Of a stretch of DNA of 64,000 nt, positions 1 to 64,000 are shown piece after piece (position 1 is the first letter of the stretch; every line of letters begins with the position of its first letter). This stretch comes from Rudanella paleaurantiibacter (GTDB taxonomy: Bacteria > Bacteroidota > Bacteroidia > Cytophagales > Spirosomataceae). The notes under the pieces are model-generated. The model ran no database searches and was not told where the DNA came from. It saw only the letters and a list, made by a program, of their open reading frames with translations. Position numbers and translations under genes: made by a program. The stretch is taken from the NCBI RefSeq assembly GCF_009184635.1, contig NZ_WELI01000003.1, positions 62,001-126,000 of the forward strand, given 5' to 3'.

Positions 1-2444
1 AGAAACTGGGCGCTCTGCAACCCTACGACTATGTACTTTACCAGTACGAGCGCACGCGGGGCAACGCCCAGGACAGCACGAGCTTTGCTAACCAGTTTGG
101 CTCCAGCTTCGACACGCTGAGCAACTACCGCAACGCCCCGTTCATCGACTGGCAGGACCGGGTATTTGGCCGGAAAGCCATGTACCAGAACCACAACATT
201 TCGGTGAATGGCGGCAACCGCACCACCAATTACAACCTCAGCCTGACAAGCAATACCGAAGATGGTATCCTGCTCGAATCTGCGTTTGACCGGAAGCTGG
301 TCAACTTCAAGCTCGACCATACCGTGTCGGACAAGTTTAAAGTCGGTTTTGTGGCCCGTTACCTCGGCCAGCGCATCGACGGGGCCGGCACCACCAGCAG
401 TGGTACAGCGAGCACCAACCGGCTCCGGCACAGTATCCAGTACCAGCCGCTCGATTTGCCCCGGACGGGCGTCGACATCAACGAGTTCGACGAAGACTAC
501 TACAACTCGACCCGACTGAGCAACCCCGTGCTGCTGACCCAGGCCGAGTACCAGCGTCGGAACCAGAACGCAACCAACCTGAGCGGCTATTTCAGCTACC
601 AGTTTATCAAAGGGCTGACCCTGCGCGTAACGGCCGGATACGATAACAACAACAGCCGCGACGACCGTTTCTTCAGCAAGATTACAGCCACGGCCCGCAA
701 CTATGCCGCTCTGCCGGTAGCATCCATCGGAACCTCCAACCGCGTGACGCTAAACAACTCAAACGTACTGACGTACTCGCGCAAAGGTCTGGGTGGGCGG
801 CACGACCTCGACCTGCTGGTAGGTCAGGAGATTTTTGAAGTACGCGACCGGGCCACCGGCATCGAAACGCGCTATTTCCCGTCCGACATTCAGGCGCAGA
901 AAGCCCTCGCCAACATCAACCTGGGCTCGGCTCCAGCGGGGGCTATTCAGCCACTGCCTACCAGCTCGGAGTCGCGCAGTACGCTGCTCTCGTTTTTCGG
1001 GCGGGCCAATTACTCGATGGGCGATAAATACCTGGCTACCGTGACAATGCGGGCCGATGGCTCATCGAAATTTGCGACGGGGCAGCAATGGGGCTATTTC
1101 CCATCAGGCTCGCTGGCGTGGCGGTTCTCGCAGGAGAAGTTCATGGAGTCGCTCAAGTTCATCAACGACGGTAAGTTCCGCGTGAGCTACGGGGTAGCGG
1201 GTAACAACCGGATTGCCGACTTCCTCTACGCGCAGTTGTTCAACACCTCGGCGCAGTACGCCCTGGGCGAGTCGGTACTGCCAGGCTTTGCACCGGCCTC
1301 ACTGGCTCAACCCAACCTGACCTGGGAGACAACGCACTCGCGCAATATTGGTCTTGACCTGGGTCTGTGGGGTGGTCGGCTTCAGTTCTCGGCCGATGTG
1401 TACAACAACCGAACGAACAACCTGCTCGTTAACCTGCCCATCCCGTCGACGTCGGGCTACACCACCCAGATCAAAAACGTGGGCGCTACCTCAAACCGGG
1501 GGGTTGAGTTTCAGCTGAGCTCGACCGTGCTGCGGACTAAGGACTTCAACTGGTCGGCCAACTTCAACGTATCGTTCAACAAGAACCGGATCGAAGACCT
1601 CGGCCCCGTACAGCGGCAAACCACCTCGTCGGGCTGGCAGGGTTCCGACGGTGCCGACGACTATGTGTTGCAAGTGGGGCAGCCCGTGGGGCAGATGTAC
1701 GGTTTTATCACGGACGGTTTTTACAAAGTTGAGGACTTCAACTACAACGCAACCACCCGTACCTACACGCTCAAGGAAGGCGTACCCAACGGCACCGCTA
1801 TTTTTGGAACGCCCCAACCCGGCACGATCAAGCTCCGCGACCTGAACGGCGACGGTCAGATTCGGCTCGAAGACGACCGGACGGTGATTGGCGACGCCAA
1901 CCCGAAACACTTCGGCGGTTTCAACAACCAGTTTAGCTACAAGAACTTCGACGCAAGCATCTTCGTGAACTGGGTATTTGGCAACGACATTTACAACGCC
2001 AACAAGATTGAGCTGACCTCGGGCTTTTACCGCAACGTGAACATGCTCGATGTGATGGCGGGCCGCTGGCGCACCGTCAACGACCGGGGTGCCGTAGTCA
2101 CCGACCCCACCGAACTGGCAGCCCTGAACGCCAACGCGACCATCTGGCAGCCCATCACCAACAACCGGCCGTACCTGCACTCATGGGCGGTTGAAGATGG
2201 TTCGTTCCTGCGGGTCAACAACGTCACGTTGGGCTACACCGTACCCAAAGTGATTTTGACCAAGGTGCGTCTGCAAAACGCCCGTTTCTACGCCACAGTG
2301 AACAACCTGGCCACGCTGACCCGTTACTCGGGCTTCGACCCCGAGGTAAACGCCCGCCGGTTTAATCCGCTGACACCGGGCGTCGACTTTGCGGCCTACC
2401 CCCGCGCCCGGACGTACGTGTTTGGTGTCAACTTATCTTTTTAA
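1..2444 (+). CDS. SusC/RagA-type TonB-dependent outer-membrane transporter (5' end cut by window)
   Basis: The reading frame is open from base 3 to the stop at 2442-2444, so 813 codons of a protein that normally has about 1000 are present; the N-terminal plug and TonB box lie upstream of the window. The visible part is the SusC beta-barrel: it begins just before the family hallmark around FIDWQDRVF and NHNISVNGG, has many Asn/Tyr/aromatic beta strands, a DLNGDGQI loop near the C-terminus, and ends YVFGVNLSF with the terminal aromatic typical of outer-membrane barrels. It would import oligosaccharides across the outer membrane together with the SusD lipoprotein 132 bp downstream. Neighbouring pectate lyase and pectin esterase genes suggest pectin fragments as substrate (inference). 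Family assignment is firm; substrate is not. Confidence 0.95.
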   Translation, partial: KLGALQPYDYVLYQYERTRGNAQDSTSFANQFGSSFDTLSNYRNAPFIDWQDRVFGRKAMYQNHNISVNGGNRTTNYNLSLTSNTEDGILLESAFDRKLVNFKLDHTVSDKFKVGFVARYLGQRIDGAGTTSSGTASTNRLRHSIQYQPLDLPRTGVDINEFDEDYYNSTRLSNPVLLTQAEYQRRNQNATNLSGYFSYQFIKGLTLRVTAGYDNNNSRDDRFFSKITATARNYAALPVASIGTSNRVTLNNSNVLTYSRKGLGGRHDLDLLVGQEIFEVRDRATGIETRYFPSDIQAQKALANINLGSAPAGAIQPLPTSSESRSTLLSFFGRANYSMGDKYLATVTMRADGSSKFATGQQWGYFPSGSLAWRFSQEKFMESLKFINDGKFRVSYGVAGNNRIADFLYAQLFNTSAQYALGESVLPGFAPASLAQPNLTWETTHSRNIGLDLGLWGGRLQFSADVYNNRTNNLLVNLPIPSTSGYTTQIKNVGATSNRGVEFQLSSTVLRTKDFNWSANFNVSFNKNRIEDLGPVQRQTTSSGWQGSDGADDYVLQVGQPVGQMYGFITDGFYKVEDFNYNATTRTYTLKEGVPNGTAIFGTPQPGTIKLRDLNGDGQIRLEDDRTVIGDANPKHFGGFNNQFSYKNFDASIFVNWVFGNDIYNANKIELTSGFYRNVNMLDVMAGRWRTVNDRGAVVTDPTELAALNANATIWQPITNNRPYLHSWAVEDGSFLRVNNVTLGYTVPKVILTKVRLQNARFYATVNNLATLTRYSGFDPEVNARRFNPLTPGVDFAAYPRARTYVFGVNLSF

Positions 2445-2576
2445 CCAACGAACGAGCGATTGAACGAGTGCGGGCTGTAGCCGAAACGCGTCTTCCCAAC
2501 CTATGAAGTAACCCGTTTGCATTGGCGGCCGCACCCGCACTCATTCAGCCGTTTTCCGTTTACGTTCTGTTCCGAC

Positions 2577-4349
2577 ATGAAAAAGACATCTTTCTATAAA
2601 TCCATTGCCCTGGCTACGGCTCTTGCCGTTGGTGGCCTCACTGCCTGCCAGAAATACCTCGACGTAGCACCCATTTCGCAGTTCGACAACGAGGCCGTTT
2701 TCTCCGACGTAAGCAACGCCACGCTTGCGGTACTGGGTGCCTATGACCTACTCTCAGGCGACCCAACCTACGGGATTCGTATCAGTATGTATTACCCGTA
2801 CGATACCGACGAGATGATGACAAGCGGCTCGCTCGACAACGGTCGGCGGGGCATTGCCCGCTACAACCTGCTGGCTGGTAACACGGAGTTGGCCAGTTCG
2901 TGGAATGCCCTCTATCAGGGTATTGAGCGAGCCAACCTCTGCATTGCTCAAATCCCGAAAATGGCCCAGTACACCAACGGTACCGCTACCGAACAACGTG
3001 AACTCCGGCGGTTGCACGGCGAGGCCCTTACGCTGCGGGCGCAGTACTACCTCGAACTGATTCGGACCTGGGGCGACGTACCCGCGCCGATGACGCCCTC
3101 GTACACCCAAACGGACCTGTTTCTGGCCAAAGAAGACCGCGACAAGGTGTACGATAACCTGCTCGAAGACCTCCGCGTAGCCGCCGACATGTTGCCCTGG
3201 CGTACCGAGGCCGGTGCCCGCAACGAGCGCATTACCAAAGGAGCCGCCAAGGCGCTGCGTGCCCGCATGGCCCTCTACCGGGGTGGTTTCTCGCTTCGAC
3301 GCGACACCAAGCAGATGGAACGCCGGGCCGACTTTGCGAAATACTACCAGATTGCCCGCGACGAAACGTTTGCTATCATGCAGCGCCGGGATCAGCATAC
3401 GCTCAATGCCAACTTTGAAACCCTGTTCAAGCAGTTCGTCAACGGGATGCAACCCGACCCAGCCGGTGAAATTATGTTCGAGGTAGGCTCGGCTGGTGGG
3501 TCGGCTCAGTCGGACAGTAAGCTTGGGTATTACAATGGCCCCCGGCTCGATGCCGCTTCGCGCTTCGGTCAGGGTGGCGGGGGAATTAACCCCTTGCCGA
3601 CGTACTTCTACGCCTTCGACTCGACCGACACCCGCCGTGACGTGACCATCACGCTGTACCAGGTAGCGGCTAACAACAACAAAAGCCCCCAACGCCTAAC
3701 CACCATCACCGACGGTAAATTCCGGCGCGACTGGCGGGGTACGCTGCTGCCCGGCACGGCCCAGAACCTCGGCTACAACTGGCCCATTATCCGGTTTGCC
3801 GACGTACTGCTGATGTTTGCTGAAGCCGAAAACGAGCTTAAAAACGGCCCGACCGCCGAGGCCATTGCCGCCTTTGAGGAAGTACGCAAGCGGGCATTCC
3901 GGGGCAACCTCAACCGGGTAGGCACCACGCCCACCACCAAAGCGGCCTTTTTCGACGCCATCGTGAATGAGCGCTATCTGGAGTTTGGGGGCGAAGGTAT
4001 CCGTAAGTATGACCTTATCCGGTGGAACCTGCTCAAGACCAAAATCGACGAGGCCAAGGCCAACCTGACCGATCTGCAAAACGCCCGGGGCCGGTACGCC
4101 AACGTGCCGCAATACATCTACTGGCGGCAAAACGGAGAGGAGTATCAATTACTCAGCTCGCTTTACCGGCCCAGCCCATCGACCGGTCAGATTACCGGCT
4201 GGACCCGCGTCGACTGGCGGCAGAACGTAACCGCTACGTACATCACTTCCATTGCGCAGTATTTTACCCCCAACAAGACTGAGTTGTTTCCGATTAATCA
4301 GCAGGCACTCGATGCCAACCCCAATCTGAAACAGGATTATGGGTATTGA
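2577..4349 (+). CDS. SusD/RagB-type surface glycan-binding lipoprotein
   Basis: About 590 residues. An upstream in-frame start at 2517 exists, but the ATG at 2577 gives a clean lipoprotein signal peptide: MKKTSF, a hydrophobic stretch, then the lipobox LTAC with the lipidated Cys at residue 24, followed by QKYLDVAP, the classic SusD mature N-terminus. The tail has the SusD_RagB features RFADVLLMFAEAENEL, VNERYLEFGGEG, KYDLIRWN and ELFPINQQALDANPNLKQDYGY. It caps the SusC barrel and binds the glycan at the cell surface. Co-oriented with susC; its stop overlaps the alternative start of the pectate lyase gene, so the locus is probably one transcript. Confidence 0.95.
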   Translation: MKKTSFYKSIALATALAVGGLTACQKYLDVAPISQFDNEAVFSDVSNATLAVLGAYDLLSGDPTYGIRISMYYPYDTDEMMTSGSLDNGRRGIARYNLLAGNTELASSWNALYQGIERANLCIAQIPKMAQYTNGTATEQRELRRLHGEALTLRAQYYLELIRTWGDVPAPMTPSYTQTDLFLAKEDRDKVYDNLLEDLRVAADMLPWRTEAGARNERITKGAAKALRARMALYRGGFSLRRDTKQMERRADFAKYYQIARDETFAIMQRRDQHTLNANFETLFKQFVNGMQPDPAGEIMFEVGSAGGSAQSDSKLGYYNGPRLDAASRFGQGGGGINPLPTYFYAFDSTDTRRDVTITLYQVAANNNKSPQRLTTITDGKFRRDWRGTLLPGTAQNLGYNWPIIRFADVLLMFAEAENELKNGPTAEAIAAFEEVRKRAFRGNLNRVGTTPTTKAAFFDAIVNERYLEFGGEGIRKYDLIRWNLLKTKIDEAKANLTDLQNARGRYANVPQYIYWRQNGEEYQLLSSLYRPSPSTGQITGWTRVDWRQNVTATYITSIAQYFTPNKTELFPINQQALDANPNLKQDYGY

Positions 4350-5481
4350 TTCGGGAAAACAGGGAACCGGGATGAACAGCACACGAAATCGCCAAACGCG
4401 TGGGGCAACAGTAGGGAGGTTGGAAACCGGGCGTTTCTGGCGTACCTCGTGGCTGGTCTTTCTCGGTCCCTTGTTTCTCTTAGGCTGTTGTCTGCCCAGA
4501 GGAGCATCTGCCCAGCCCACTGTAGATACGGTGGCTGAGCGGATGCTCCTTTACCAGCGAGCCAACGGCGGATGGCCACAACCGGGAGGTAACCGGATCG
4601 ACTACGACAAACCGTTGAGCGAAGCGGCCCGGAAAGCCCTGACTGCCGAACGCGACCAGCTCGACACGACCATTGACGACGGCGCTACTACCCGCGAGAT
4701 AAACTACCTCGTGAGTGCCTACGCGAAAACGGGAAACACAGCCTACCTACAGGCGGCCGAACGGGGTATCGCCTTTCTGCTTTCGGCTCAGAACCGGGCG
4801 GGTGGGTGGCCCCAGTTTTATCCTGATTCGAGTAAGTACCGGGGGCAGATTACCTACAACGATGGGGCGATGATTGATGTGCTCTGGGTGATGCACCGCA
4901 CCGCGACCGGTCAGCATGGCTTCGACCGGGTCTCGCCCCGGTTTGTGCCTCAGGCCAAAGCAGCCATAGACCGGGGAATTTCATGCATTCTGAACACCCA
5001 ATACCGGCAGGGGAACAAACTCACGGTCTGGTGCGCGCAACACGACCGCCGGACCCTTCTGCCGACCAAAGCCCGGGCGTTTGAACTCCCTTCGCTGAGC
5101 GGTAGCGAGTCGGTCGGGATTGTGCAGTTTCTGATGCAGCAAGACAACCCCTCACCCGACGTCAAAACGGCCATTCGGTCGGCGGTGGCCTGGTTTGAGC
5201 AAGTTAAGCTGGTAGGCATCGCCGTAAAAACGGTCAGTGATCCAAACCAGCCGTCGGGCCGCGATCAGGTTGTTGTCCCTGATTCGGGCTCAACACTTTG
5301 GGCCCGTTTCTACGATCTGGACACAAACCGGCCGTTTTTTACAGGCCGCGACAGTGTGAAAAAATATAAACTGGCCGACATCGAGAACGAACGACGCGTT
5401 GGCTACGGCTGGTATGGAACCTGGCCCGCCCGATTGCTGGCCAAAGACTACCCAAACTGGGTGAAAAAATGGGGAAATTGA
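4339..5481 (+). CDS. pelA: Secreted pectate lyase, polysaccharide lyase family 10 type
   Basis: 380 residues from ATG 4339, which overlaps the susD stop by 11 bp; a second ATG at 4372 is equally plausible. Either start leaves a long basic N-terminus followed by a hydrophobic signal segment ending GASA|QP. Family-typical blocks: NGGWPQPG, DDGATTREINYL, AGGWPQFYPDS, ITYNDGAM, VWCAQHD, RAFELPSLSGSES, WARFYDLDTNRPFF and the C-terminal GYGWYGTWP. These match the PelA/PL10 alpha/alpha-toroid lyases that cleave polygalacturonate by calcium-assisted beta-elimination. It is translationally close to the pectin esterase that follows (13-bp overlap), consistent with joint demethylation and cleavage of pectin. 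Confidence 0.93.
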   Translation: MGIDSGKQGTGMNSTRNRQTRGATVGRLETGRFWRTSWLVFLGPLFLLGCCLPRGASAQPTVDTVAERMLLYQRANGGWPQPGGNRIDYDKPLSEAARKALTAERDQLDTTIDDGATTREINYLVSAYAKTGNTAYLQAAERGIAFLLSAQNRAGGWPQFYPDSSKYRGQITYNDGAMIDVLWVMHRTATGQHGFDRVSPRFVPQAKAAIDRGISCILNTQYRQGNKLTVWCAQHDRRTLLPTKARAFELPSLSGSESVGIVQFLMQQDNPSPDVKTAIRSAVAWFEQVKLVGIAVKTVSDPNQPSGRDQVVVPDSGSTLWARFYDLDTNRPFFTGRDSVKKYKLADIENERRVGYGWYGTWPARLLAKDYPNWVKKWGN

Positions 5482-6482
5482 TACGTAACCGCCTGCCTGG
5501 CGCAATCTGGATTTTAGGTCTGAGCCTGCTGCTCGCATCGGTCAGCTATGCCCAGAAAAAACGGATCACGGTAGCACAGGATGGCTCTGGCGACTACCGC
5601 ACCGTGCAGGAAGCCCTTAGCACCGTGCCGGCCAACAACCGAAGCCCGATCACCATTTTGATCAAAAAGGGCGTTTACAAAGAGAAACTCACCCTCGACT
5701 CCACCCAGCATTTTGTCACGCTGATTGGGGAAGACAAGCAGAGCACCATTCTCACCTACGACGATTTTTCGGGCCGTACCGTCACCCTGCCGTCGGGGGT
5801 TTCACAAAAGCTGACGACCTCCACCTCGGGCTCGTTTTACATCTTCGGCAACGATTTTCGGGCCGAAAACCTCACGTTCGAAAATACCGCCGGGCCCGTG
5901 GGGCAAGCGGTTGCGGCCTTCGTTACCGGCGACCGGGTGGTGTTTGTCAACTGCCGCTTTCTGGGCTTTCAGGATACGCTGTACACGGGCAGCCCGCGCC
6001 ACTGGGGGCGGCAGTATTACAAGGATTGCTATATCGAAGGCACCACCGATTTTATCTTCGGTTCGGCTACAGCGATCTTCGACCATTGCACCATTTTCAG
6101 CAAAAAAGGGGGTCAGTATGTGACAGCCGCATCGACGCCCGAAAACCAGCCGGTTGGGTATGTGTTTGTGAACTGTACTCTCACCGGCAATGCCCCAACG
6201 GGCACCGTATATCTGGGCCGTCCGTGGCGCAACTTTGCCAAAACGGTATTCATCAACAGCCAATTGGGCGAGCATATCCACCCGGCGGGCTGGCATAACT
6301 GGAACAAACCCGAGGCCGAGAAGACAACCGTTTACGCCGAGTACAACTCCAAAGGGCCGGGTGCCACCCCGCAGCAACGGACCCCGTGGACGAAACAACT
6401 GACCTCCGCCGAAGCGGATGGGTACCGACCGAAGGCCGTGTTTGGGGGCGATACCCGCTGGATGAAAGCCCGCCGTCGGTGA
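5469..6482 (+). CDS. Secreted pectin methylesterase, carbohydrate esterase family 8
   Basis: 337 residues, normal for the family. The signal peptide runs to about residue 28 (VSYA|QKK). The right-handed beta-helix is recognisable from ITVAQDGSGDYRTVQEAL at the start, and the pectinesterase signatures are all present: GVYKE, GQAVA, QDTLY, DFIFGSA (catalytic Asp) and LGRPW (Arg). It removes methyl groups from homogalacturonan, making it a better substrate for the lyase encoded just upstream. ATG 5469 lies inside the end of the lyase gene, indicating coupling in the same operon. Confidence 0.95.
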   Translation: MGKLIRNRLPGAIWILGLSLLLASVSYAQKKRITVAQDGSGDYRTVQEALSTVPANNRSPITILIKKGVYKEKLTLDSTQHFVTLIGEDKQSTILTYDDFSGRTVTLPSGVSQKLTTSTSGSFYIFGNDFRAENLTFENTAGPVGQAVAAFVTGDRVVFVNCRFLGFQDTLYTGSPRHWGRQYYKDCYIEGTTDFIFGSATAIFDHCTIFSKKGGQYVTAASTPENQPVGYVFVNCTLTGNAPTGTVYLGRPWRNFAKTVFINSQLGEHIHPAGWHNWNKPEAEKTTVYAEYNSKGPGATPQQRTPWTKQLTSAEADGYRPKAVFGGDTRWMKARRR

Positions 6483-6565
6483 GCAACCCCGTTCCGTTTA
6501 CGGGCCTGTATGGGCCATTCAGCGTCTAAAACCATTTTTTGCCCGGCTGCTCACGCACGAAGCCG

Positions 6566-6573
6566 TATATTTG
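6566..6573 (+). promoter_or_regulatory. Bacteroidota -7 promoter element for proB
   Basis: TATATTTG matches the Bacteroidota -7 consensus TAnnTTTG. A TTTG that could serve as the -33 element ends at 6541, 24 bases upstream. The proB ATG lies only five bases after the motif, so the transcript would be leaderless or nearly so. The motif match is seen; promoter activity is inferred. Confidence 0.55.
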
Positions 6574-6578
6574 CGGGC

Positions 6579-7613
6579 ATGACGAAACCAGTACTTGTTT
6601 TAAAATTCGGAACCGCGTCCATTACCAAACCCACGGGCGAGCTCAACGAGCCCGTCATGGTCGACATTGCCCGGCAGGTAGCTGCCCTTACCCCCCATTA
6701 CCGCATTGTACTGGTCTCGTCGGGCGCGGTGGGTGCGGGCAAATCGTTTATCCGCAATTATCAGGGCGACATTACCCAGCGTAAGGCAGCCGCAGCCGTG
6801 GGCAACCTGCTTTTGCTCAATATTTACAGTCGCTTTTTCGGGGTTTACGGCGTGCGGATTGCCCAGAGCCTCTGCGAACGTCATCACTTTGCCCACCGCG
6901 ATCAGTTTCTGCAACTGAAACAAACCTACGACGAGCTGTGGGCCAACGATATTATCCCGATTGCGAACGAAAATGACGTGGTGAGCAGCCGGGAACTGAA
7001 GTTTTCGGACAACGACGAACTGGCCACCCTGCTCGCCGTTGGGTTCGGAGCACAGGCATTGCTGCTCTGCACCTCCGTCGGGGGCTTGCTCGATACCGAG
7101 GGGCAGATTATACGGCACGTACCCACCCTCGACGAATCGGTGTTCCGGGTTGTCCGCACCGACAAGTCGTCGTTGGGTCTGGGTGGTATGTCGTCGAAGC
7201 TAACGTTTGCCAAACTCGCCACCCGACTCGGCGTGCCCGTGGTTATTTTTGGGTTGAACGAGCCCGACGGAATTCAGAAAGCCGTAGCGGGGCAAATCGG
7301 GACGCGGTTCGATGCGCAACCGGCTGGTTTATCGGCCCGCAACCGGTGGCTCGGTAGTGGTAGCCTTGCGGTGGGTCAGCTTCAGGTCGATGCGGGGGCC
7401 GTGCGGGCGCTCCAACGTCGGAGTAGCCTACTGGCGGTGGGTGTGGGTCAGGTCCGGGGCGAATTTGAAGCGGGTGAAGTAGTTGAAATTCTCGACCCCG
7501 AGGGGCAGGTTGTTGCCGTAGCCAAAGCCCGCTTATCATCAGAGGTACTCGTTCAAAACCTACAGCAACAAAACGTGGAAGTTGCCCATGCCAATGACAT
7601 TGTGTTGTTGTGA
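6579..7613 (+). CDS. proB: Glutamate 5-kinase
   Basis: 344 residues from ATG 6579, chosen over an upstream start at 6510 because MTKPVLVLKFGTASIT is the conserved N-terminus and a -7 promoter motif ends just before it. The amino-acid kinase fold is shown by VLVSSGAVGAG, NENDVVSS, FSDNDELATLLA and GGMSSKLTFA. The last 80 or so residues look like the PUA domain usual in bacterial ProB. It phosphorylates glutamate with ATP in the first step of proline synthesis. The usual partner proA (glutamate-5-semialdehyde dehydrogenase) is not next to it. Confidence 0.93.
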   Translation: MTKPVLVLKFGTASITKPTGELNEPVMVDIARQVAALTPHYRIVLVSSGAVGAGKSFIRNYQGDITQRKAAAAVGNLLLLNIYSRFFGVYGVRIAQSLCERHHFAHRDQFLQLKQTYDELWANDIIPIANENDVVSSRELKFSDNDELATLLAVGFGAQALLLCTSVGGLLDTEGQIIRHVPTLDESVFRVVRTDKSSLGLGGMSSKLTFAKLATRLGVPVVIFGLNEPDGIQKAVAGQIGTRFDAQPAGLSARNRWLGSGSLAVGQLQVDAGAVRALQRRSSLLAVGVGQVRGEFEAGEVVEILDPEGQVVAVAKARLSSEVLVQNLQQQNVEVAHANDIVLL

Positions 7614-7725
7614 TATCCTACCCTTCCCTCCCTTTAACCCGCTTTTAACTCACCCTTAATATCCATTTAAAGGTTAGTATAGAGATTTGGAGTCGGGTTG
7701 GCTTTGTGTCAACCAAACTCTACGT

Positions 7726-8127
7726 ATGGAAACCTCTGTTCTGATCGTATCTGCTTTCGCCAGCCTGGTGGTTCCGTGGCTGCAAACGCGAGGGCGGGCC
7801 TTTTTCGAAGTGTTTGTGCATCTGCTGGTTACCCTTACGGTTGGCTCACTTGCCATCCGGGCACTGAGTGGCGGGGGCATGCTTCTGATTCCGTTTATGG
7901 AAAACTGGCCCCACTCGCCCCTGATGCACCTGAGTCACTTGCGGGTGTATAGCATGTTGGCCATCAGCCTGACCACTCTTTTCACCGTTTTTGCTTTAGA
8001 CCGCCGACTGATCTGGATGCTACCCAGCCCAGCCGGCCATTCGCAACCGTTTGTCAGCACACCGGCCTCCTGCCTGTTTGGTATCTGGTTTCACGTTGCA
8101 GCCGTTTGCTTTCTGGCACTGGCGTAG
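7726..8127 (+). CDS. Small integral membrane protein of unknown function
   Basis: 133 residues from ATG 7726 (an upstream start at 7687 would add 13 non-hydrophobic residues). Three or four hydrophobic stretches are visible, roughly residues 3-17, 30-55, 75-93 and 115-133, so it is probably an inner-membrane protein. No motif is recognised. It stands alone between proB and a convergent lipoprotein gene. Codon use resembles its neighbours. Confidence 0.6.
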   Translation: METSVLIVSAFASLVVPWLQTRGRAFFEVFVHLLVTLTVGSLAIRALSGGGMLLIPFMENWPHSPLMHLSHLRVYSMLAISLTTLFTVFALDRRLIWMLPSPAGHSQPFVSTPASCLFGIWFHVAAVCFLALA

Positions 8128-8196
8128 GTGAAGGATTGAGTGGTAATAGAATGGATAATGGACAGTGCAGGATGAATAATGGGCAAGCCGATAATT

Positions 8197-8292
8197 AATT
8201 AGCGCGCGGATGGCACAGATTAAGCTGATCTTCGCAGATCAATCAAAGTAATCAGTGTGTATCTGCCCGATCCGCGTTATCCGCGTGCTATT
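8197..8292. repeat. Inverted-repeat interspersed element in intergenic region
   Basis: The ends AATTAGCGCGCGGAT (8197-8211) and ATCCGCGTGCTATT (8279-8292) are near-complementary, and the interior carries GCAGATCAATC and TGATCTTCGCAGATC-type segments that also pair imperfectly. The text of the element (CGCGGAT..., ATCCGCGTTATCCGCGT) resembles a family of short interspersed repeats I have seen in many Bacteroidota genomes. It has no coding potential. Confidence 0.55.
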
Positions 8293-8332
8293 GACTGTCC
8301 AGCACTGAGGTACACACTCTATTGTACCCCAC

Positions 8333-9025
8333 CTATTTCCAGATCACCTCCGACGTTGCCAGCGCAGCCGCAGCCATCAGGGCCAGGCCAATAGCCCCTG
8401 TGGCAAGTAGAATACCGCTCATAGCCCACCCTTTCCCCCGAAACTCGTCGCGTCGGCGGGTTAGTTTGGCCAGCCCAGCCACACCCAGCAGAATGGATGC
8501 CAGCGGCACCATTATAGCCAAAACCCACACAAACCCCGACGCCGTACCGAACAGCACCAGCCCCTGCGACAGGATGCCGCCCACAACCGAGGCTTTGGCT
8601 AAGCCCGGCACCCGACGTTTGGCGGTGGGCACGGGCACTTCATGTCGGGGGGCAAACTCCGTAACCGTCGGGTTGCTTTTCACGCTCCACTCCCGAAGCC
8701 AGGCCGCCCGTTTCGGCTCGCGGGCCTCGGGGTTGCGTACATGATGCGCTTTAGGGTGGTAGGCCATCGGATTGGCAGGGCCTTCGTTTGCTGACGGAGC
8801 TACGGCCACAACAGCCGGGGAGGCTTGGGCAGGTTGGGCGGTACCGGGCAGGGTGTCGGCCGCAATTAGCCCGGCTTCTTGCCGCTCCGCTGGCAGTCGG
8901 CTATGGGCCACGCGCTCATGCTGAATCAGGGCGTAGTGGGTTGGTCGGCAGCCCACCGCGATCATGCCAAGGCCGATCGTTGCCAGACATGTAGCCATGC
9001 GGGCAAGAGCAGGAAAGGAAAGCAT
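8333..9025 (-). CDS. Lipoprotein with C-terminal two-helix membrane region (DUF4190-like)
   Basis: 230 residues. The N-terminus MLSFPALARMATCLATIGLGMIAVGC carries a signal peptide with a lipobox-like AVGC. Residues about 30-130 are Pro/Ala/His-rich and low in predicted structure. Residues about 140-225 hold two hydrophobic helices flanking KLTRRRDEFRGKGWAMSGI, the arrangement of DUF4190-type small membrane domains (helix, cytoplasmic basic loop with GKG.A, helix). Function unknown. It is convergent with the preceding gene and divergent from nusB. Confidence 0.65.
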   Translation of the reverse strand: MLSFPALARMATCLATIGLGMIAVGCRPTHYALIQHERVAHSRLPAERQEAGLIAADTLPGTAQPAQASPAVVAVAPSANEGPANPMAYHPKAHHVRNPEAREPKRAAWLREWSVKSNPTVTEFAPRHEVPVPTAKRRVPGLAKASVVGGILSQGLVLFGTASGFVWVLAIMVPLASILLGVAGLAKLTRRRDEFRGKGWAMSGILLATGAIGLALMAAAALATSEVIWK

Positions 9026-9160
9026 GCAGAAGTATAGTTTTACAATAGGTTAGTATACAAGACGGTTTTCGTTGGGAAAACTACCAAAAGCGCCCTAATT
9101 TTGCAACGATTTTGTAATAGTTCTTTTTCTTATCGGTAGAGTTAATAGGATTTAGGCGGG

Positions 9161-10330
9161 ATGATTAATAGACGATTGCTCCGAATTAAGGTCATGCAGG
9201 CGGTGTACGCCCTACGGCAGGCTGAACTTTCCAACCAGCAAATAGCCCTCGACGGGATTGCTGAAAACTTCCAGCCCGACCTGAATTCGATGCAGCCCCA
9301 GGACAAACGTCAGCTGGAAGGACACCGAAAACTGGCCTCGGTGCTATTTGAAGAGGCCATCAAAGCGAACCAACCCGCTGAGGATGAAGACGCTCCCACC
9401 AAGGTACTCAAAGCCGCCAATGATGGACTGGTGTACTACCGAAATCGTGGCAAGAAAGACCGCACCCACCTCGCCCAAATGATGATTGACGAGGTGCAGG
9501 GTATCTACGACGATTATCTCCGGGTATTATTGTTGCTGGTTGAGCTGGGACACGCGGCCCAGATTGATAGGGAGCGCCAGTACCGCGATGTAGACGAGGA
9601 GCCCTTCCCGTTCGAATCGACCCTGTACGACAACTCGGTGGTGAAAGCCCTGGCGAGCCATCAGCCGCTGACCAACGAGGCTGTTCGGCGGAATGTGAAC
9701 TGGACCGACGACCTGCTGTTTGTACGCAAGGCCCTGAAAGAATCGCTCAAACAGGATGCCACCTACCGCGCTTACTGCGAACAAAAAACCCACACCCCCG
9801 ACGAAGATCAGGCCCTGGTGCAGTACGTGCTGCGGACGCTTGTTTTCAAGCACGAGCTAATCCGGGATTTTCTGGCTGAAATTGACCTGAGCTGGACCGA
9901 AAACAGCGAGGTCGTACGCGGCATGGCCATCAAAACCCTCAAGTCGGTGCAAACGATGGAAGGCCTTAAGCTCGAACCCCTCACCGACGACTGGGAAGAA
10001 GACCTGCTGTTTTTGAACACTCTCTTCAACAATGTGCTCGACAACGACGGCCAATACGAACAATTACTAGCCGATCAGCTTAAAAACTGGGATGTAGAGC
10101 GGGTGGCCATGCTCGACCGGATTATTCTCAAACTCGCTGTGTGTGAACTGATGAGCTTTCCCGGCATTCCGGTGAAGGTGACTATCAATGAATATATTGA
10201 ATTGGCCAAAGCCTACAGTACACCGAAAAGCGGTAAATTTGTAAACGGAATCTTAGACAACCTGTCCACCAAACTCCAGAACGAAGGCAAACTTCGCAAG
10301 AGCGGACGGGGACTTTTGGACAATAAATAA
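9161..10330 (+). CDS. nusB: Transcription antitermination factor NusB (long Bacteroidota form)
   Basis: 389 residues, against about 140 for the classical protein; the extra length is an N-terminal extension usual in Bacteroidota. The start MINRRLLRIKVMQAVYAL is typical. The NusB RNA-binding domain lies in the last third: DRIILKLAVCELMSFPGIPVKVTINEYIELAKAY followed by KFVNGILDNL, both hallmark blocks. NusB joins NusE (S10) on boxA RNA to suppress termination in rRNA operons. First gene of a conserved run to coaE. Confidence 0.95.
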   Translation: MINRRLLRIKVMQAVYALRQAELSNQQIALDGIAENFQPDLNSMQPQDKRQLEGHRKLASVLFEEAIKANQPAEDEDAPTKVLKAANDGLVYYRNRGKKDRTHLAQMMIDEVQGIYDDYLRVLLLLVELGHAAQIDRERQYRDVDEEPFPFESTLYDNSVVKALASHQPLTNEAVRRNVNWTDDLLFVRKALKESLKQDATYRAYCEQKTHTPDEDQALVQYVLRTLVFKHELIRDFLAEIDLSWTENSEVVRGMAIKTLKSVQTMEGLKLEPLTDDWEEDLLFLNTLFNNVLDNDGQYEQLLADQLKNWDVERVAMLDRIILKLAVCELMSFPGIPVKVTINEYIELAKAYSTPKSGKFVNGILDNLSTKLQNEGKLRKSGRGLLDNK

Positions 10331-10407
10331 AGTTTACAGTTTTCTGTCTTCAGTTTTCAGTTATTCTACTGACTGAACTGAAAACTGTAAACCGAAAACT
10401 GTAAACT
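10331..10407. repeat. Large inverted repeat inside the nusB operon
   Basis: Two 32-base arms, 10331-10362 and 10376-10407, are almost perfectly complementary and are each built from degenerate copies of CAGTTTTCAGTT / AGTTTACAGTTTTC. The loop is 13 bases. It fills the gap between nusB and the ytxH-like gene. It lacks a U-tract, so it is more likely an interspersed repeat or an mRNA processing/stability hairpin than a terminator. Confidence 0.7.
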
Positions 10408-10417
10408 CATTTTCATA

Positions 10418-10720
10418 ATGAACAAAACTGGCCGTGACTTAGCCCTCTTCCTGACCGGTGCCGCTACGGGTGCCATTCTTGGACTTTTATATGCCCCCGA
10501 CAAAGGGGAAGTAACCCGCGACCGGCTCTCGTACCGGCTGACCAAGTACCGCGATCAGCTTCAGCAGCTGGTGCAGGACTTGCTCAACTCAGCCGACCTG
10601 CCCGAAAACTTCCAGAAAAGCGAAGGACAGCGGGTAGTGAACGACGCCCGCGAGAAAGCCGAGCGGCTGCTGGAAGACGTAGACCGGCTGATGGCCCAAA
10701 TCAAGCAGCAAAACGCATGA
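10418..10720 (+). CDS. YtxH domain protein
   Basis: 100 residues. The opening MNKTGRDLALFLTGAATGAILGLLYAPDKGEVTRDRL is the YtxH signature: a single Gly-rich transmembrane helix followed by APxxGxxTR. The rest is a charged amphipathic helix or coiled coil. Function is unknown; the family is often linked to envelope stress. Its stop overlaps the next ATG (ATGA at 10717-10720), so it is translationally coupled to the DUF1573 gene. Confidence 0.88.
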   Translation: MNKTGRDLALFLTGAATGAILGLLYAPDKGEVTRDRLSYRLTKYRDQLQQLVQDLLNSADLPENFQKSEGQRVVNDAREKAERLLEDVDRLMAQIKQQNA

Positions 10721-11166
10721 AACAGGTAGCGTATCTGGTCATGCTGGCAGGCTTGTGTCTGGGGCAGGTTGCCTGCGACAACCGCAAACAAGGCGAAGCG
10801 TCGCAACAGGCTACCACCGGCAAAATGCCCAAAATGGAGTTTGCCGATCAAGGCGTGTACGACTTTGGCACCATTACCGAAGGCGACACCGTGGAGCACA
10901 ACTTTGCCTTTACCAACACTGGTGAGTTTCCGCTCATCATCAATAACATTACGGCTTCGTGCGGGTGTACCACGCCCGAATGGCCCCGCGAACCCATTGC
11001 GCCCGGCCAAAAATCGTCGATCCGGGTTCGGTTCGACAGCAAGGGCAAAGTAGGTGCGCAAAACAAAACCGTCACGGTTTTTGCCAATACCGAGCCGGCC
11101 ATGTCGGACTTGCAGTTCCGGGTGATGGTCAACGCCAAAGCAGGTGCCGATTCCACCAAATCCTAA
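10717..11166 (+). CDS. DUF1573 lipoprotein
   Basis: 149 residues. Signal peptide with lipobox GQVAC, Cys at residue 20. The mature part shows the DUF1573 pattern: FDFGTI-like YDFGTITEGDTVEHNFAFTN, INNITASCGCTTPEW and IRVRFDSKGKVG, an Ig-like fold. Common in Bacteroidota next to yajC and coaE. Role unknown. Overlaps ytxH by four bases. Confidence 0.88.
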   Translation: MKQVAYLVMLAGLCLGQVACDNRKQGEASQQATTGKMPKMEFADQGVYDFGTITEGDTVEHNFAFTNTGEFPLIINNITASCGCTTPEWPREPIAPGQKSSIRVRFDSKGKVGAQNKTVTVFANTEPAMSDLQFRVMVNAKAGADSTKS

Positions 11167-11184
11167 TTAAGTCTGAAATCTACC

Positions 11185-11496
11185 ATGCACACAATTCTCG
11201 CTCAGGCGGCTCCTAACCAAACTGTATTTACGGTACTGCTGTATGCCGGTATCATTGGCGTATTCTGGTTCTTTATGATCCGGCCGCAGCAAAAAAAGCG
11301 GAAAGAGCAGCAGTCGTTCATTGAAAACCTCAAAAAAGGCGATGCAGTCGTAACCATTGGTGGGCTGCATGGCCGGGTGGTTTCGGTTGAAGACACCACC
11401 GTGACGCTCGAAGTAGACCGGGGTATCAAGATCGTGTTTGAGAAAACGGCCGTTTCGCGCGAGGCCACGGCTAAATCGCCGGAAAAAACCGCCTAG
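11185..11496 (+). CDS. yajC: Preprotein translocase accessory subunit YajC
   Basis: 103 residues. One transmembrane helix at about residues 14-31 (VFTVLLYAGIIGVFWFFMI) is followed by the diagnostic RPQQKKRKEQ and GDAVVTIGGLHGRV, then VTLEVDRGIKIVFEKTAVS. YajC associates with SecDF at the Sec translocon. Gene order with DUF1573 and YbbR is conserved in the phylum. Confidence 0.95.
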   Translation: MHTILAQAAPNQTVFTVLLYAGIIGVFWFFMIRPQQKKRKEQQSFIENLKKGDAVVTIGGLHGRVVSVEDTTVTLEVDRGIKIVFEKTAVSREATAKSPEKTA

Positions 11497-11576
11497 CATC
11501 GAATTTCATTCGTTCGCATTGGTAGTCATTGCTCCATACGGGCCGCTCCGGCAACGTTGGCAGGCAGCGACTACCA

Positions 11577-12290
11577 ATGCCTGTTTTTACTACGTCTGTG
11601 GCTTCTCCCAACGCTTCAACCCGTACGTTTCAGCCCATTAAACTGCTGGCCTGCGTACTGGTAGCCGGTTTGTTCTGGCTCCTTAATGCACTGAACAAAG
11701 ACGGATACTCGCTCAACGTGGAGTTTCCGGTTCGTTTTGTGTACAACGATTCGATGTACGTGCCAACCTCTCCACTCCCCAAAACGGTGATGGTGAACGT
11801 GTCGGGTAATGGCTGGAACCTGCTCGGACACGCCTGGTTATCGTTTCGCACGCCCTCGGTCGATTATGTGGTCAGAAGCCCCCTGCGCGAGTCGACGCTG
11901 AACACCTCGGCCATGACGGCTTCGCTGTCGGAGCAGATCAAAAACCTGCGCGTTAACTACGTCATTGCCGATACGCTCGAACTGGGCTTTGAGCAACGTA
12001 TGAGCCGCACCATACACCTCGTGCCCGATAGCCTGCACCTCGATATGGCCCCCCGGTTTGTGGTCACGAGTCTGATTAATATCCGGCCCGAAACGATCAC
12101 GGTAGAAGGCCCCCGCCGACTCATTCAGGGCCTTTCGGATACGCTGATGGTGCGTATTCCGGGCAAGCGCATCGCTGATAATTACGACGAAGAAATACCG
12201 ATCAATCACTTCCGTCACCCCCTGCTCAAGGCGAGCGCCAACCGAGTATCGGTCAGTTTTGAGGTCGGCGAATTGCTGTCTACGCAATGA
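11577..12290 (+). CDS. YbbR-like domain membrane protein
   Basis: 237 residues from ATG 11577; an in-frame start at 11529 is possible but less convincing. A transmembrane helix at about residues 20-38 precedes an extracytoplasmic region with YbbR-like features (SVDYVVRSPL, LHLVPDSLHLDM, PETITVEGP). YbbR-type proteins are linked to CdaA in Firmicutes; here the role is unknown. The stop overlaps the coaE ATG (ATGA). Confidence 0.78.
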   Translation: MPVFTTSVASPNASTRTFQPIKLLACVLVAGLFWLLNALNKDGYSLNVEFPVRFVYNDSMYVPTSPLPKTVMVNVSGNGWNLLGHAWLSFRTPSVDYVVRSPLRESTLNTSAMTASLSEQIKNLRVNYVIADTLELGFEQRMSRTIHLVPDSLHLDMAPRFVVTSLINIRPETITVEGPRRLIQGLSDTLMVRIPGKRIADNYDEEIPINHFRHPLLKASANRVSVSFEVGELLSTQ

Positions 12291-12889
12291 AAACACCCCT
12301 GCAAATCGGCGTTACGGGCGGCATTGGCTCCGGGAAAAGCCTTATTTGCGCGGTATTTCGGGCGTTGGGCGTACCGGTGTATGCCGCCGACGACCGGGCC
12401 AAGTGGCTTACCGAGCATGACCCGATTCTGAAAGCCGATATTGTTCGGCTACTCGGGGCGGAAGCCTACACCCCCGTGGGGCAGTACAACCGACAGTGGG
12501 TGGCAAGTCAGGTATTTCAGAACCCCGACCTCCTCGGGCAACTTAACCAACTGGTACATCCGCGCGTGATGGCCGATACCGCCCAGTGGGTAGAGCAACA
12601 CACTCACCATCCGTACGTGGTGAAAGAAGCAGCCATTATGAAGCGGGCGGGCGACCACAACACCCTCGACAAAGTAGTGGTGGTGCAGGCCCCTATGGAC
12701 CTGCGCATTGCCCGGATTCGACTCCGCGACCCACAACGCTCCGAAGCCCAGATTCGCGGCATTATGCAGAATCAGATGTCGGACGAGGACCGGGCAGCCC
12801 TCGCCGACTATATCCTGACCAACGACGAAACCACCCTCCTGCTTCCGCAGATTGTAGCCCTACACGACCAATTCAAGTCAGGGTGTTGA
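12287..12889 (+). CDS. coaE: Dephospho-CoA kinase
   Basis: 200 residues, normal length. P-loop at residues 8-18 (GVTGGIGSGKS), VYAADDRAKWL, HPRV, and the lid-region RDPQRSEAQI.GIMQNQMSDEDR are all standard CoaE features. Catalyses the last step of coenzyme A synthesis. Last gene of the nusB operon, four-base overlap with the gene before. Confidence 0.96.
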   Translation: MKTPLQIGVTGGIGSGKSLICAVFRALGVPVYAADDRAKWLTEHDPILKADIVRLLGAEAYTPVGQYNRQWVASQVFQNPDLLGQLNQLVHPRVMADTAQWVEQHTHHPYVVKEAAIMKRAGDHNTLDKVVVVQAPMDLRIARIRLRDPQRSEAQIRGIMQNQMSDEDRAALADYILTNDETTLLLPQIVALHDQFKSGC

Positions 12890-12947
12890 TTCAGGGCAGG
12901 GCGTTGACCCACAGCCGCCCCATTTGAGCACCGGGTCAAAATCTTCC

Positions 12948-14693
12948 TTATTGCCCCAGCGCCAGTCGGCCATTGGGTTCGTACAGGAGTTTACTGCCCG
13001 CGTTCAGAATTACTTTCTGCGCCCGATACAGACCATTGGCCGGTACCGTCACGGAGTGATTGATGTACACAGCATCGGTTGCGTCGGGGATGCGCGTACA
13101 CGACCAGATGGTAGGGTCGTCCCAGCGGCCGGCACGTAGGGTCGTAAGCGGGCCGGGGCTGTAACCCGGTGGTACGCCCGCCCCTGAGCCATTGACCGTA
13201 ATCAGCTCGCCCAGTTCGCCCACTACCGCGGGCGAGGTCGACCGCACCCGGAGCCGATACCGTCCGTTAGCCCACGATGGCAACGTGACCGGAATCAGAT
13301 TACCCGTACCACTACCCACCGTAGCCAGGGCACAACCCGACTCGCTCACCAGATCAACCTCGTAGGTGTTGTCGGTACGCGTGGGTACCGCCGATAGCAA
13401 GGGTACATTGACCGACTGACCGGGCGAGGTAACAAACGGGAACACGTAGCCCGTTGTGAGCAGGATGGGGCGCGTAGGCAACGAGGGTTGTACACTGGTG
13501 AAAAAAGCGTCGCTCAGGGTCTGGCTCCAGATGTCGGCCAGGCGAATACAGTCCTGACCTCCAAAATGGACATGGAATGCATCTTCGACCCGGTAGTCGG
13601 GATAAATCAGCCCGTCGGTTGCCGGGCCGGGCCAGTTGTTGGGTTGCGAAGCCAGGATATTCTGAGCCTCAATAATATTGGGATCAGTTTCGTGATTGAC
13701 ATATTCGGCCCCAAACGAAGCGTGCAAATACGACACCCGCGATACCACCCAACCCAGTTGGCTATAACCCGACTGCTGCCGGGTACGGTTGATCACAAAA
13801 CCGATCTGCGAAACGTACTCATCACGGGTGCGGTAATAGTTGTCACTCTCGCCCTGATGCCAGAGCACCGCCCGTACACCCGTCCGCTTCAGGTAATGCA
13901 GCATAGTCGACCCCAGGGCGCGGTATGGGGCATTCCGGTTATAGTAGCCGTTGCCAACATTTTGCTCGCCCGACGCAGCCGCAAACCAGTCGGTTGAGCG
14001 GGACCCCGGATGCGACCCACCAAAAAACATAACTGGTACCCCTAAACGTTGCACCAATCGGTCGCCCAGCGCCCCCCACATAAACACAGGGGCGGCCGGT
14101 GCCATGCCGTTCTGGCCATCAGCTCCCAGCGTAGCAGCTACCGCATTGAGGGTGAGTTCGTGCTCTTCAAAGTTACCTGCTCCATTGTAATATGCATTGG
14201 GTTGCAGCACCATCGACACCCGATCTTCGAGCGCCTGCCCCTGTACAAAACTGCCGCCCCAGGAGTTCGACTGGCCCGACACCACAAATACTTCGCCCAC
14301 GCCCACACGGCCTACGTAAGCGGCCCCGATCTCGGTAGCGTCGTTGAACGCCTTGACATCCAGATCGTACCAGCCCCCTGTGATGTTGAGTGCGGCTCCC
14401 TGAAATGTACCATTGCCCGGCGCACTATCGAGCACAAACCATGGGGTTGACGTGCCACCCTGCCGGGCACTGAGCCGGGCCTGAATCTGGGTAGAGTTGG
14501 CCGGGCATCGGCCGGTGATATAGATGGTTGCCCTATTGGCGTTGCTGCGCTGAAAAACGAAGCGGGAGGTAGGAAAGGTAACGGTGACCTGCGCGTAAAG
14601 GGCCTGCGATAGCCCTATGATAATAACAACCGTACGGAGAAGTAAGGTAGAAATTTGGTTCACTTGATTCAGGATGTAGCTGTGGTGGTACAT
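12948..14693 (-). CDS. Secreted SGNH/SASA-type carbohydrate esterase with 65-residue C-terminal G-W module
   Basis: 581 residues. Signal peptide ends near YAQ at residue 35. The catalytic part is a sialate-O-acetylesterase/DUF303-like SGNH hydrolase: VVSGQSNSWGG (nucleophile Ser, about residue 140), VLWHQGESD, and a late DAFHVHFG with the likely catalytic His. Residues about 410-505 look like a beta-sandwich. The last 65 residues (12948-13145) form a module with G-x-W-x-D-P-x-x-W-x-C-x-R-x-P, shared at exactly the same length with two other secreted proteins in this window. No canonical T9SS tail is present. Substrate unknown; acetylated sugar likely by family. Confidence 0.82.
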   Translation of the reverse strand: MYHHSYILNQVNQISTLLLRTVVIIIGLSQALYAQVTVTFPTSRFVFQRSNANRATIYITGRCPANSTQIQARLSARQGGTSTPWFVLDSAPGNGTFQGAALNITGGWYDLDVKAFNDATEIGAAYVGRVGVGEVFVVSGQSNSWGGSFVQGQALEDRVSMVLQPNAYYNGAGNFEEHELTLNAVAATLGADGQNGMAPAAPVFMWGALGDRLVQRLGVPVMFFGGSHPGSRSTDWFAAASGEQNVGNGYYNRNAPYRALGSTMLHYLKRTGVRAVLWHQGESDNYYRTRDEYVSQIGFVINRTRQQSGYSQLGWVVSRVSYLHASFGAEYVNHETDPNIIEAQNILASQPNNWPGPATDGLIYPDYRVEDAFHVHFGGQDCIRLADIWSQTLSDAFFTSVQPSLPTRPILLTTGYVFPFVTSPGQSVNVPLLSAVPTRTDNTYEVDLVSESGCALATVGSGTGNLIPVTLPSWANGRYRLRVRSTSPAVVGELGELITVNGSGAGVPPGYSPGPLTTLRAGRWDDPTIWSCTRIPDATDAVYINHSVTVPANGLYRAQKVILNAGSKLLYEPNGRLALGQ

Positions 14694-14777
14694 GATAAGA
14701 GCAAAGTGCCCTTAACGTTATGCAAAGTTACTACTTGCTATGAAAACCATCACTCCGGTGATTCTGTTTAAAATCTG

Positions 14778-14785
14778 TACTTTTG
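14778..14785 (+). promoter_or_regulatory. -7 promoter element for the DEAD-box helicase gene
   Basis: TACTTTTG fits TAnnTTTG exactly and ends four bases before the ATG at 14790. No well-spaced -33 TTTG is obvious. A leaderless transcript is inferred. Confidence 0.45.
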
Positions 14786-14789
14786 TACT

Positions 14790-16031
14790 ATGAAGTTCAG
14801 CGATTACAACATTGCCCCCGAAGTGAAGCAAAACCTGGAAACGTTGGGTTTCAAGCGTCCTACTGATATTCAGTACAAGGCCATTCCGCCTATTTTGAAA
14901 GGCGAAGATGTGCTGGCCATTGCCCAAACGGGTACCGGCAAAACAGCGGCCTTTGCCATCCCGATTATCAGCCAGTTGCACGTGCGCAAAACCTCGTCGC
15001 GGTCCGAAGGAATCCGGTGCGTGGTGATGGTACCCACCCGCGAACTGGCGATTCAGATTGCCGAGGCTTTCACCGAGCTGGCGCGCCATACGAAGGTGCG
15101 GATTTATGCCGTAACGGGCGGAGTAGACCAGGACCCGCAGATTGCGCGGCTCGAAAAAGGGTTTGATATTCTGGTGGCTACGCCCGGCCGGGTCTTTGAT
15201 CTGGTGCATCAGGGCCACCTGCGGCTCAACCGGGTCGAGATGCTCGTGCTCGACGAAGCCGACCACATGCTCGATCTGGGTTTTATCAAGGATATCCGCG
15301 ATCTGATCCGGCATTTGCCCCGGCAGCGGCAAACGCTCTTTTTCTCGGCAACCATCGACGAAACGATCAAAAAGCTGGCGTATTCGCTCGTTCACAACCC
15401 GATCCGAATCCAGATTTCACCCGACAATCCGGTCAACAAAAACATTGATCACGCCATTGCCTTTATGGAAATGGACGACAAGCGTTTTTTTCTGGAGCGA
15501 CTCATTAACGAGCAGCCCGAAAGCAAACTGCTTGTATTTGTCCGAACCAAAGTGCGGGCCGAGCGGGTATTAAAGGCGCTCGAACGGGTGGGGCTACGTA
15601 GCCAAACCATCCACGGCGACAAAGATCAGCAAGACCGCCTGCAGGTGATGCGTGAGTTCCGCGATGGCGTAGTAAAAGTGCTCATTGCTACCGATGTGAG
15701 CGCACGCGGTATCGACATCCCGAACGTAGATTATGTGGTCAATTATGACCTGCCTGAGCAGCCCGAAAACTACGTGCACCGCATTGGGCGCACGGGCCGG
15801 GGCACCAACAAAGGCAGGGCGGTATCGTTTTGCAGTCCCGAAGAAAATCCTCTTCTGGCCGATATTGAAGCGTATATCGGCGGGCCTATCGACCGGGTTA
15901 TTTTCTCCGACCACGAGCGACAGCTTACCCGCGACATTAGCCCCGAAGCCAGTTTCAACCTCAAAGCCTTACTGAAAGAAGTGGCCGAGTTTGAAGAAAA
16001 CGGCAGAAAGAAAAAGAAAAACAAGAAGTAG
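14790..16031 (+). CDS. DEAD-box ATP-dependent RNA helicase (RhlE-like)
   Basis: 413 residues. Q motif region (MKFSDYNIAPEVKQNLETLGF...PTDIQ), Walker A AQTGTGKT near residue 48, PTRELAIQ, TPGRV, DEAD, SAT, and the domain 2 motifs VFVRTK, IATDVSARGIDIPNV and HRIGRTGR are all intact. A Lys-rich tail (GRKKKKNKK) probably binds RNA. Likely role in ribosome assembly or mRNA decay. Divergent from the esterase gene across 96 bp. Confidence 0.95.
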   Translation: MKFSDYNIAPEVKQNLETLGFKRPTDIQYKAIPPILKGEDVLAIAQTGTGKTAAFAIPIISQLHVRKTSSRSEGIRCVVMVPTRELAIQIAEAFTELARHTKVRIYAVTGGVDQDPQIARLEKGFDILVATPGRVFDLVHQGHLRLNRVEMLVLDEADHMLDLGFIKDIRDLIRHLPRQRQTLFFSATIDETIKKLAYSLVHNPIRIQISPDNPVNKNIDHAIAFMEMDDKRFFLERLINEQPESKLLVFVRTKVRAERVLKALERVGLRSQTIHGDKDQQDRLQVMREFRDGVVKVLIATDVSARGIDIPNVDYVVNYDLPEQPENYVHRIGRTGRGTNKGRAVSFCSPEENPLLADIEAYIGGPIDRVIFSDHERQLTRDISPEASFNLKALLKEVAEFEENGRKKKKNKK

Positions 16032-16051
16032 GAGTTCTTGCTTCATCCCGC

Positions 16052-16100
16052 AAAGCCGGTGTAACGTCGATACCAGACCGTTATACCGGCTTTTGGTTTT
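16052..16100 (+). terminator. Rho-independent terminator after the helicase gene
   Basis: Arms AAAGCCGGTGTAACG (16052-16066) and CGTTATACCGGCTTT (16079-16093) pair with one mismatch class and are followed by TTTTGGTTTT. Confidence 0.75.
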
Positions 16101-16237
16101 GTACGGGCTCGCTACCTGTATGCAGAAGTTACCGTTCGACAAACTCGTAGCTCAATTACCTCTGATTATCAACGCATCAGCTTGAACGCAAAAAAATAGC
16201 GAGTTGCATCACAACCCTTTGGTTAGTTTAAGAATCA

Positions 16238-16273
16238 TTTGTCCAGATAGACAAACACACTCCTATCTTTTTG
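16238..16273 (+). promoter_or_regulatory. Promoter with overlapping inverted repeat upstream of the 718-residue T9SS protein
   Basis: TTTG at 16238-16241 and TATCTTTTTG at 16264-16273 resemble -33 and -7 elements 22 bases apart, ending just before ATG 16275. The -33 element is part of a perfect inverted repeat TTTGTC-N6-GACAAA (16238-16255), a candidate operator. The -7 is two bases longer than the consensus. Confidence 0.4.
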
Positions 16274-16274
16274 T

Positions 16275-18431
16275 ATGACAAACCTTTCCAAATCCACCCT
16301 TTTCGGGATGTTGTTGGTGCTGCTGAGCGTAGCATCAGTATGGGCGCAAAGCGCGCCAACGGTACAATGGCGCGTTGATCTGGGGCAGCCCCCCACGGTA
16401 GCGAAGGTCGTTAACGCACCGGGAGGAGAGTATTTCGTTCTTCTCACCCCTCGATTTGGTAGCTCAACGTTGGCACGGTTAACGGCTGACGGGCAGTATC
16501 AGCCTATTCGCACCCTGCCTAACTCACCTGATACCTATGAGGCCAACCAGCTTATCAGAACACAGGATGGCGGCTTTTTGATTAGCGGTAACGTCAACCG
16601 TGACGGATTCAATGATCGAGGCTTTATCACCAAGTTAGATGTACACGGAAATACCGTTTGGAATACGGTTCCGGACCCGCTTCCGTTGGTGCCCGGCATA
16701 CGCCCTACGAGTTACAGAAATACATTTCTGCTGGAGCGTTCCAATTACTACGTAAAGTTCACAAACATTGGAAGAGGGATTGTTTCAAGTGCGTTTCGCC
16801 AGCACTTTGACAAAAATGGCCGAGAGCTTACATTCAGACGAACACCGGTCGATAATACTTTGGCTTACGCAGCTTCAACGGAATTTGTGAGCGACCTTGC
16901 CGAAGCCGTCGATGGGGGGATTCTTGTCGGATTTGGAAATGGATTTACAAACCTCAGAAAAATCACCGATACCGATACCAGTTTTGCCCTGCCCGGCTAC
17001 CCCGACCCATACCCCAACAATTGGACACGGGCAATTACGCCTACGGTTGCCCGTGATGGTTACTATGTAGCGAGCAGCCAGAAAATCAGCAAAATAAACC
17101 CCAGCGGTTATGAAGTCTGGTCGGTCAATCAGGCCGATATTGGAATTTCCAACCCATATAAATTACTGGCAGAACCCAACGGCGTAACCTTCGTAGCCTT
17201 TAGCGCGGGCAGAGTGGTGTTGCAAAAGCTGAGCCTGTCAGGCACCCCGCTCTGGCAGGTTGATGTGACAGACGGAGGCCCCTCCGACCTCTTGAAAGCA
17301 TCTGATGGCGGGTATATCGTGGCTACCAATACCCCCCGGTTCATCAAGTTCAGCCCCGAACAAACCACCAGTAATTTTGCTCTGACGTCCCCCAACTACG
17401 ACTGCAACACGGGCCAGCTGACCCTCAACACAACGGGCGGCAACGGCTCACCTATCGAGTTCCGCATCGTTGGCCTGCGCGACTGGGCAAGCAGCAACAG
17501 CTTTTCCGTACCCGCCCACCAACGCAACGGCACCACCTTCAACCTGGAGGCCCGCCAGAATGGGCAAATGATTTCGGTGGGGTTCACCACCGCCTGTGGC
17601 ACTACCACCCCGCCACCCAGCACTACCACCACTCCACCCGTTAATCCACCCGCCAATAGCTTTGCCGTACGGATAGCCGGCTACGATTGCACTACCGGGC
17701 AGCTAAACACAGTGGCCAATAATGCAAATGGTAGCGTTGAGTTCCGTATCCTCGGCCTGCGCGACTGGGCCAGTAGCAGCACCTTCACCGTACCCGCCTG
17801 GCAGCGTACCAACACCACCTTTAAGATTGAGGCTCGCACCAGCCTGGGAGCCTACGCCAGCACCGACTTCACCACAACCTGCGGGAGTATTCAGCCACCG
17901 GTAACACCTCCTGCGGGAACGGCGTTGCGGTTCGAAACGCCTGCGTTCTACTGCGAGACGGGTCTGTTGCGGCTCATCACGAGCGGGGGCGATGGTACGC
18001 TGGTGGAGTACCGCATCCCCGGCCTGCGCGACTGGGGCCCGACCGACTTTACGGTGCCCACTTACCAGCGGCAAAACACCACGTTCACCTTGTACGCTCG
18101 CCAAAGTGGCAGCGAGGTGAGTACGACGTTTACGGCCAACTGCCCCACCAACGCGCGTTTGGCCCATACCGAAACGAGCCGGAGCTGGCAGATGACGCTA
18201 TTGGGGAATCCCGTTGAGGATCAGGTGCAGGTACGTTTGACAGGGACAAGGGGCCAAACGGTTGTACTTCGGATGAGCGATGCCACGGGCCGAATCGTGA
18301 CGGAGCGGGCGGTGCAGATGCAAACAGAAGAGCAAATTGAAACGCTACGCATGAGCGGCTCAGCTGGTGTGTATGTGCTGGGCGCCGTGAGCAACGGTCA
18401 GCAACAGAGCCTGAAAGTGTTGAAGAAATAA
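16275..18431 (+). CDS. Secreted T9SS cargo protein with three Cys-bracketed modules
   Basis: 718 residues. Signal peptide ends near VWAQ (residue 25). Residues about 30-365 contain propeller-like repeats with the pattern TQDGGFLISGN...GFITKLD..GNTVWN. Then three repeated modules at about residues 368-440, 462-535 and 550-625, each starting Y-x-C-x-T-G and containing FRIxGLRDW and a closing Cys, separated by Thr/Pro linkers. The last 80 residues (LLGNPVEDQVQVRLTG...GVYVLGAVSNGQQQSLKVLKK) are a type A T9SS sorting domain. It is probably exported through the outer membrane and anchored at the surface. Ligand or function unknown. Confidence 0.8.
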   Translation: MTNLSKSTLFGMLLVLLSVASVWAQSAPTVQWRVDLGQPPTVAKVVNAPGGEYFVLLTPRFGSSTLARLTADGQYQPIRTLPNSPDTYEANQLIRTQDGGFLISGNVNRDGFNDRGFITKLDVHGNTVWNTVPDPLPLVPGIRPTSYRNTFLLERSNYYVKFTNIGRGIVSSAFRQHFDKNGRELTFRRTPVDNTLAYAASTEFVSDLAEAVDGGILVGFGNGFTNLRKITDTDTSFALPGYPDPYPNNWTRAITPTVARDGYYVASSQKISKINPSGYEVWSVNQADIGISNPYKLLAEPNGVTFVAFSAGRVVLQKLSLSGTPLWQVDVTDGGPSDLLKASDGGYIVATNTPRFIKFSPEQTTSNFALTSPNYDCNTGQLTLNTTGGNGSPIEFRIVGLRDWASSNSFSVPAHQRNGTTFNLEARQNGQMISVGFTTACGTTTPPPSTTTTPPVNPPANSFAVRIAGYDCTTGQLNTVANNANGSVEFRILGLRDWASSSTFTVPAWQRTNTTFKIEARTSLGAYASTDFTTTCGSIQPPVTPPAGTALRFETPAFYCETGLLRLITSGGDGTLVEYRIPGLRDWGPTDFTVPTYQRQNTTFTLYARQSGSEVSTTFTANCPTNARLAHTETSRSWQMTLLGNPVEDQVQVRLTGTRGQTVVLRMSDATGRIVTERAVQMQTEEQIETLRMSGSAGVYVLGAVSNGQQQSLKVLKK

Positions 18432-18445
18432 AGTAAGTGCCCCGT

Positions 18446-18488
18446 AAAAAACACCCCGGTCTGGATTTGCGCAGATCGGGGTGTTTTT
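18446..18488. terminator. Bidirectional terminator between convergent genes
   Basis: Arms AAAAAACACCCCG (18446-18458) and CGGGGTGTTTTT (18477-18488) form a strong stem with A and T tracts on both sides. It serves the plus-strand T9SS gene and overlaps the stop of the minus-strand toxin gene. Confidence 0.8.
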
Positions 18489-18771
18489 ATTGTTGACGGG
18501 TATCCAGTACGTTCAGGATTAGCACCTCTTTCTTTTCTTCAACTACGGTATATAGCAACCTGTAATAAGGCTTAACCCGTATTAGCCGTAGACTGGAGTA
18601 TCGTTCGTGCTGAATACCCAAATACGGAAAAGCACTGAGTTGATCGGCAACCTTTTGTATTTCATCCGCCAGACGATTTGTGACACCATCTTCCCAATGA
18701 TCCAACATGTAATCCAGAATCGCCCGAATCTCATCTCTGGCATTTTCGGTCCAGGCTATCGTGTATTGCAT
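18487..18771 (-). CDS. RelE/ParE-family toxin
   Basis: 94 residues. YTIAWTENARDEIRAILDYMLDHW at the start, FPYLGIQHE in the middle and RLIRVKPYYRLLYTVVEEKKEVLILNVLDTRQQ at the end follow the ParE/RelE fold (two helices then four strands). Expected to inhibit gyrase or cleave mRNA on ribosomes; which one cannot be told from sequence. Overlaps the antitoxin gene by 16 bases, so translation is coupled. Confidence 0.88.
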   Translation of the reverse strand: MQYTIAWTENARDEIRAILDYMLDHWEDGVTNRLADEIQKVADQLSAFPYLGIQHERYSSLRLIRVKPYYRLLYTVVEEKKEVLILNVLDTRQQ

Positions 18772-18995
18772 TGCTTGATTAGCGTAAGAATATCATCCGT
18801 AGTGTATGTTTTTTGTTCGCCTACGCTTGCTAGTGACTTTTCAATTTTAGCCAATACTTCAGGTGTGTTAGGATCAAAGTCGCCTTCCCCTCCTCCATAT
18901 TGCTCATTCACAAAGGCATAAACCTGCAACAGTTGCTCGTCGGTCAGGTCTTCAATGCGTTGGTGAAGTTCAGCTTTTAGTTCTCGTGCTGACAT
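18756..18995 (-). CDS. Antitoxin partner of the RelE/ParE toxin
   Basis: 79 residues. N-terminal helical part (MSARELKAELHQRIEDLTDEQLL) resembles short Bacteroidota antitoxins that pair with RelE/ParE toxins; the C-terminal half is acidic and probably wraps the toxin. It lies directly upstream of and overlaps the toxin gene. No clear DNA-binding motif is recognised. Confidence 0.78.
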   Translation of the reverse strand: MSARELKAELHQRIEDLTDEQLLQVYAFVNEQYGGGEGDFDPNTPEVLAKIEKSLASVGEQKTYTTDDILTLIKQCNTR

Positions 18996-19138
18996 GGCGT
19001 TGGCTGTTTCGTTTCTGGAAATTACGAAAAGTTGCGGATTTTATTGAGTGTAAGGCAGGTTCAACATAGGCAGATAGTTGAGGGCGCTTCGTCGGAATGA
19101 CAAAAGAGACCTGTTTTACCCCCACTTTGCACACCAAC

Positions 19139-20464
19139 CTACTTAGCAACTGGTTTCTGATCCAGGTTATCCGTCAGAATATCTTCCGTCACATCGACCC
19201 GGGCGAAGGCCCACTCCATCTTCTGAGGGTCAAAAGCCCCCTCGTTCTTAGCCAGCCAGATGGTTGCCACACCATTGCCAATGAAGTTGGTGATGCTCCG
19301 GGCCTCCGACATAAACCGATCGACACCCAGCAACAGGGCCAGGCCCTCCACCGGTATCACTTTGATAGCCGTCAGCGTGCTCGCCAGTACCACAAAGCCG
19401 CTGCCCGTAACACCAGCCGCCCCCTTCGACGTGACCATCAGGATGCCAATAATCGTGAGCATCTGGGCCCACGTCAGCTCAACACCAAACACCTGCGCCA
19501 GAAAGAGCGTCGCCATGGAGAGGTAAATCGTGGTGCCATCGAGGTTAAACGAGTAGCCAGCCGGTACCACCAGCCCCACCACCGACCGGGCGCAGCCCAT
19601 GCGCTCCAATTTTTCCATCAGGCTCGGCAAGCCCGCTTCCGACGATGAGGTGCCCAATACAATCAGCAACTCCTCCCGGATATACCGCAGAAACGGCCAC
19701 AGCCGGACGCCCGCATGGCGCAGAATGAACCACAGCACCACAAAAATGAACAGGGCCATGGTGATGTACACTGTCAGCATCAATTTACCCAGCGGCAACA
19801 GGGTGGCCAGGCCATATTTACCAATAGTAAACGCCATACCGCCGAATGCCCCAATCGGAGCCAGCAGCATAACCCGATGCAGAGCTGTAAAAACTACCTT
19901 AGCCACCCGGTTCAGAACCGGGATAACCCGTTCGCGCCCACTGTATCGGCTCAGGACAACGCCGGTCAGAATAGCCACAATCAGCACCTGCAACGTTGAA
20001 TTATCACCCAAAAACTTGAGCCAACTGAAGGCTTCCGCACTTTTGGTGTATTTGCTGATGTCGCCCCCTTTGACGGCCGCTGTGCTTACCCCAACCCCCG
20101 GCTGAATAACGTGAGCGACTCCAATACCAATCAGCAGGGCCAACGTCGTGACTACCTCAAAATACAAGAGGGCTTTGGCTCCCACCTTACCCACCTTTTT
20201 CAGATCACCCATGCTCACGATACCGAGCGTGATGGTCAGGAAGATGATCGGATTGATAAACAGCTTGACCGTGCTGATAAAAATGCCGCTCAGAAACTCA
20301 CTGACGGTAGCCCCGATGGTCAGCTCCTGACCCATAAACCGGCCTTTGATCGGTTCGTCGAGAACGGGCATCAGGGCCAGATCGGGCCGGAGATGGCCAA
20401 GCAGAATACCGGCCGTAATGGCGGTGAGTACCCAAAAAGTAAGGTTAGTGAGGAGTTTTTTCAT
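19139..20464 (-). CDS. dctA: C4-dicarboxylate:cation symporter DctA
   Basis: 441 residues from ATG 20464; an in-frame start 54 bases upstream would add a poor N-terminus. Strong DctA-type blocks: LLYFEVVTTLALLIG, LAPIGAFGGMAFTIGKYG, IREELLIVLGTSSSEAGLP (re-entrant hairpin 1), GYSFNLDGTTIYLSMA, SSKGAAGVTGSGFVVLA (hairpin 2) and DRFMSEARSITNFIGNGVAT. Eight membrane helices expected. Imports succinate, fumarate or malate with protons or sodium. The DctA assignment over glutamate carriers rests on overall similarity I recall to the E. coli protein. Confidence 0.9.
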   Translation of the reverse strand: MKKLLTNLTFWVLTAITAGILLGHLRPDLALMPVLDEPIKGRFMGQELTIGATVSEFLSGIFISTVKLFINPIIFLTITLGIVSMGDLKKVGKVGAKALLYFEVVTTLALLIGIGVAHVIQPGVGVSTAAVKGGDISKYTKSAEAFSWLKFLGDNSTLQVLIVAILTGVVLSRYSGRERVIPVLNRVAKVVFTALHRVMLLAPIGAFGGMAFTIGKYGLATLLPLGKLMLTVYITMALFIFVVLWFILRHAGVRLWPFLRYIREELLIVLGTSSSEAGLPSLMEKLERMGCARSVVGLVVPAGYSFNLDGTTIYLSMATLFLAQVFGVELTWAQMLTIIGILMVTSKGAAGVTGSGFVVLASTLTAIKVIPVEGLALLLGVDRFMSEARSITNFIGNGVATIWLAKNEGAFDPQKMEWAFARVDVTEDILTDNLDQKPVAK

Positions 20465-20627
20465 AGAGGGGCAAGATAACAGAAAACAAGGCAACCATTC
20501 CAGCCCGCGCGAAAGCACTATCTTTCATAAACGGGTATTTTCCCAGCTTTTCTGCCTATTCAGTACAAATTGAAGCACCGAAGTGGCTAAAGCTACTAAC
20601 CAGAGAATAGCCACCGACAGAAACCCG

Positions 20628-21493
20628 CTAAGGCTGTCGTTTCCGGCGAATCAGTTGCTTTAGAGCGGGTTCGAGAGCCAGTGCATGGCCCCCTCCGAAC
20701 GTTACAAGGACACGGTCGTACTGATCGAGAGCTCTGTCTATCTTGGTAAGCAATACGCTGTCACGAACCATTTTGGAAGCACGGCCAAGTGCGCAAAATT
20801 CGCAGCCTTTCCCATTGACATAATCAAACAATTCCACGTCGGCGGTTAGCTCCAGTTTGAACGGCCGCCCGATATGCCTCTCGTACAGTTCCTTGAAATA
20901 GGCATAACTACGCTCGTTTTCAGATAACGGAAACCCCCGATTGACAAAATAAACCGGGATTTCGTACCGATAAACCTCTTCAAAGGGTTGAGTACCATTC
21001 GCCCCGGTCAGGTGCGGAATAACTGTCCGCTCCATGATATAGTATAGAAACAACTTCGATTTTGGATACCGGCCTAACATCAGTTGATACTCCAGTGTAT
21101 CGGACATGTCGCCATTAATAAGCGGAATGTTGGCTTTATCGCATAAATAAGCGAGGCAGCCCGTTTCTCCATCTTTGCGAATGGCTTCATTGCGGCTTAT
21201 GTAGCGTTCGGTCACTTGCCCACCCTCATGAAGAGCAACCTGCGGTTTGATATCTGCCATGTATTGCTCAATCGTCGCAAACTGCCGATGTGTAGTATCC
21301 GTAATATGGTCACACCCAATAAATACCAGTCGCTTACGACCGTTTTGTACGTCAATGATGTAGGGCCAATCACGCTTTAAATGCTTACCAACCCAAACGT
21401 AGCTACGCGTTTTGTACAACCCATTTTTGACCGTCTGACAAGCCCCTACACCAAGCAGCAGGCTCAAACCAATCCGACACCTATTCGTCTCAT
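20628..21493 (-). pseudogene. TraB/ChaN-like lipoprotein with a frameshift in its signal peptide
   Basis: The open frame covers 20628-21467 but can only start at TTG 21467. An ATG at 21493 in another frame encodes MRRIGVGLV and then stops at TGA. Adding one T to the TTT run at about 21466-21469 would fuse them into MRRIGVGLVLSLLLGVGAC, a textbook lipoprotein signal with lipobox. The body (about 275 residues) has FIGCDHITDTTH, ALHEGGQ, LINGDMSD and a late VLVTFGGGHAL, resembling TraB/ChaN-type haem-binding or peptidase-like proteins. If the base is a sequencing slip the gene is intact; otherwise it is disrupted or phase-variable. Confidence 0.6.
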
Positions 21494-21735
21494 GTAAGCT
21501 TTACACCATTTTGACAAAAGAAGCATTTTCGTACCGCATTGTTGTCGCAGCATTTGGTAAAAGTGGTCTATCAAACAAAGTTGTCGCGTATACCCCGAAC
21601 TCCGACCGTTTCGCCAGGCTCATTTGGCAACGCAGCTTGCCCCGTTCAAGTCCGATTTCTGCGACTTCATCCTAATCCGGTTGACGGCCGGGGCGAAGTG
21701 GTCGTAGATTGAACCAAACAACACTACTTCTGAAC

Positions 21736-22983
21736 ATGACCACTTCTGCTCCCCTTACCCTTTCTCCGACCGTTGTTACTCCCAGGGCAACGCGCATCGA
21801 AACGGTCGACGCCCTGCGCGGGGCTGCTCTTTTTGGGATTCTGCTCGTTCATGCCGCACAATGGTTTGCGGCCGGCCCACTGCCGGGTAGCGTATATCAG
21901 GCGCACGCGAGTGGCGTGGGTAACACGATTACCCAAACGATTGTCGGCATTTTTTTCGATGGTAAATTCTACACCTTTTTCTCGTTTCTATTCGGTCTGA
22001 GCTTTGCGCTCATGCTCACCCGCTCCACCGAGTCGCCGGGTCGTTTTTACGCCCGCTTTGCCTGGCGATTGGTAATCCTCGGTGCTATCGGTCTGTTACA
22101 CCACATCCAATGGCGGGGGGATATTCTGTCCATTTACGCGATGCTGGGCTTTCTGATGCTCCCGTTCGGCCGACTCTCTAACAAGGTTGTTCTGGTAGTC
22201 GGTTTGTTGCTCGTAGCCAATCTGCCTAATCGGGTGCAGGCCGTGTACAATGCCTTTGCAGAACCACCCGCCAAGACCCAAACTGGGCAGCCGGGTCAGA
22301 ATTTCGAGAAAGAAGCGCAGGCCTATTACGATCTGCTAACGAAAGGCAGCTACGCGGCTGTTGCGGAATCGAACCTGAACGCCTTCGACGACAAAATGCA
22401 GTTTCAGATCGGTAGTGGCCGCATTTACATTACGCTGGGCTTTTTTCTGCTGGGCCTGTACGCGGGTCGTCGGAGACTGTTTCAAAAAATAGGTGAAAAC
22501 AAGCGGCTGTTCCGCCAGCTAACCCGAGCCTGCGGATTTGGCGTGTTGGCCATTATTCTTCTGTTCCTGACCGCCATTGCCATCATTGGCCAAAACAACC
22601 AGCCTCCCAAAGCCATTGATCTAACGCTTGGCTTCCTTTACGACATCGGTAACTCCGCCATGACGATCTTTTACATCACGGGCCTGACCTTATTGTTTCA
22701 GCGCGCTAACTGGCAAAAAATTGTACGGCCGCTTGCATCCGTCGGCAAAATGGCCCTGACCAGCTACATACTACAAACCGTAATCGGGAGTCTGCTATTT
22801 TTTGGGTACGGCCTGGGGCTACTCGGCAAAACCGAACTTTGGCAGGCGGCATTGCTCACGTTCCCCATTCTGTTTGTGCAGATCCTGTTCAGTCAGTGGT
22901 GGTTAGCCCGGTTCCGGTACGGCCCGCTCGAATGGCTCTGGCGGTCTCTCACGTACGGGAAAGTGCAACCTATGCGGGCTTAG
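21736..22983 (+). CDS. DUF418 family inner-membrane protein
   Basis: About 415 residues from ATG 21736. The N-terminus RIETVDALRGAALFGILLVHAAQWF is the DUF418/YeiB signature (R-x-x-x-D-x-L-R-G-x-A-L-x-G-I-L), followed by FFDGKFYTFFSFLFGLSFALML. About ten hydrophobic helices. The C-terminal DUF418 domain has VGKMALTSYILQTVIGSLLFFGYGLGLLG and QWWLARFRYGPLEWLWRSLTY. Probably a transporter or acyltransferase-like membrane protein; substrate unknown. Confidence 0.9.
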   Translation: MTTSAPLTLSPTVVTPRATRIETVDALRGAALFGILLVHAAQWFAAGPLPGSVYQAHASGVGNTITQTIVGIFFDGKFYTFFSFLFGLSFALMLTRSTESPGRFYARFAWRLVILGAIGLLHHIQWRGDILSIYAMLGFLMLPFGRLSNKVVLVVGLLLVANLPNRVQAVYNAFAEPPAKTQTGQPGQNFEKEAQAYYDLLTKGSYAAVAESNLNAFDDKMQFQIGSGRIYITLGFFLLGLYAGRRRLFQKIGENKRLFRQLTRACGFGVLAIILLFLTAIAIIGQNNQPPKAIDLTLGFLYDIGNSAMTIFYITGLTLLFQRANWQKIVRPLASVGKMALTSYILQTVIGSLLFFGYGLGLLGKTELWQAALLTFPILFVQILFSQWWLARFRYGPLEWLWRSLTYGKVQPMRA

Positions 22984-23002
22984 CTAACGGATGCTAAAAT
23001 GG

Positions 23003-23056
23003 AAAATGCCGTAGTGTGGACGGGTCTTCAATCTGTTCACGCTACGGCATTTTTTT
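23003..23056 (+). terminator. Rho-independent terminator of the DUF418 gene
   Basis: Arms AAAATGCCGTAGTGTG (23003-23018) and CACGCTACGGCATTTT (23038-23053) pair with one mismatch (G-T) and run into a T tract. Confidence 0.85.
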
Positions 23057-23066
23057 ATGGGAATGC

Positions 23067-23184
23067 CTGACGCATGATGAGACCGGTCCGCCGTGGCGGC
23101 AAGATGTTGCGTCTCTACGTTGAACCATCTTTTGTAGAGACGCAATATTTTGCCGCCACGGCGGACCGGTCTCACTCGCGTCAG
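23067..23184. repeat. 118-bp hairpin element 1 with CTGACGC ends
   Basis: Near-perfect inverted repeat. The left arm runs CTGACGC, GAGACCGGTCCGCCGTGGCG, GCAAGAT, TTGCGTCTCTAC; the right arm mirrors it, with a loop of about 15 bases. The inner part (GTAGAGACGCAA) resembles common Bacteroidota interspersed repeats. Confidence 0.8.
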
Positions 23185-23247
23185 TAATACGTAGCAATAA
23201 CGTGAATCATGGATAATTTGTATTACAACTAGCTGTTTAACAGATTG

Positions 23248-23335
23248 CTGACGCAAGGGCCTTCGACAGGCTCAGGCTGACTGGCGGCTCTCAAGTTTAT
23301 AGTCAGCCTGAGCCTGTCGAGGGCCCTTGCGTCAG
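23248..23335. repeat. 88-bp hairpin element 2 with CTGACGC ends
   Basis: Arms of about 35 bases starting CTGACGCAAGGGCC and containing CTTCGACAGGCTCAGGCTGA, mirrored by TCAGCCTGAGCCTGTCGAGG and ending GGGCCCTTGCGTCAG. Different arm sequence from element 1 but the same terminal CTGACGC/GCGTCAG. Confidence 0.8.
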
Positions 23336-23447
23336 CCAGTATGCATAATTCCCGTTAGCAATCAATGACGTTTTGGCCGGAAATCACCAAAAAACGCGAT
23401 ACATCACGCCAAAATGTCTTAAATAAGACCTCGGCCCATCATTTGTT

Positions 23448-23558
23448 GTTAACAGGGAGCAACCGACAGTGAACAACCAACAACGAGCAACCAACAGTGA
23501 ACAACGAGCAGTTATTGGAGAACGGTTGCTTATTCGTTGTTCGTTGATCTCTGTTAAC
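23448..23558. repeat. Inverted element with short degenerate repeats upstream of clpB
   Basis: Ends GTTAACAGGGAGCAAC (23448-23463) and GTTGATCTCTGTTAAC (23543-23558) are 14/16 complementary. The interior is a string of AACAAC, ACGAGCAAC and CAACAGTGAACAAC units with a partial mirror (GTTGCTTATTCGTTGTTCG). It lies within the clpB promoter region. Confidence 0.6.
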
Positions 23559-23569
23559 TGAATACTGCC

Positions 23570-26221
23570 ATGAACTTTAACAACTATACGATTAAGGCGC
23601 AGGAAGTCGTACAACACGCGGCTCAGATGGCGCAGGGCAATGGGCAACAGACCGTCGAAACCGGTCATGTGCTCAAAGCCATTCTGGAAGAAGACCCCAA
23701 CACGGTCGGGTTTCTGGCGAAGAAACTCGGCTCTGACACGAAACAACTGACCCTGGCACTCGACGCTATCGTAAACGGTTACCCGAAAGTATCCTTCAGT
23801 GGTGGCGCTCAGCAGGGCATTTACCTCGGCAATGAGTTAAATGCGGCTTTGCAACGCGCACAGACGCAGATGAAAGACTTTGGCGATGAGTACGTCAGCG
23901 TCGAAATGATGCTGCTGGGCCTCGTTGGCGGTAAAGACGCCGTCGCTACCCTCCTGAAAGATATTGGTTTTACCGAAAAGACCTTAAAAGATGCCATTCG
24001 CGAACTGCGAGGCAAAAACAACCCTGTGAAAGACCAAAATGCAGAAGCCACGTACCAATCACTCGAACGGTACGGCATTAACCTGAATAAACGCGCCAGC
24101 GAGGGCAAAATTGACCCCGTAATCGGCCGCGACGAAGAAATTCGGCGGGTGCTCCAGATTCTGAGCCGCCGGACCAAGAACAACCCGATGCTACTGGGCG
24201 AGCCCGGCGTTGGTAAAACCGCCATTGTAGAAGGGCTGGCCCAGCGCATTGTGCAGGGCGACGTTCCCGAAAACCTCAAATCGAAGATCATCATGTCGCT
24301 CGATATGGGTTTGCTCGTGGCCGGTGCTAAATACAAAGGCGAGTTTGAAGAGCGGCTGAAAGCGGTTATCAAAGAAGTGACCGACTCTGAGGGCGAAATC
24401 GTGCTCTTTATCGACGAGATTCACACGCTTATCGGCGCAGGCGGTGGTGGCGAAGGCGCGATGGATGCCGCTAACCTGCTGAAACCCGCCCTGGCTCGTG
24501 GCGAACTGCACGCCATTGGGGCCACTACGCTCAAGGAATACCAGAGGTACATTGAGAAAGACAAAGCCCTCGAACGCCGGTTTCAGGCCGTCATGGTCGA
24601 CGAGCCCGACGTACAGGATGCCATCTCCATTCTGCGCGGGATTAAGGAACGCTACGAGCTGCACCACGGTGTACGCATCAAAGACGATGCCGTGATTGCC
24701 GCCGTCGAACTCTCGAACCGCTACATTTCTGACCGGTTTTTGCCCGACAAAGCCATTGACCTCATGGACGAAGCGGCCGCTAAACTCCGGCTCGAAATCG
24801 ACTCCGTGCCCGAAGAGCTGGACGAACTGAACCGGCGCATTATGCAGCTCGAAATTGAGCGCGAGGCCATTCGGCGCGAAAACGATAAAGACAAAGAAAC
24901 GCTGCTGAGCAAGCAGATTGCCGACCTCAACGAGCAGCGTAATGAGCTAAAGGCCCGCTGGGAAACCGAAAAACAATCGGTCAACGAAAGCCGGACGCTG
25001 AAAGAGCAACTCGATACCCTGCGCATCGAAGCCGAGCAGGCCGAACGGGCAGGCGACTACGGCAAAGTAGCCGAGATTCGGTACGGCCGCATTCCCGAAA
25101 TCGAAAACCGACTTAAGACACTTACGAGCGACGGCCAACCCGCCGACGGTGCCGACCGGATGCTTCAGGAGGAAGTAACCTCGGAAGATATTGCCGAAGT
25201 GGTAGCCAAATGGACAGGTATTCCGGTAAGCCGGATGTTGCAGTCGGAACGCGACAAACTGCTGTTCCTCGAAGCCGAACTGGGCAAGCGGGTAGCCGGT
25301 CAGGAAGAAGCTATTGGCGTAGTGGCCGATGCCGTACGCCGGAGCCGCGCGGGCATGCAGGACCCCAAACGGCCCATTGGTTCGTTTATCTTCCTCGGCA
25401 CCACCGGGGTTGGTAAAACCGAGCTGGCCAAGGCCCTGGCTGAGTTTTTGTTCAACGACGAAAACGCGCTGGTCCGCATCGACATGAGCGAGTTTCAGGA
25501 ACGCCATGCCGTAAGCCGACTCATCGGGGCCCCTCCGGGCTATGTGGGTTACGACGAAGGAGGTCAGCTGACCGAGGCCGTGCGCCGGAAACCCTACTCG
25601 GTGGTACTGCTCGACGAGATCGAGAAAGCGCACCCCGACGTGTTCAACATCCTGCTGCAAGTGCTCGACGATGGCCGCCTGACCGACAACAAAGGGCGCG
25701 TGGCCAACTTCAAGAACACGATCATCATCATGACGTCGAACATCGGCTCGCACATTATCCGCGAGCGCTTTGCGGAGATCAACGACCGCAACGCCGATCA
25801 GGTGATTGAAAGCACCAAAGATGAGGTGTTCGAGTTGCTGAAGCAGACAGTTCGGCCCGAGTTTCTGAACCGGATCGACGAACTGGTGATGTTCCAGCCT
25901 CTGAGCAAGCGCGAGGTCCGCAAAATTATGGACATTCAGTTCCGGCAAATTCAGCACCGGCTGGCCGAGCAGGGTATTACGCTCGAAGCCGATAACGAGG
26001 TGCTCGATTTTATCGCCCGCGAAGGCTTCGACCCGCAGTTTGGTGCCCGGCCGCTGAAGAGGGTTCTGCAACGCCGGATCCTGAACGCTCTCTCGAAAGA
26101 GATCCTGTCGGGTCGGATTCAGAAAAACGCTATCGTGGGTATGATGCTCAACGAAGACGAAACCGGCAAAGAAGATATCATCTTCTACAACCTGGATAAG
26201 GTAGTGCCGGTGCTGGAGTAA
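23570..26221 (+). CDS. clpB: ATP-dependent disaggregase ClpB
   Basis: 883 residues, normal length. N-domain (residues 1-145), first AAA+ module with Walker A GEPGVGKT at about 210 and [11 protein letters not shown], a coiled-coil middle domain (about residues 410-530, rich in Glu/Arg/Lys) that separates ClpB from ClpA/ClpC, and a second AAA+ module with GTTGVGKT at about 609, [30 protein letters not shown] and the sensor block [12 protein letters not shown]. It resolubilises aggregated proteins with DnaK. Monocistronic, with its own terminator. Confidence 0.97.
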
Positions 26222-26233
26222 ACAACCAATTAT

Positions 26234-26281
26234 AAATACGCAAAAAGGCCCGACTTTCTAGTCGGGCCTTTTTGCGTATTT
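26234..26281 (+). terminator. Terminator of clpB
   Basis: A perfect 21-bp stem (26234-26254 with 26261-26281) with core GGCCCGAC/GTCGGGCC, loop TTTCTA and flanking A and T tracts, so it can act in both directions. Confidence 0.9.
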
Positions 26282-26499
26282 ATGACTATACATCAATATA
26301 ATATTTTAACCTAATTGAGCTCATAAGTAAAGTTTTATCACTAAAACAGACCACTTAATAAATAGCCAACTAAACCTTTTTCGACTACAAGAAATAACTA
26401 CACATTTGCTGTATGTATCCAAATTTTCACTTTAAAATCGTTATGATCATATTTTTAGCAAAAAAGGCCCTTTTCATTCAAACTTATCATTTAGTAGGT

Positions 26500-26517
26500 A
26501 CTACCCTAATGGGTAGT
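26500..26517. promoter_or_regulatory. Candidate operator, distal copy
   Basis: ACTACCCTAATGGGTAGT is a perfect 18-base palindrome (7-base arms, TAAT centre is self-complementary only in part). It is similar to the second copy 37 bases downstream, as expected for a dimeric regulator. Confidence 0.5.
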
Positions 26518-26536
26518 TTGGAACCAGCCGCCTAAA

Positions 26537-26554
26537 ACTACTTAATTGGGTAGT
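26537..26554. promoter_or_regulatory. Candidate operator, proximal copy
   Basis: ACTACTTAATTGGGTAGT matches the distal copy at 14 of 18 positions. Its centre is about 45 bases upstream of the predicted transcription start, the place where an activator would contact RNA polymerase. Confidence 0.5.
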
Positions 26555-26575
26555 ACACACCTATTCGTAACAAAA

Positions 26576-26583
26576 TAAGTTTG
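26576..26583 (+). promoter_or_regulatory. -7 promoter element for the surface protein gene
   Basis: TAAGTTTG fits TAnnTTTG exactly. The nearest TTG (26546-26548) is 27 bases upstream, longer than usual and inside the proximal palindrome, consistent with an activator-dependent promoter (inference). Confidence 0.5.
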
Positions 26584-26849
26584 CACACCCTAATTTAACG
26601 TCTTGCCACACATGATCAGAACAAAGCCTTTCGTCCCTCAGCCACCCTTCTTCCCTCGTTAGGCTGAAGCTTATTCTTTCTGTTTTCTGCCAGAGCACAA
26701 AACTCCCATTCATGCTTCGCTCCTTCCCGAAGGCCGCATCCGTGAGCTACTTTAAGTTCACCCGATGTGTTACAAAGTATTGAGCCTTCCGTCTTAGGCT
26801 CAGGCTGAAATTTCAGACTCGACACCAAATCCAATTCATTTTACAGACT

Positions 26850-29800
26850 ATGTCCAAACTATTACTCTCTGAGCCAATTCAGGTTCGTTTTGGCCCACAC
26901 CTAAAAAGCCCGATTCCCATCCAGCTCTGCAAATTTCTGCTTGCTTTTTTGGTTGCCCTGCTTATCTCAACTACTCAACAGGCAAATGCCCAGCAATGCA
27001 CTACCAACGGCGGCAACTGGTCTAGTGCAACCTCCTGGACATGTACCGGAGCAACCGCCCCTCCCTCAGGTACATTCACCGGAAGCATCAACGTACTCGG
27101 TACGTTGACACTGGATATCAACGTAAGCATTTCTGGATCAACATCGATTAACATCGGCAACAGTGGCACACTCCAGATTGACCCAAACCGCACGCTCACC
27201 CTATCGAACAATTCGTCGATTATCAACCTGTTTGGTACAGGCAATGTGGTGGGGGGAGGCAGCGCCAACTCATCAATCACCATTGGAAGTAGTCCAACGG
27301 TCTGGACCTATAACGCGTTCAACAATACGCCCGTTAGCGGCCCGATAATGTTTACCAATACCGGGTATATAGCACTTCCATCCCTGACGTTATCGGTTGG
27401 CAATTCAAACCCGAGTGTCTGCGTAGGCGGTACCTCGAACCTGTCGGTCTCACCTGCGGGCGGTACAGCGCCCTATAGCTACACCTGGAGCGCACCTGCC
27501 GGAGGGTCACTGAGTTCGACCTCGAGCGCTGCTGTTTTAGCCACCATTACAGCAGCTGGTACGCAAACGTTTACTGTTACAGTGGCCGACAACTTTGGCC
27601 GGCGGGGAACCAGTACGGTGAATGTGACGGGGGTGAGTACCCCAACAGCGACACTTGCAGCCAGCGGACCCATCACCTGTACGCAGCCTACCGCAACCTT
27701 GACGGCAACGGGTGGCACCAGCTACACGCTCAGCAATGGACAGACGAATACAACGGGCATCTTTAGTGTAAATACGGGTGGCTCATATACAGTAACTGTT
27801 GCAAATGCTACCGGTTGTACCGCTACAGCATCGACCAATGTAACTGTAGACAACACACCTCCAACGGCTACCTTGGCTGCCAGCGGGCCCATCACTTGTG
27901 CCCAACCTACAGCAACCTTGACAGCCACTGGTGGAGCAAGCTACAAACTGAGCGACGGACAGACCAACACCACCGGTATCTTCACAGTAGCCACCGGCGG
28001 AGCTTTCTCGGTAACTGTAACAGCCGCCAACGGTTGTACCGCTACAGCGTCTACCAACGTAAGCGTAGACAACACGGCCCCAACAGCGACACTCGCTGCC
28101 AGTGGAACCATCACGTGTGCGCAGCCTTCAGCTACCCTAACAGCAACCGGCGGCACGAGCTACAAGCTGAGCGATGGGCAAACCAACACCACCGGTATCT
28201 TCACCGTTAACGCTGGCGGAGCGTTTAGCGTGACGGTGACGGCCGCTAACGGTTGTACCGCTACAGCATCTACGAATGTCAGCAGTGACAGTACCGTCCC
28301 TACAGCCACGTTGGCTGCCAGTGGTACTATCACCTGCGCCCAACCCACCGCGACCCTAACGGCAACGGGCGGTACCAGCTACAAACTGAGCGACGGACAA
28401 ACCAACACGACGGGTATTTTCACTGTAGCCACCGGTGGAGCCTATTCGGTGACGGTAACGGCCGCCAACGGTTGTACCGCTACAGCGTCTACCAATGTGA
28501 GTGTAGACAATACTGCACCCATAGCGACGCTGGCCGCCAGCGGGCCCATCACTTGTGCACAGACTACGGCGACCCTAACGGCGACCGGTGGTGCAAACTA
28601 CAAACTGAGCGATGGGCAAACTAACACCACCGGCATCTTCACGGTGGGAACAGGCGGAGCATTTAGCGTGACGGTGACAGCGGCCAATGGTTGTACCGCT
28701 ACGGCTTCGGCTACTATCAATGTAGACAACACGGCCCCAACAGCGACACTCGCTGCCAGCGGTACCATCACCTGCGCCCAACCGACAGCAACCCTGACCG
28801 CGACTGGCGGCACAGGCTACAAACTAAGCGATGGACAAACTAACACTACCGGTATTTTCACCGTAGGGACCGCCGGAGCATTTAGTGTGACCGTAACAGC
28901 TGCGAACGGTTGTACAGCAACCGCGTCTGCCAACCTAGAGAGTGATAATACAACGCCAACGGCCACACTGGCCGCCAGCGGAATCATCACCTGCACCCAG
29001 CCAAGCATTACCCTGACGGCAACGGGTGGTACAAGCTACACCTTGAGCGATGGCCAGATCAATACCAACGGTATTTTTACGGTGAATGTTGCTGGAGCCT
29101 ATTCTGTCACGGTTTCAAATACAAATGGTTGTAAAGCTACCAGTTCGGTAACTGTAAGCAGCGATAACACGCCACCAACGGCTACCTTGGCTGCCAGTGG
29201 TACTATCACCTGCGCGCAACCCACCGCAACCCTCACCGCAACCGGCGGCATAGGCTACAAGCTGAGCGATGGGCAAACCAACACCACCGGTATCTTCACT
29301 GTAGCCACCGGTGGAGCCTACTCGGTGACGGTAACGGCCGCCAACGGTTGTACCGCTACAGCGTCTACCAATATGAGTGTGGACAATACACCACCAACGG
29401 CCACCTTGGCCGCCAGTGGTACCATTACCTGCGACCAACCAACAGCCACCCTTACGGCGACCGGTGGTACAAGCTACAAACTGAGCGACGGGCAAACTAA
29501 CACCACTGGCATCTTCACGGTGGGAACAGGGGGCGCCTTCTCTGTGACCGTGACAGCCGCCAATGGTTGTACAGCTTCGGCATCGACCAATGTAAGCAGT
29601 GACAACAGTACCCCTACGGCTACGCTGACCGCTAACGGTATAATCACCTGTGCTCAACCTACCGTTACGCTCACGGCTACTGGCGGTACTCGATTCATTC
29701 TTAGTGATGGACAGACGAATACAACGGGAACTTTTGTTGTTAGCACTGTAGGTCCATGTTCAGTTACCGTATTAAGTGCAAACGGGTGTAAGGCTGTTGC

Positions 29801-31820
29801 CTCCACAAACGTCAGCAGTGACAATTCAACACCAACGGCTACATTAGCTGTTGGGGGTACGCTGACCTGTTCACAAACAACCGTCACGCTGACGGCTACT
29901 GGCGGTACCAACTATACGCTGAGCAATGGACAAACCAATACGACCGGTATCTTCACCGTTAATGCAGCTGGTCCTTATTCCGTGACGGTTTCGAACGCAA
30001 ACGGCTGTACCGCTACCGCTTCGGCTACCGTTAGCAGCGACAACTCTGTTCCCACGGCATCAATCAACGCACAGCCCGGTACAAGCGTTACGGTTGGACA
30101 AAGCGTTACGCTAACAGCCAGCGGTGCGGCCAACTACACCTGGAGCACAGGCGCTACTACGGCGAGCATTAACCCGCCCACAAGCGCTACCGGAAGCACC
30201 ACCTACTCAGTTACGGGGGTTTCGGCCAATGGATGCTCCGCTTCGGCTACGGTCACAATCACCGTAACCAGCCCCGTAGCTCCGCCAGTATCGAGCACCT
30301 GCGGAAGCCCAGCTAACACGATTGGGCAGCCGTTTGCCCTGGTAGCTCCGACGTACAATTGCCAAACCGGCCTGATTCAGTTCAACACGGTTGGTGGTGA
30401 TGGCTCACCCATTACGTACGCAGCCATTGGTATTACGAGTCCAACCAGTAGCTGTACCGATCTGGTCGACACGCAAGTAGCCGAAGACATCCGCAATGGG
30501 CGACCCAACGTACAGCCGTTTACCATTTTCGCGACGCAAAACGGCGTAACTGTAAGCTACACCTGGAATGCACTCGCAGCGTGTGCGGGCGGATCAACCG
30601 GAAACACCGCTCCGTTTGTTGTGAACCCAGTAACCCCTCAAACTGCTGTAGTCGGTTCTGCCTTTAGCCTGAACGTGGGCAGCGTGTTCTCCGATGCCCA
30701 GACACCAACGCAACTGGTACTCTCGGCGGGCAACTTACCAGCTGGCCTTAGCCTTGCAGGAACCACCATCAGTGGTACCCCGTCTGCATCGGGAGTGAGC
30801 ACTGTGACACTGATCGCCACTGACCCGGGTAACCTCGCAACCAGTACCAGCTTCCAGATTACGGTTAGCGCGGCAACGAGCGGTACCACCACTACCCCAC
30901 CATCGGGCAGTGCCCTCACGTTGCTGACCCCAACTTACGACTGCGCTACCGGTGCAATTACCTTCAACACAGCGGGCGGAGACGGCACCACCATCACCTA
31001 CTCGGCAGTGGGCGTACAACGGTCGTCGGCTACCAACAATACCGGTGTTGTTGAAGCTGGGTTACGAGCAGACCCAAAGCCGCTGAACATCACGGCTACG
31101 CAAAGCGGTGTGACGGTTAGTATTACCTTTGATTTCGGGGCATTCTGCGCAAACCCAGGCTCAGGTACTACTCCACCCGGTTCGGGCACCACAACACCAG
31201 GCTCAGGTACCACCACACCAGGCACCGCTACGTGTGGTAGTTCAGCCAGTACCATCGGCCAAACGTTGCAGATAACCGGGGTAACGGATGTCAACTGTCA
31301 GACGGGGACCTTCCGAATCCTGACCAGCGGTGGCGACGGCTCAGCTATTAACTACCAGAATATTATTGGTCTGAGCAACACCGACCCCAACAACTGCGTG
31401 CGGATGGTTGATAACCCCGAGCAGTTACGGGCTATTAACACCGCTACCTCAGACATTTCCCCGTTCCAGTTGCGCGTGACTCAGGGAGCGACCACCAGCA
31501 ACACATTTACCTTTAATTTCAAAGGGTTCTGTACGGGTACGGCTCGTATCGCTAACGAAGGTGCCGCCGACCTGAACGTAACCGTTCTGGGTAACCCCAC
31601 CGCGCAGGATTTTGTAGAGATTGAGGTTCGCGGGGCCGGTAACCAGCCCGTTCAGTTTGCCGTACTCAGCATCGGAGGTCGCCTGGTACACCAGGTAAGT
31701 GCCCAGTCGAGCCAGCCTGTAATCCGGCAGCGAGTTGAACTTGGCTCAACTCCGGGTATCTACCTGCTCCAGCTGAGCACACCCACGCAGAGCAAAACCG
31801 TGAAAATTGTGAAGCAATAA
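26850..31820 (+). CDS. Giant repetitive surface protein with T9SS sorting domain
   Basis: 1656 residues. A long N-terminus (about 48 residues, ending QANAQ) precedes a GGNWSSATSW segment similar to the C-terminal module of three other proteins here. Residues about 264-1068 are eleven 73-residue repeats, each with two Cys (ITC and NGC) and the pattern TATLAASG.ITCAQPTATLTATGG. Then come an Ig/PKD-like unit, two Y-x-C-x-T-G modules flanking a cadherin-like putative-Ig unit (about residues 1250-1345), a PGSGTTTPGSGTT linker, a third Y/N-C module, and a T9SS type A tail (VLGNPTAQDFVEIEVRG...PGIYLLQLSTPTQSKTVKIVKQ). Likely an adhesin or sheath protein at the cell surface. Confidence 0.85.
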   Translation: MSKLLLSEPIQVRFGPHLKSPIPIQLCKFLLAFLVALLISTTQQANAQQCTTNGGNWSSATSWTCTGATAPPSGTFTGSINVLGTLTLDINVSISGSTSINIGNSGTLQIDPNRTLTLSNNSSIINLFGTGNVVGGGSANSSITIGSSPTVWTYNAFNNTPVSGPIMFTNTGYIALPSLTLSVGNSNPSVCVGGTSNLSVSPAGGTAPYSYTWSAPAGGSLSSTSSAAVLATITAAGTQTFTVTVADNFGRRGTSTVNVTGVSTPTATLAASGPITCTQPTATLTATGGTSYTLSNGQTNTTGIFSVNTGGSYTVTVANATGCTATASTNVTVDNTPPTATLAASGPITCAQPTATLTATGGASYKLSDGQTNTTGIFTVATGGAFSVTVTAANGCTATASTNVSVDNTAPTATLAASGTITCAQPSATLTATGGTSYKLSDGQTNTTGIFTVNAGGAFSVTVTAANGCTATASTNVSSDSTVPTATLAASGTITCAQPTATLTATGGTSYKLSDGQTNTTGIFTVATGGAYSVTVTAANGCTATASTNVSVDNTAPIATLAASGPITCAQTTATLTATGGANYKLSDGQTNTTGIFTVGTGGAFSVTVTAANGCTATASATINVDNTAPTATLAASGTITCAQPTATLTATGGTGYKLSDGQTNTTGIFTVGTAGAFSVTVTAANGCTATASANLESDNTTPTATLAASGIITCTQPSITLTATGGTSYTLSDGQINTNGIFTVNVAGAYSVTVSNTNGCKATSSVTVSSDNTPPTATLAASGTITCAQPTATLTATGGIGYKLSDGQTNTTGIFTVATGGAYSVTVTAANGCTATASTNMSVDNTPPTATLAASGTITCDQPTATLTATGGTSYKLSDGQTNTTGIFTVGTGGAFSVTVTAANGCTASASTNVSSDNSTPTATLTANGIITCAQPTVTLTATGGTRFILSDGQTNTTGTFVVSTVGPCSVTVLSANGCKAVASTNVSSDNSTPTATLAVGGTLTCSQTTVTLTATGGTNYTLSNGQTNTTGIFTVNAAGPYSVTVSNANGCTATASATVSSDNSVPTASINAQPGTSVTVGQSVTLTASGAANYTWSTGATTASINPPTSATGSTTYSVTGVSANGCSASATVTITVTSPVAPPVSSTCGSPANTIGQPFALVAPTYNCQTGLIQFNTVGGDGSPITYAAIGITSPTSSCTDLVDTQVAEDIRNGRPNVQPFTIFATQNGVTVSYTWNALAACAGGSTGNTAPFVVNPVTPQTAVVGSAFSLNVGSVFSDAQTPTQLVLSAGNLPAGLSLAGTTISGTPSASGVSTVTLIATDPGNLATSTSFQITVSAATSGTTTTPPSGSALTLLTPTYDCATGAITFNTAGGDGTTITYSAVGVQRSSATNNTGVVEAGLRADPKPLNITATQSGVTVSITFDFGAFCANPGSGTTPPGSGTTTPGSGTTTPGTATCGSSASTIGQTLQITGVTDVNCQTGTFRILTSGGDGSAINYQNIIGLSNTDPNNCVRMVDNPEQLRAINTATSDISPFQLRVTQGATTSNTFTFNFKGFCTGTARIANEGAADLNVTVLGNPTAQDFVEIEVRGAGNQPVQFAVLSIGGRLVHQVSAQSSQPVIRQRVELGSTPGIYLLQLSTPTQSKTVKIVKQ
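27639..30053 (+). repeat. Eleven tandem 219-bp coding repeats
   Basis: The Thr codon of the PTATL motif recurs at 27645, 27864, 28083 and onward to the edge at 30054, giving exactly eleven units of 219 bp without an indel. Units 2-9 are most alike; the outer units 10 and 11 have drifted. Each encodes one probably disulfide-bonded beta-sandwich. Confidence 0.9.
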
Positions 31821-31842
31821 CACGTTTGCAGTTTCTAAACAG

Positions 31843-31876
31843 AAGCGGCCACTCCAATAGGGTGGCCGCTTTTTTA
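31843..31876. terminator. Bidirectional terminator
   Basis: Stem AAGCGGCCAC / GTGGCCGCTT with a nine-base loop, then TTTTTT. Lies between the convergent surface protein gene and the rubredoxin-tailed gene. Confidence 0.85.
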
Positions 31877-33328
31877 TGCCATCTCGTGCGTAAGGGGCCG
31901 AAATTCGGACCGGGGCGCATCGCAGGTAGGGCAGGCATACTCGGCCGGCAGACTCGCAAACGAAACACCGGGGGCAATTCCGTTGAGACAGTCGCCGTAC
32001 TGTTGGTCGTACACCGTCAGGCAGTGCGGACACTCGTACAGGGGCACCACAGCTACCAGCGTTGTATCAGTCTTATCGGGTTCGGGGCGGATGGTATCGG
32101 GCGTTTGCGCCAGCCAACGCGCATTGAACGTCCGGCAAAGTCGGTTCAGCTGATTAGGGAGATGCAGCCGCAGTAAGCCCTTCTCAAAGAGATGATACAC
32201 ACGACTATTTGGGTTGAAGTTTTCCGTATAAAACAGGTCGTACACGCTGAACAGGGCCAGTTGCCCAATCCGCAAGATCGGCCGTTTGCGAATCAGCACA
32301 GAACCAAACACTTCCGTTTTGGGGCGGGTTTGAATACCAAAACACAGGCCAAACGTGCGGGTATCGTCGCGTTCGAAGTAGCGTAGAATATGGTTTTTCA
32401 GGCGACTCCCTTCGTCGGAATGATCCTCCGTCTGCCACGCCAATCCATTAGCCGCATGCCGCACGTTGATGTTATGTTTGCCCAACACAAACGACCAGGC
32501 TGCCCGGTCTTTCTCTTCGATGCTTTTGATGATAAGCGACTTCCAGGGCGTTGCACATAACTCACCAATGCGGGTCTGAAGGCAAAGCGTACAGATATCC
32601 AGCAAAAACGCCACCGAAAACTGCTCGTCGGGCCGGTACAAACCCAACCACGACCGTTGGCCGTACCGGTTGAACCCTTCGTAATACGGTAACGAAAACT
32701 GGGGCAAATCGACCTCTTGCCCCACCGGTTGCGTTATAAACGACTGCGCGTCTGTTACCGCCCGAGCCAGCTCCTGCCCGTCGTGATACTTACCGTCGAG
32801 CATAGCTATTTCAACGGCGCGGGCCATCCGACCAATGTCATTCGTGTAAACCAGCTGAGGCCAGCAGAACAGCGAATTGCTCCGCTTCGGCCGAACGTAC
32901 AGGTACCAGAAATGAGGCTCCGGCGAGGCTATAAAATTCAGATTGCCCGTAAAAAAAGGGGTGAAACTCTGCCGGGAATCGGAGAGGTTTATTTTGAGCC
33001 TCGGGCGGTACTCAAACTGATCCAGAATGGTATGATACTCGCTCTCACGCAGCCAGGCTCCCGTATGAAACACATCTTCTCCACAGTAGGAACTGATGAT
33101 ATTGGGGTATTCTTCGGGATTGGTTTCGTACACGATGCCGTGCCGCTGCAGGTCTTTTTCCAGAAACCGCATCTCCTCATAATGCACAGTCATGAGCAAC
33201 TGCTGCCGGGCACCAAACTGCACCTTCCGCACGTTGGCCGCGTAGGCCAGACGAAGGATAGTCTGCAACGTGCCCGGCGACACAATGCCGGCGGGCAAAT
33301 TGACTTTCAGGGTATAATAATCGCGCAT
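31874..33328 (-). CDS. Sulfite/nitrite reductase-like protein with C-terminal rubredoxin domain
   Basis: 484 residues. The first 400 residues follow the two-fold ferredoxin-like/SiR layout (LKVNLPAGIVSPGTLQTILRLA..., QFGARQQLLMTVHY, and a second half with GELCATPWKSLIIK). However, the paired C-x5-C and C-x3-C motifs that hold the siroheme-[4Fe-4S] centre are not seen, so it may not be a catalytic reductase. Residues about 428-475 are a rubredoxin domain (ECPHC...ACPTCDAP), with an extra Cys between the knuckles. It lies 15 bases after the nitrate reductase gene in the same operon, suggesting an electron-transfer role in nitrate or nitrite reduction (inference). Confidence 0.75.
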   Translation of the reverse strand: MRDYYTLKVNLPAGIVSPGTLQTILRLAYAANVRKVQFGARQQLLMTVHYEEMRFLEKDLQRHGIVYETNPEEYPNIISSYCGEDVFHTGAWLRESEYHTILDQFEYRPRLKINLSDSRQSFTPFFTGNLNFIASPEPHFWYLYVRPKRSNSLFCWPQLVYTNDIGRMARAVEIAMLDGKYHDGQELARAVTDAQSFITQPVGQEVDLPQFSLPYYEGFNRYGQRSWLGLYRPDEQFSVAFLLDICTLCLQTRIGELCATPWKSLIIKSIEEKDRAAWSFVLGKHNINVRHAANGLAWQTEDHSDEGSRLKNHILRYFERDDTRTFGLCFGIQTRPKTEVFGSVLIRKRPILRIGQLALFSVYDLFYTENFNPNSRVYHLFEKGLLRLHLPNQLNRLCRTFNARWLAQTPDTIRPEPDKTDTTLVAVVPLYECPHCLTVYDQQYGDCLNGIAPGVSFASLPAEYACPTCDAPRSEFRPLTHEMA

Positions 33329-33343
33329 GGTGTCTGATACCGT

Positions 33344-36300
33344 TTAAATGACCCCATCGTAACGGGTTGCCGACTCGCGCACGGCCTCACGTTCGCGCGC
33401 AGCCTCCAGAATACTCCGAATTTCGGGGCGGCAAGACCCGCAACCTGTACCAGCGCCGGTTTGCTGACAGAGCTGCCCGAAATCGGTGCATCCCGCCCGT
33501 ATGGCCTGTTCCAAATTGCCCTGCCCCACCGTATTACACGAGCACACCAGCTTACCCTGTACGGGGTCTACTTTTTTGCTGGCCCGCAGCAGTTGCAGCC
33601 GTTTTTCCGACAGTTCGACGCCGTTAGCAATCAGGTCCCGGAACTCGGCAAACTCGTTTTTGTCGCCCACCAGAATAGCTCCCACTAGTTTGTCGTTATG
33701 CACAATGCACTTCTTGTAATAACGCCGGGCCTTGTCCATAAAAATAATTTCCTCGTATTCGCCCGTAGGAGCCCCTACCGGAACCTCTGCCAGCCCCATA
33801 CTGCACAGGTGCAGACCTTCCATTTTGAGAATATTCATCGACAAACTGCCCCGGTACGGCTGCGATACATCGCCCGCTATGAACCGGGCTGCCGTTTCGG
33901 CCTGTTGCTCAGCAGCCAGTGTGACGCCCCACATCTGCCCATTCCACTGGGCCACCTCGCCAGCCGCAAAAATGTCGGGGTCCGAGGTTTGCAGGTAGTC
34001 GTTTACCACCACGCCCCGATTGCAGTGCAGACCCGCTTCGCGGGCCAGCTCAATGTTGGGCTCTGTACCAATGGCCATCACCACAACCTGACAAGGGAGC
34101 TTCACCCCCGATTTGAGCTGAATACCCTCCAGCCGGTCGATACCGGCAAAAGTGAGGACCTCCTCGTTGAAATACACCTCTATACCCCGGTCGAGCAATT
34201 CCAGATACAGCAGTTCACCCGCCAGCGAATCGAGTTGGCGCTCCATGAAACGGCCACCCCGCTGCACAACCGTTACCCGTACGTCCAGTTGCCGGAGCGA
34301 CGCGGCCAGTTCGAGGCCCAGCAGTCCCCCGCCTACAATGACCGCGTGGGGTTCGGCCCCGGCGGGCGAAGGCTTCAAAAAGGGGAGCAATGCGTCGGCA
34401 TCGAGCCGCGAGCGCATGTTAAAAATACCCGGCAGCCGAGGTACCCCACGTGGCATAAATGCCCGGCTCCCGGTACCCAACAGGAGCTTGTCGTAGCTAT
34501 GTTCGTGGCCGTTGGTATCGGTAAGTACTTTGGCGGTACGGTCGATATGCGCAATACCAACGCCTTTATGCACCACAATACCGGCTTCAGCAAACTGATC
34601 TTCGCGCAGTTTTACCAACTGCTCCCACGATTGCGCTCCACTGATATAGTCGGGCAGCAACACGCGGTTATAAAACGGGTAAATCTCTTTGGAGAAAACA
34701 TGAATTTCGTCACGGATCGGCCCCGTTTGTAACGCTCGGTACGCGTTGATAAAGCCCAGCCCCGCCGACCCAGCCCCGATAATGACAATTTTTTCGGATG
34801 GCTTTCGGTAAGGCTGTACCTCTACGGCCGTAAACTTAAAATCAGGCTCTTTAGACCGGGGATCAATGAGCGCATGGGTCAGGTTATTGGCTCGGTTATG
34901 GTTCAGATTCCCCGGCTGTTTGCCCCAGTGCATCGGCAAAAAACAAAGCCCCGGCCGCACGGCATCCGTCAGGCGAGCCTTTACGCGGACTTCGCCCCGG
35001 CGGCCACGCACCTCCACCAACTGACCCTCCCGAATACCCCGTACCCGCGCATCATCGGGATGAATTTCCAACAGAGGTTGTGGGCTGTGCTGGTTCAGCT
35101 TGGCCACCCGCCCCGTTTTGGTCATGGTATGCCACTGATCACGGATGCGGCCGGTGGTGAGTACCAGCGGAAAGTGGGCATCTGTGGGTTCTGAATTATT
35201 ACCATCGGGTACGGCGTGAATCTGCGCCCGGCCGTTCGATGTATAGAAAATGTGGTCGGTAAATAACCGCTTCGTCCCCAAAGACTCTACACGCGCACCT
35301 CCATTCTTCCCTGCCTGCGTTCCTCCTTTCTTCCCTTCCTCCTTTGCAACCGGCCACTGTACACTCCGGTAGGTTTGGAGTAATGGGTAATCAACGCCCG
35401 TGACATCAATGCGGGTGCGCGCCGTACTTTGTGCGTACTCGGCATACACTTCTTGCGCGTTTTGGTACGCGAATGCTTCGCCGAAGCCCATTTTTTGCGC
35501 AAATCGCCAGATGATTTCGGCATCGGGCAGGGCTTCGCCGGGGGCGTCGATTACCCTGGGCAGGTAACTGATCCGACGTTCGGCATTGGTCATGGTGCCC
35601 TCTTTTTCAAGCCAGGCCGCAGCCGGCAGCACCACATCGGCAAATGCCACCGTATCTGCCCGATCCGACACGTCCTGCACCACCACAAAGCGGGCATTTT
35701 TAAGGGCTTTTTCGGCCCGGTTCAGGTCGGGCATACTGACCAGCGGATTGGTATTGATAATCCAGATAGCCTTGAGTGAATCACTATCGGCTAGGGCATC
35801 AAACATTTCAGTAGCCGTCAGGCCGGGGGTATCGGCAATCCGAACGGGACTGTTCCAAAATGCTTCCATCTCGGCCCGGTGCGCGGCATTGACCACCTCG
35901 CGGTGACCGGGCAACAGATTGGCCAGCCCCCCTACCTCGCGGCCTCCCATAGCATTGGGTTGGCCCGTGAGCGAGAACGGCCCGTTTCCGGGCTTGCCAA
36001 TACGGCCTGTAATCAGGTGCAGGTTAATGAGCGACAGGTTTTTGTTGACCCCCACCACCGACTGATTGAGCCCCATAGTCCAGAGCGACAGAAACCCTTT
36101 TGAACGCCCAATCCAGTCGGCGGCTTTTCGAATATCATCGGCCTCCACCCCGCACAGCTCGGCCGATTCGGCAAGGGTGCGCTGCATCAACAACGCCCGG
36201 TAAGCCTCGAAGCCATCGGTATGCGCCCGGATAAAATCAGGGGCGATCTGCCCGGATTCGATCAGCAACCGGCCTATTGCATGGTTAAGGACAATGTCGG

Positions 36301-36973
36301 TGCCGGGCCGAAGCGGCAGATGTAAATCAGCCGAACGTGCCGTATCGGTGCGCCGGGGATCAACGCAAATGATTCGGACTTCCGGGTTAGCCAGTTTGTG
36401 CGCTTCGAGCCGACGCCACAAAATCGGGTGGCACCAGGCCGGGTTGGCCCCTGCGACCAGAAACAGGTCGGCCTCTTCGATGTCGTCGTAACAAACCGGC
36501 ACCGAGTCTTCGCCCAGAGACAGTTTGTAGCCCACCACGGCCGAACTCATACACAACCGCGAGTTGGTGTCGATGTTGTTTGACCCAATAAACCCCTTAA
36601 TCAGCTTATTGACCAGATAGTACTCCTCCGTCAGGCACTGCCCCGACACGTAAAAGGCAACCGAATCCGGGCCGTATTTCTGAATGAGCGTCCGAAACAC
36701 AGCCGCCGTGCGTTCGAGGGCGGCATCCCAGCTTACCCGTTGTAATGGCATCGACCGGTTGAGCCGCATCTGTGGGTACAGCAGCCGATCCGACTGATCC
36801 ATGACGGTGTAATGCAGGTTCATGCCTTTCGAGCAGAGCATCCCCCGATTGACCGGGTGCTGTTTGTCGCCAGTCACCGTCAGGCGACCGGTAGCATCCT
36901 GGTTGACGACAATGCCACAACCTACGCCACAGTAGCAGCAGGTGGTTCGGTGTTGAGAGGGCTGAGTATTCAT
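33344..36973 (-). CDS. nasA: Assimilatory nitrate reductase fused to a NirB-type FAD diaphorase
   Basis: 1209 residues. N-terminal [4Fe-4S] Cys at 12, 15, 19 and 47; molybdopterin oxidoreductase body with the Mo-ligand Cys in NTNSRLCMSSAV, GANPAWCHPI, and MopB C-terminal VLTTGRIRDQWHTMTKTGR. From about residue 725 a pyridine-nucleotide-disulfide oxidoreductase domain begins (KIVIIGAGSAGLG), and residues about 1140-1195 form a BFD-like [2Fe-2S] domain (LVCSCNTVG...GCGSC). The fusion would carry electrons from NAD(P)H via FAD and Fe-S to molybdenum in one chain. A low-complexity insert (GKKGGTQAGKNGG) sits before the MopB C-terminal part. Between narK and the rubredoxin gene. Confidence 0.92.
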   Translation of the reverse strand: MNTQPSQHRTTCCYCGVGCGIVVNQDATGRLTVTGDKQHPVNRGMLCSKGMNLHYTVMDQSDRLLYPQMRLNRSMPLQRVSWDAALERTAAVFRTLIQKYGPDSVAFYVSGQCLTEEYYLVNKLIKGFIGSNNIDTNSRLCMSSAVVGYKLSLGEDSVPVCYDDIEEADLFLVAGANPAWCHPILWRRLEAHKLANPEVRIICVDPRRTDTARSADLHLPLRPGTDIVLNHAIGRLLIESGQIAPDFIRAHTDGFEAYRALLMQRTLAESAELCGVEADDIRKAADWIGRSKGFLSLWTMGLNQSVVGVNKNLSLINLHLITGRIGKPGNGPFSLTGQPNAMGGREVGGLANLLPGHREVVNAAHRAEMEAFWNSPVRIADTPGLTATEMFDALADSDSLKAIWIINTNPLVSMPDLNRAEKALKNARFVVVQDVSDRADTVAFADVVLPAAAWLEKEGTMTNAERRISYLPRVIDAPGEALPDAEIIWRFAQKMGFGEAFAYQNAQEVYAEYAQSTARTRIDVTGVDYPLLQTYRSVQWPVAKEEGKKGGTQAGKNGGARVESLGTKRLFTDHIFYTSNGRAQIHAVPDGNNSEPTDAHFPLVLTTGRIRDQWHTMTKTGRVAKLNQHSPQPLLEIHPDDARVRGIREGQLVEVRGRRGEVRVKARLTDAVRPGLCFLPMHWGKQPGNLNHNRANNLTHALIDPRSKEPDFKFTAVEVQPYRKPSEKIVIIGAGSAGLGFINAYRALQTGPIRDEIHVFSKEIYPFYNRVLLPDYISGAQSWEQLVKLREDQFAEAGIVVHKGVGIAHIDRTAKVLTDTNGHEHSYDKLLLGTGSRAFMPRGVPRLPGIFNMRSRLDADALLPFLKPSPAGAEPHAVIVGGGLLGLELAASLRQLDVRVTVVQRGGRFMERQLDSLAGELLYLELLDRGIEVYFNEEVLTFAGIDRLEGIQLKSGVKLPCQVVVMAIGTEPNIELAREAGLHCNRGVVVNDYLQTSDPDIFAAGEVAQWNGQMWGVTLAAEQQAETAARFIAGDVSQPYRGSLSMNILKMEGLHLCSMGLAEVPVGAPTGEYEEIIFMDKARRYYKKCIVHNDKLVGAILVGDKNEFAEFRDLIANGVELSEKRLQLLRASKKVDPVQGKLVCSCNTVGQGNLEQAIRAGCTDFGQLCQQTGAGTGCGSCRPEIRSILEAAREREAVRESATRYDGVI

Positions 36974-37010
36974 GGCTCAGTTGATTTACAGGTAGCAGAA
37001 AGGCCCAGAA

Positions 37011-38336
37011 TCAGGCAACGGCAAGACCCGGCTCGGGCGCTGTTACCTCCACTTTAGCGAAACGCGTGAGGGCCACAACACCCCCAACTACAGCCACGGC
37101 AAGGCCGATATATACGAAGGCTTCTGAATAGCTGATGGCCGACGATTTGAACAGAAAACCCGCCAGTACAGCCCCTACATTGCCCCCAGCCCCGACAATT
37201 CCGCTCACCGACCCAAGCGCTTTACGGTTGATAAAAGGTACCATAGCGTAGGTAGTCCCGTTGGCCATTTTGAGAAATAAGGCAAACACAACCATCGCCA
37301 CAATGGCCCCTGTCAGGTTGCCGGTCAGGCCGAAATACACGATACCGGCCCCCTCCAGCAACAGGAGTACAGCCAGTAACAACCCCTTACCCCGCATCCC
37401 AAACTGACGGCCTACCCGGTCGGCCACAATGCCACCCAGCGCCCGGGCAAAGAGGTTCATAAACCCGAACGAACCCGCCAGCAACCCCGCCGTGGTTAAG
37501 CTGGCGCCAAACTTCTCGGCAAAAAACAAGGCAGCCACATTGTCAAACGTGACCTCAATGCCAAAGCAGGCCCCGTAGGCCAGAAACAGAATCCAGGTGC
37601 GGTAATCTTTGGCGGCATCGGCCAGGCTGCCCTCTTTGGCAACTTTCTGCCGACCGGGCAGCTCGTCGAAATTACCGGCGGGGGTATCCTTCGTATACGT
37701 CCAGTACAGCACCGCCATCAGCAACAACCCAACGCCCGGCACAATCATGGCCAGCCGCCAGGCCGACGTTGGCAGGTAGCCCAGCCCCACAAACCCGGCA
37801 AAAATCAGGGGCATTACCATATTGGTGATACCACCGCCGAGGTTTCCCCAACCGCCTGCCACCGCATTGGCCGTTCCCACAATGCGCTTGTCGAACATGA
37901 CCGAGGTGTGGTACTGCGTAATGACAAACGAAGCCCCAATGACGCCGATGGCCAGCCGAAACAGCAAAAACGATTCGTAGCTGTGCGCCAGGCCCACCGT
38001 CATGACTGGTACCGAGCAAAGCACCAGCAGTGCTGTGTAGGTTTTGCGCGGCCCCCAGGTGTCGCAGAGTTTCCCGATGATAATGCGGGCCACCACCGTT
38101 ACAGCCACCGAGGCAATAATGATGTTGCCAATTTGGCTTTTGGTCAGGCCGAGGTCATCTTTCACCACCTTCATGAGCGGGGCCAGCCCGAACCAGCCAA
38201 AAAAGCAGACAAAAAAGGATAACCACGTGATATGGAACGTGCGCATCTGAACGCCTTTGATACTAAAAATCGGTAATGATTCGAGTGGTTTATTCGAGAT
38301 CAGACTCATGGTTGTATGCGTTTTAAGCGTTGTCAA
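37011..38336 (-). CDS. narK: Nitrate/nitrite transporter, major facilitator superfamily
   Basis: 441 residues with about twelve hydrophobic helices. NarK-type features: TWLSFFVCFFGWFGLAPL in helix 1, RIIIGKLCDTWGPRKTY, and the nitrate signature GGWGNLGGGITNMVMP; a second Gly-rich signature is SGIVGAGGNVGAVLAG. Imports nitrate, or exchanges it for nitrite. First gene of the minus-strand operon, 37 bases before the nitrate reductase gene. Confidence 0.94.
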   Translation of the reverse strand: MTTLKTHTTMSLISNKPLESLPIFSIKGVQMRTFHITWLSFFVCFFGWFGLAPLMKVVKDDLGLTKSQIGNIIIASVAVTVVARIIIGKLCDTWGPRKTYTALLVLCSVPVMTVGLAHSYESFLLFRLAIGVIGASFVITQYHTSVMFDKRIVGTANAVAGGWGNLGGGITNMVMPLIFAGFVGLGYLPTSAWRLAMIVPGVGLLLMAVLYWTYTKDTPAGNFDELPGRQKVAKEGSLADAAKDYRTWILFLAYGACFGIEVTFDNVAALFFAEKFGASLTTAGLLAGSFGFMNLFARALGGIVADRVGRQFGMRGKGLLLAVLLLLEGAGIVYFGLTGNLTGAIVAMVVFALFLKMANGTTYAMVPFINRKALGSVSGIVGAGGNVGAVLAGFLFKSSAISYSEAFVYIGLAVAVVGGVVALTRFAKVEVTAPEPGLAVA

Positions 38337-38477
38337 TCCGTTTGATTTAATCAGGCAGTAAGTGAATGAACCATGTAAAATGCGTACTGAACAATTGCAT
38401 TATTGTCTGATAATCAGCCCTTTCATTACACATTCTACCTTGTTCATTATTCATTTAATTCAGTCTGACTACGTACG

Positions 38478-40001
38478 TCAGCGGGCGGCCAGAAACGTGG
38501 GCCGGATGTTGAGCATCAGGTACGCCCATGTACCCAGCTTGTCTTTCTGATTCATAGTACCCTGCTTGGTGTATTCGAGCGTGTTGGTTCCCTGCATGAG
38601 GCAGTAGCCCAGCTCGAGCGTCGTGAACTTGTTGAAGGCGTAGGTGGCTATGAGATCATACTCCACCCCCAGTTTGGCATCCAGACGGGCACCCGTGGGC
38701 GCATCGGGCATCCGATTGTAGGCAGGGGCCGCCAGCGCGAAATAGTGCAGATCGAGACCCGCCCCGAGCCGTGTGCCCGTGTATTTAAATTTCAGAAAGG
38801 CATCTTTTAAGCCAGCAGCAGGCGACCCCGTTCCGACGTAGAAATAATCCATATACCCCCAGTGCCGGTGCGGGGTGCCATACAACGGATCAAACCGGCC
38901 CGTTTCGCCCTCGCTCATTTTTGTGGCATCGTTGCCCGACAGAACCTCGTAACCCGAGCCAACGCTCAGCGGCCCTTTCTGCAGGGTGAAGTTTGCGCCG
39001 TAGTGGTAGGCCTGCCGCAGGCGCAGACCGTCGCGGTCGTGCCCGCGTTGCCCGTAAGCAAAGACCTGTCCCTGCACCGTGGCAATTCGGCCCGCCCTGT
39101 TTCCCGTGAGCATAACCCCGTAGGTGATGCGCGCACGGGTGCCTGATACGTCGTACCGTCGGCCATATACGTAACCCTGTGCCGGGGTGCCGAGTGAATC
39201 GAGCCGGTACTTCTGGAAGTCGTCTTTGAACACCAGCGCCGACAGCCGGGCCCGCCGGAACTGCCGGGCCAGATACGCCATCTGAAACGCTTTGAACTGC
39301 TGATTCTGCCCGTTGGTACTCACGGGACCAGTGGACAAAGGCGCCCCTCCCCGACCGCTTGTAGGCAGAAAACCGGCGGGTATCGGGAGGGTAACGTTTC
39401 GGGTCGACAAGGCCGACGATGGGGCATTGCCCGGTGTGTAGTACGTACCTGTCACACCGAAGGCATCGGTATTCTGGTTGAAACCCGCTCCGAGGTCGAG
39501 GGTCCAGCCCTGGTGTTGCGTTTTCAGCAGGGCAGCATCGAACCGACGGCCCTGCTGCAACCAGTCGAGGTTTCCCAGCAACCGAACGTCATCGTACACC
39601 AGTTCCTGCCGCCCTACCCTAAGCGACATATTCTCCACAGCGCGGAACCGGATGGATGAATCGGCCCGATTGGCCAGCGTCAGCTCGGCCCAGGCTTCAT
39701 GGACCATGAGCCGGTTGCCATCGGCCAGGCTGATGGTCGACGCGTCCTGCCCCCAAACGCGCACATCCTGCACGGCTGCTTGAACCGCTACCCGATCTCC
39801 TTTATAGTTGAATGTCAGGCGGGTGCGCTGCGATGTAAACAGAGCCGGTCGGCTATTCAGAGGAGCCAGATTACCCAGCCCATCGCGGTATTCGGTGCGG
39901 GTGCGTACCTGCCCCACAAGCGACAGCTGTGCCCAAAGGCCCGTTTGAGCCCCTCCAACCACCACAAGGGTCAGGGCCAGTTTATGTAATGACCAATTCA
40001 T
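38478..40001 (-). CDS. Outer-membrane porin, alginate-export family type
   Basis: 507 residues from ATG 40001; an in-frame start 132 bases upstream would add a non-signal N-terminus. Signal peptide ends near GLWAQ. The body shows alternating beta strands with RTRLTFNYKGDRVAVQAAVQDVRVWGQD, VGRQELVYDDVRLLGNLDWLQQGRRFDA and AAYF-like aromatic ends, as in the alginate_exp family. In Bacteroidota such proteins often sit beside narK/nir genes, so a role in passing nitrate through the outer membrane is plausible (inference). Confidence 0.83.
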   Translation of the reverse strand: MNWSLHKLALTLVVVGGAQTGLWAQLSLVGQVRTRTEYRDGLGNLAPLNSRPALFTSQRTRLTFNYKGDRVAVQAAVQDVRVWGQDASTISLADGNRLMVHEAWAELTLANRADSSIRFRAVENMSLRVGRQELVYDDVRLLGNLDWLQQGRRFDAALLKTQHQGWTLDLGAGFNQNTDAFGVTGTYYTPGNAPSSALSTRNVTLPIPAGFLPTSGRGGAPLSTGPVSTNGQNQQFKAFQMAYLARQFRRARLSALVFKDDFQKYRLDSLGTPAQGYVYGRRYDVSGTRARITYGVMLTGNRAGRIATVQGQVFAYGQRGHDRDGLRLRQAYHYGANFTLQKGPLSVGSGYEVLSGNDATKMSEGETGRFDPLYGTPHRHWGYMDYFYVGTGSPAAGLKDAFLKFKYTGTRLGAGLDLHYFALAAPAYNRMPDAPTGARLDAKLGVEYDLIATYAFNKFTTLELGYCLMQGTNTLEYTKQGTMNQKDKLGTWAYLMLNIRPTFLAAR

Positions 40002-40234
40002 GAATGTACAGTAAGTGTGATGGACAATGTGGGCGGAAACGCCATGCGGTAGCCGGGTGTACCCAGAGTTGGTACACAGCATCAATCGGCCAGAAGCAGA
40101 GACAAAGCACACGGGGCAGAAGAGGCCCGGCAACAGATATGCGGGCGCCCCGGTCGGGTGAGCGAACTTGCGTTACTTGTACTTTTTCATTTTCTTTGAA
40201 GCGTTTGTGTTTTTCGCATAGACAAACCCTGTTA

Positions 40235-40278
40235 AGCCGATCCACAAGGTGCCCCCACACCGGATCGGCTTTTTTTTG
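40235..40278 (+). terminator. Orphan plus-strand terminator, possible end of a small RNA
   Basis: Stem AAGCCGATCC / GGATCGGCTT with a loop around 18 bases and a run of eight T on the plus strand. The nearest plus-strand gene upstream is more than 5 kb away, so an unannotated RNA from about 40160 is possible. Confidence 0.6.
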
Positions 40279-40281
40279 CTC

Positions 40282-40446
40282 TAGAAGCTGTTTGAGTTAG
40301 CGATTTGAGACCGTAGGGAGCAGATTTTGGTTGCTGACAAGCCAATTTTTGCCGGTCGTAGCGGTTGCTACGGCCCAAAAAAGTGGCACAGACAGCGACC
40401 AAAAGATGCCCTTACGGGCCAAAGGGATTAACTCAAATAGCTTCTA
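40282..40446. mobile_element. MITE-like element of 165 bp
   Basis: Terminal inverted repeats TAGAAGCTGTTTGAGTTA (40282-40299) and TAACTCAAATAGCTTCTA (40429-40446) differ at one position. The interior also folds back (GATTTTGGTTGCTG with CAGCGACCAAAA; GTCGTAGC with GCTACGGC at the tip). No ORF. The structure suits a non-autonomous transposon derivative. No clear target-site duplication could be assigned. Confidence 0.7.
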
Positions 40447-40507
40447 AGGATGTACGGCTCCCGGCTGGTGCATGACGTACGCTCCGCTCCAACCCCTGCC
40501 TAACCCC

Positions 40508-41272
40508 CTAAACAGCAGCCCCTACCCCTCGCAGGCACTCGGCCAGATACGACGGGTGCAAGGCTACCACCTCCCCAATGACCAGCACAGCGGGTGCCCC
40601 CACACCCTGTTCTGCAACTCGTTGGGGCATATTCCAGACCTGACCAATAACCTGCTGCTCGTCGGGGCGGGTGCCGTTCTGAATTACCGCCATGGGCAAA
40701 TGCCCGCGCCCGGCCTCCACGTACAGCGCACAGATCTGGTCGATTTTTCGTAGGCCCATCAGCACCACGACCGTAGCCTTGGATTGAACCGCCAGCCGTA
40801 GATCGTCGGAGAGATCACCGGTCTGCGTGGTGCCCGTGATGACCCAGAAACTCTGACTCACCCCCCGGCTCGTAACGGGTATCCCCTGCGAGGCCGGTAC
40901 GGCAATACAACTCGATACACCCGGCACCACCTCGCAGTCGATCCCGTGCTGTAGCGCGTACTCGTACTCTTCGTAACCACGCCCAAATACGTACGGGTCA
41001 CCCCCTTTGAGCCGAACCACGTGCCCGTGTTCCTGCGCCAGCCGCACCACGAGTGTGTTGATTTCCTCCTGCCGGAACGATGGTTTGCCGGCTCGCTTGC
41101 CGACGTACAGTGTCAAAATGCCCCCCGGCGCAAAATCGAGTAAGGAAGCGTTGGCCAGATCGTCGTACAAAACAACGTCAGCCTTTCTGAGCGCTCTGAT
41201 CCCTTTTAGTGTGATCAATTCGCCGTTGCCGGGACCCGCCCCCACGAGTGTAAGCTTTGGCTGCATACGCAT
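40508..41272 (-). CDS. cobA: Uroporphyrinogen-III C-methyltransferase
   Basis: 254 residues. Signature blocks of the SUMT family: LTLVGAGPGNGELITLKGIRAL, VVLYDDLAN, RLKGGDPYVFGRGYEE, VVPGVSSCIAVPASQGIPVTSRG and VVLMGL. It methylates uroporphyrinogen III to precorrin-2, the first step toward siroheme, needed by NirB encoded divergently 273 bp away. It lacks the CysG oxidase/ferrochelatase part, which must be elsewhere. Confidence 0.95.
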   Translation of the reverse strand: MRMQPKLTLVGAGPGNGELITLKGIRALRKADVVLYDDLANASLLDFAPGGILTLYVGKRAGKPSFRQEEINTLVVRLAQEHGHVVRLKGGDPYVFGRGYEEYEYALQHGIDCEVVPGVSSCIAVPASQGIPVTSRGVSQSFWVITGTTQTGDLSDDLRLAVQSKATVVVLMGLRKIDQICALYVEAGRGHLPMAVIQNGTRPDEQQVIGQVWNMPQRVAEQGVGAPAVLVIGEVVALHPSYLAECLRGVGAAV

Positions 41273-41489
41273 ACTCCCGAAAGAGCATCTATAGTAAAAA
41301 TGTACTATTAATTAGATTTGCAAATATCTACAAAACATGGTTCAAAAGTAGATAGACAATTCGTAAAAACAAGTGTTTTTCAAAAAAATATGTTTTATAA
41401 AAAGCTCTTTACCGAATTTAAGATTAGGATTTAGCAAAAACACCTTATAAATTTGACACAGTTGAATTTGGAGAAATCCAACTGCATTC

Positions 41490-41503
41490 TTGAATTAGTT
41501 CAA
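41490..41503. promoter_or_regulatory. FNR/CRP-like palindrome upstream of nirB
   Basis: TTGAA-TTAG-TTCAA is a perfect inverted repeat with the N4 spacing of Crp/Fnr-family sites, centred 49 bases before the nirB ATG in the otherwise AT-rich cobA-nirB divergent region. Confidence 0.4.
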
Positions 41504-41545
41504 TAATTAAACAGGGTTTTTATAACAACGTAGTTACTATCAACT

Positions 41546-44089
41546 ATGAGCGTTCACACAAACACGCGCATTGTCGTTATTGGCAACGGCATGGTTGGCT
41601 ACAAATTCTGCGAAAAATTTGTGGCCAAAGAAAAAAAAGGGCAATCCTTCTCACTGACGGTTTTCGGTGAAGAAGCACGGGCGGCTTACGACCGGGTTCA
41701 TTTAAGTTCGTATCTGTCCTGCAAAACGGCTGACGATCTGACCCTTGCCCCCGCCGACTGGTACGCACAGCAGGGTATTCAGCTCTACCTCGGCGACCCG
41801 GTGGTTGAGATTGACCGCACCAGCCGAGAGGTACGGTCGCACCAGGGCCGCATAGTGGCTTATGACTATCTGGTTCTGGCTACCGGGTCGGGCGCATTTG
41901 TCCCACCCGTAGCGGGTGTGGAGAAAGATGGGGTATTTGTGTACCGCACACTCGAAGACCTCGACCTGATTCAGTCGTACGCGCACACCGTACGTCAGGA
42001 GGGGTCGGGTACCTTTCGGGGAGCTGTGCTGGGAGGTGGTCTGCTGGGCCTCGAAGCGGCCAAAGCCCTCCTCGATCTGGGCGTCGACGAAGCCCACGTT
42101 GTTGAGTTTGCCCCCCGGCTGATGCCCCGGCAAATCGACGATGCCGGTTCGCAGGTGCTTCAGCGGCAACTCGAATCGCTGGGGCTCTCGGTCCATCTGA
42201 ACAAAAACACGCAGAGTATCACAGGCGACGCGGTGATTACGGGCCTTCAATTTGCGGATGGGTCCCACCTGAACGTGAATCTGCTCGTGATTTCGGCGGG
42301 TATCCGGCCCCGCGACGAACTGGCCCGTGCGGCCGGGCTCGACACCCACCCGCGCGGGGGCATCCTGGTCAATGAGCAGCTACAGACCTCCGACCCGGCC
42401 ATTTTCGCGGTTGGCGAATGTGCCGTGGTGCATCAGATGGTGTATGGGCTGGTGGCACCGGGGTACGAAATGGCCGAGGTGGTAGCTACCCAACTACTGG
42501 GCGCAACCAGCCAGTTCAAACCATTCGATATGTCGACCAAGTTAAAGCTGATTGGCACCGACGTGGGTAGCTTCGGCGACCCGTTTGCGAGCGAACCCGA
42601 ATGCCGCACCATCGTCTACGAAAACAAAGCCAAGGGTATTTACAAGCGCATCAACATTTCGGCCGATGGCAAACAGTTGCTCGGCGGGATTCTGGTCGGC
42701 GATGCGAGCCAATACAATATGCTCCTGCAAACCTGCAAGAATCAGACGGTGCTCCCCCCCGACCCCGAAGACATTATCCTGGGATCACGCGGGGGTGAAG
42801 AAACCGGACTTGGCGGGGTGCTGAGCCTTCCCGACGAGGCCCTGATCTGTTCGTGCGAAGCCATCACAAAAGGGCAGCTCTGTCACGAGATCGCCAACAA
42901 CGGCCATACGTCCGTCGACGCGCTCAAAAAAGCGACCAAAGCCTGTACGGGCTGCGGGGGCTGCACGGCCATGGTAAAAGACCTGGTTGGAGCCGTTTTG
43001 AACCAGCAGGGCGTTTACGTGCGCAACACCCTCTGCGAGCATTTCGAGTACACCCGGCAGGAGTTGCTCGATCTGGTGAAGATGAACCATCAGAAAACAT
43101 ACGCGGCTGTGCTCGATGCCTTTGGGCGGGGCGATGGCTGCGAGGTGTGTAAACCGGCCGTCGCGTCGATTTTGGCCAGCCTCTGGAACGAAAATATTCT
43201 CCGGCAAGACCGGGCCACCATTCAGGATTCCAACGATCGGTTTCTGGCCAACATTCAGCGGGGAGGCACCTACTCGGTTGTGCCGCGCATACCAGGAGGT
43301 GAAATCACGCCCGAAAAACTAATCGTGATTGGGCAGGTGGCGCAGAAATACGGCCTCTACACCAAAATTACCGGCGGGCAGCGCATCGATCTGTTTGGCG
43401 CGCACGTCGGCGACCTGCCCAGCATATGGGAGGAGTTGATCAGAGCCGGTTTTGAGAGTGGCCACGCTTACGGCAAATCGCTGCGGACGGTCAAAAGTTG
43501 CGTGGGTACTACCTGGTGCCGGTTCGGTGTGCAGGACTCTGTCTCGTTTGCCATCGAACTCGAAAACCGGTATAAAGGCATACGCGCTCCGCACAAGCTA
43601 AAATCGGCCGTGTCGGGGTGTACCCGCGAGTGCGCCGAAGCCCAGAGCAAGGACTTCGGTATTATCGCTACCGAAAAAGGTTGGAACGTGTACGTATGCG
43701 GCAACGGGGGAATTAAGCCCCAGCACGCCCAACTGCTGGCTTCCGATGTCGACAAAACGACCTGTATCCGGCTTCTCGACCGGTTTCTGATGTTCTACAT
43801 CAAAACAGCCGACCCGCTCACCCGTACCGCTACCTGGCTCAATAAACTGGAAGGCGGCCTGAATTACCTCAAAGCCGTTGTGGTCGACGACGTGCTGGGC
43901 ATAGCCAATCAGCTCGAAAACGAGATGCAGCTTCTGGTTGATACGTACGCCTGCGAATGGAAAGAGGTTGTCGAGACACCCGAGTTACGGCAACGATTTA
44001 CGCACTTCGTGAATGCACCGGCCGTGAAAGACCCTACGGTGCAGTTTGCGCCCATGCGCGATCAGATCCGGGCCCGCGAATGGGCCTAA
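41546..44089 (+). CDS. nirB: Assimilatory nitrite reductase [NAD(P)H], large subunit
   Basis: 847 residues, typical. N-terminal FAD/NAD domain (RIVVIGNGMVGYKFCEKF; GAVLGGGLLGLEAAKALLDLG), BFD-like [2Fe-2S] (ICSCEAITKGQL...CTGCGGC), a further CEVCKP, then nitrite/sulfite reductase halves with KSCVGTTWCRFG (C-x5-C) and SGCTRECAEAQ (C-x3-C) holding siroheme-[4Fe-4S]. Reduces nitrite to ammonium in the cytoplasm with six electrons. Followed by nirD. Confidence 0.97.
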   Translation: MSVHTNTRIVVIGNGMVGYKFCEKFVAKEKKGQSFSLTVFGEEARAAYDRVHLSSYLSCKTADDLTLAPADWYAQQGIQLYLGDPVVEIDRTSREVRSHQGRIVAYDYLVLATGSGAFVPPVAGVEKDGVFVYRTLEDLDLIQSYAHTVRQEGSGTFRGAVLGGGLLGLEAAKALLDLGVDEAHVVEFAPRLMPRQIDDAGSQVLQRQLESLGLSVHLNKNTQSITGDAVITGLQFADGSHLNVNLLVISAGIRPRDELARAAGLDTHPRGGILVNEQLQTSDPAIFAVGECAVVHQMVYGLVAPGYEMAEVVATQLLGATSQFKPFDMSTKLKLIGTDVGSFGDPFASEPECRTIVYENKAKGIYKRINISADGKQLLGGILVGDASQYNMLLQTCKNQTVLPPDPEDIILGSRGGEETGLGGVLSLPDEALICSCEAITKGQLCHEIANNGHTSVDALKKATKACTGCGGCTAMVKDLVGAVLNQQGVYVRNTLCEHFEYTRQELLDLVKMNHQKTYAAVLDAFGRGDGCEVCKPAVASILASLWNENILRQDRATIQDSNDRFLANIQRGGTYSVVPRIPGGEITPEKLIVIGQVAQKYGLYTKITGGQRIDLFGAHVGDLPSIWEELIRAGFESGHAYGKSLRTVKSCVGTTWCRFGVQDSVSFAIELENRYKGIRAPHKLKSAVSGCTRECAEAQSKDFGIIATEKGWNVYVCGNGGIKPQHAQLLASDVDKTTCIRLLDRFLMFYIKTADPLTRTATWLNKLEGGLNYLKAVVVDDVLGIANQLENEMQLLVDTYACEWKEVVETPELRQRFTHFVNAPAVKDPTVQFAPMRDQIRAREWA

Positions 44090-44155
44090 AGGCGTGGGAC
44101 TACCCACTCCGCGAGACCTGTGCAACCTCTGAAGATCCCTCAAAACCAACCGACT

Positions 44156-44512
44156 ATGGAATCAATTGCCATTGATAACCAACCTCTTACCTGGCACGTG
44201 GCCTGCCGGGTCGATGATATTCCCCAAAACGGCGGAGCCTGCGCCCTGATCGACGGTCGGCAGATCGCCATTTTCAACTTTACCCGCCGGGGGCAATGGT
44301 TTGCTACCGATAACGAGTGCCCCCACCGACGGCAAATGGCCCTTGGTCGTGGGATGATTGGTAGCCATGCCGAGGAGCCCAAAGTGGCCTGCCCGTTTCA
44401 TAAACGGACGTTTTCGCTCAAAACCGGCCAATGCCTTAACGATGAGGGCTGTTCGCCTATTCAAACCTACCCCGTGCGGGTCAGTGCGGGTATCGTGTAC
44501 GTAGGAGTTTAG
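44156..44512 (+). CDS. nirD: Nitrite reductase small subunit, Rieske type
   Basis: 118 residues from ATG 44156; a GTG at 44120 is an alternative. NirD-like: TWHVACRVDDIPQNGG, then the Rieske ligands C55-x-H57 and C79-x2-H82 (ECPH, CPFH). Unlike the E. coli protein, which as I recall lacks ligands, this one should bind a [2Fe-2S] cluster. Partner of NirB. Confidence 0.92.
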   Translation: MESIAIDNQPLTWHVACRVDDIPQNGGACALIDGRQIAIFNFTRRGQWFATDNECPHRRQMALGRGMIGSHAEEPKVACPFHKRTFSLKTGQCLNDEGCSPIQTYPVRVSAGIVYVGV

Positions 44513-44574
44513 CAAATAAGGTTACTTTGCATACGGTTTGGCAGGACTAAGCCACCGCCCACTGCGTTTTGCGT

Positions 44575-46053
44575 ATGACTCAACTCCATCAACAGGTAGC
44601 CCGCCGACTGACGCGGTTTTATAGTCTGGCTCTGACCGTTATTGCCTTACTGTCGGTAGCCGGGCTCCTGTTTATTCATTGTACCATCCGGGCGCATAAC
44701 GACGATAGTCGGGTGGTCAACATTGCCGGTCGGCAACGGATGCTTAGCCAACGGCTCACCAAACTCGCCCTGTTGCGCACACTCGATCAGCGCTCGGCCG
44801 ACCGTGTTGCGTTCGATTCGTTGCTGAATACCTGGGCCCAAACGCACCGACAGCTCCGCGAAGGGGTCTTACAGATGGAGAAACGGTACACGGTACGGCC
44901 AAGCGCCACCCTCGACAGCATGATGGCGCAGATCGAACCGTCGTTTCAGATTATGTACCGCAGTTTCCGGCAGTTCAGTGCCCCCGGCGCTACCGCCCAA
45001 GAACGGCAGGCCGCCCTCGAAGTTATTCTGCAAAATGAACTGACGTTTGTGGAGGGCATGAACACGTTTGTGTTTCAGTTTGACCGGGAAAGTTTTGAGC
45101 GGGTACAGTCGCTCTCGCGCATTGAATGGTTTCTGACGGGGGCTACCTTGCTGGTCCTGCTGATTGAGGGACTCTTTGTGTTCAGACCGGTGGTGGCACA
45201 CACGCGCAACGTGATCCGGCAACTGGATCAGTCGGAACAGGCGTTACAGGAAACCAACCGACAACTGGAGGGGGCCAACACAGCGCTGGCGGCTGCCAAC
45301 GAGAACCTGGCCGAGACCAACCGCGAGTTACTGGCCACGCAAACCGAACTGCTGCACGCTACCGAGGAGAAATACCGGTTGCAGCTTGCTGAAACAACCG
45401 TACGCTCAGCCGCCTTACTCGAAGGCCAGGAAGAAGAACGCCGACGGTTTGCCCGCGAGCTGCACGACGGTATCGGGCAGATGCTTACCGGTCTGAAACT
45501 CCATGCCGAAAAGCTACAATCGACGGCTACGCTCGACGACAAGCAGCGGGCCCGCTTCGCCGAACTCTGCGATCTTATTTACGAAACCATCCAGACAACC
45601 CGGCAGGTATCGTACAACCTCATGCCCTCTACCCTGAGTGATTTTGGGCTGGGTGCTACGCTTAACCTGCTGGCTGAGCAAACCACCCGCTCGTCGGGCA
45701 TTGAGGTGGTGTACGAAGGCCCCCGCGAGAGCATCTCCCTGAGCCCCGCCCAGGAAATTGGCCTGTACCGGATTGCCCAGGAGGCCCTGCATAATGCCGT
45801 CAAGTACGCCCGCGCTCTACAGATTACCATTCACCTGCATCACGAGGCCAATCGGGTGGTCCTGAGCGTTCGGGACAATGGGCAGGGGTTTCGGCCCGAC
45901 CAGCGCCCCCCCAACAGCGACCCCCTACCCGTACTCAGCGGGCTCGAAAATATGCGCACCCGGGCTCGCCTGTTGCATGGTGAGCTAAGCCTCCAAACCT
46001 CACCCGGCAATGGAACTGAGATTATGGTAAGTATACCCACTGAACGAGTTTAA
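44575..46053 (+). CDS. NarX-like nitrate/nitrite sensor histidine kinase
   Basis: 492 residues from ATG 44575. Two membrane helices (about 18-37 and 185-206) enclose a four-helix sensor domain whose first helix contains DSRVVNIAGRQRMLSQR (residues 45-61), similar to the P-box of NarX/PilJ type IV sensors. A coiled-coil signalling stretch (rich in ANENLAETNRELLATQ) follows. Kinase core of the HPK7/HisKA_3 class: EEERRRFARELHDGIGQ (His at about 297), NAVKYA near 405 and VRDNGQGF near 437. Next to nirBD and upstream of a NarL-type regulator, so nitrate or nitrite is the likely signal. Confidence 0.87.
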   Translation: MTQLHQQVARRLTRFYSLALTVIALLSVAGLLFIHCTIRAHNDDSRVVNIAGRQRMLSQRLTKLALLRTLDQRSADRVAFDSLLNTWAQTHRQLREGVLQMEKRYTVRPSATLDSMMAQIEPSFQIMYRSFRQFSAPGATAQERQAALEVILQNELTFVEGMNTFVFQFDRESFERVQSLSRIEWFLTGATLLVLLIEGLFVFRPVVAHTRNVIRQLDQSEQALQETNRQLEGANTALAAANENLAETNRELLATQTELLHATEEKYRLQLAETTVRSAALLEGQEEERRRFARELHDGIGQMLTGLKLHAEKLQSTATLDDKQRARFAELCDLIYETIQTTRQVSYNLMPSTLSDFGLGATLNLLAEQTTRSSGIEVVYEGPRESISLSPAQEIGLYRIAQEALHNAVKYARALQITIHLHHEANRVVLSVRDNGQGFRPDQRPPNSDPLPVLSGLENMRTRARLLHGELSLQTSPGNGTEIMVSIPTERV

Positions 46054-46119
46054 CGACCCGAACACTACCGCAATTCGCGACAGGGCCGTAAATTGCCCCT
46101 TCCACAAATCTCCTTCCTC

Positions 46120-46788
46120 ATGGCTATACGACTTCTCATTGCCGACGATCACGCCGTAGTACGAAAAGGCATCCGAATGCTCCTTGAAGATGAACCCGAT
46201 ATGCAGGTTGTGGGCGAAGCCGCCGATGGCGACGAAGCCGTTGATCTGATTGGGCAATTAGACCCCGACATTCTGCTGCTCGACCTGACCATGCCCCGCA
46301 TGTCGGGCCTTGAGGTGCTTAAAACGCTTTCGCGGCAGTCGCACCGGGTGTACACCCTTGTGTTTAGTATGCACAGCAACCCCGATTATATTCTGAAAGC
46401 TGTGCAACACGGGGCGGCCGGTTACCTGCTCAAAGACACCGGTCAGGCCGAAATCCTGAAAGCCATCCGAACGGTGAGCATCGGCGAGTTATATTATCCG
46501 CCAAGCGCATCAAACGTCATTATCAAGCAGTTGGTACGCCAGCAACCGGGTGCGGTAGAGCCTGACACCCCAGCCCCCAAGGCCCCAACCGTTTGGAATC
46601 GGATTACCCCGCGCGAAGCTCAGGTGCTCAACTGCCTGATGGATGGAATGAGCAGTACGGAGATAGCCCGGCATTTCGGTGTCAGTGCGAATACGGTGGC
46701 CAATCAGCGAGCCAGTATTATCCGAAAGGCAGGTGTCAAAAACACCGCCGACCTGATTCGGCTCGCCGTCAGCGATAAACGACGGTGA
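46120..46788 (+). CDS. NarL/FixJ-family response regulator
   Basis: 222 residues from ATG 46120 (TTG 46093 is less likely). Receiver domain with DD at 9-10, phosphoacceptor Asp55 in LLLDLTMPRMSG, and conserved Lys in GYLLKDTGQAE. LuxR-type HTH in the last 65 residues (ITPREAQVLNCLMDGMSSTEIARHFGVSANTVANQRASIIRKAG). Paired with the kinase 66 bases upstream. Confidence 0.93.
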   Translation: MAIRLLIADDHAVVRKGIRMLLEDEPDMQVVGEAADGDEAVDLIGQLDPDILLLDLTMPRMSGLEVLKTLSRQSHRVYTLVFSMHSNPDYILKAVQHGAAGYLLKDTGQAEILKAIRTVSIGELYYPPSASNVIIKQLVRQQPGAVEPDTPAPKAPTVWNRITPREAQVLNCLMDGMSSTEIARHFGVSANTVANQRASIIRKAGVKNTADLIRLAVSDKRR

Positions 46789-46888
46789 GGGCGAGCCGGA
46801 GTGGCCGGCATCAGAACCACCCGAATCGATAATGTGTTATCCTGAGGGGTCATCTGCCCCATTAACCCCATTTATCGATCAGCCCTGA

Positions 46889-49315
46889 ATGCTGTACCCC
46901 AATACCCTCGAACAAAAACTTGGATTTGATAAAATCCGCGAACTCCTTAAACAGGCGTGTATCAGCCCGCTCGGTCAGGACTACGTGGACAAAATTCGCT
47001 TCACCGACAATTACTCGCTTATCGACAAACTGCTCCGCCAAACGGCCGAGTTCAAGCAGATTGTTCAGTACGAAACCGAGTTTCCGCAGTCGAACTACAT
47101 TGACGTTCGGGAGCAATTGACCAAGGCCCGGATTGAAGGACTGGCGCTTACGGAAGAAGACTTTTTCGATCTGAAACTGACCCTGAAAACCGTACAGGCC
47201 TGCCTTACGTTTCTGGCCAAGCGCGACGAGGGTCGGACCGGCGACGGACAGTTTCCGTTTTTGAAAGAACTCGCCGGTCCGGTGGCCCTCGACCCGCACC
47301 TCGTTAATTTACTCGACCGCATTATCGACGACCGGGGTCGCGTGCGCGATTCGGCCTCTCCCGAACTGGCGCGCATTCGGAAACAGATCATTGCCGAGCA
47401 GGCTCACCTGCGCAAGCAACTGGACTCAATACTGCGGCAGGCCCGCCAAAACGGCTGGATTCCCGACGACATGAGCCTGACCGTGCGCGAAGGGCGGCTG
47501 GTCATTCCGGTTTCGGCCGAGCACAAGCGTAAAATCAAGGGTATTGTTCACGACGAATCGAACACGGGCCAAACCGTGTTTCTCGAACCTGCCGAGGTAT
47601 TCGACGCGAACAACGAGATTCGGGAATTGGAATACGCCGAACGGCGCGAAATATTCCGGATTCTGCTGGAGCTGACCAACACACTCCGACCGCATCTGGA
47701 GGGGCTGAAAAAGGCCCTTAACTTTCTGGCTCAGATCGACTTCATCCGGGCCAAGGCACGGTTGGCCCTTCAGATTGGGGCCGAAATGCCTACGTTGCAC
47801 AACCGCCCGTTTGTGAACTGGACCGACGTTCGGCACCCGCTACTCTTTTTGTCTCTCCAGAAAACAGAAGGCAAAAAAGTGGTACCGCTCACGGCCCGGC
47901 TCGACGAAAACGGACGGATTCTGATTATTTCGGGGCCCAATGCCGGGGGTAAATCCATTGCGCTTAAAACATTCGGGCTGGTGCAATACATGCTACAATG
48001 CGGCCTGCTGGTGCCTATGGCCGATTTTTCGGAGATGGGCGTTTTCCAGAATCTGTTTATCGACATTGGCGACGAGCAGTCGCTCGAGAACGACCTCAGC
48101 ACGTACAGCTCGCACCTGACGGCCATGAAGCAGTTTATGGTGGGGGCCAACAAACGCACCCTTTTCCTCATCGACGAGTTTGGTACCGGTACCGAGCCGG
48201 GTTTGGGAGGTGCTATTGCCGAGGCTATTCTGGAAGACCTCAACAAGTCGGGGGCGTACGGGGTCATCAACACCCACTACACCAATCTGAAGGTATTTGC
48301 TGACAAAACCGACGGCCTCGTCAACGGCGCGATGCGGTTCGACAGTGAGCATCTGGAGCCGCTTTACCAGCTCGAAATTGGGCGGCCGGGCTCCTCGTTT
48401 GCGCTTGAGATTGCCCAGAAAATCGGGCTCCCCAAAGGCGTAATCAACCGGGCGAAAGAGAAACTGGGGACGCAGCAGGTCAACTTCGAGAAACTCATCA
48501 AGGAGCTCGACATTGAGAAAAAGGTCTTTGCCGAGAAAAACATTGAAGTTGGCATCAACCAGCGCAAACTGGCGCAGCAACTCGCTGAATACACCGCCCT
48601 GAAAACCAAGCTCGACAACGAGCAAAAGCAACTACTCAACGACGCCAAGCAGAAAGCGAAGGCGCTGGTGCAGGAGGCTAACCAACGGATTGAGAACACG
48701 ATCCGGGAGATTCGGGAGGTGAAGGCTGATAAGGAAATCACCCGTGAAATCAGGCAGGAGCTTCAGCAATTTGAGCAGAAAGCCCTTAAACCCGAGGTGG
48801 TGGCCGCCCCGGCTAAACCCAAGGAGGAGTATGAGTCGGCAACGGGGCCAATCGGCGCGGGCGACTACGTCCGGATTCAGGGGCAAACAGCCGTGGGTCA
48901 GGTACTGGCCATTCGGGGCAAAGACGCCGAAATCAGCATTGGCGACCTCAAATCGAACGTAAAACTAAACCGGCTCGAAAAGGTGAGCCGGAGAGTGTTT
49001 AAAGAAGCCGTGGGCGAGACCGAAAAACCCCGGATGCAGGGCATGGACCTGAACGAGAAAATGATGAACTTCAGCTTCAACCTCGACATTCGCGGCAAGC
49101 GGGGCGAAGAGGCCATTGTGGAAGTCGATCAGTTTTTCGACAACGCCCTCATGCTCGGCTACCCCGAACTCCGCATTGTGCACGGTAAAGGCGACGGTAT
49201 TCTGCGCAACCTCGTCAGGACGCACCTCCGCCGGTATAAGCAAGTTGCCCGTATGGAAGACGAACACGCCGACCGGGGCGGAGCTGGTGTGACGATTGTG
49301 AAGATGAGAGGTTAA
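46889..49315 (+). CDS. mutS2: Endonuclease MutS2
   Basis: 808 residues. MutS core without mismatch-binding domain: Walker A ISGPNAGGKS near 348, then LIDEFGTGTEP and NTHYTNLK. A coiled-coil arm (about 510-640) and a C-terminal Smr nuclease domain (about 731-808; LDIRGKRGEEA, LRIVHGKGDGILR). Acts in suppression of recombination or rescue of collided ribosomes in relatives. Its stop codon overlaps the stop of the convergent FN3 gene. Confidence 0.96.
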   Translation: MLYPNTLEQKLGFDKIRELLKQACISPLGQDYVDKIRFTDNYSLIDKLLRQTAEFKQIVQYETEFPQSNYIDVREQLTKARIEGLALTEEDFFDLKLTLKTVQACLTFLAKRDEGRTGDGQFPFLKELAGPVALDPHLVNLLDRIIDDRGRVRDSASPELARIRKQIIAEQAHLRKQLDSILRQARQNGWIPDDMSLTVREGRLVIPVSAEHKRKIKGIVHDESNTGQTVFLEPAEVFDANNEIRELEYAERREIFRILLELTNTLRPHLEGLKKALNFLAQIDFIRAKARLALQIGAEMPTLHNRPFVNWTDVRHPLLFLSLQKTEGKKVVPLTARLDENGRILIISGPNAGGKSIALKTFGLVQYMLQCGLLVPMADFSEMGVFQNLFIDIGDEQSLENDLSTYSSHLTAMKQFMVGANKRTLFLIDEFGTGTEPGLGGAIAEAILEDLNKSGAYGVINTHYTNLKVFADKTDGLVNGAMRFDSEHLEPLYQLEIGRPGSSFALEIAQKIGLPKGVINRAKEKLGTQQVNFEKLIKELDIEKKVFAEKNIEVGINQRKLAQQLAEYTALKTKLDNEQKQLLNDAKQKAKALVQEANQRIENTIREIREVKADKEITREIRQELQQFEQKALKPEVVAAPAKPKEEYESATGPIGAGDYVRIQGQTAVGQVLAIRGKDAEISIGDLKSNVKLNRLEKVSRRVFKEAVGETEKPRMQGMDLNEKMMNFSFNLDIRGKRGEEAIVEVDQFFDNALMLGYPELRIVHGKGDGILRNLVRTHLRRYKQVARMEDEHADRGGAGVTIVKMRG

Positions 49316-52300
49316 AAACTTAACTGCAAACGTGCTTTCTCCTCAAACGAAAGGGTTCCTCCACTACCATACCGGATTAACACCGCTTTACCGGTTTGGT
49401 AGTGGGGGATATTCACCCTATGTAGGATTAGTACACCATCTTCATCGGTAGGAAGTCGATTACAGAACCATACAGACGGGTCAGTCCAATTACCCGCCTG
49501 AACCGTGTAAATCAACTGATTGTAAAGCAAGGTTTTGAACGTTTGTATGGGTCCGTGGGCCAAGGTTGATGGCGCGGCACACTGAGTAGCTACACGCCAT
49601 TCGTAAACCGTGTTACGCTTCAAACTTGTCAATTGATAGCCGGAGCGGCCTATGTTCTGCATTTGTTGCCAGGCAGAGTCTCCCTTAATTCGCCAGTGAA
49701 GAGTCACAAATTGGTTTTCGTCATTCATTGTCCAGTTCAACGATGCCGATGTCGTTCCTGTAGTCATCATACGTGCATAGACCGGGGCATTACAAACCGT
49801 TCGGAAGAATTGAACGGGTGTAAAATAACTGGGTTCACCCCTGAGATCCCGGACTTTCCATTCGTAGACTGTTTCGGGTTGGAGGCCAGTCAATTTGTAT
49901 TTTAATGGATAAAAGTCATTGGCATTACCTGTTACGGTCAAAGAATTCCAGGAAGTTGTATAGCCCTTACGCCACTGTAGTTCAAAATCGCTAATTCCTC
50001 CATAGCTACTCCATTGCAATTGAGCTGTGGTCTCCGTCAAGTTATACTGACAGAGATTACGAGGCTGTATATAAGGAATGGAGGAACAGCCGGATGTAAA
50101 TGTTCCCGAAACAAAGGGCGCTAACGTCCCATCGGCATAAACAGCTCGCACCTGAACCAGATAGGGGGTATTAGAAGGGAGATTTTTCAGGGTGTAGTAG
50201 TGCACCGAAGTTGTTGCCTCAACTGTACGATCATCCGAATCATCTAACCGACGATAAGAGATCTGATAAGTAGCCCCTTGTGTAAAGCAATAATTCCACC
50301 CAACTGTTAAATCCCGGCAATTATCACCATTTACCCGGATTTTGACTAACGCCCCCACATCTGCATAAGCCGTTGTAACTGTTTCTGTATTCGAGAAAGG
50401 CCCTGTATAGCCATTGGGTACAGATAACCGAACCTGATACTCATAGGTTGTGTTAGGGCGCAGATTTGTCAGTAAACGTTCCTGCCCAGTTATAAACCGA
50501 ACTGATTGCCAGATATCACTACCAACAGGGCGATAACGGCACTCGTACTGATCCAATTCACTATTGCAAACGCTCGTTCCAAAGTAAATTTGAACACGGT
50601 CAGGGCCAATCACCGGGCAGTTTATATTCCTATACATAACAACTGCCCCATCAGTCGTTGTGAAGGTTTCTGGTTGTGTAAAAACCGGTTCGCTACTTTC
50701 TGACAACAACTTACCTATCCGAAATTCATATTCGGTTTTGGGTTGCAACCCGTTCAGAATACACTTACCATTTGGCACTGTAAAAGTGCCATAATGGGGG
50801 CTTTGAATACTATCTGTTACAATTTGTGTGTTCCAGCAATCGGTATTCTTCTGTCGCCACTGTACCGTGACATTACCATAATAAACCGTATTCGATAGCC
50901 AGCTCACCTGCGCACTACGCCATCCGATACACATTACTCGTAGCGAGTGAGCGAGGGGTTCAAATCCACTGCTGATTTTGGACCCGAGCGTGTAACTTCT
51001 AACAGGTGAATAATCCGATGAAGAACCATCCGCACAAACCGCTTTTGACCGAATTTCGTAGGCAGTTTGTGGCTTACCTCCAAACTGATACCAAACGGTA
51101 TTTGCAAAACCATTTAACTCGTTTAATAGCGGTGACTGGTGCCATAGACCCGTTCCTTTTTCGCGCCACTCGACCAGACCACTGGCCTCAAATAGGCCAC
51201 GGATCGATAATAACCCATACGAATCCAGCTCTGTTAGAAAAGGAGTTAAGCAAGTAGCGGTAAACACTATAGGCTCAGAAAAAGCACTACGGTCTGTGGC
51301 CGAACACTGTCTTTGGCCCTGTAGCTCATACCTCACCTTATTCCGTAAACCTGTCAATCTGAATATTCCTCCCGAATTATCATCTACGAAATGCCATTCA
51401 CTATTGCCCTGTTCCCGCCATCGAATACTATACTGATCCTGCACCGCTCCATATACCTGAATTATAGCTGAATAACCGCTAACAGATCCAAGATCAGATA
51501 ACCACAAATCTATATTCGGACAAGGGCCTGTGGTAAACGACTGGGGTTCTGTAAAACCGGAGTGCCGGTTCAAACCGCAGACGGTCCGCACACGCCAGTT
51601 ATAGTGACCTTTGGAAATGGCTAATTCGTAGGAATTGCCTGTAAAATTAGTCGCCAGAGCACTCCAACTGGTAGCCCCCTGGGGTTGCAGCTGAATTTCA
51701 GTTACTGCTCCGGGTTGGTTCTGCCAGTTCAGCCGGGCCGAAGTGTAGCCAATATCTGAAGTAACTGGTTCAGTTGGGGCTACGCAGCCAGTGGTGAACG
51801 AAGTGATTTTGGAATAACCAATCGCTGTTGCCGAGCACACCTCACCAACACGCCATTCGTAGGACGTTCGGTCGGTCAGACCCGTTAGCGAAATGGGGCC
51901 TACAGGCAAAGAATTAAGGGTATTCCAGCCTGGCTCATTCTCCTCGCGCCATTGAAACACATAACGTTCCGGATTCGACAACCCTCCTAACGTAACAGAA
52001 GTAGGTGTAATGACAGTTGGCAGTGAATAACTACCACCCGCTGGGCAAGGTAAAGTGGTGAATGAAATTGGAGTCGTGTATGCCGACGTATCACCGGGCG
52101 CACAAACACAAGCCACTTGCCACTCATAAACAGTGGCTGGTTCAAGTTTATCGAAAGTAGCATAAACAGCACCACTGGCAACAATTTTTGTACTTTGTTT
52201 CCAGTTACTATTTACAGTACGATATCTTGCCACAGAAGGCATATTTAAACACCCAGCAAATAAAACTTCAGCCCAGTTATATGATAACCGAGGGGTATAC

Positions 52301-52422
52301 GATTGACTGATATACCCAGCTCGCGAAGGACACGTTGTTGACATTACCTGTGAAGGAGCCGGTGTTGCCCCGAGCACACTTTCATACCAAAACCACACCA
52401 GTAGTAGGTAGCAATATTTCAT
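49312..52422 (-). CDS. Secreted FN3-repeat protein with 65-residue C-terminal G-W module
   Basis: 1036 residues from ATG 52422 (the frame extends to a TTG 24 bases upstream). The signal peptide ends near VLGA. About ten fibronectin-III-like units follow, recognised by repeated YEWRV/YEFRI, C-xx-P and QWR elements. Residues of the last 65 (49312-49509) match the terminal module of two other proteins here (AGNWTDPSVWFCNRLPTDED...). No T9SS type A tail. Probably surface-exposed; function unknown. Confidence 0.8.
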   Translation of the reverse strand: MKYCYLLLVWFWYESVLGATPAPSQVMSTTCPSRAGYISQSYTPRLSYNWAEVLFAGCLNMPSVARYRTVNSNWKQSTKIVASGAVYATFDKLEPATVYEWQVACVCAPGDTSAYTTPISFTTLPCPAGGSYSLPTVITPTSVTLGGLSNPERYVFQWREENEPGWNTLNSLPVGPISLTGLTDRTSYEWRVGEVCSATAIGYSKITSFTTGCVAPTEPVTSDIGYTSARLNWQNQPGAVTEIQLQPQGATSWSALATNFTGNSYELAISKGHYNWRVRTVCGLNRHSGFTEPQSFTTGPCPNIDLWLSDLGSVSGYSAIIQVYGAVQDQYSIRWREQGNSEWHFVDDNSGGIFRLTGLRNKVRYELQGQRQCSATDRSAFSEPIVFTATCLTPFLTELDSYGLLSIRGLFEASGLVEWREKGTGLWHQSPLLNELNGFANTVWYQFGGKPQTAYEIRSKAVCADGSSSDYSPVRSYTLGSKISSGFEPLAHSLRVMCIGWRSAQVSWLSNTVYYGNVTVQWRQKNTDCWNTQIVTDSIQSPHYGTFTVPNGKCILNGLQPKTEYEFRIGKLLSESSEPVFTQPETFTTTDGAVVMYRNINCPVIGPDRVQIYFGTSVCNSELDQYECRYRPVGSDIWQSVRFITGQERLLTNLRPNTTYEYQVRLSVPNGYTGPFSNTETVTTAYADVGALVKIRVNGDNCRDLTVGWNYCFTQGATYQISYRRLDDSDDRTVEATTSVHYYTLKNLPSNTPYLVQVRAVYADGTLAPFVSGTFTSGCSSIPYIQPRNLCQYNLTETTAQLQWSSYGGISDFELQWRKGYTTSWNSLTVTGNANDFYPLKYKLTGLQPETVYEWKVRDLRGEPSYFTPVQFFRTVCNAPVYARMMTTGTTSASLNWTMNDENQFVTLHWRIKGDSAWQQMQNIGRSGYQLTSLKRNTVYEWRVATQCAAPSTLAHGPIQTFKTLLYNQLIYTVQAGNWTDPSVWFCNRLPTDEDGVLILHRVNIPHYQTGKAVLIRYGSGGTLSFEEKARLQLSF

Positions 52423-52443
52423 AATAATGTGGACGTTAACGAA

Positions 52444-52451
52444 CAAATATA
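52444..52451 (-). promoter_or_regulatory. -7 promoter element for the FN3 protein gene
   Basis: On the minus strand this reads TATATTTG, an exact TAnnTTTG match, 21 bases upstream of the ATG at 52422. No -33 was found at the usual spacing. Confidence 0.45.
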
Positions 52452-52514
52452 GTTTTTCCTACCTCTGTGTATTTACTCTCCTACAATAATTAGTAAACAA
52501 CATTTAAACTACCA

Positions 52515-52542
52515 TCTATCTGGTAATTGATAACCAGATAGA
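52515..52542. promoter_or_regulatory. Perfect inverted repeat upstream of the ATPase-HNH operon
   Basis: TCTATCTGGT (52515-52524) and ACCAGATAGA (52533-52542) with an 8-base AT-rich spacer. It lies between the divergent FN3 and ATPase genes and could be an operator; no U-tract follows to make it a terminator. Confidence 0.5.
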
Positions 52543-52603
52543 CCGATAGAAGCCCCATAACTCGAACCTTAGTACCAACCGACCAGAATGCACAGGCTTT
52601 TTG

Positions 52604-52611
52604 TACCTTTC
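52604..52611 (+). promoter_or_regulatory. Candidate -7 element for the ATPase-HNH operon
   Basis: TACCTTTC is one base off TAnnTTTG and ends seven bases before ATG 52619, consistent with a very short leader. Confidence 0.35.
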
Positions 52612-52618
52612 GGGCATC

Positions 52619-53986
52619 ATGCACATTGCGAAGCTGACACTCCATAACATCCGCTCCATCGGGCACTTCGAAATGACGTTCGACCAACCAGAGGGCTGGC
52701 ACGTACTCATTGGCGATAATGGCGCGGGGAAGTCAACGATTGTGCGATCGGCGGCTTTGGTTATGCTCGATGTAGACGATATTAACGGAGCCCGGCAAAA
52801 CTGGAACGACTGGCTGAGCCAACAGGCTACAACCGGCAGCATCGAAGCTGTGCTACAGCCCCACGAATCGTTTGACGGTGCAACTGACCCGGTCGAGAGC
52901 CGGATTACGTTTACCCGCGAAAACGAAACTCCACAGGCACCCGCCCTGCTGTCGCAGGTAATTTTTCGGGGGCGTCCGAGCTATTTCCGCAACACACCGT
53001 CGGGCGTACCCGAATACCGCACCTATTCGTCGTTTCCGAGTGCAAACAACCCCGTATCCAGCTCCTCATCGAGTGGGTACCCGGCTTGGTTTTCGGCCGG
53101 GTATGGACCGTATCGCCGATTTTCGGGGGGCTCGCCCGAATTTGAGTCGGTGTTTCGGTCAAATCCCCGGCTGGGCATGCACCTGTCGGTGTTCAGTGAA
53201 GGTGTAGCCCTGACCGAAGCGCTGACGTTTCTGCGCGACACCTACGCCCGCGAGTTGGAAACCCAACTGCACCGATCATCAGACGCCCCCGTAACGGACC
53301 CGGCGATATCGCAACCCTCGGTGATTCAGGATCTCAAAACGTTTGTCAACGAAGCGGGCCTTCTCCCCCACGGCACCACCATCGACCGGGTAGAGCTAAG
53401 CGGAGTTTACTTCCGCGACGGCAACGGCAATCGGATCACGGCTCTGCAATTATCGGACGGGTACCGCTCTATGCTCAGCCTCATTTTTGAGCTGATCCAG
53501 CAACTGATTCGGGCGTATGGCCCCGATACCGTGTTTGCCAACGTACGGACGGGCCTGATGAACATCGATGTACCGGGTGTGGTCATGATCGATGAAATTG
53601 ATACGCACCTGCACCCAACCTGGCAAACCCGTATTGGCGACTGGTTTTTGCGGTGTTTCCCGCGCATTCAGTTTATCGTGACCACCCACAGTCCGCTCAT
53701 CTGCCGGGCTTGTGAGCGAGGTAGTATCTGGCGATTGGCGGCTCCCGGCAACCCCGAGCCCTCGGGTGAGATAACCGGACAGGAGCGCGACCGACTGATT
53801 TACGGCAACGTACTCGATGCGTTTGGCACCGAAATTTTCGGGAACGAGGTTACCCAATCTGAACGAGGGCAGGCAATGGGGGCTCGTGTGGCGCACCTCA
53901 ACATGAAGTCGTTCAAGGGCACTATTTCGGAGTCGGAGCGGCAGGAGCTTTACACTCTCCGGGCCAAAATGCCGACCGTGGAATGA
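52619..53986 (+). CDS. AAA/ABC-type ATPase of a Septu-like defence operon (PtuA-like)
   Basis: 455 residues from ATG 52619. Starts like SMC/RecF/OLD-type ATPases (IAKLTLHNIRSIGHFEM) with Walker A GDNGAGKST at 32-40. A Ser/Gly/Tyr-rich insert (SSSSSSGYP, SAGYGPYRRFSGGS) sits at about 145-170. Then signature-like LQLSDGYRSMLSLIFE, Walker B VVMIDEIDTHLHP and switch TTHSPL. This is the COG3950-like group often coupled to HNH nucleases. It overlaps the next gene by four bases (ATGA). With that partner it matches the PtuA-PtuB layout of Septu; other ATPase-nuclease systems remain possible. No reverse transcriptase is nearby. Confidence 0.78.
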   Translation: MHIAKLTLHNIRSIGHFEMTFDQPEGWHVLIGDNGAGKSTIVRSAALVMLDVDDINGARQNWNDWLSQQATTGSIEAVLQPHESFDGATDPVESRITFTRENETPQAPALLSQVIFRGRPSYFRNTPSGVPEYRTYSSFPSANNPVSSSSSSGYPAWFSAGYGPYRRFSGGSPEFESVFRSNPRLGMHLSVFSEGVALTEALTFLRDTYARELETQLHRSSDAPVTDPAISQPSVIQDLKTFVNEAGLLPHGTTIDRVELSGVYFRDGNGNRITALQLSDGYRSMLSLIFELIQQLIRAYGPDTVFANVRTGLMNIDVPGVVMIDEIDTHLHPTWQTRIGDWFLRCFPRIQFIVTTHSPLICRACERGSIWRLAAPGNPEPSGEITGQERDRLIYGNVLDAFGTEIFGNEVTQSERGQAMGARVAHLNMKSFKGTISESERQELYTLRAKMPTVE

Positions 53987-54813
53987 TTCGTCTGACGGCC
54001 CCTGCCCTATCGGCAAAGGCCAGCACCCAACTGGCTCATTATCAACAGACCGTACTAAACGCAGGGGCGTACACAGCACAGGTAGCCGAGGCAAAAAAGC
54101 GTTTCAAACAGTACAACACCAATAGCAATCCAACGTTTACAGAAGTCAAAGCCCGCCTGGCCCAGATGTGCGTGGGGGCCAGGCGGTGCCAGTATTGCGA
54201 AGACAGCGTAGCCGATGAGGTCGAGCACATTGCCCCTAAAGACCTCTACCCCGATCGTTGCTTTAGCTGGGATAATTATTGCTACGCCTGCGGCCCCTGC
54301 AACGGCCCCAAAAACAACCGGTACGCTGTTTTCCGGGCCGATGAACAGGGAGCTTTTTTCGAGATTCCTCCCCACCCAAACGTCCGGGCCGGGCAGGTGG
54401 TCCAACTGGTACCGCCCCCGCCCGGCCCGGAAGTACTTATTAATCCACGGATTGATAACCCACTCGACTATCTGTTTCTCGACATTACCAATAGTTTCCA
54501 GTTTGTGCCGCTCGCCGAGCCAGTTACCGGGGCTTACCAGCGTGCCATTTACACCATCGATGTGCTCCGGCTCAACGTCCGGGCCGATCTGATCAAATCC
54601 CGGCGGCTTGCGTACACTAATTTCCGGGCCCGGCTACGCGAGTACATCCACGACCGCGATGCCGGTTTACCACAATCTCACCTCGATACGCTCCGCCAAA
54701 ACCTGCGCGACGAAAGTCACCAGACGGTTTGGCAGGAGATGGTTCGTCAGCACGCCCACACTCCCGAACTAACCCGCCTTTTCGGACAGGCTCCCGAAGC
54801 ATTAACCTGGTAA
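53983..54813 (+). CDS. HNH endonuclease of a Septu-like operon (PtuB-like)
   Basis: 276 residues. Zinc/HNH core: CQYCEDSVADEVEHIAPKDLYP, then SWDNYCYACGPCNGPKNN, i.e. C-x2-C, a catalytic His in VEHIAPK, and C-x2-C-N with Asn/Lys. This is the TIGR02646-like arrangement seen in PtuB and retron-associated HNH proteins. The C-terminal half (residues about 140-276) is helical and unrecognised. ATG lies in the ATPase stop overlap, so translation is coupled. Presumed to cut nucleic acid when the ATPase senses phage infection (inference from the family). Confidence 0.8.
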   Translation: MIRLTAPALSAKASTQLAHYQQTVLNAGAYTAQVAEAKKRFKQYNTNSNPTFTEVKARLAQMCVGARRCQYCEDSVADEVEHIAPKDLYPDRCFSWDNYCYACGPCNGPKNNRYAVFRADEQGAFFEIPPHPNVRAGQVVQLVPPPPGPEVLINPRIDNPLDYLFLDITNSFQFVPLAEPVTGAYQRAIYTIDVLRLNVRADLIKSRRLAYTNFRARLREYIHDRDAGLPQSHLDTLRQNLRDESHQTVWQEMVRQHAHTPELTRLFGQAPEALTW

Positions 54814-54844
54814 ACTAATAGACTCCCAAACAACGCCAGAGCCC

Positions 54845-57800
54845 CTACTGCCCCAACCGAAGCCTACTACCCACGCCAAACGTCAGCCGGGCAGCGGCCC
54901 CGTACGTTAATCGGGCGGCATACCCCGTTGCTCCGGCCGAAACCGTGACGGCATGGTTCACCAATACGGCATCGGCCGAGGTGGGCACCCGCCCGCACGA
55001 CCATACGGTTGGGTCGTTCCAGTCCCCGTTTTTGACGGTGGTCAGCGGACCGGTACAGCCGGGGCCACCGGCAAGCGTTTTGAACGTCAGTGGCTGCCCT
55101 GCCCATTCCGAGAAGCCAGCTCCGCACCTGTTCAGCACTCGCCATTCGTAGGCCGTACCGCCATCGAGGGCAATGAGCGTAAACGAACCGACCGTACTCG
55201 ACAAAGGCCCAACACTAACCGTGTTCCACGCAGTGTTGCCCACGGCTCGCCATTGTACCTCGTAGGTTTCGTCGATGGAACCACGCCATTGCAGCAGGGC
55301 CGAATTAGCGGTCAGGTCACCTACACGCAGGAAGGTAGGCCCGGCGCAGATAGTCTGAAACGTGATGGGTGGCCCATACGTAGTAATACTGCCACTCACG
55401 CACTGAGTAGCTACCTGGGCTTCGTAGGTGCCGCCCACCTGCAAACCGGTCAGGCTGTACGTTTCGCTGCTGATGCCACTCAGGGTTGTCCAGCTACCCA
55501 CGCCCTGTAAACGATATTGAACCGAGTACGTTACACCGCTCCCGAAGCCGTTCCAACTCAGTTCGGCCGAGTTAGCCAGTACCGTCGTTGCCAACAGGGA
55601 GAGGGGGGCGTTGCAGAGCGTTCTGAAGTAGCTAATGGGCGAATAGTCGGCGTATTGACCACTCGCGCACAGGTACTGAATCTGCCAATCGTAAGTCGTG
55701 TTGTCGGTGAGGTCGGTAAGCCGGAGTGCCGTACCTGTCACAACCGACGTACTCCATACCGTAGCCCCGGCGGCTCGCCAGCGAACCCGGTAGGTATTAC
55801 TGGGCGTATTGGCATACCACTGCACCGTTGCCGCCGAAGCGGTAATATCGATAGCCGACAAGCCATTGGTATTGGTCATGGGGACACACGCGCAGGCTAT
55901 CGTGGTAAACGAGCCCACCGTATACGCCGAGCTATTTCCTCCTCCGCAAGCGGTATTGATCCGGTACTCGTAAGCGGTGCCCGGCAACAAACCACCGAGG
56001 GTGAACCGGGTGCTGCCAAGGCTGCCTACTGATGTCCATGTACCAGCTCCCTGCTGCCGGTATTGCAGATCGTACTGCGCCAAACCAGCCGTACAACCCG
56101 CCCAATTGATTCGGGCATATCCGCACGAATCGGCCGCCATCAGTTGCACCACCGATAAAACCGCCGGAGCTACACAAACCGTTGACACCGACGCGGGCGC
56201 ACTAAACGACGAGCTGACCGAGGCACTACATACCGACCGAACCTCCCACCCGACCGAGTTACCGGCTACCAGTCCGGTAAGCGCGTAGCTGTTGGTGGTC
56301 AGGCCCGTGACGGACACAGGGTTTCCGGCACCAATTCGGTAGCGCAACTCGTAGGTTGCACCGGCCGGGCCATTCCAGTTTAGCACGGCACCGGTTGCTT
56401 GCACACAGGCAGCCGCCAGGTTGGTCGGGATGACGCAACTTGACGTAGTGAACGTCTGCACCGAGCTAAATACGGCCTCTTGCCCCGCGCACATACCGCC
56501 TGCCTGCCACTCATAAGCCGTGTTGGGCAACAGATTTTGGGCAACAAAGCTTACAGAACCGCCCCCCGGCAGCCGTGAAGCCACCAACCAAACGGTTTCT
56601 CCGACAGCCCGCCAGCGCACTTCTGCCTGCGGGCTCGCGCTGCTACCCCAGTGCAACGTTGCCTGCGTAGCACCGGGTACGCTGTAAAGCAACGATGGCG
56701 CTACGGCCGAACAGGCAACCGTCGGGCTGGTGGTAAACGTGATAGCCGATGAGTAGCCCGACGATACGCCGTTGGGACACTCCATCCGAACCCGTAATTC
56801 GTAGCCGGTCCCTGCCGATAAACTCGTTAGGGGTGTGGTATAATTCTGCCCCGCCAGCGTCGCTTCGTTCACAATTGGGCTGCTCACCCAGTTGGTGGCC
56901 CCTATTGGTCGCCATTGGGCCTGATAGGCCCCATTGGGTTGTCCGAGCCAGTTGGCCAAGGCCGTAGCTGAACTCAACCCGCTGACGTAAATATTGGCCG
57001 ACGATGGCGTGGGGCACACGCTCGTGAACGCCTGTGGATTACTTACCCCCGACGAAACGGTGAGCGACGAGGCCACACAAGTAGCCTCTACCCGCCATTC
57101 GTAGCCGGTGGCATTGGTCAGGTTGGTGAGTATGTACGGGCTCGCGGGCCAGTCGGTTGCGGCAGTCGTCCAGGTACCGCCCGATGGACGCATCGAGATG
57201 GTGTACACCGCATTAGAACCGACGGCTGTCCAGTTCAACCGGGCTGCGTACGCATTAATCCCGTCGGTGCTGAGCCCCGTTGGTACGGCACAGCGGGTGG
57301 TAAAACTGGCGGGGGCCGTGAATGCCGAGCTTTCGAAAGCCGTACAGAGTGTGCGTACCCGCCAGTTATACGCCCGATTCACCACCAGACCCGTCAGTGA
57401 AGCCGAGCGGGTTGTCACGGTCAGCGAGTTCCAGCTCGTGGGGTTGGCTTGCTCCTGCCACTGCACTTCATAAAGCGTTGTCGATGGGCCTTGCCAGCTT
57501 AGAGCCGCTGTGGTTAAACCGGCATTGGCATTCAGGGCGGTTGGTAGTGGGCACGCCAACGTGGTAAACGTGGGGCCGGGCGTGTAGGTCGACGATTCGC
57601 CGGGGGTACACACACTGCGTACTTCCCAGACGTAAGCCGTACTCGGGTTCAGCCCCGTGAGCGATTGTGACGTAGTCATTACGCCAGACACCGTCGACCA
57701 GGTGGCCTCGGCTACTGCCCGGAACCGAACGTCGAAAAGCGTACCCGAAGGGTTCACCGACCCGGCCTGCCAGTTCACCACAGCCGAGTTGGGCGTAATG

Positions 57801-60800
57801 GACCCCGCCGAATACGTGACGGGCGGGTTACAGCCTACCGTGGTAAAGCTCACCGGGCCATTCCAGGAAGCAGTGCCTACGGGGCGCATCTGCCACTCGT
57901 ACGCCGTACCGGCGGCAAGCCCCGTCAGGCTCAAGGTGGTTGCCGTTCCGGCAGGTACGGTAGTCCAGGTTGAACCGCCTACGGGCCGCCACTGCACCTC
58001 GTACGAAAGCCCCTGAGTGAGCAGGTTCCAACGCAGCAGTGCTTCGTTACGGGTTATATTCTGGGTACGCGGGCTGTACGTTGCGGGCACGCCAACCGTA
58101 ATAACATAGTCTTCGGTCTCTCCTTCATCATACGATCCGCAGGGGTCATTGGGATTAGCGATGCCGTACACCACCATCACCCGAATTCGAAGCGGACCGT
58201 TGGCAGTACCACTCGGTACGGTGATGATACCGTTAAACTGATCCATGACTGTAAATTCGGTTTGGTATAGTTTTTCTGAGGTCCCAAAGACGCCATCCCG
58301 GTTCAGGTCGGCAAACACAGTCACCCCCTCGCCGTAACTGGCGGCAAACGTACCACTAATTGGTACCGACGCCCCGGCTGGCACAAACGTATTCGGGCTG
58401 TTATAGAAGGCAAACCCACCCGGACTACAACCCGTATTCAGGCTGAGTACCTCGCCATTGAGCGCCAGCGAAACAAGGGCATCACCAGCACCGCAGCCAT
58501 TCAGGTAAGTAGGTCGGCAAACCGGGTCGGTGGTGGTAAACGAAGCGCCCGATACCCATACGGAGCCGTACACCGCCGAGCAGAGCGTCTGAATACGCCA
58601 CTCGTAGGTGGTTTGCCCGCTTAAGCCGGTCAGGAGATAATTGGTTGCCCCGGCTGCCGTGGTAGCACTGCTCCAGACCGTCGTACCCGCTACGCGCCAT
58701 TGCACCTGTACGGGTACACCCGGTTGACTCACCGTCCAGCCGAGCGTGACCGATGTGCTGCCCAGATTGCCCAAAACGAGGTTTGCCGGAGCCGGACAGC
58801 TAAGTGTTGTAAAGGGGCTTCCGGTGGCTATGCTTGAACTCACCGCCCCCGCACAACCCGTGTACACCTGCCACTCGTACGTGACGCCCGGCATGAGCCC
58901 GCCCAACGAGTACGATGTTGCCGAGGTCGATGCAGGCGTGGGTGTAAGCCAATTAATGGAGCCCGTTTCGCGATACCGCACAAAATAGGTCATGCCCGGT
59001 TCCAGCGTGCTCCAGTTCAGGCGAGCCCCCTGTAAATTGAGTAAGTCGGCAAACAGGCTGAACGGCATCTGACAGGCCGTTGTCGTAAACGTAGCCGGGG
59101 CCGTAAAGGTCGAGTTTTGTCCATCGCTGCACAGGGTACGCACGCCAAATTCGTAGGTCGTATTGGGTACCAGTCCGCTCAAGCTCAGCGCGGTTGCGGT
59201 CACCGGTGCAGGCCAGGTAATGTACGTAGCCGCGCCCACGGGTCGGTAGCGCACTTCGTACCGGGTTTGTCCGTCCAAAACACCCATCCAGCTTACCACC
59301 GCCTGCGTACCGCTTTGCGCATTACCGAACCCTTGCAGGTTTTGCGGCTCCGCACAGAGCGTGGTAAACGAGGTAGGCGTTGAGTAGCCCGATGTGCCAG
59401 CGGCTCCGCAAAGTGTTCGGACCCCAAACTCGTAGGCCGTAGTATTGGTCAACCCTGTGAGCAGATAGGCCGGGGCCGTCAGGCTGCTTACCGATGTCCA
59501 GTTGGCGGCTCCCACCGCGCGGTAGTTCAGTTCGTACTGTAACCCGTTGCCTTTGTTTTCCCAAAATAGCAGTGCCGAGGTCGAAGTCCGGTAGGTAACC
59601 CCCTGACTAACCGGTGCGTAACAACCCGTCACGAACGTCAGCGAGGCCATGTAACCCGATACACTCGTGGCCGAGCATACGGTTTGGATTTGCCATTCGT
59701 AGGTCGTGCCGGTGGTAAGCCCGGTAATCGAATACGCCGACGCGGATACCGGAGCCGACGTAACCCAGGTGGAACTGCCCACGGGCCGGTGCCGAATTTG
59801 GTACTGTGCCCCCGATACGGCTGTCCAGCCCACCTCGGCCGAAGTGTTGCTTATCGTATTCAGAAAGCGGTATTGGGGTGGCTGGCAGGGTTGTGGCCCG
59901 CTGAAGGCGTACACTAACTGCGAAAAGGCACCCGTATAATCGTCGTTTTGGACCAGCAACGTAGTACCATCAGCCGCGTATAGTTCCAGGTACGTATCCG
60001 TCGACTGCCCTCCCGTGGTCGGGCCTGTTGTTACCGTCAGCAGACTACCCGAAACCGTCACCGAAAGGGCATACGGCCCCGATGTTGTATTGGTAGCGGG
60101 CCGCACCCGGATGTAGTAGGTTTGACCGCCCCCGACCGTTCGCCAGCGGAACCAGTCCCCATCCGTACCTGAATTGAGGCAGATAGGCGGGCTTACGTAG
60201 TTGGCTCCATCGGCCAACGGGGTTGCCGTTTGATACGTATCATTGGGTTCCAGCGGGTCACAGCCTGAAGGCACCACAATATTGATCTGATAATCTTCTG
60301 CTTCACCGTATTCATAACTACCACACGGGTCAGCGGGCGTGGCGTTGTAGGCAACAATCACGCGCATCGCCATCGGGCCGGCCGTCACACTCGCCGGAAT
60401 CGTCAGATTCCCCGAAAAGCTGCCGAATACCAGACTGGGAGTTGCAAACAGACGTTCGCCAGCATCGTCGAACACGCCGTTTCGGTTCAGGTCAAGCCAG
60501 ATACTGACGCCTTCTGGAAAACTACTGCTAATGAGTGTACCCGATACGGCGAAGGCAGTTCCGGGCGTCAGACTGGTGGTTACGGTGGTATATTGGCTAT
60601 ACCCGGTAGCCCCACTGGCACAACCGGTGTTCTGGCTCAACTGAACCGAGTTGACCACTAACCGGTTGAGACCATCATCTTCCACACAACCCACGCTAAA
60701 CGTTGGCCGACAGGCCAGTGTCTGAATACTGGCGGCTGTACTGATTCCACCGGTGGTACTATTCGACGGCCGAACCCGATAATACACCAGCGTATTCGAT

Positions 60801-61936
60801 GGCGGATTCGGGTCGGTGTAGGTAGTGGTGTTGGGACCCACCCCGCCAATGGACATAAACGGCCCCGCAGCCGACGTAGCCCGCTCAATAAAGTACCCCA
60901 TCTCGTTGGTGCCATTATCAGTCCAGGTGAGCACAACCCCGGTAGGAATATTGGAAGCCAGCAGGTTGGTCGGGGCGTTCACTACCGTGGGCGCACAGGT
61001 AAGTGTGTACGCTGTGTGCGACTGACGCAAAGCCAGACCGGCATCCATCCGGGCATACTGACCCGCTGTAAATTCATACCGGCAGGGGTCATAATACGAC
61101 ATCAGGTTGTTCATGGGCGGGGTGTAGGTAGCCCCGTTGGCATCGGTCGCCGTGCCGGTATAGATCAAGCAGCCATCGGGACCAAACGTAGTTGAATGAC
61201 CCGGCCGCCCGTACGGATCGGCGGGGGTGTCGCACAGAAAATCGCCTTCGGTGGTACAGTTGGCCCCGGCCCCACGCGTCACCAACTCGTTAGATGAGTT
61301 GCCCGTCCCGTGCGTATGAACCAGATTGAAATTATGGCCTAACTCGTGGGGTACGGTACGGTCGCCCAGTTGCGCATCCGTTAGTGACCCCACGATAATC
61401 GCCCGGGTGCTTTGTACTGTATTAGACGGATAATACGCGTACCCCGAAAAACCCTCATTTGTGGTATTCACAAAGTACATATTCAGCGCATTATTCACGT
61501 CGCGTCCGCTCGTCAGCGTACTCTCATTGGCAATTGCATAGTTGGAGAAAAGCGTGCCATTGTCAATATAATCGGGCGTTGTACCGCAGAAATAAAACTG
61601 GATTCCGTTGCCATTGACCAGATAGTACCGGTTAGCACGGGCCAGAATATTGTTTAACCGGTCGAGCGGTAACCCACCCGTACCCGTACTGTTACGCAGG
61701 ATATGCGGCCGGATGGGTATGTAGGTGATCCCTGTTGCTTTGTTGCCCTTGGCTCGTTTGAGCTGTAGCGCAAACGCAGCTTCACTCTCCAAAGCCTTGC
61801 GCTGTTCAGGAGTCAACTCGGGCACGGTACAGGTTAATACGGGCCGGGTAGATTTATTGCGTTGCGCCTGAGCCGGCAGCCACAAACCAACGCAAATCAA
61901 GAAATAGTACAGTTGTCGGTAGTATAGTCTATTCAT
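54845..61936 (-). CDS. Giant secreted metalloprotease (M43-like) with FN3 array and C-terminal G-W module
   Basis: 2363 residues from ATG 61936, chosen because it gives a signal peptide (MNRLYYRQLYYFLICVGLWLPAQAQ); the frame runs 105 bases further up. After a propeptide, a pappalysin-like M43 domain has the zinc motif HELGHNFNLVH near residue 195 and the Met-turn region NNLMSYYD. Then a first FN3, two GEVED domains (about 58.1-58.5 kb and 60.3-60.7 kb on the DNA), a PPC-like domain, and about sixteen more FN3-type units with YEWRV/YEFGVRTLC motifs. The last 65 residues (54845-55042) match the module of the other two proteins. Probably a surface or secreted protease; substrate unknown. Confidence 0.85.
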   Translation of the reverse strand: MNRLYYRQLYYFLICVGLWLPAQAQRNKSTRPVLTCTVPELTPEQRKALESEAAFALQLKRAKGNKATGITYIPIRPHILRNSTGTGGLPLDRLNNILARANRYYLVNGNGIQFYFCGTTPDYIDNGTLFSNYAIANESTLTSGRDVNNALNMYFVNTTNEGFSGYAYYPSNTVQSTRAIIVGSLTDAQLGDRTVPHELGHNFNLVHTHGTGNSSNELVTRGAGANCTTEGDFLCDTPADPYGRPGHSTTFGPDGCLIYTGTATDANGATYTPPMNNLMSYYDPCRYEFTAGQYARMDAGLALRQSHTAYTLTCAPTVVNAPTNLLASNIPTGVVLTWTDNGTNEMGYFIERATSAAGPFMSIGGVGPNTTTYTDPNPPSNTLVYYRVRPSNSTTGGISTAASIQTLACRPTFSVGCVEDDGLNRLVVNSVQLSQNTGCASGATGYSQYTTVTTSLTPGTAFAVSGTLISSSFPEGVSIWLDLNRNGVFDDAGERLFATPSLVFGSFSGNLTIPASVTAGPMAMRVIVAYNATPADPCGSYEYGEAEDYQINIVVPSGCDPLEPNDTYQTATPLADGANYVSPPICLNSGTDGDWFRWRTVGGGQTYYIRVRPATNTTSGPYALSVTVSGSLLTVTTGPTTGGQSTDTYLELYAADGTTLLVQNDDYTGAFSQLVYAFSGPQPCQPPQYRFLNTISNTSAEVGWTAVSGAQYQIRHRPVGSSTWVTSAPVSASAYSITGLTTGTTYEWQIQTVCSATSVSGYMASLTFVTGCYAPVSQGVTYRTSTSALLFWENKGNGLQYELNYRAVGAANWTSVSSLTAPAYLLTGLTNTTAYEFGVRTLCGAAGTSGYSTPTSFTTLCAEPQNLQGFGNAQSGTQAVVSWMGVLDGQTRYEVRYRPVGAATYITWPAPVTATALSLSGLVPNTTYEFGVRTLCSDGQNSTFTAPATFTTTACQMPFSLFADLLNLQGARLNWSTLEPGMTYFVRYRETGSINWLTPTPASTSATSYSLGGLMPGVTYEWQVYTGCAGAVSSSIATGSPFTTLSCPAPANLVLGNLGSTSVTLGWTVSQPGVPVQVQWRVAGTTVWSSATTAAGATNYLLTGLSGQTTYEWRIQTLCSAVYGSVWVSGASFTTTDPVCRPTYLNGCGAGDALVSLALNGEVLSLNTGCSPGGFAFYNSPNTFVPAGASVPISGTFAASYGEGVTVFADLNRDGVFGTSEKLYQTEFTVMDQFNGIITVPSGTANGPLRIRVMVVYGIANPNDPCGSYDEGETEDYVITVGVPATYSPRTQNITRNEALLRWNLLTQGLSYEVQWRPVGGSTWTTVPAGTATTLSLTGLAAGTAYEWQMRPVGTASWNGPVSFTTVGCNPPVTYSAGSITPNSAVVNWQAGSVNPSGTLFDVRFRAVAEATWSTVSGVMTTSQSLTGLNPSTAYVWEVRSVCTPGESSTYTPGPTFTTLACPLPTALNANAGLTTAALSWQGPSTTLYEVQWQEQANPTSWNSLTVTTRSASLTGLVVNRAYNWRVRTLCTAFESSAFTAPASFTTRCAVPTGLSTDGINAYAARLNWTAVGSNAVYTISMRPSGGTWTTAATDWPASPYILTNLTNATGYEWRVEATCVASSLTVSSGVSNPQAFTSVCPTPSSANIYVSGLSSATALANWLGQPNGAYQAQWRPIGATNWVSSPIVNEATLAGQNYTTPLTSLSAGTGYELRVRMECPNGVSSGYSSAITFTTSPTVACSAVAPSLLYSVPGATQATLHWGSSASPQAEVRWRAVGETVWLVASRLPGGGSVSFVAQNLLPNTAYEWQAGGMCAGQEAVFSSVQTFTTSSCVIPTNLAAACVQATGAVLNWNGPAGATYELRYRIGAGNPVSVTGLTTNSYALTGLVAGNSVGWEVRSVCSASVSSSFSAPASVSTVCVAPAVLSVVQLMAADSCGYARINWAGCTAGLAQYDLQYRQQGAGTWTSVGSLGSTRFTLGGLLPGTAYEYRINTACGGGNSSAYTVGSFTTIACACVPMTNTNGLSAIDITASAATVQWYANTPSNTYRVRWRAAGATVWSTSVVTGTALRLTDLTDNTTYDWQIQYLCASGQYADYSPISYFRTLCNAPLSLLATTVLANSAELSWNGFGSGVTYSVQYRLQGVGSWTTLSGISSETYSLTGLQVGGTYEAQVATQCVSGSITTYGPPITFQTICAGPTFLRVGDLTANSALLQWRGSIDETYEVQWRAVGNTAWNTVSVGPLSSTVGSFTLIALDGGTAYEWRVLNRCGAGFSEWAGQPLTFKTLAGGPGCTGPLTTVKNGDWNDPTVWSCGRVPTSADAVLVNHAVTVSAGATGYAARLTYGAAARLTFGVGSRLRLGQ

Positions 61937-62419
61937 AGTGGTAGCGGCTTGTATATTTACAGATGAACAGGCAGCTAAAACTACACTTGAAGTGGTTGTA
62001 TCTCCTACACTCAAGTCAAGAAGTTTCTGGAAAAGTGACAAAAATCATGCCTATGATTATCAGCCACTTAATCCATAATCTAATAGACTAAACACTCTTT
62101 GTATTGATGTATATTTGTAACTAGATACTTACCCAAAAGAAAGTTGAATCAATGCATTGATTCGGCTTTCGGAGTTTATACTCTATTTTCGTATTCACTG
62201 TCTCTCTACTCAGCCATAATCCAGACAGTCATGGATAGGCCCACCCAGCCACAAACAATTCCGTGTGTTTGTTGACCCAACGCTATGTCCTTTTTTGGGA
62301 GCAATCAGGTATGATTGACACCGTCAGGCCGGGCACAAGAATTATAGTAATCGTTCGTAAAACAGAACATTTTATCAAATGCGGGAATTGGTGGAGTGAA
62401 CTCGTTTATTCAGAGCCGT
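61937..62419. other. 483-bp intergenic region between two minus-strand genes
   Basis: AT-rich in the middle. It contains the perfect palindrome GAATCAATGCATTGATTC at 62146-62163; on the minus strand this is followed by a pyrimidine-rich stretch, so it may terminate the 441-residue gene, or be an operator of the protease gene. No credible gene was found. Confidence 0.5.
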
Positions 62420-63745
62420 CTATAGGTTGGAATAAGTTAGCTGCTGACGCGCCTTATCCCAGCGTATCTCCACCTGATGGCCTTCACAACAATCTTCATC
62501 CTTCCCGATCAGGGTGGCCCCTAAGCCATTTATGGGCTCATTGCCGGCCCCTTCCTGTTTCAGGGTTAGTCTAAAAACCCGGTTTCCTACCGACTTCAGA
62601 TCAGTCGTTGTAATTTTCTGGACACGATACTTCTTATCCGGTTGATTGATATACACAAAAATAGCCATGCCGCTATTCAACCCTACGTCTTTGTTAGTCA
62701 ACAGGATAGCCTCATCAAGCAATCCATCTTCGTTGAAATCAGCTACGACAAACAACCGGGCATTTTTATGTTTAGGTTGCTGCCAGCCCACTGGATACCC
62801 TTTGCCAGGCAATCCGCTACGGAGAGCGGGGTTTCGTAACAGCAACTCCCCGCTATGGGCTGCAAACCGATATAGTTCCAGGTCGTCGGTTCGCCAGCCT
62901 TTTTGCCGGTGTTCGGTGAGGGCCAGCTCAAGTTCGCGGGCCGCCGACGCATACTGTCCGGTATGGTAGAGCATTTTTCCCCGCAATGAGTGTGTTTTCA
63001 TCTGCTGAATGGTCGTCGCCAACCAGGGTCTGACGGTCTTCTGGAAATCGCTGCTGTTTATGTGGACGGTAATGTGGCTGAAAAGATTATCGCCGTAGTA
63101 GCCGCCATAGACTTTGTTTGCGTTCCTGTCGGTGCTGCCGTGTTCGAGGGTTTCGTATTCGCGCAGCATTTGACCTATCACTGACAAATAAGCGGGAATG
63201 CTCGCACTGGCGTAATACGTTTCTCCATCCAACTCTTCGGTAGGAATGCGGGTAAGCCGGGGGTCCGCGTCGAAAAACTCGGCGTGTGTCCAGCCAACGT
63301 ATTCGGCTTCTCCTGAAACTCTTCGATAGGGTTGGTTGCCGACCTTGCCCAGGGTGCGGATCAGGTTCACTACGTTTTCGGCACGTCCGTATAGTGGATC
63401 ATCAATTAGATTTATCTCCATCAGGATGCCTAACTCATAAGCTATTGTTTCTGCCGACCTCGTCTGCGCAATAGATTGCGCCAGGTTCAGCAATTCAGTC
63501 CGGATTTTGGCTTTGGCAACCCGTTCCCGGTCAATAAACCCACTTGCCTCGCGGGTTGCACGATCGGGGTCTCTTTCGCGAAGGCGGGCATTCTTTTCAT
63601 GGTCAAACGGCTCTACTTTATGCGTGTCCCAAATACGGTTTATCTGTTGTTTGATCCGGGCAACACTTCCTGAAGGGGCCGTCTGCGCCTGACTTGCTGC
63701 TGAAAAGTAAAAACACAGAATAAGGCTGATGATGAGCGTTTTCAT
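62420..63745 (-). CDS. Secreted protein of unknown function with FG-GAP-like segment
   Basis: 441 residues. Signal peptide MKTLIISLILCFYFSAASQAQ. The middle is helical and charged (DRATREASGFIDRERVAKAKIRTELLNLA, QMKTHSLRGKMLYHTGQYASAARELELAL, the latter TPR-like). Residues about 330-360 (LFVVADFNEDGLLDEAILLTNKD) look like an FG-GAP calcium loop (DFNxDGxxD). Ends with a DCCEGHQVEIRWD stretch. No family recognised. Ten bases downstream of the truncated gene, so likely co-transcribed. Confidence 0.65.
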   Translation of the reverse strand: MKTLIISLILCFYFSAASQAQTAPSGSVARIKQQINRIWDTHKVEPFDHEKNARLRERDPDRATREASGFIDRERVAKAKIRTELLNLAQSIAQTRSAETIAYELGILMEINLIDDPLYGRAENVVNLIRTLGKVGNQPYRRVSGEAEYVGWTHAEFFDADPRLTRIPTEELDGETYYASASIPAYLSVIGQMLREYETLEHGSTDRNANKVYGGYYGDNLFSHITVHINSSDFQKTVRPWLATTIQQMKTHSLRGKMLYHTGQYASAARELELALTEHRQKGWRTDDLELYRFAAHSGELLLRNPALRSGLPGKGYPVGWQQPKHKNARLFVVADFNEDGLLDEAILLTNKDVGLNSGMAIFVYINQPDKKYRVQKITTTDLKSVGNRVFRLTLKQEGAGNEPINGLGATLIGKDEDCCEGHQVEIRWDKARQQLTYSNL

Positions 63746-63755
63746 GGTACCGGTT

Positions 63756-64000
63756 TCACCATTTTGGAGCTGTTTTTTTCACCATTTCAAAGACACCTTT
63801 CGTGTTGATGTAGCCCTCTATCTCTTTACCATTCACTTTTGCCTTTGCCCATGTCAGACCCGACGTTCCGTCGAAATCTTTCAAAGAACTGTATATGGGT
63901 GGTAGGCTAAACTCACCGTTCGCAATATCAATCATGCCTGTTCCGCCCTCATAGTGAAAACCAGGGCCATCAAAAGACGCATCAGGCGCATAAATAGAAT
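63756..64000 (-). CDS. 3' end of a gene cut by the window edge (possible WG-repeat protein)
   Basis: An open frame runs from the window end to TGA at 63756-63758; about 80 residues are visible, ending FEMVKKTAPKW. The stretch GLTWAKAKVNGKEIEGYINTKG resembles a WG/KWG beta repeat. No start is seen because the 5' part is outside the window. Upstream of and close to the 441-residue gene. Confidence 0.6.
   Translation of the reverse strand, partial: SIYAPDASFDGPGFHYEGGTGMIDIANGEFSLPPIYSSLKDFDGTSGLTWAKAKVNGKEIEGYINTKGVFEMVKKTAPKW

Follow-up and report, generated by a model that had tools for sequence, protein, structure and literature searches.

A short C-terminal module on secreted proteins of Rudanella paleaurantiibacter and its family: a candidate sorting or anchoring domain in the place of the T9SS type A CTD

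Here we describe a module of some 65 residues that closes a varied set of proteins in Rudanella paleaurantiibacter and in other members of its family, the Spirosomataceae. It is probably a C-terminal sorting or anchoring domain with which some of the secreted proteins end instead of a T9SS type A CTD, a reading that we hold with moderate confidence and that is based on the C-terminal position of the module, the exclusion of the CTD from the same proteins, the replacement of one tail by the other among homologues and the export signals of the hosts. Our Pfam and NCBIfam scans found no model that would describe the module as a C-terminal domain, and the literature that we searched held no description of it.

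Three copies lie in the window, that is, the whole stretch of 64,000 nucleotides that was analysed (table 1). The first-pass annotation of this DNA had reported that their hosts share a C-terminal motif, and it was right: pairwise local alignments of the last 70 residues of the three hosts score 121, 179 and 145, where shuffling the same pairs 500 times each gave at most 37, 60 and 42, and 18 of the 70 columns are invariant across the three tails. Judged by these alignments, the three tails are one homologous module. Its length, given at that time as exactly 65 residues, in fact varies among members from about 65 to 68. The endings LALGQ, LQLSF and LRLGQ are present as described, but they belong to a variable last strand, the last residue being Q in 21, N in 18 and P in 12 of the 98 copies introduced below. 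It had also been stated that two other proteins of the window carry the classic T9SS tail and that the three hosts do not, and both statements hold: TIGR04183 matches the two proteins and, in the NCBIfam scan, none of the three tails. Indeed, when the three hosts were scanned at full length against Pfam and NCBIfam, no model matched the tails, the type B CTD (TIGR04131) included. The GCX_COOH model (NF045639) gave no match on the window tails at E ≤ 10, while three GCX tails run alongside scored 59–67 bits.

Table 1. Copies of the C-terminal module in the window, their host proteins and the two T9SS tails used for comparison
Feature	Positions	Strand	Remarks
C-terminal module copy 1, on SASA-type esterase	12951..13151	-	Profile score 81.9; 0 residues to C-terminus
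Stop codon of SASA-type esterase	12948-12950	-	
Host protein 1: secreted SASA (PF03629) esterase, 581 aa	12948..14693	-	Pfam scan
C-terminal module copy 2, on FN3-array protein	49318..49512	-	Profile score 78.2; 1 residue to C-terminus
Host protein 2: FN3-repeat protein, at most 1044 aa	49312..52446	-	Pfam scan
C-terminal module copy 3, on M43 peptidase/FN3/GEVED protein	54848..55051	-	Profile score 93.5; 0 residues to C-terminus
Host protein 3: M43 peptidase + FN3 + GEVED domains, at most 2398 aa	54845..62041	-	Pfam scan
Comparison: T9SS type A CTD (TIGR04183) ending the 16275-18431 protein	18207..18431	+	Without C-terminal module
Comparison: T9SS type A CTD (TIGR04183) ending the 26850-31820 protein	31593..31820	+	Without C-terminal module

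The module is far more widespread than these three copies, with 29 tblastn matches (E ≤ 0.1) in the same genome (6.72 Mb, 34 contigs). Read in frame, 23 of them are C-terminal and six are internal, the latter spread over four proteins; L032 has one copy of each kind. For four of the 23 C-terminal copies the tblastn match stops 11–27 residues early, and the alignment reaches the protein end. A protein of 1100 residues (L042 in C32), in which no Pfam domain was found at E 1e-5, has a strong module (76 bits) at residues 330–395 and about 705 further residues behind it.

The four genomes of the genus search gave 14–29 matches each, and 21 of the 23 matches in the 22 loci fetched are C-terminal. 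In the family sample, a match at E ≤ 1e-5 occurs in at least 40 of the 81 genomes, among the matches listed; the counts per genome in this search include some internal copies. Outside the genus we considered the 80 matches listed, down to E 2.5e-9. Seventy-five of them are C-terminal, with the protein end 62–78 residues past the match start, and the exceptions are L146, L171, L177, L178 and L223. Two of these, L171 (G325) and L178 (G372), come from two genera and have a similar extra C-terminal domain in the last 126–128 residues, behind the module; with TADP..L....W near its start and Q-I-R-R near its end, it looks by eye like a shared fusion.

The 23 copies of the R. paleaurantiibacter genome and the 75 from other genera of the family make up a set of 98 C-terminal modules. 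Their median pairwise identity is 34%, with the G, W, W, P and H columns 97–100% conserved, and in all 98 the stop follows the second Trp at a narrow range of distances (median 51 residues, 5–95% range 49–55). A conserved basic residue near the C-terminus, such as type A CTDs have, was considered and dropped; R or K is found there in about 44% of the copies.

The hosts have little in common except export. Their Pfam domains in the R. paleaurantiibacter genome include SASA, M43, S8, GSDH, DUF1501, NHL, beta-helix, Chlam_PMP, SBBP, Vps10-like, LamG, Ig, PKD, GEVED and FN3, and two hosts (L030 and L044) show no Pfam domain at E 1e-5. A crude signal-peptide rule accepted 19 of the 23 hosts of this genome and 65 of the 75 of the family, compared with 47 of 57 type A hosts and two of ten cytosolic controls. 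Two of the four misses in the R. paleaurantiibacter genome (L047 and P0002) resemble signal peptides by eye, and the other two (L032 in C29 and L049 in C31) are ORFs without a recognisable N-terminus, which start as if the reading frame had been broken upstream. A T9SS is present in the family, SprA (TIGR04189) having been found in 81 of the 81 genomes, so that the co-occurrence of the module with T9SS genes, proposed earlier as a check, is uninformative within it. In the Rudanella family, proteins with the module mostly have the traits of the T9SS-CTD class: C-terminal placement, an N-terminal export signal and a T9SS in the genome.

Many of these hosts are enzymes or repeat proteins, and homologous domains are found inside long repetitive proteins, as might be expected if the tail were a carbohydrate- or matrix-binding cap with no role in sorting. 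We find such a cap quite unlikely. It would not be expected to occupy the last position in 75 of 80 family matches, nor to stand in the place of a CTD, and the module also ends DUF1501, subtilase and M43 proteins.

The R. paleaurantiibacter genome encodes 57 type A tails over the cut-off. Five Pfam families, including DUF1501, SASA, GSDH and M43, are common to the module hosts and the CTD hosts of this genome, a count that sets FN3/PKD-type arrays aside; Metallophos is shared across genomes. Using profiles built here for both tails, we found a type A CTD at E 1e-3 on none of the 98 proteins that end in the module. This exclusion is partly automatic, given that two C-terminal domains cannot both be last, and its informative part is that no clear tandem was found. 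Two of the 57 type A CTD proteins (L251 and L260) carry the module internally. In L155 (G313) a weak, partial type A-like stretch precedes the module (residues 486–524, 11.5 bits, protein E 0.0026); it may be due to chance or be the remnant of a replaced CTD.

The two tails also replace each other on homologous proteins. Two DUF1501 paralogues of the R. paleaurantiibacter genome, 57% identical over 443 columns, end one in the module and the other in a CTD, and their sequences diverge at the tail junction; Pfam recognises DUF1501 in both and PF18962 in the CTD-bearing one. For three protein families we examined the best locus in each of 30 genomes, chosen by similarity to one query, in proportions that are not to be read as frequencies: the DUF1501 loci have the module in 21 cases, the CTD in eight, a contig end in one and both tails in none; the metallophosphatases have the CTD in 24 and neither tail in six; and the SASA esterases have the module in nine, the CTD in four, GCX_COOH in three and none of the three in one, the locus ending too early in 13. 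Among lower-ranking metallophosphatase homologues, chosen as examples and matched by coordinates to the tail searches, four have the module (in G297, G304, G349 and G361) and three have GCX_COOH (in G318, G344 and G354). Pfam assigned Metallophos to L238, which has the CTD, and to L149, L161 and L181, which have the module.

In the DUF1501 tree, a branch with 100/100 support sets the CTD rows apart. The DUF1501 tail thus changed once in this sample, in either direction, and independent replacements are therefore few. A strict test, in which the alignment had to reach within 40 residues of both tails, found a CTD counterpart in the R. paleaurantiibacter genome for four of the 98 module proteins, representing two protein families; 45 of the 98 have any homologue at E 1e-8, often by way of shared repeat domains. 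The GSDH and M43 proteins of this genome also occur with either tail, but other domains have been added to them and they are therefore not clean replacements. By sequence comparison, then, the module stands where homologous DUF1501 proteins, metallophosphatases and SASA esterases carry a type A CTD or GCX_COOH.

Among the functions that the first-pass annotation had suggested, a sorting or surface-anchoring signal is the best supported. The C-terminal position in the family, the mostly exported hosts, the occupation of the CTD's place in homologues and the absence of a type A CTD from the same protein all speak for it; the part played by the T9SS is what we infer.

Like the module, the type A CTD (TIGR04183 / PF18962) is C-terminal and beta-rich, occurs on many kinds of secreted hosts and takes the same place in homologues. 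It is also akin in length, 52 of the 57 CTDs of the R. paleaurantiibacter genome measuring 73–84 residues from match start to stop. The two do not match in sequence. The type A CTD is described as a seven-stranded beta-sandwich (PMC10994853, PMC10202324), while the relationship of the module is with the first part of G8, and the type A model in NCBIfam matched none of the 23 modules. Several kinds of tail, namely types A, B and C, are reported to be read by the T9SS (PMC10202324, PMC12618676), and in published models one shuttle accommodates short as well as long CTDs (PMC11969387). Types B (TIGR04131) and C (ChiA, cl41395) offer a precedent for several C-terminal signals read by the T9SS and, by analogy with these known readings, the T9SS would be the likeliest reader of the module as well. 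The NCBIfam models of types B and C found none of the 23 modules at E ≤ 10, the sole match being to a shikimate kinase model (0.15).

A further tail of this family is GCX_COOH (3-coathanger stack domain, NF045639), a name for which our literature search returned no paper. It is present in 56 of the 81 family genomes and, like the module, forms a short tail on homologous SASA esterases and metallophosphatases; unlike the module, it has another sequence and a length of 49 positions. There are 72 GCX_COOH places in G323 and 13–57 in 18 other family genomes. Most of the module-rich genomes have 0–2 such places, and those listed for them lie on open frames of about 187–217 codons. In the 81 genomes, 12 genera average at least three modules and ten average at least ten GCX_COOH, with no overlap between them. 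For this opposition the Fisher p is 0.004 over genomes and 0.015 over genera, at thresholds set post hoc and with kinship uncorrected, and the rank correlation is close to zero in both cases (0.15 and 0.02, respectively). These data weakly suggest that the module and GCX_COOH are two alternative tails for one job.

Outside the family, the module behaves differently. In the phylum sample, 98 of 296 genomes have a domain match at E ≤ 1e-4, and in the class sample 122 of 295 have one at E ≤ 1e-8. We determined its position in the best locus of 28 and of 27 genomes, respectively, from among all the matching genomes. Only one of the 28 non-family loci of the phylum sample is C-terminal (L055) and none of the 27 of the class sample, with L067 and L362, respectively, reaching a contig end. 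In these loci the module comes either soon after the protein start or hundreds of residues in, and at least 150 residues follow it, contig ends excepted. Of 14 named loci traced on genome contigs, those of Spirosoma profusum and Spirosoma terrae have the module at the C-terminus, and it is not C-terminal in the other 12, which come from other taxa and include several MAGs. The question raised at the outset, whether matches are always C-terminal, is answered largely in the affirmative within the family and negatively beyond it, where nearly all of the loci examined are N-terminal or internal; mostly internal copies were the very observation that the first-pass annotation had named as refuting its proposal. 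The C-terminal form represents a lineage-specific deployment of an older domain. L055 belongs to G091, from another family of the class, which has 12 matches at E ≤ 1e-4, and a second lineage may use the tail.

The G8 domain (PF10162) is matched by five of the 23 modules of the R. paleaurantiibacter genome (best E 5.6e-6). The matches end at position 43–71 of the 124 of the profile, and the curated cut-off is passed at one of the seven places in this genome. These profile matches relate the module to the first half of G8: it possesses a homologous first part, but the full 124-position domain above the gathering score is not found. Scanned alone against Pfam, the 23 modules gave these partial G8 matches, weak matches to Amnionless and seven single families at chance level. 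The relation to G8, like the low identity among the 98 copies, might be expected of a structural leftover, namely a shortened G8-type cap whose sole effect is to protect the C-terminus and which spreads by recombination between gene ends. We consider this explanation very improbable, since the near-invariant G, W, W, P and H columns, the near-fixed length to the stop and the replacement of a functional CTD point to selection on the tail.

A structure model was built on the third window copy, from the M43 peptidase/FN3/GEVED protein. AlphaFold2 modelled this 70-residue tail, with 13 sequences, at a pLDDT of 96.1 and a pTM of 0.82. The predicted fold is compact and almost entirely beta; a single short helical turn lies at residues 16–22 and the last strand at residues 65–68. 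Moreover, in a model of a 163-residue stretch of the internal homologue L088 (6 sequences, mean pLDDT 82.7, with 50–56 in the first 20 residues), the predicted strands succeed one another past the module. Because of this continuation, the C-terminal form looks in the models like a solenoid cap with its first rungs, stopping where the internal form goes on; the handedness of the solenoid and its open end are inferred.

Foldseek found no match of the module among solved structures in the PDB at E 0.001. The highest TM-score was that of amnionless (6gje; TMq 0.63, probability 0.57, E 1.6, rmsd 8.0), which is not significant, and the Amnionless profile (PF14828) gave weak matches in six of the 23 members from the R. 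paleaurantiibacter genome (best E 0.0011). Amnionless was absent at E ≤ 10 from a profile search against solved structures, whose marginal matches to a VgrG spike (0.019), an adhesin (0.49), RemZ (0.41, residues 617–647 of 1114) and RemA (2.2) were set aside. The library of viral structures gave nothing at E ≤ 0.001 (best 0.0052, an unnamed protein of 92 residues). For the L088 model, adhesins, a bactofilin, a pectate lyase and ice-binding proteins were listed from the PDB, none of them at E ≤ 0.001.

Amnionless is of interest for its manner of binding. In the account of PMC6283879, the base of its pyramid-shaped right-handed beta-helix docks end to end on the beta-helix formed by three cubilin chains, thereby anchoring these chains to the membrane. 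Beta-helix 1 of amnionless is like the module in the weak profile match and the TM-score, and in belonging to a protein that docks by beta-helix ends; unlike the module, it is an N-terminal domain of an animal receptor subunit. That open beta-helix ends can dock in this way (PMC6283879), together with the TM-score and profile matches just given, also favours the main rival of our reading, a surface-retention dock independent of the T9SS, in which the host would leave by another exit route and the open solenoid end would stack on a beta-helical partner of the surface or matrix. We think such a dock unlikely, as it would require another outer-membrane export route and the module occupies the place of the T9SS CTD in close homologues.

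Under the preferred reading, that of a sorting or anchoring domain in the place of the CTD, the host would cross the inner membrane by Sec or Tat, and the tail would then take it over the outer membrane, hold it at the surface, or both. In the tail itself, a beta-solenoid would start with its cap and first rungs and break off at the C-terminus, so that its last rung, the LRLGQ strand, is left uncovered. With the end-to-end docking of amnionless and cubilin as a precedent, this uncovered rung at the open solenoid end would be the likely docking face, and the receptor would most likely be the T9SS translocon or one of its shuttles. We would go one step further with less assurance, at somewhat below an even chance: the module may represent a new class of type IX signal, a minimal beta-solenoid plug, open at its end, that is recognised when a strand docks end to end on the uncovered last rung, with GCX_COOH as its functional twin and with lineages of the family having expanded one plug or the other. 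Such a plug would have a fold unlike that of the known Ig-like CTDs.

If the reading is correct, as many as some two dozen proteins per genome escape secretome prediction in this family, since the tail is invisible to the known models. A further consequence would be that the T9SS, or a parallel route of surface attachment, can read the end of a solenoid in addition to an Ig-like sandwich. How the T9SS recognises different signals is a question posed in a review (PMC10202324), and paired homologues that differ in their tail make it directly testable.

As to the surroundings of the module genes in the window, inspection by eye of the long ORFs adjoining the three copies revealed no obvious receptor gene and no obvious PorP/SprF gene; type B genes are described as usually clustered with PorP/SprF genes (PMC10202324). 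A plasmid search with the largest host gene as query gave no match. The FN3-repeat protein likely starts, by eye, at an ATG about nine codons into its ORF. Between the T9SS tails and the second copy of the module, positions 31874-44089 resemble, again by eye, a nitrate/nitrite assimilation cluster, with a reductase-like protein that has a rubredoxin-like C-terminus, a transporter, a nirB-like protein and a large molybdopterin oxidoreductase that seems to include fused FAD and [2Fe-2S] parts.
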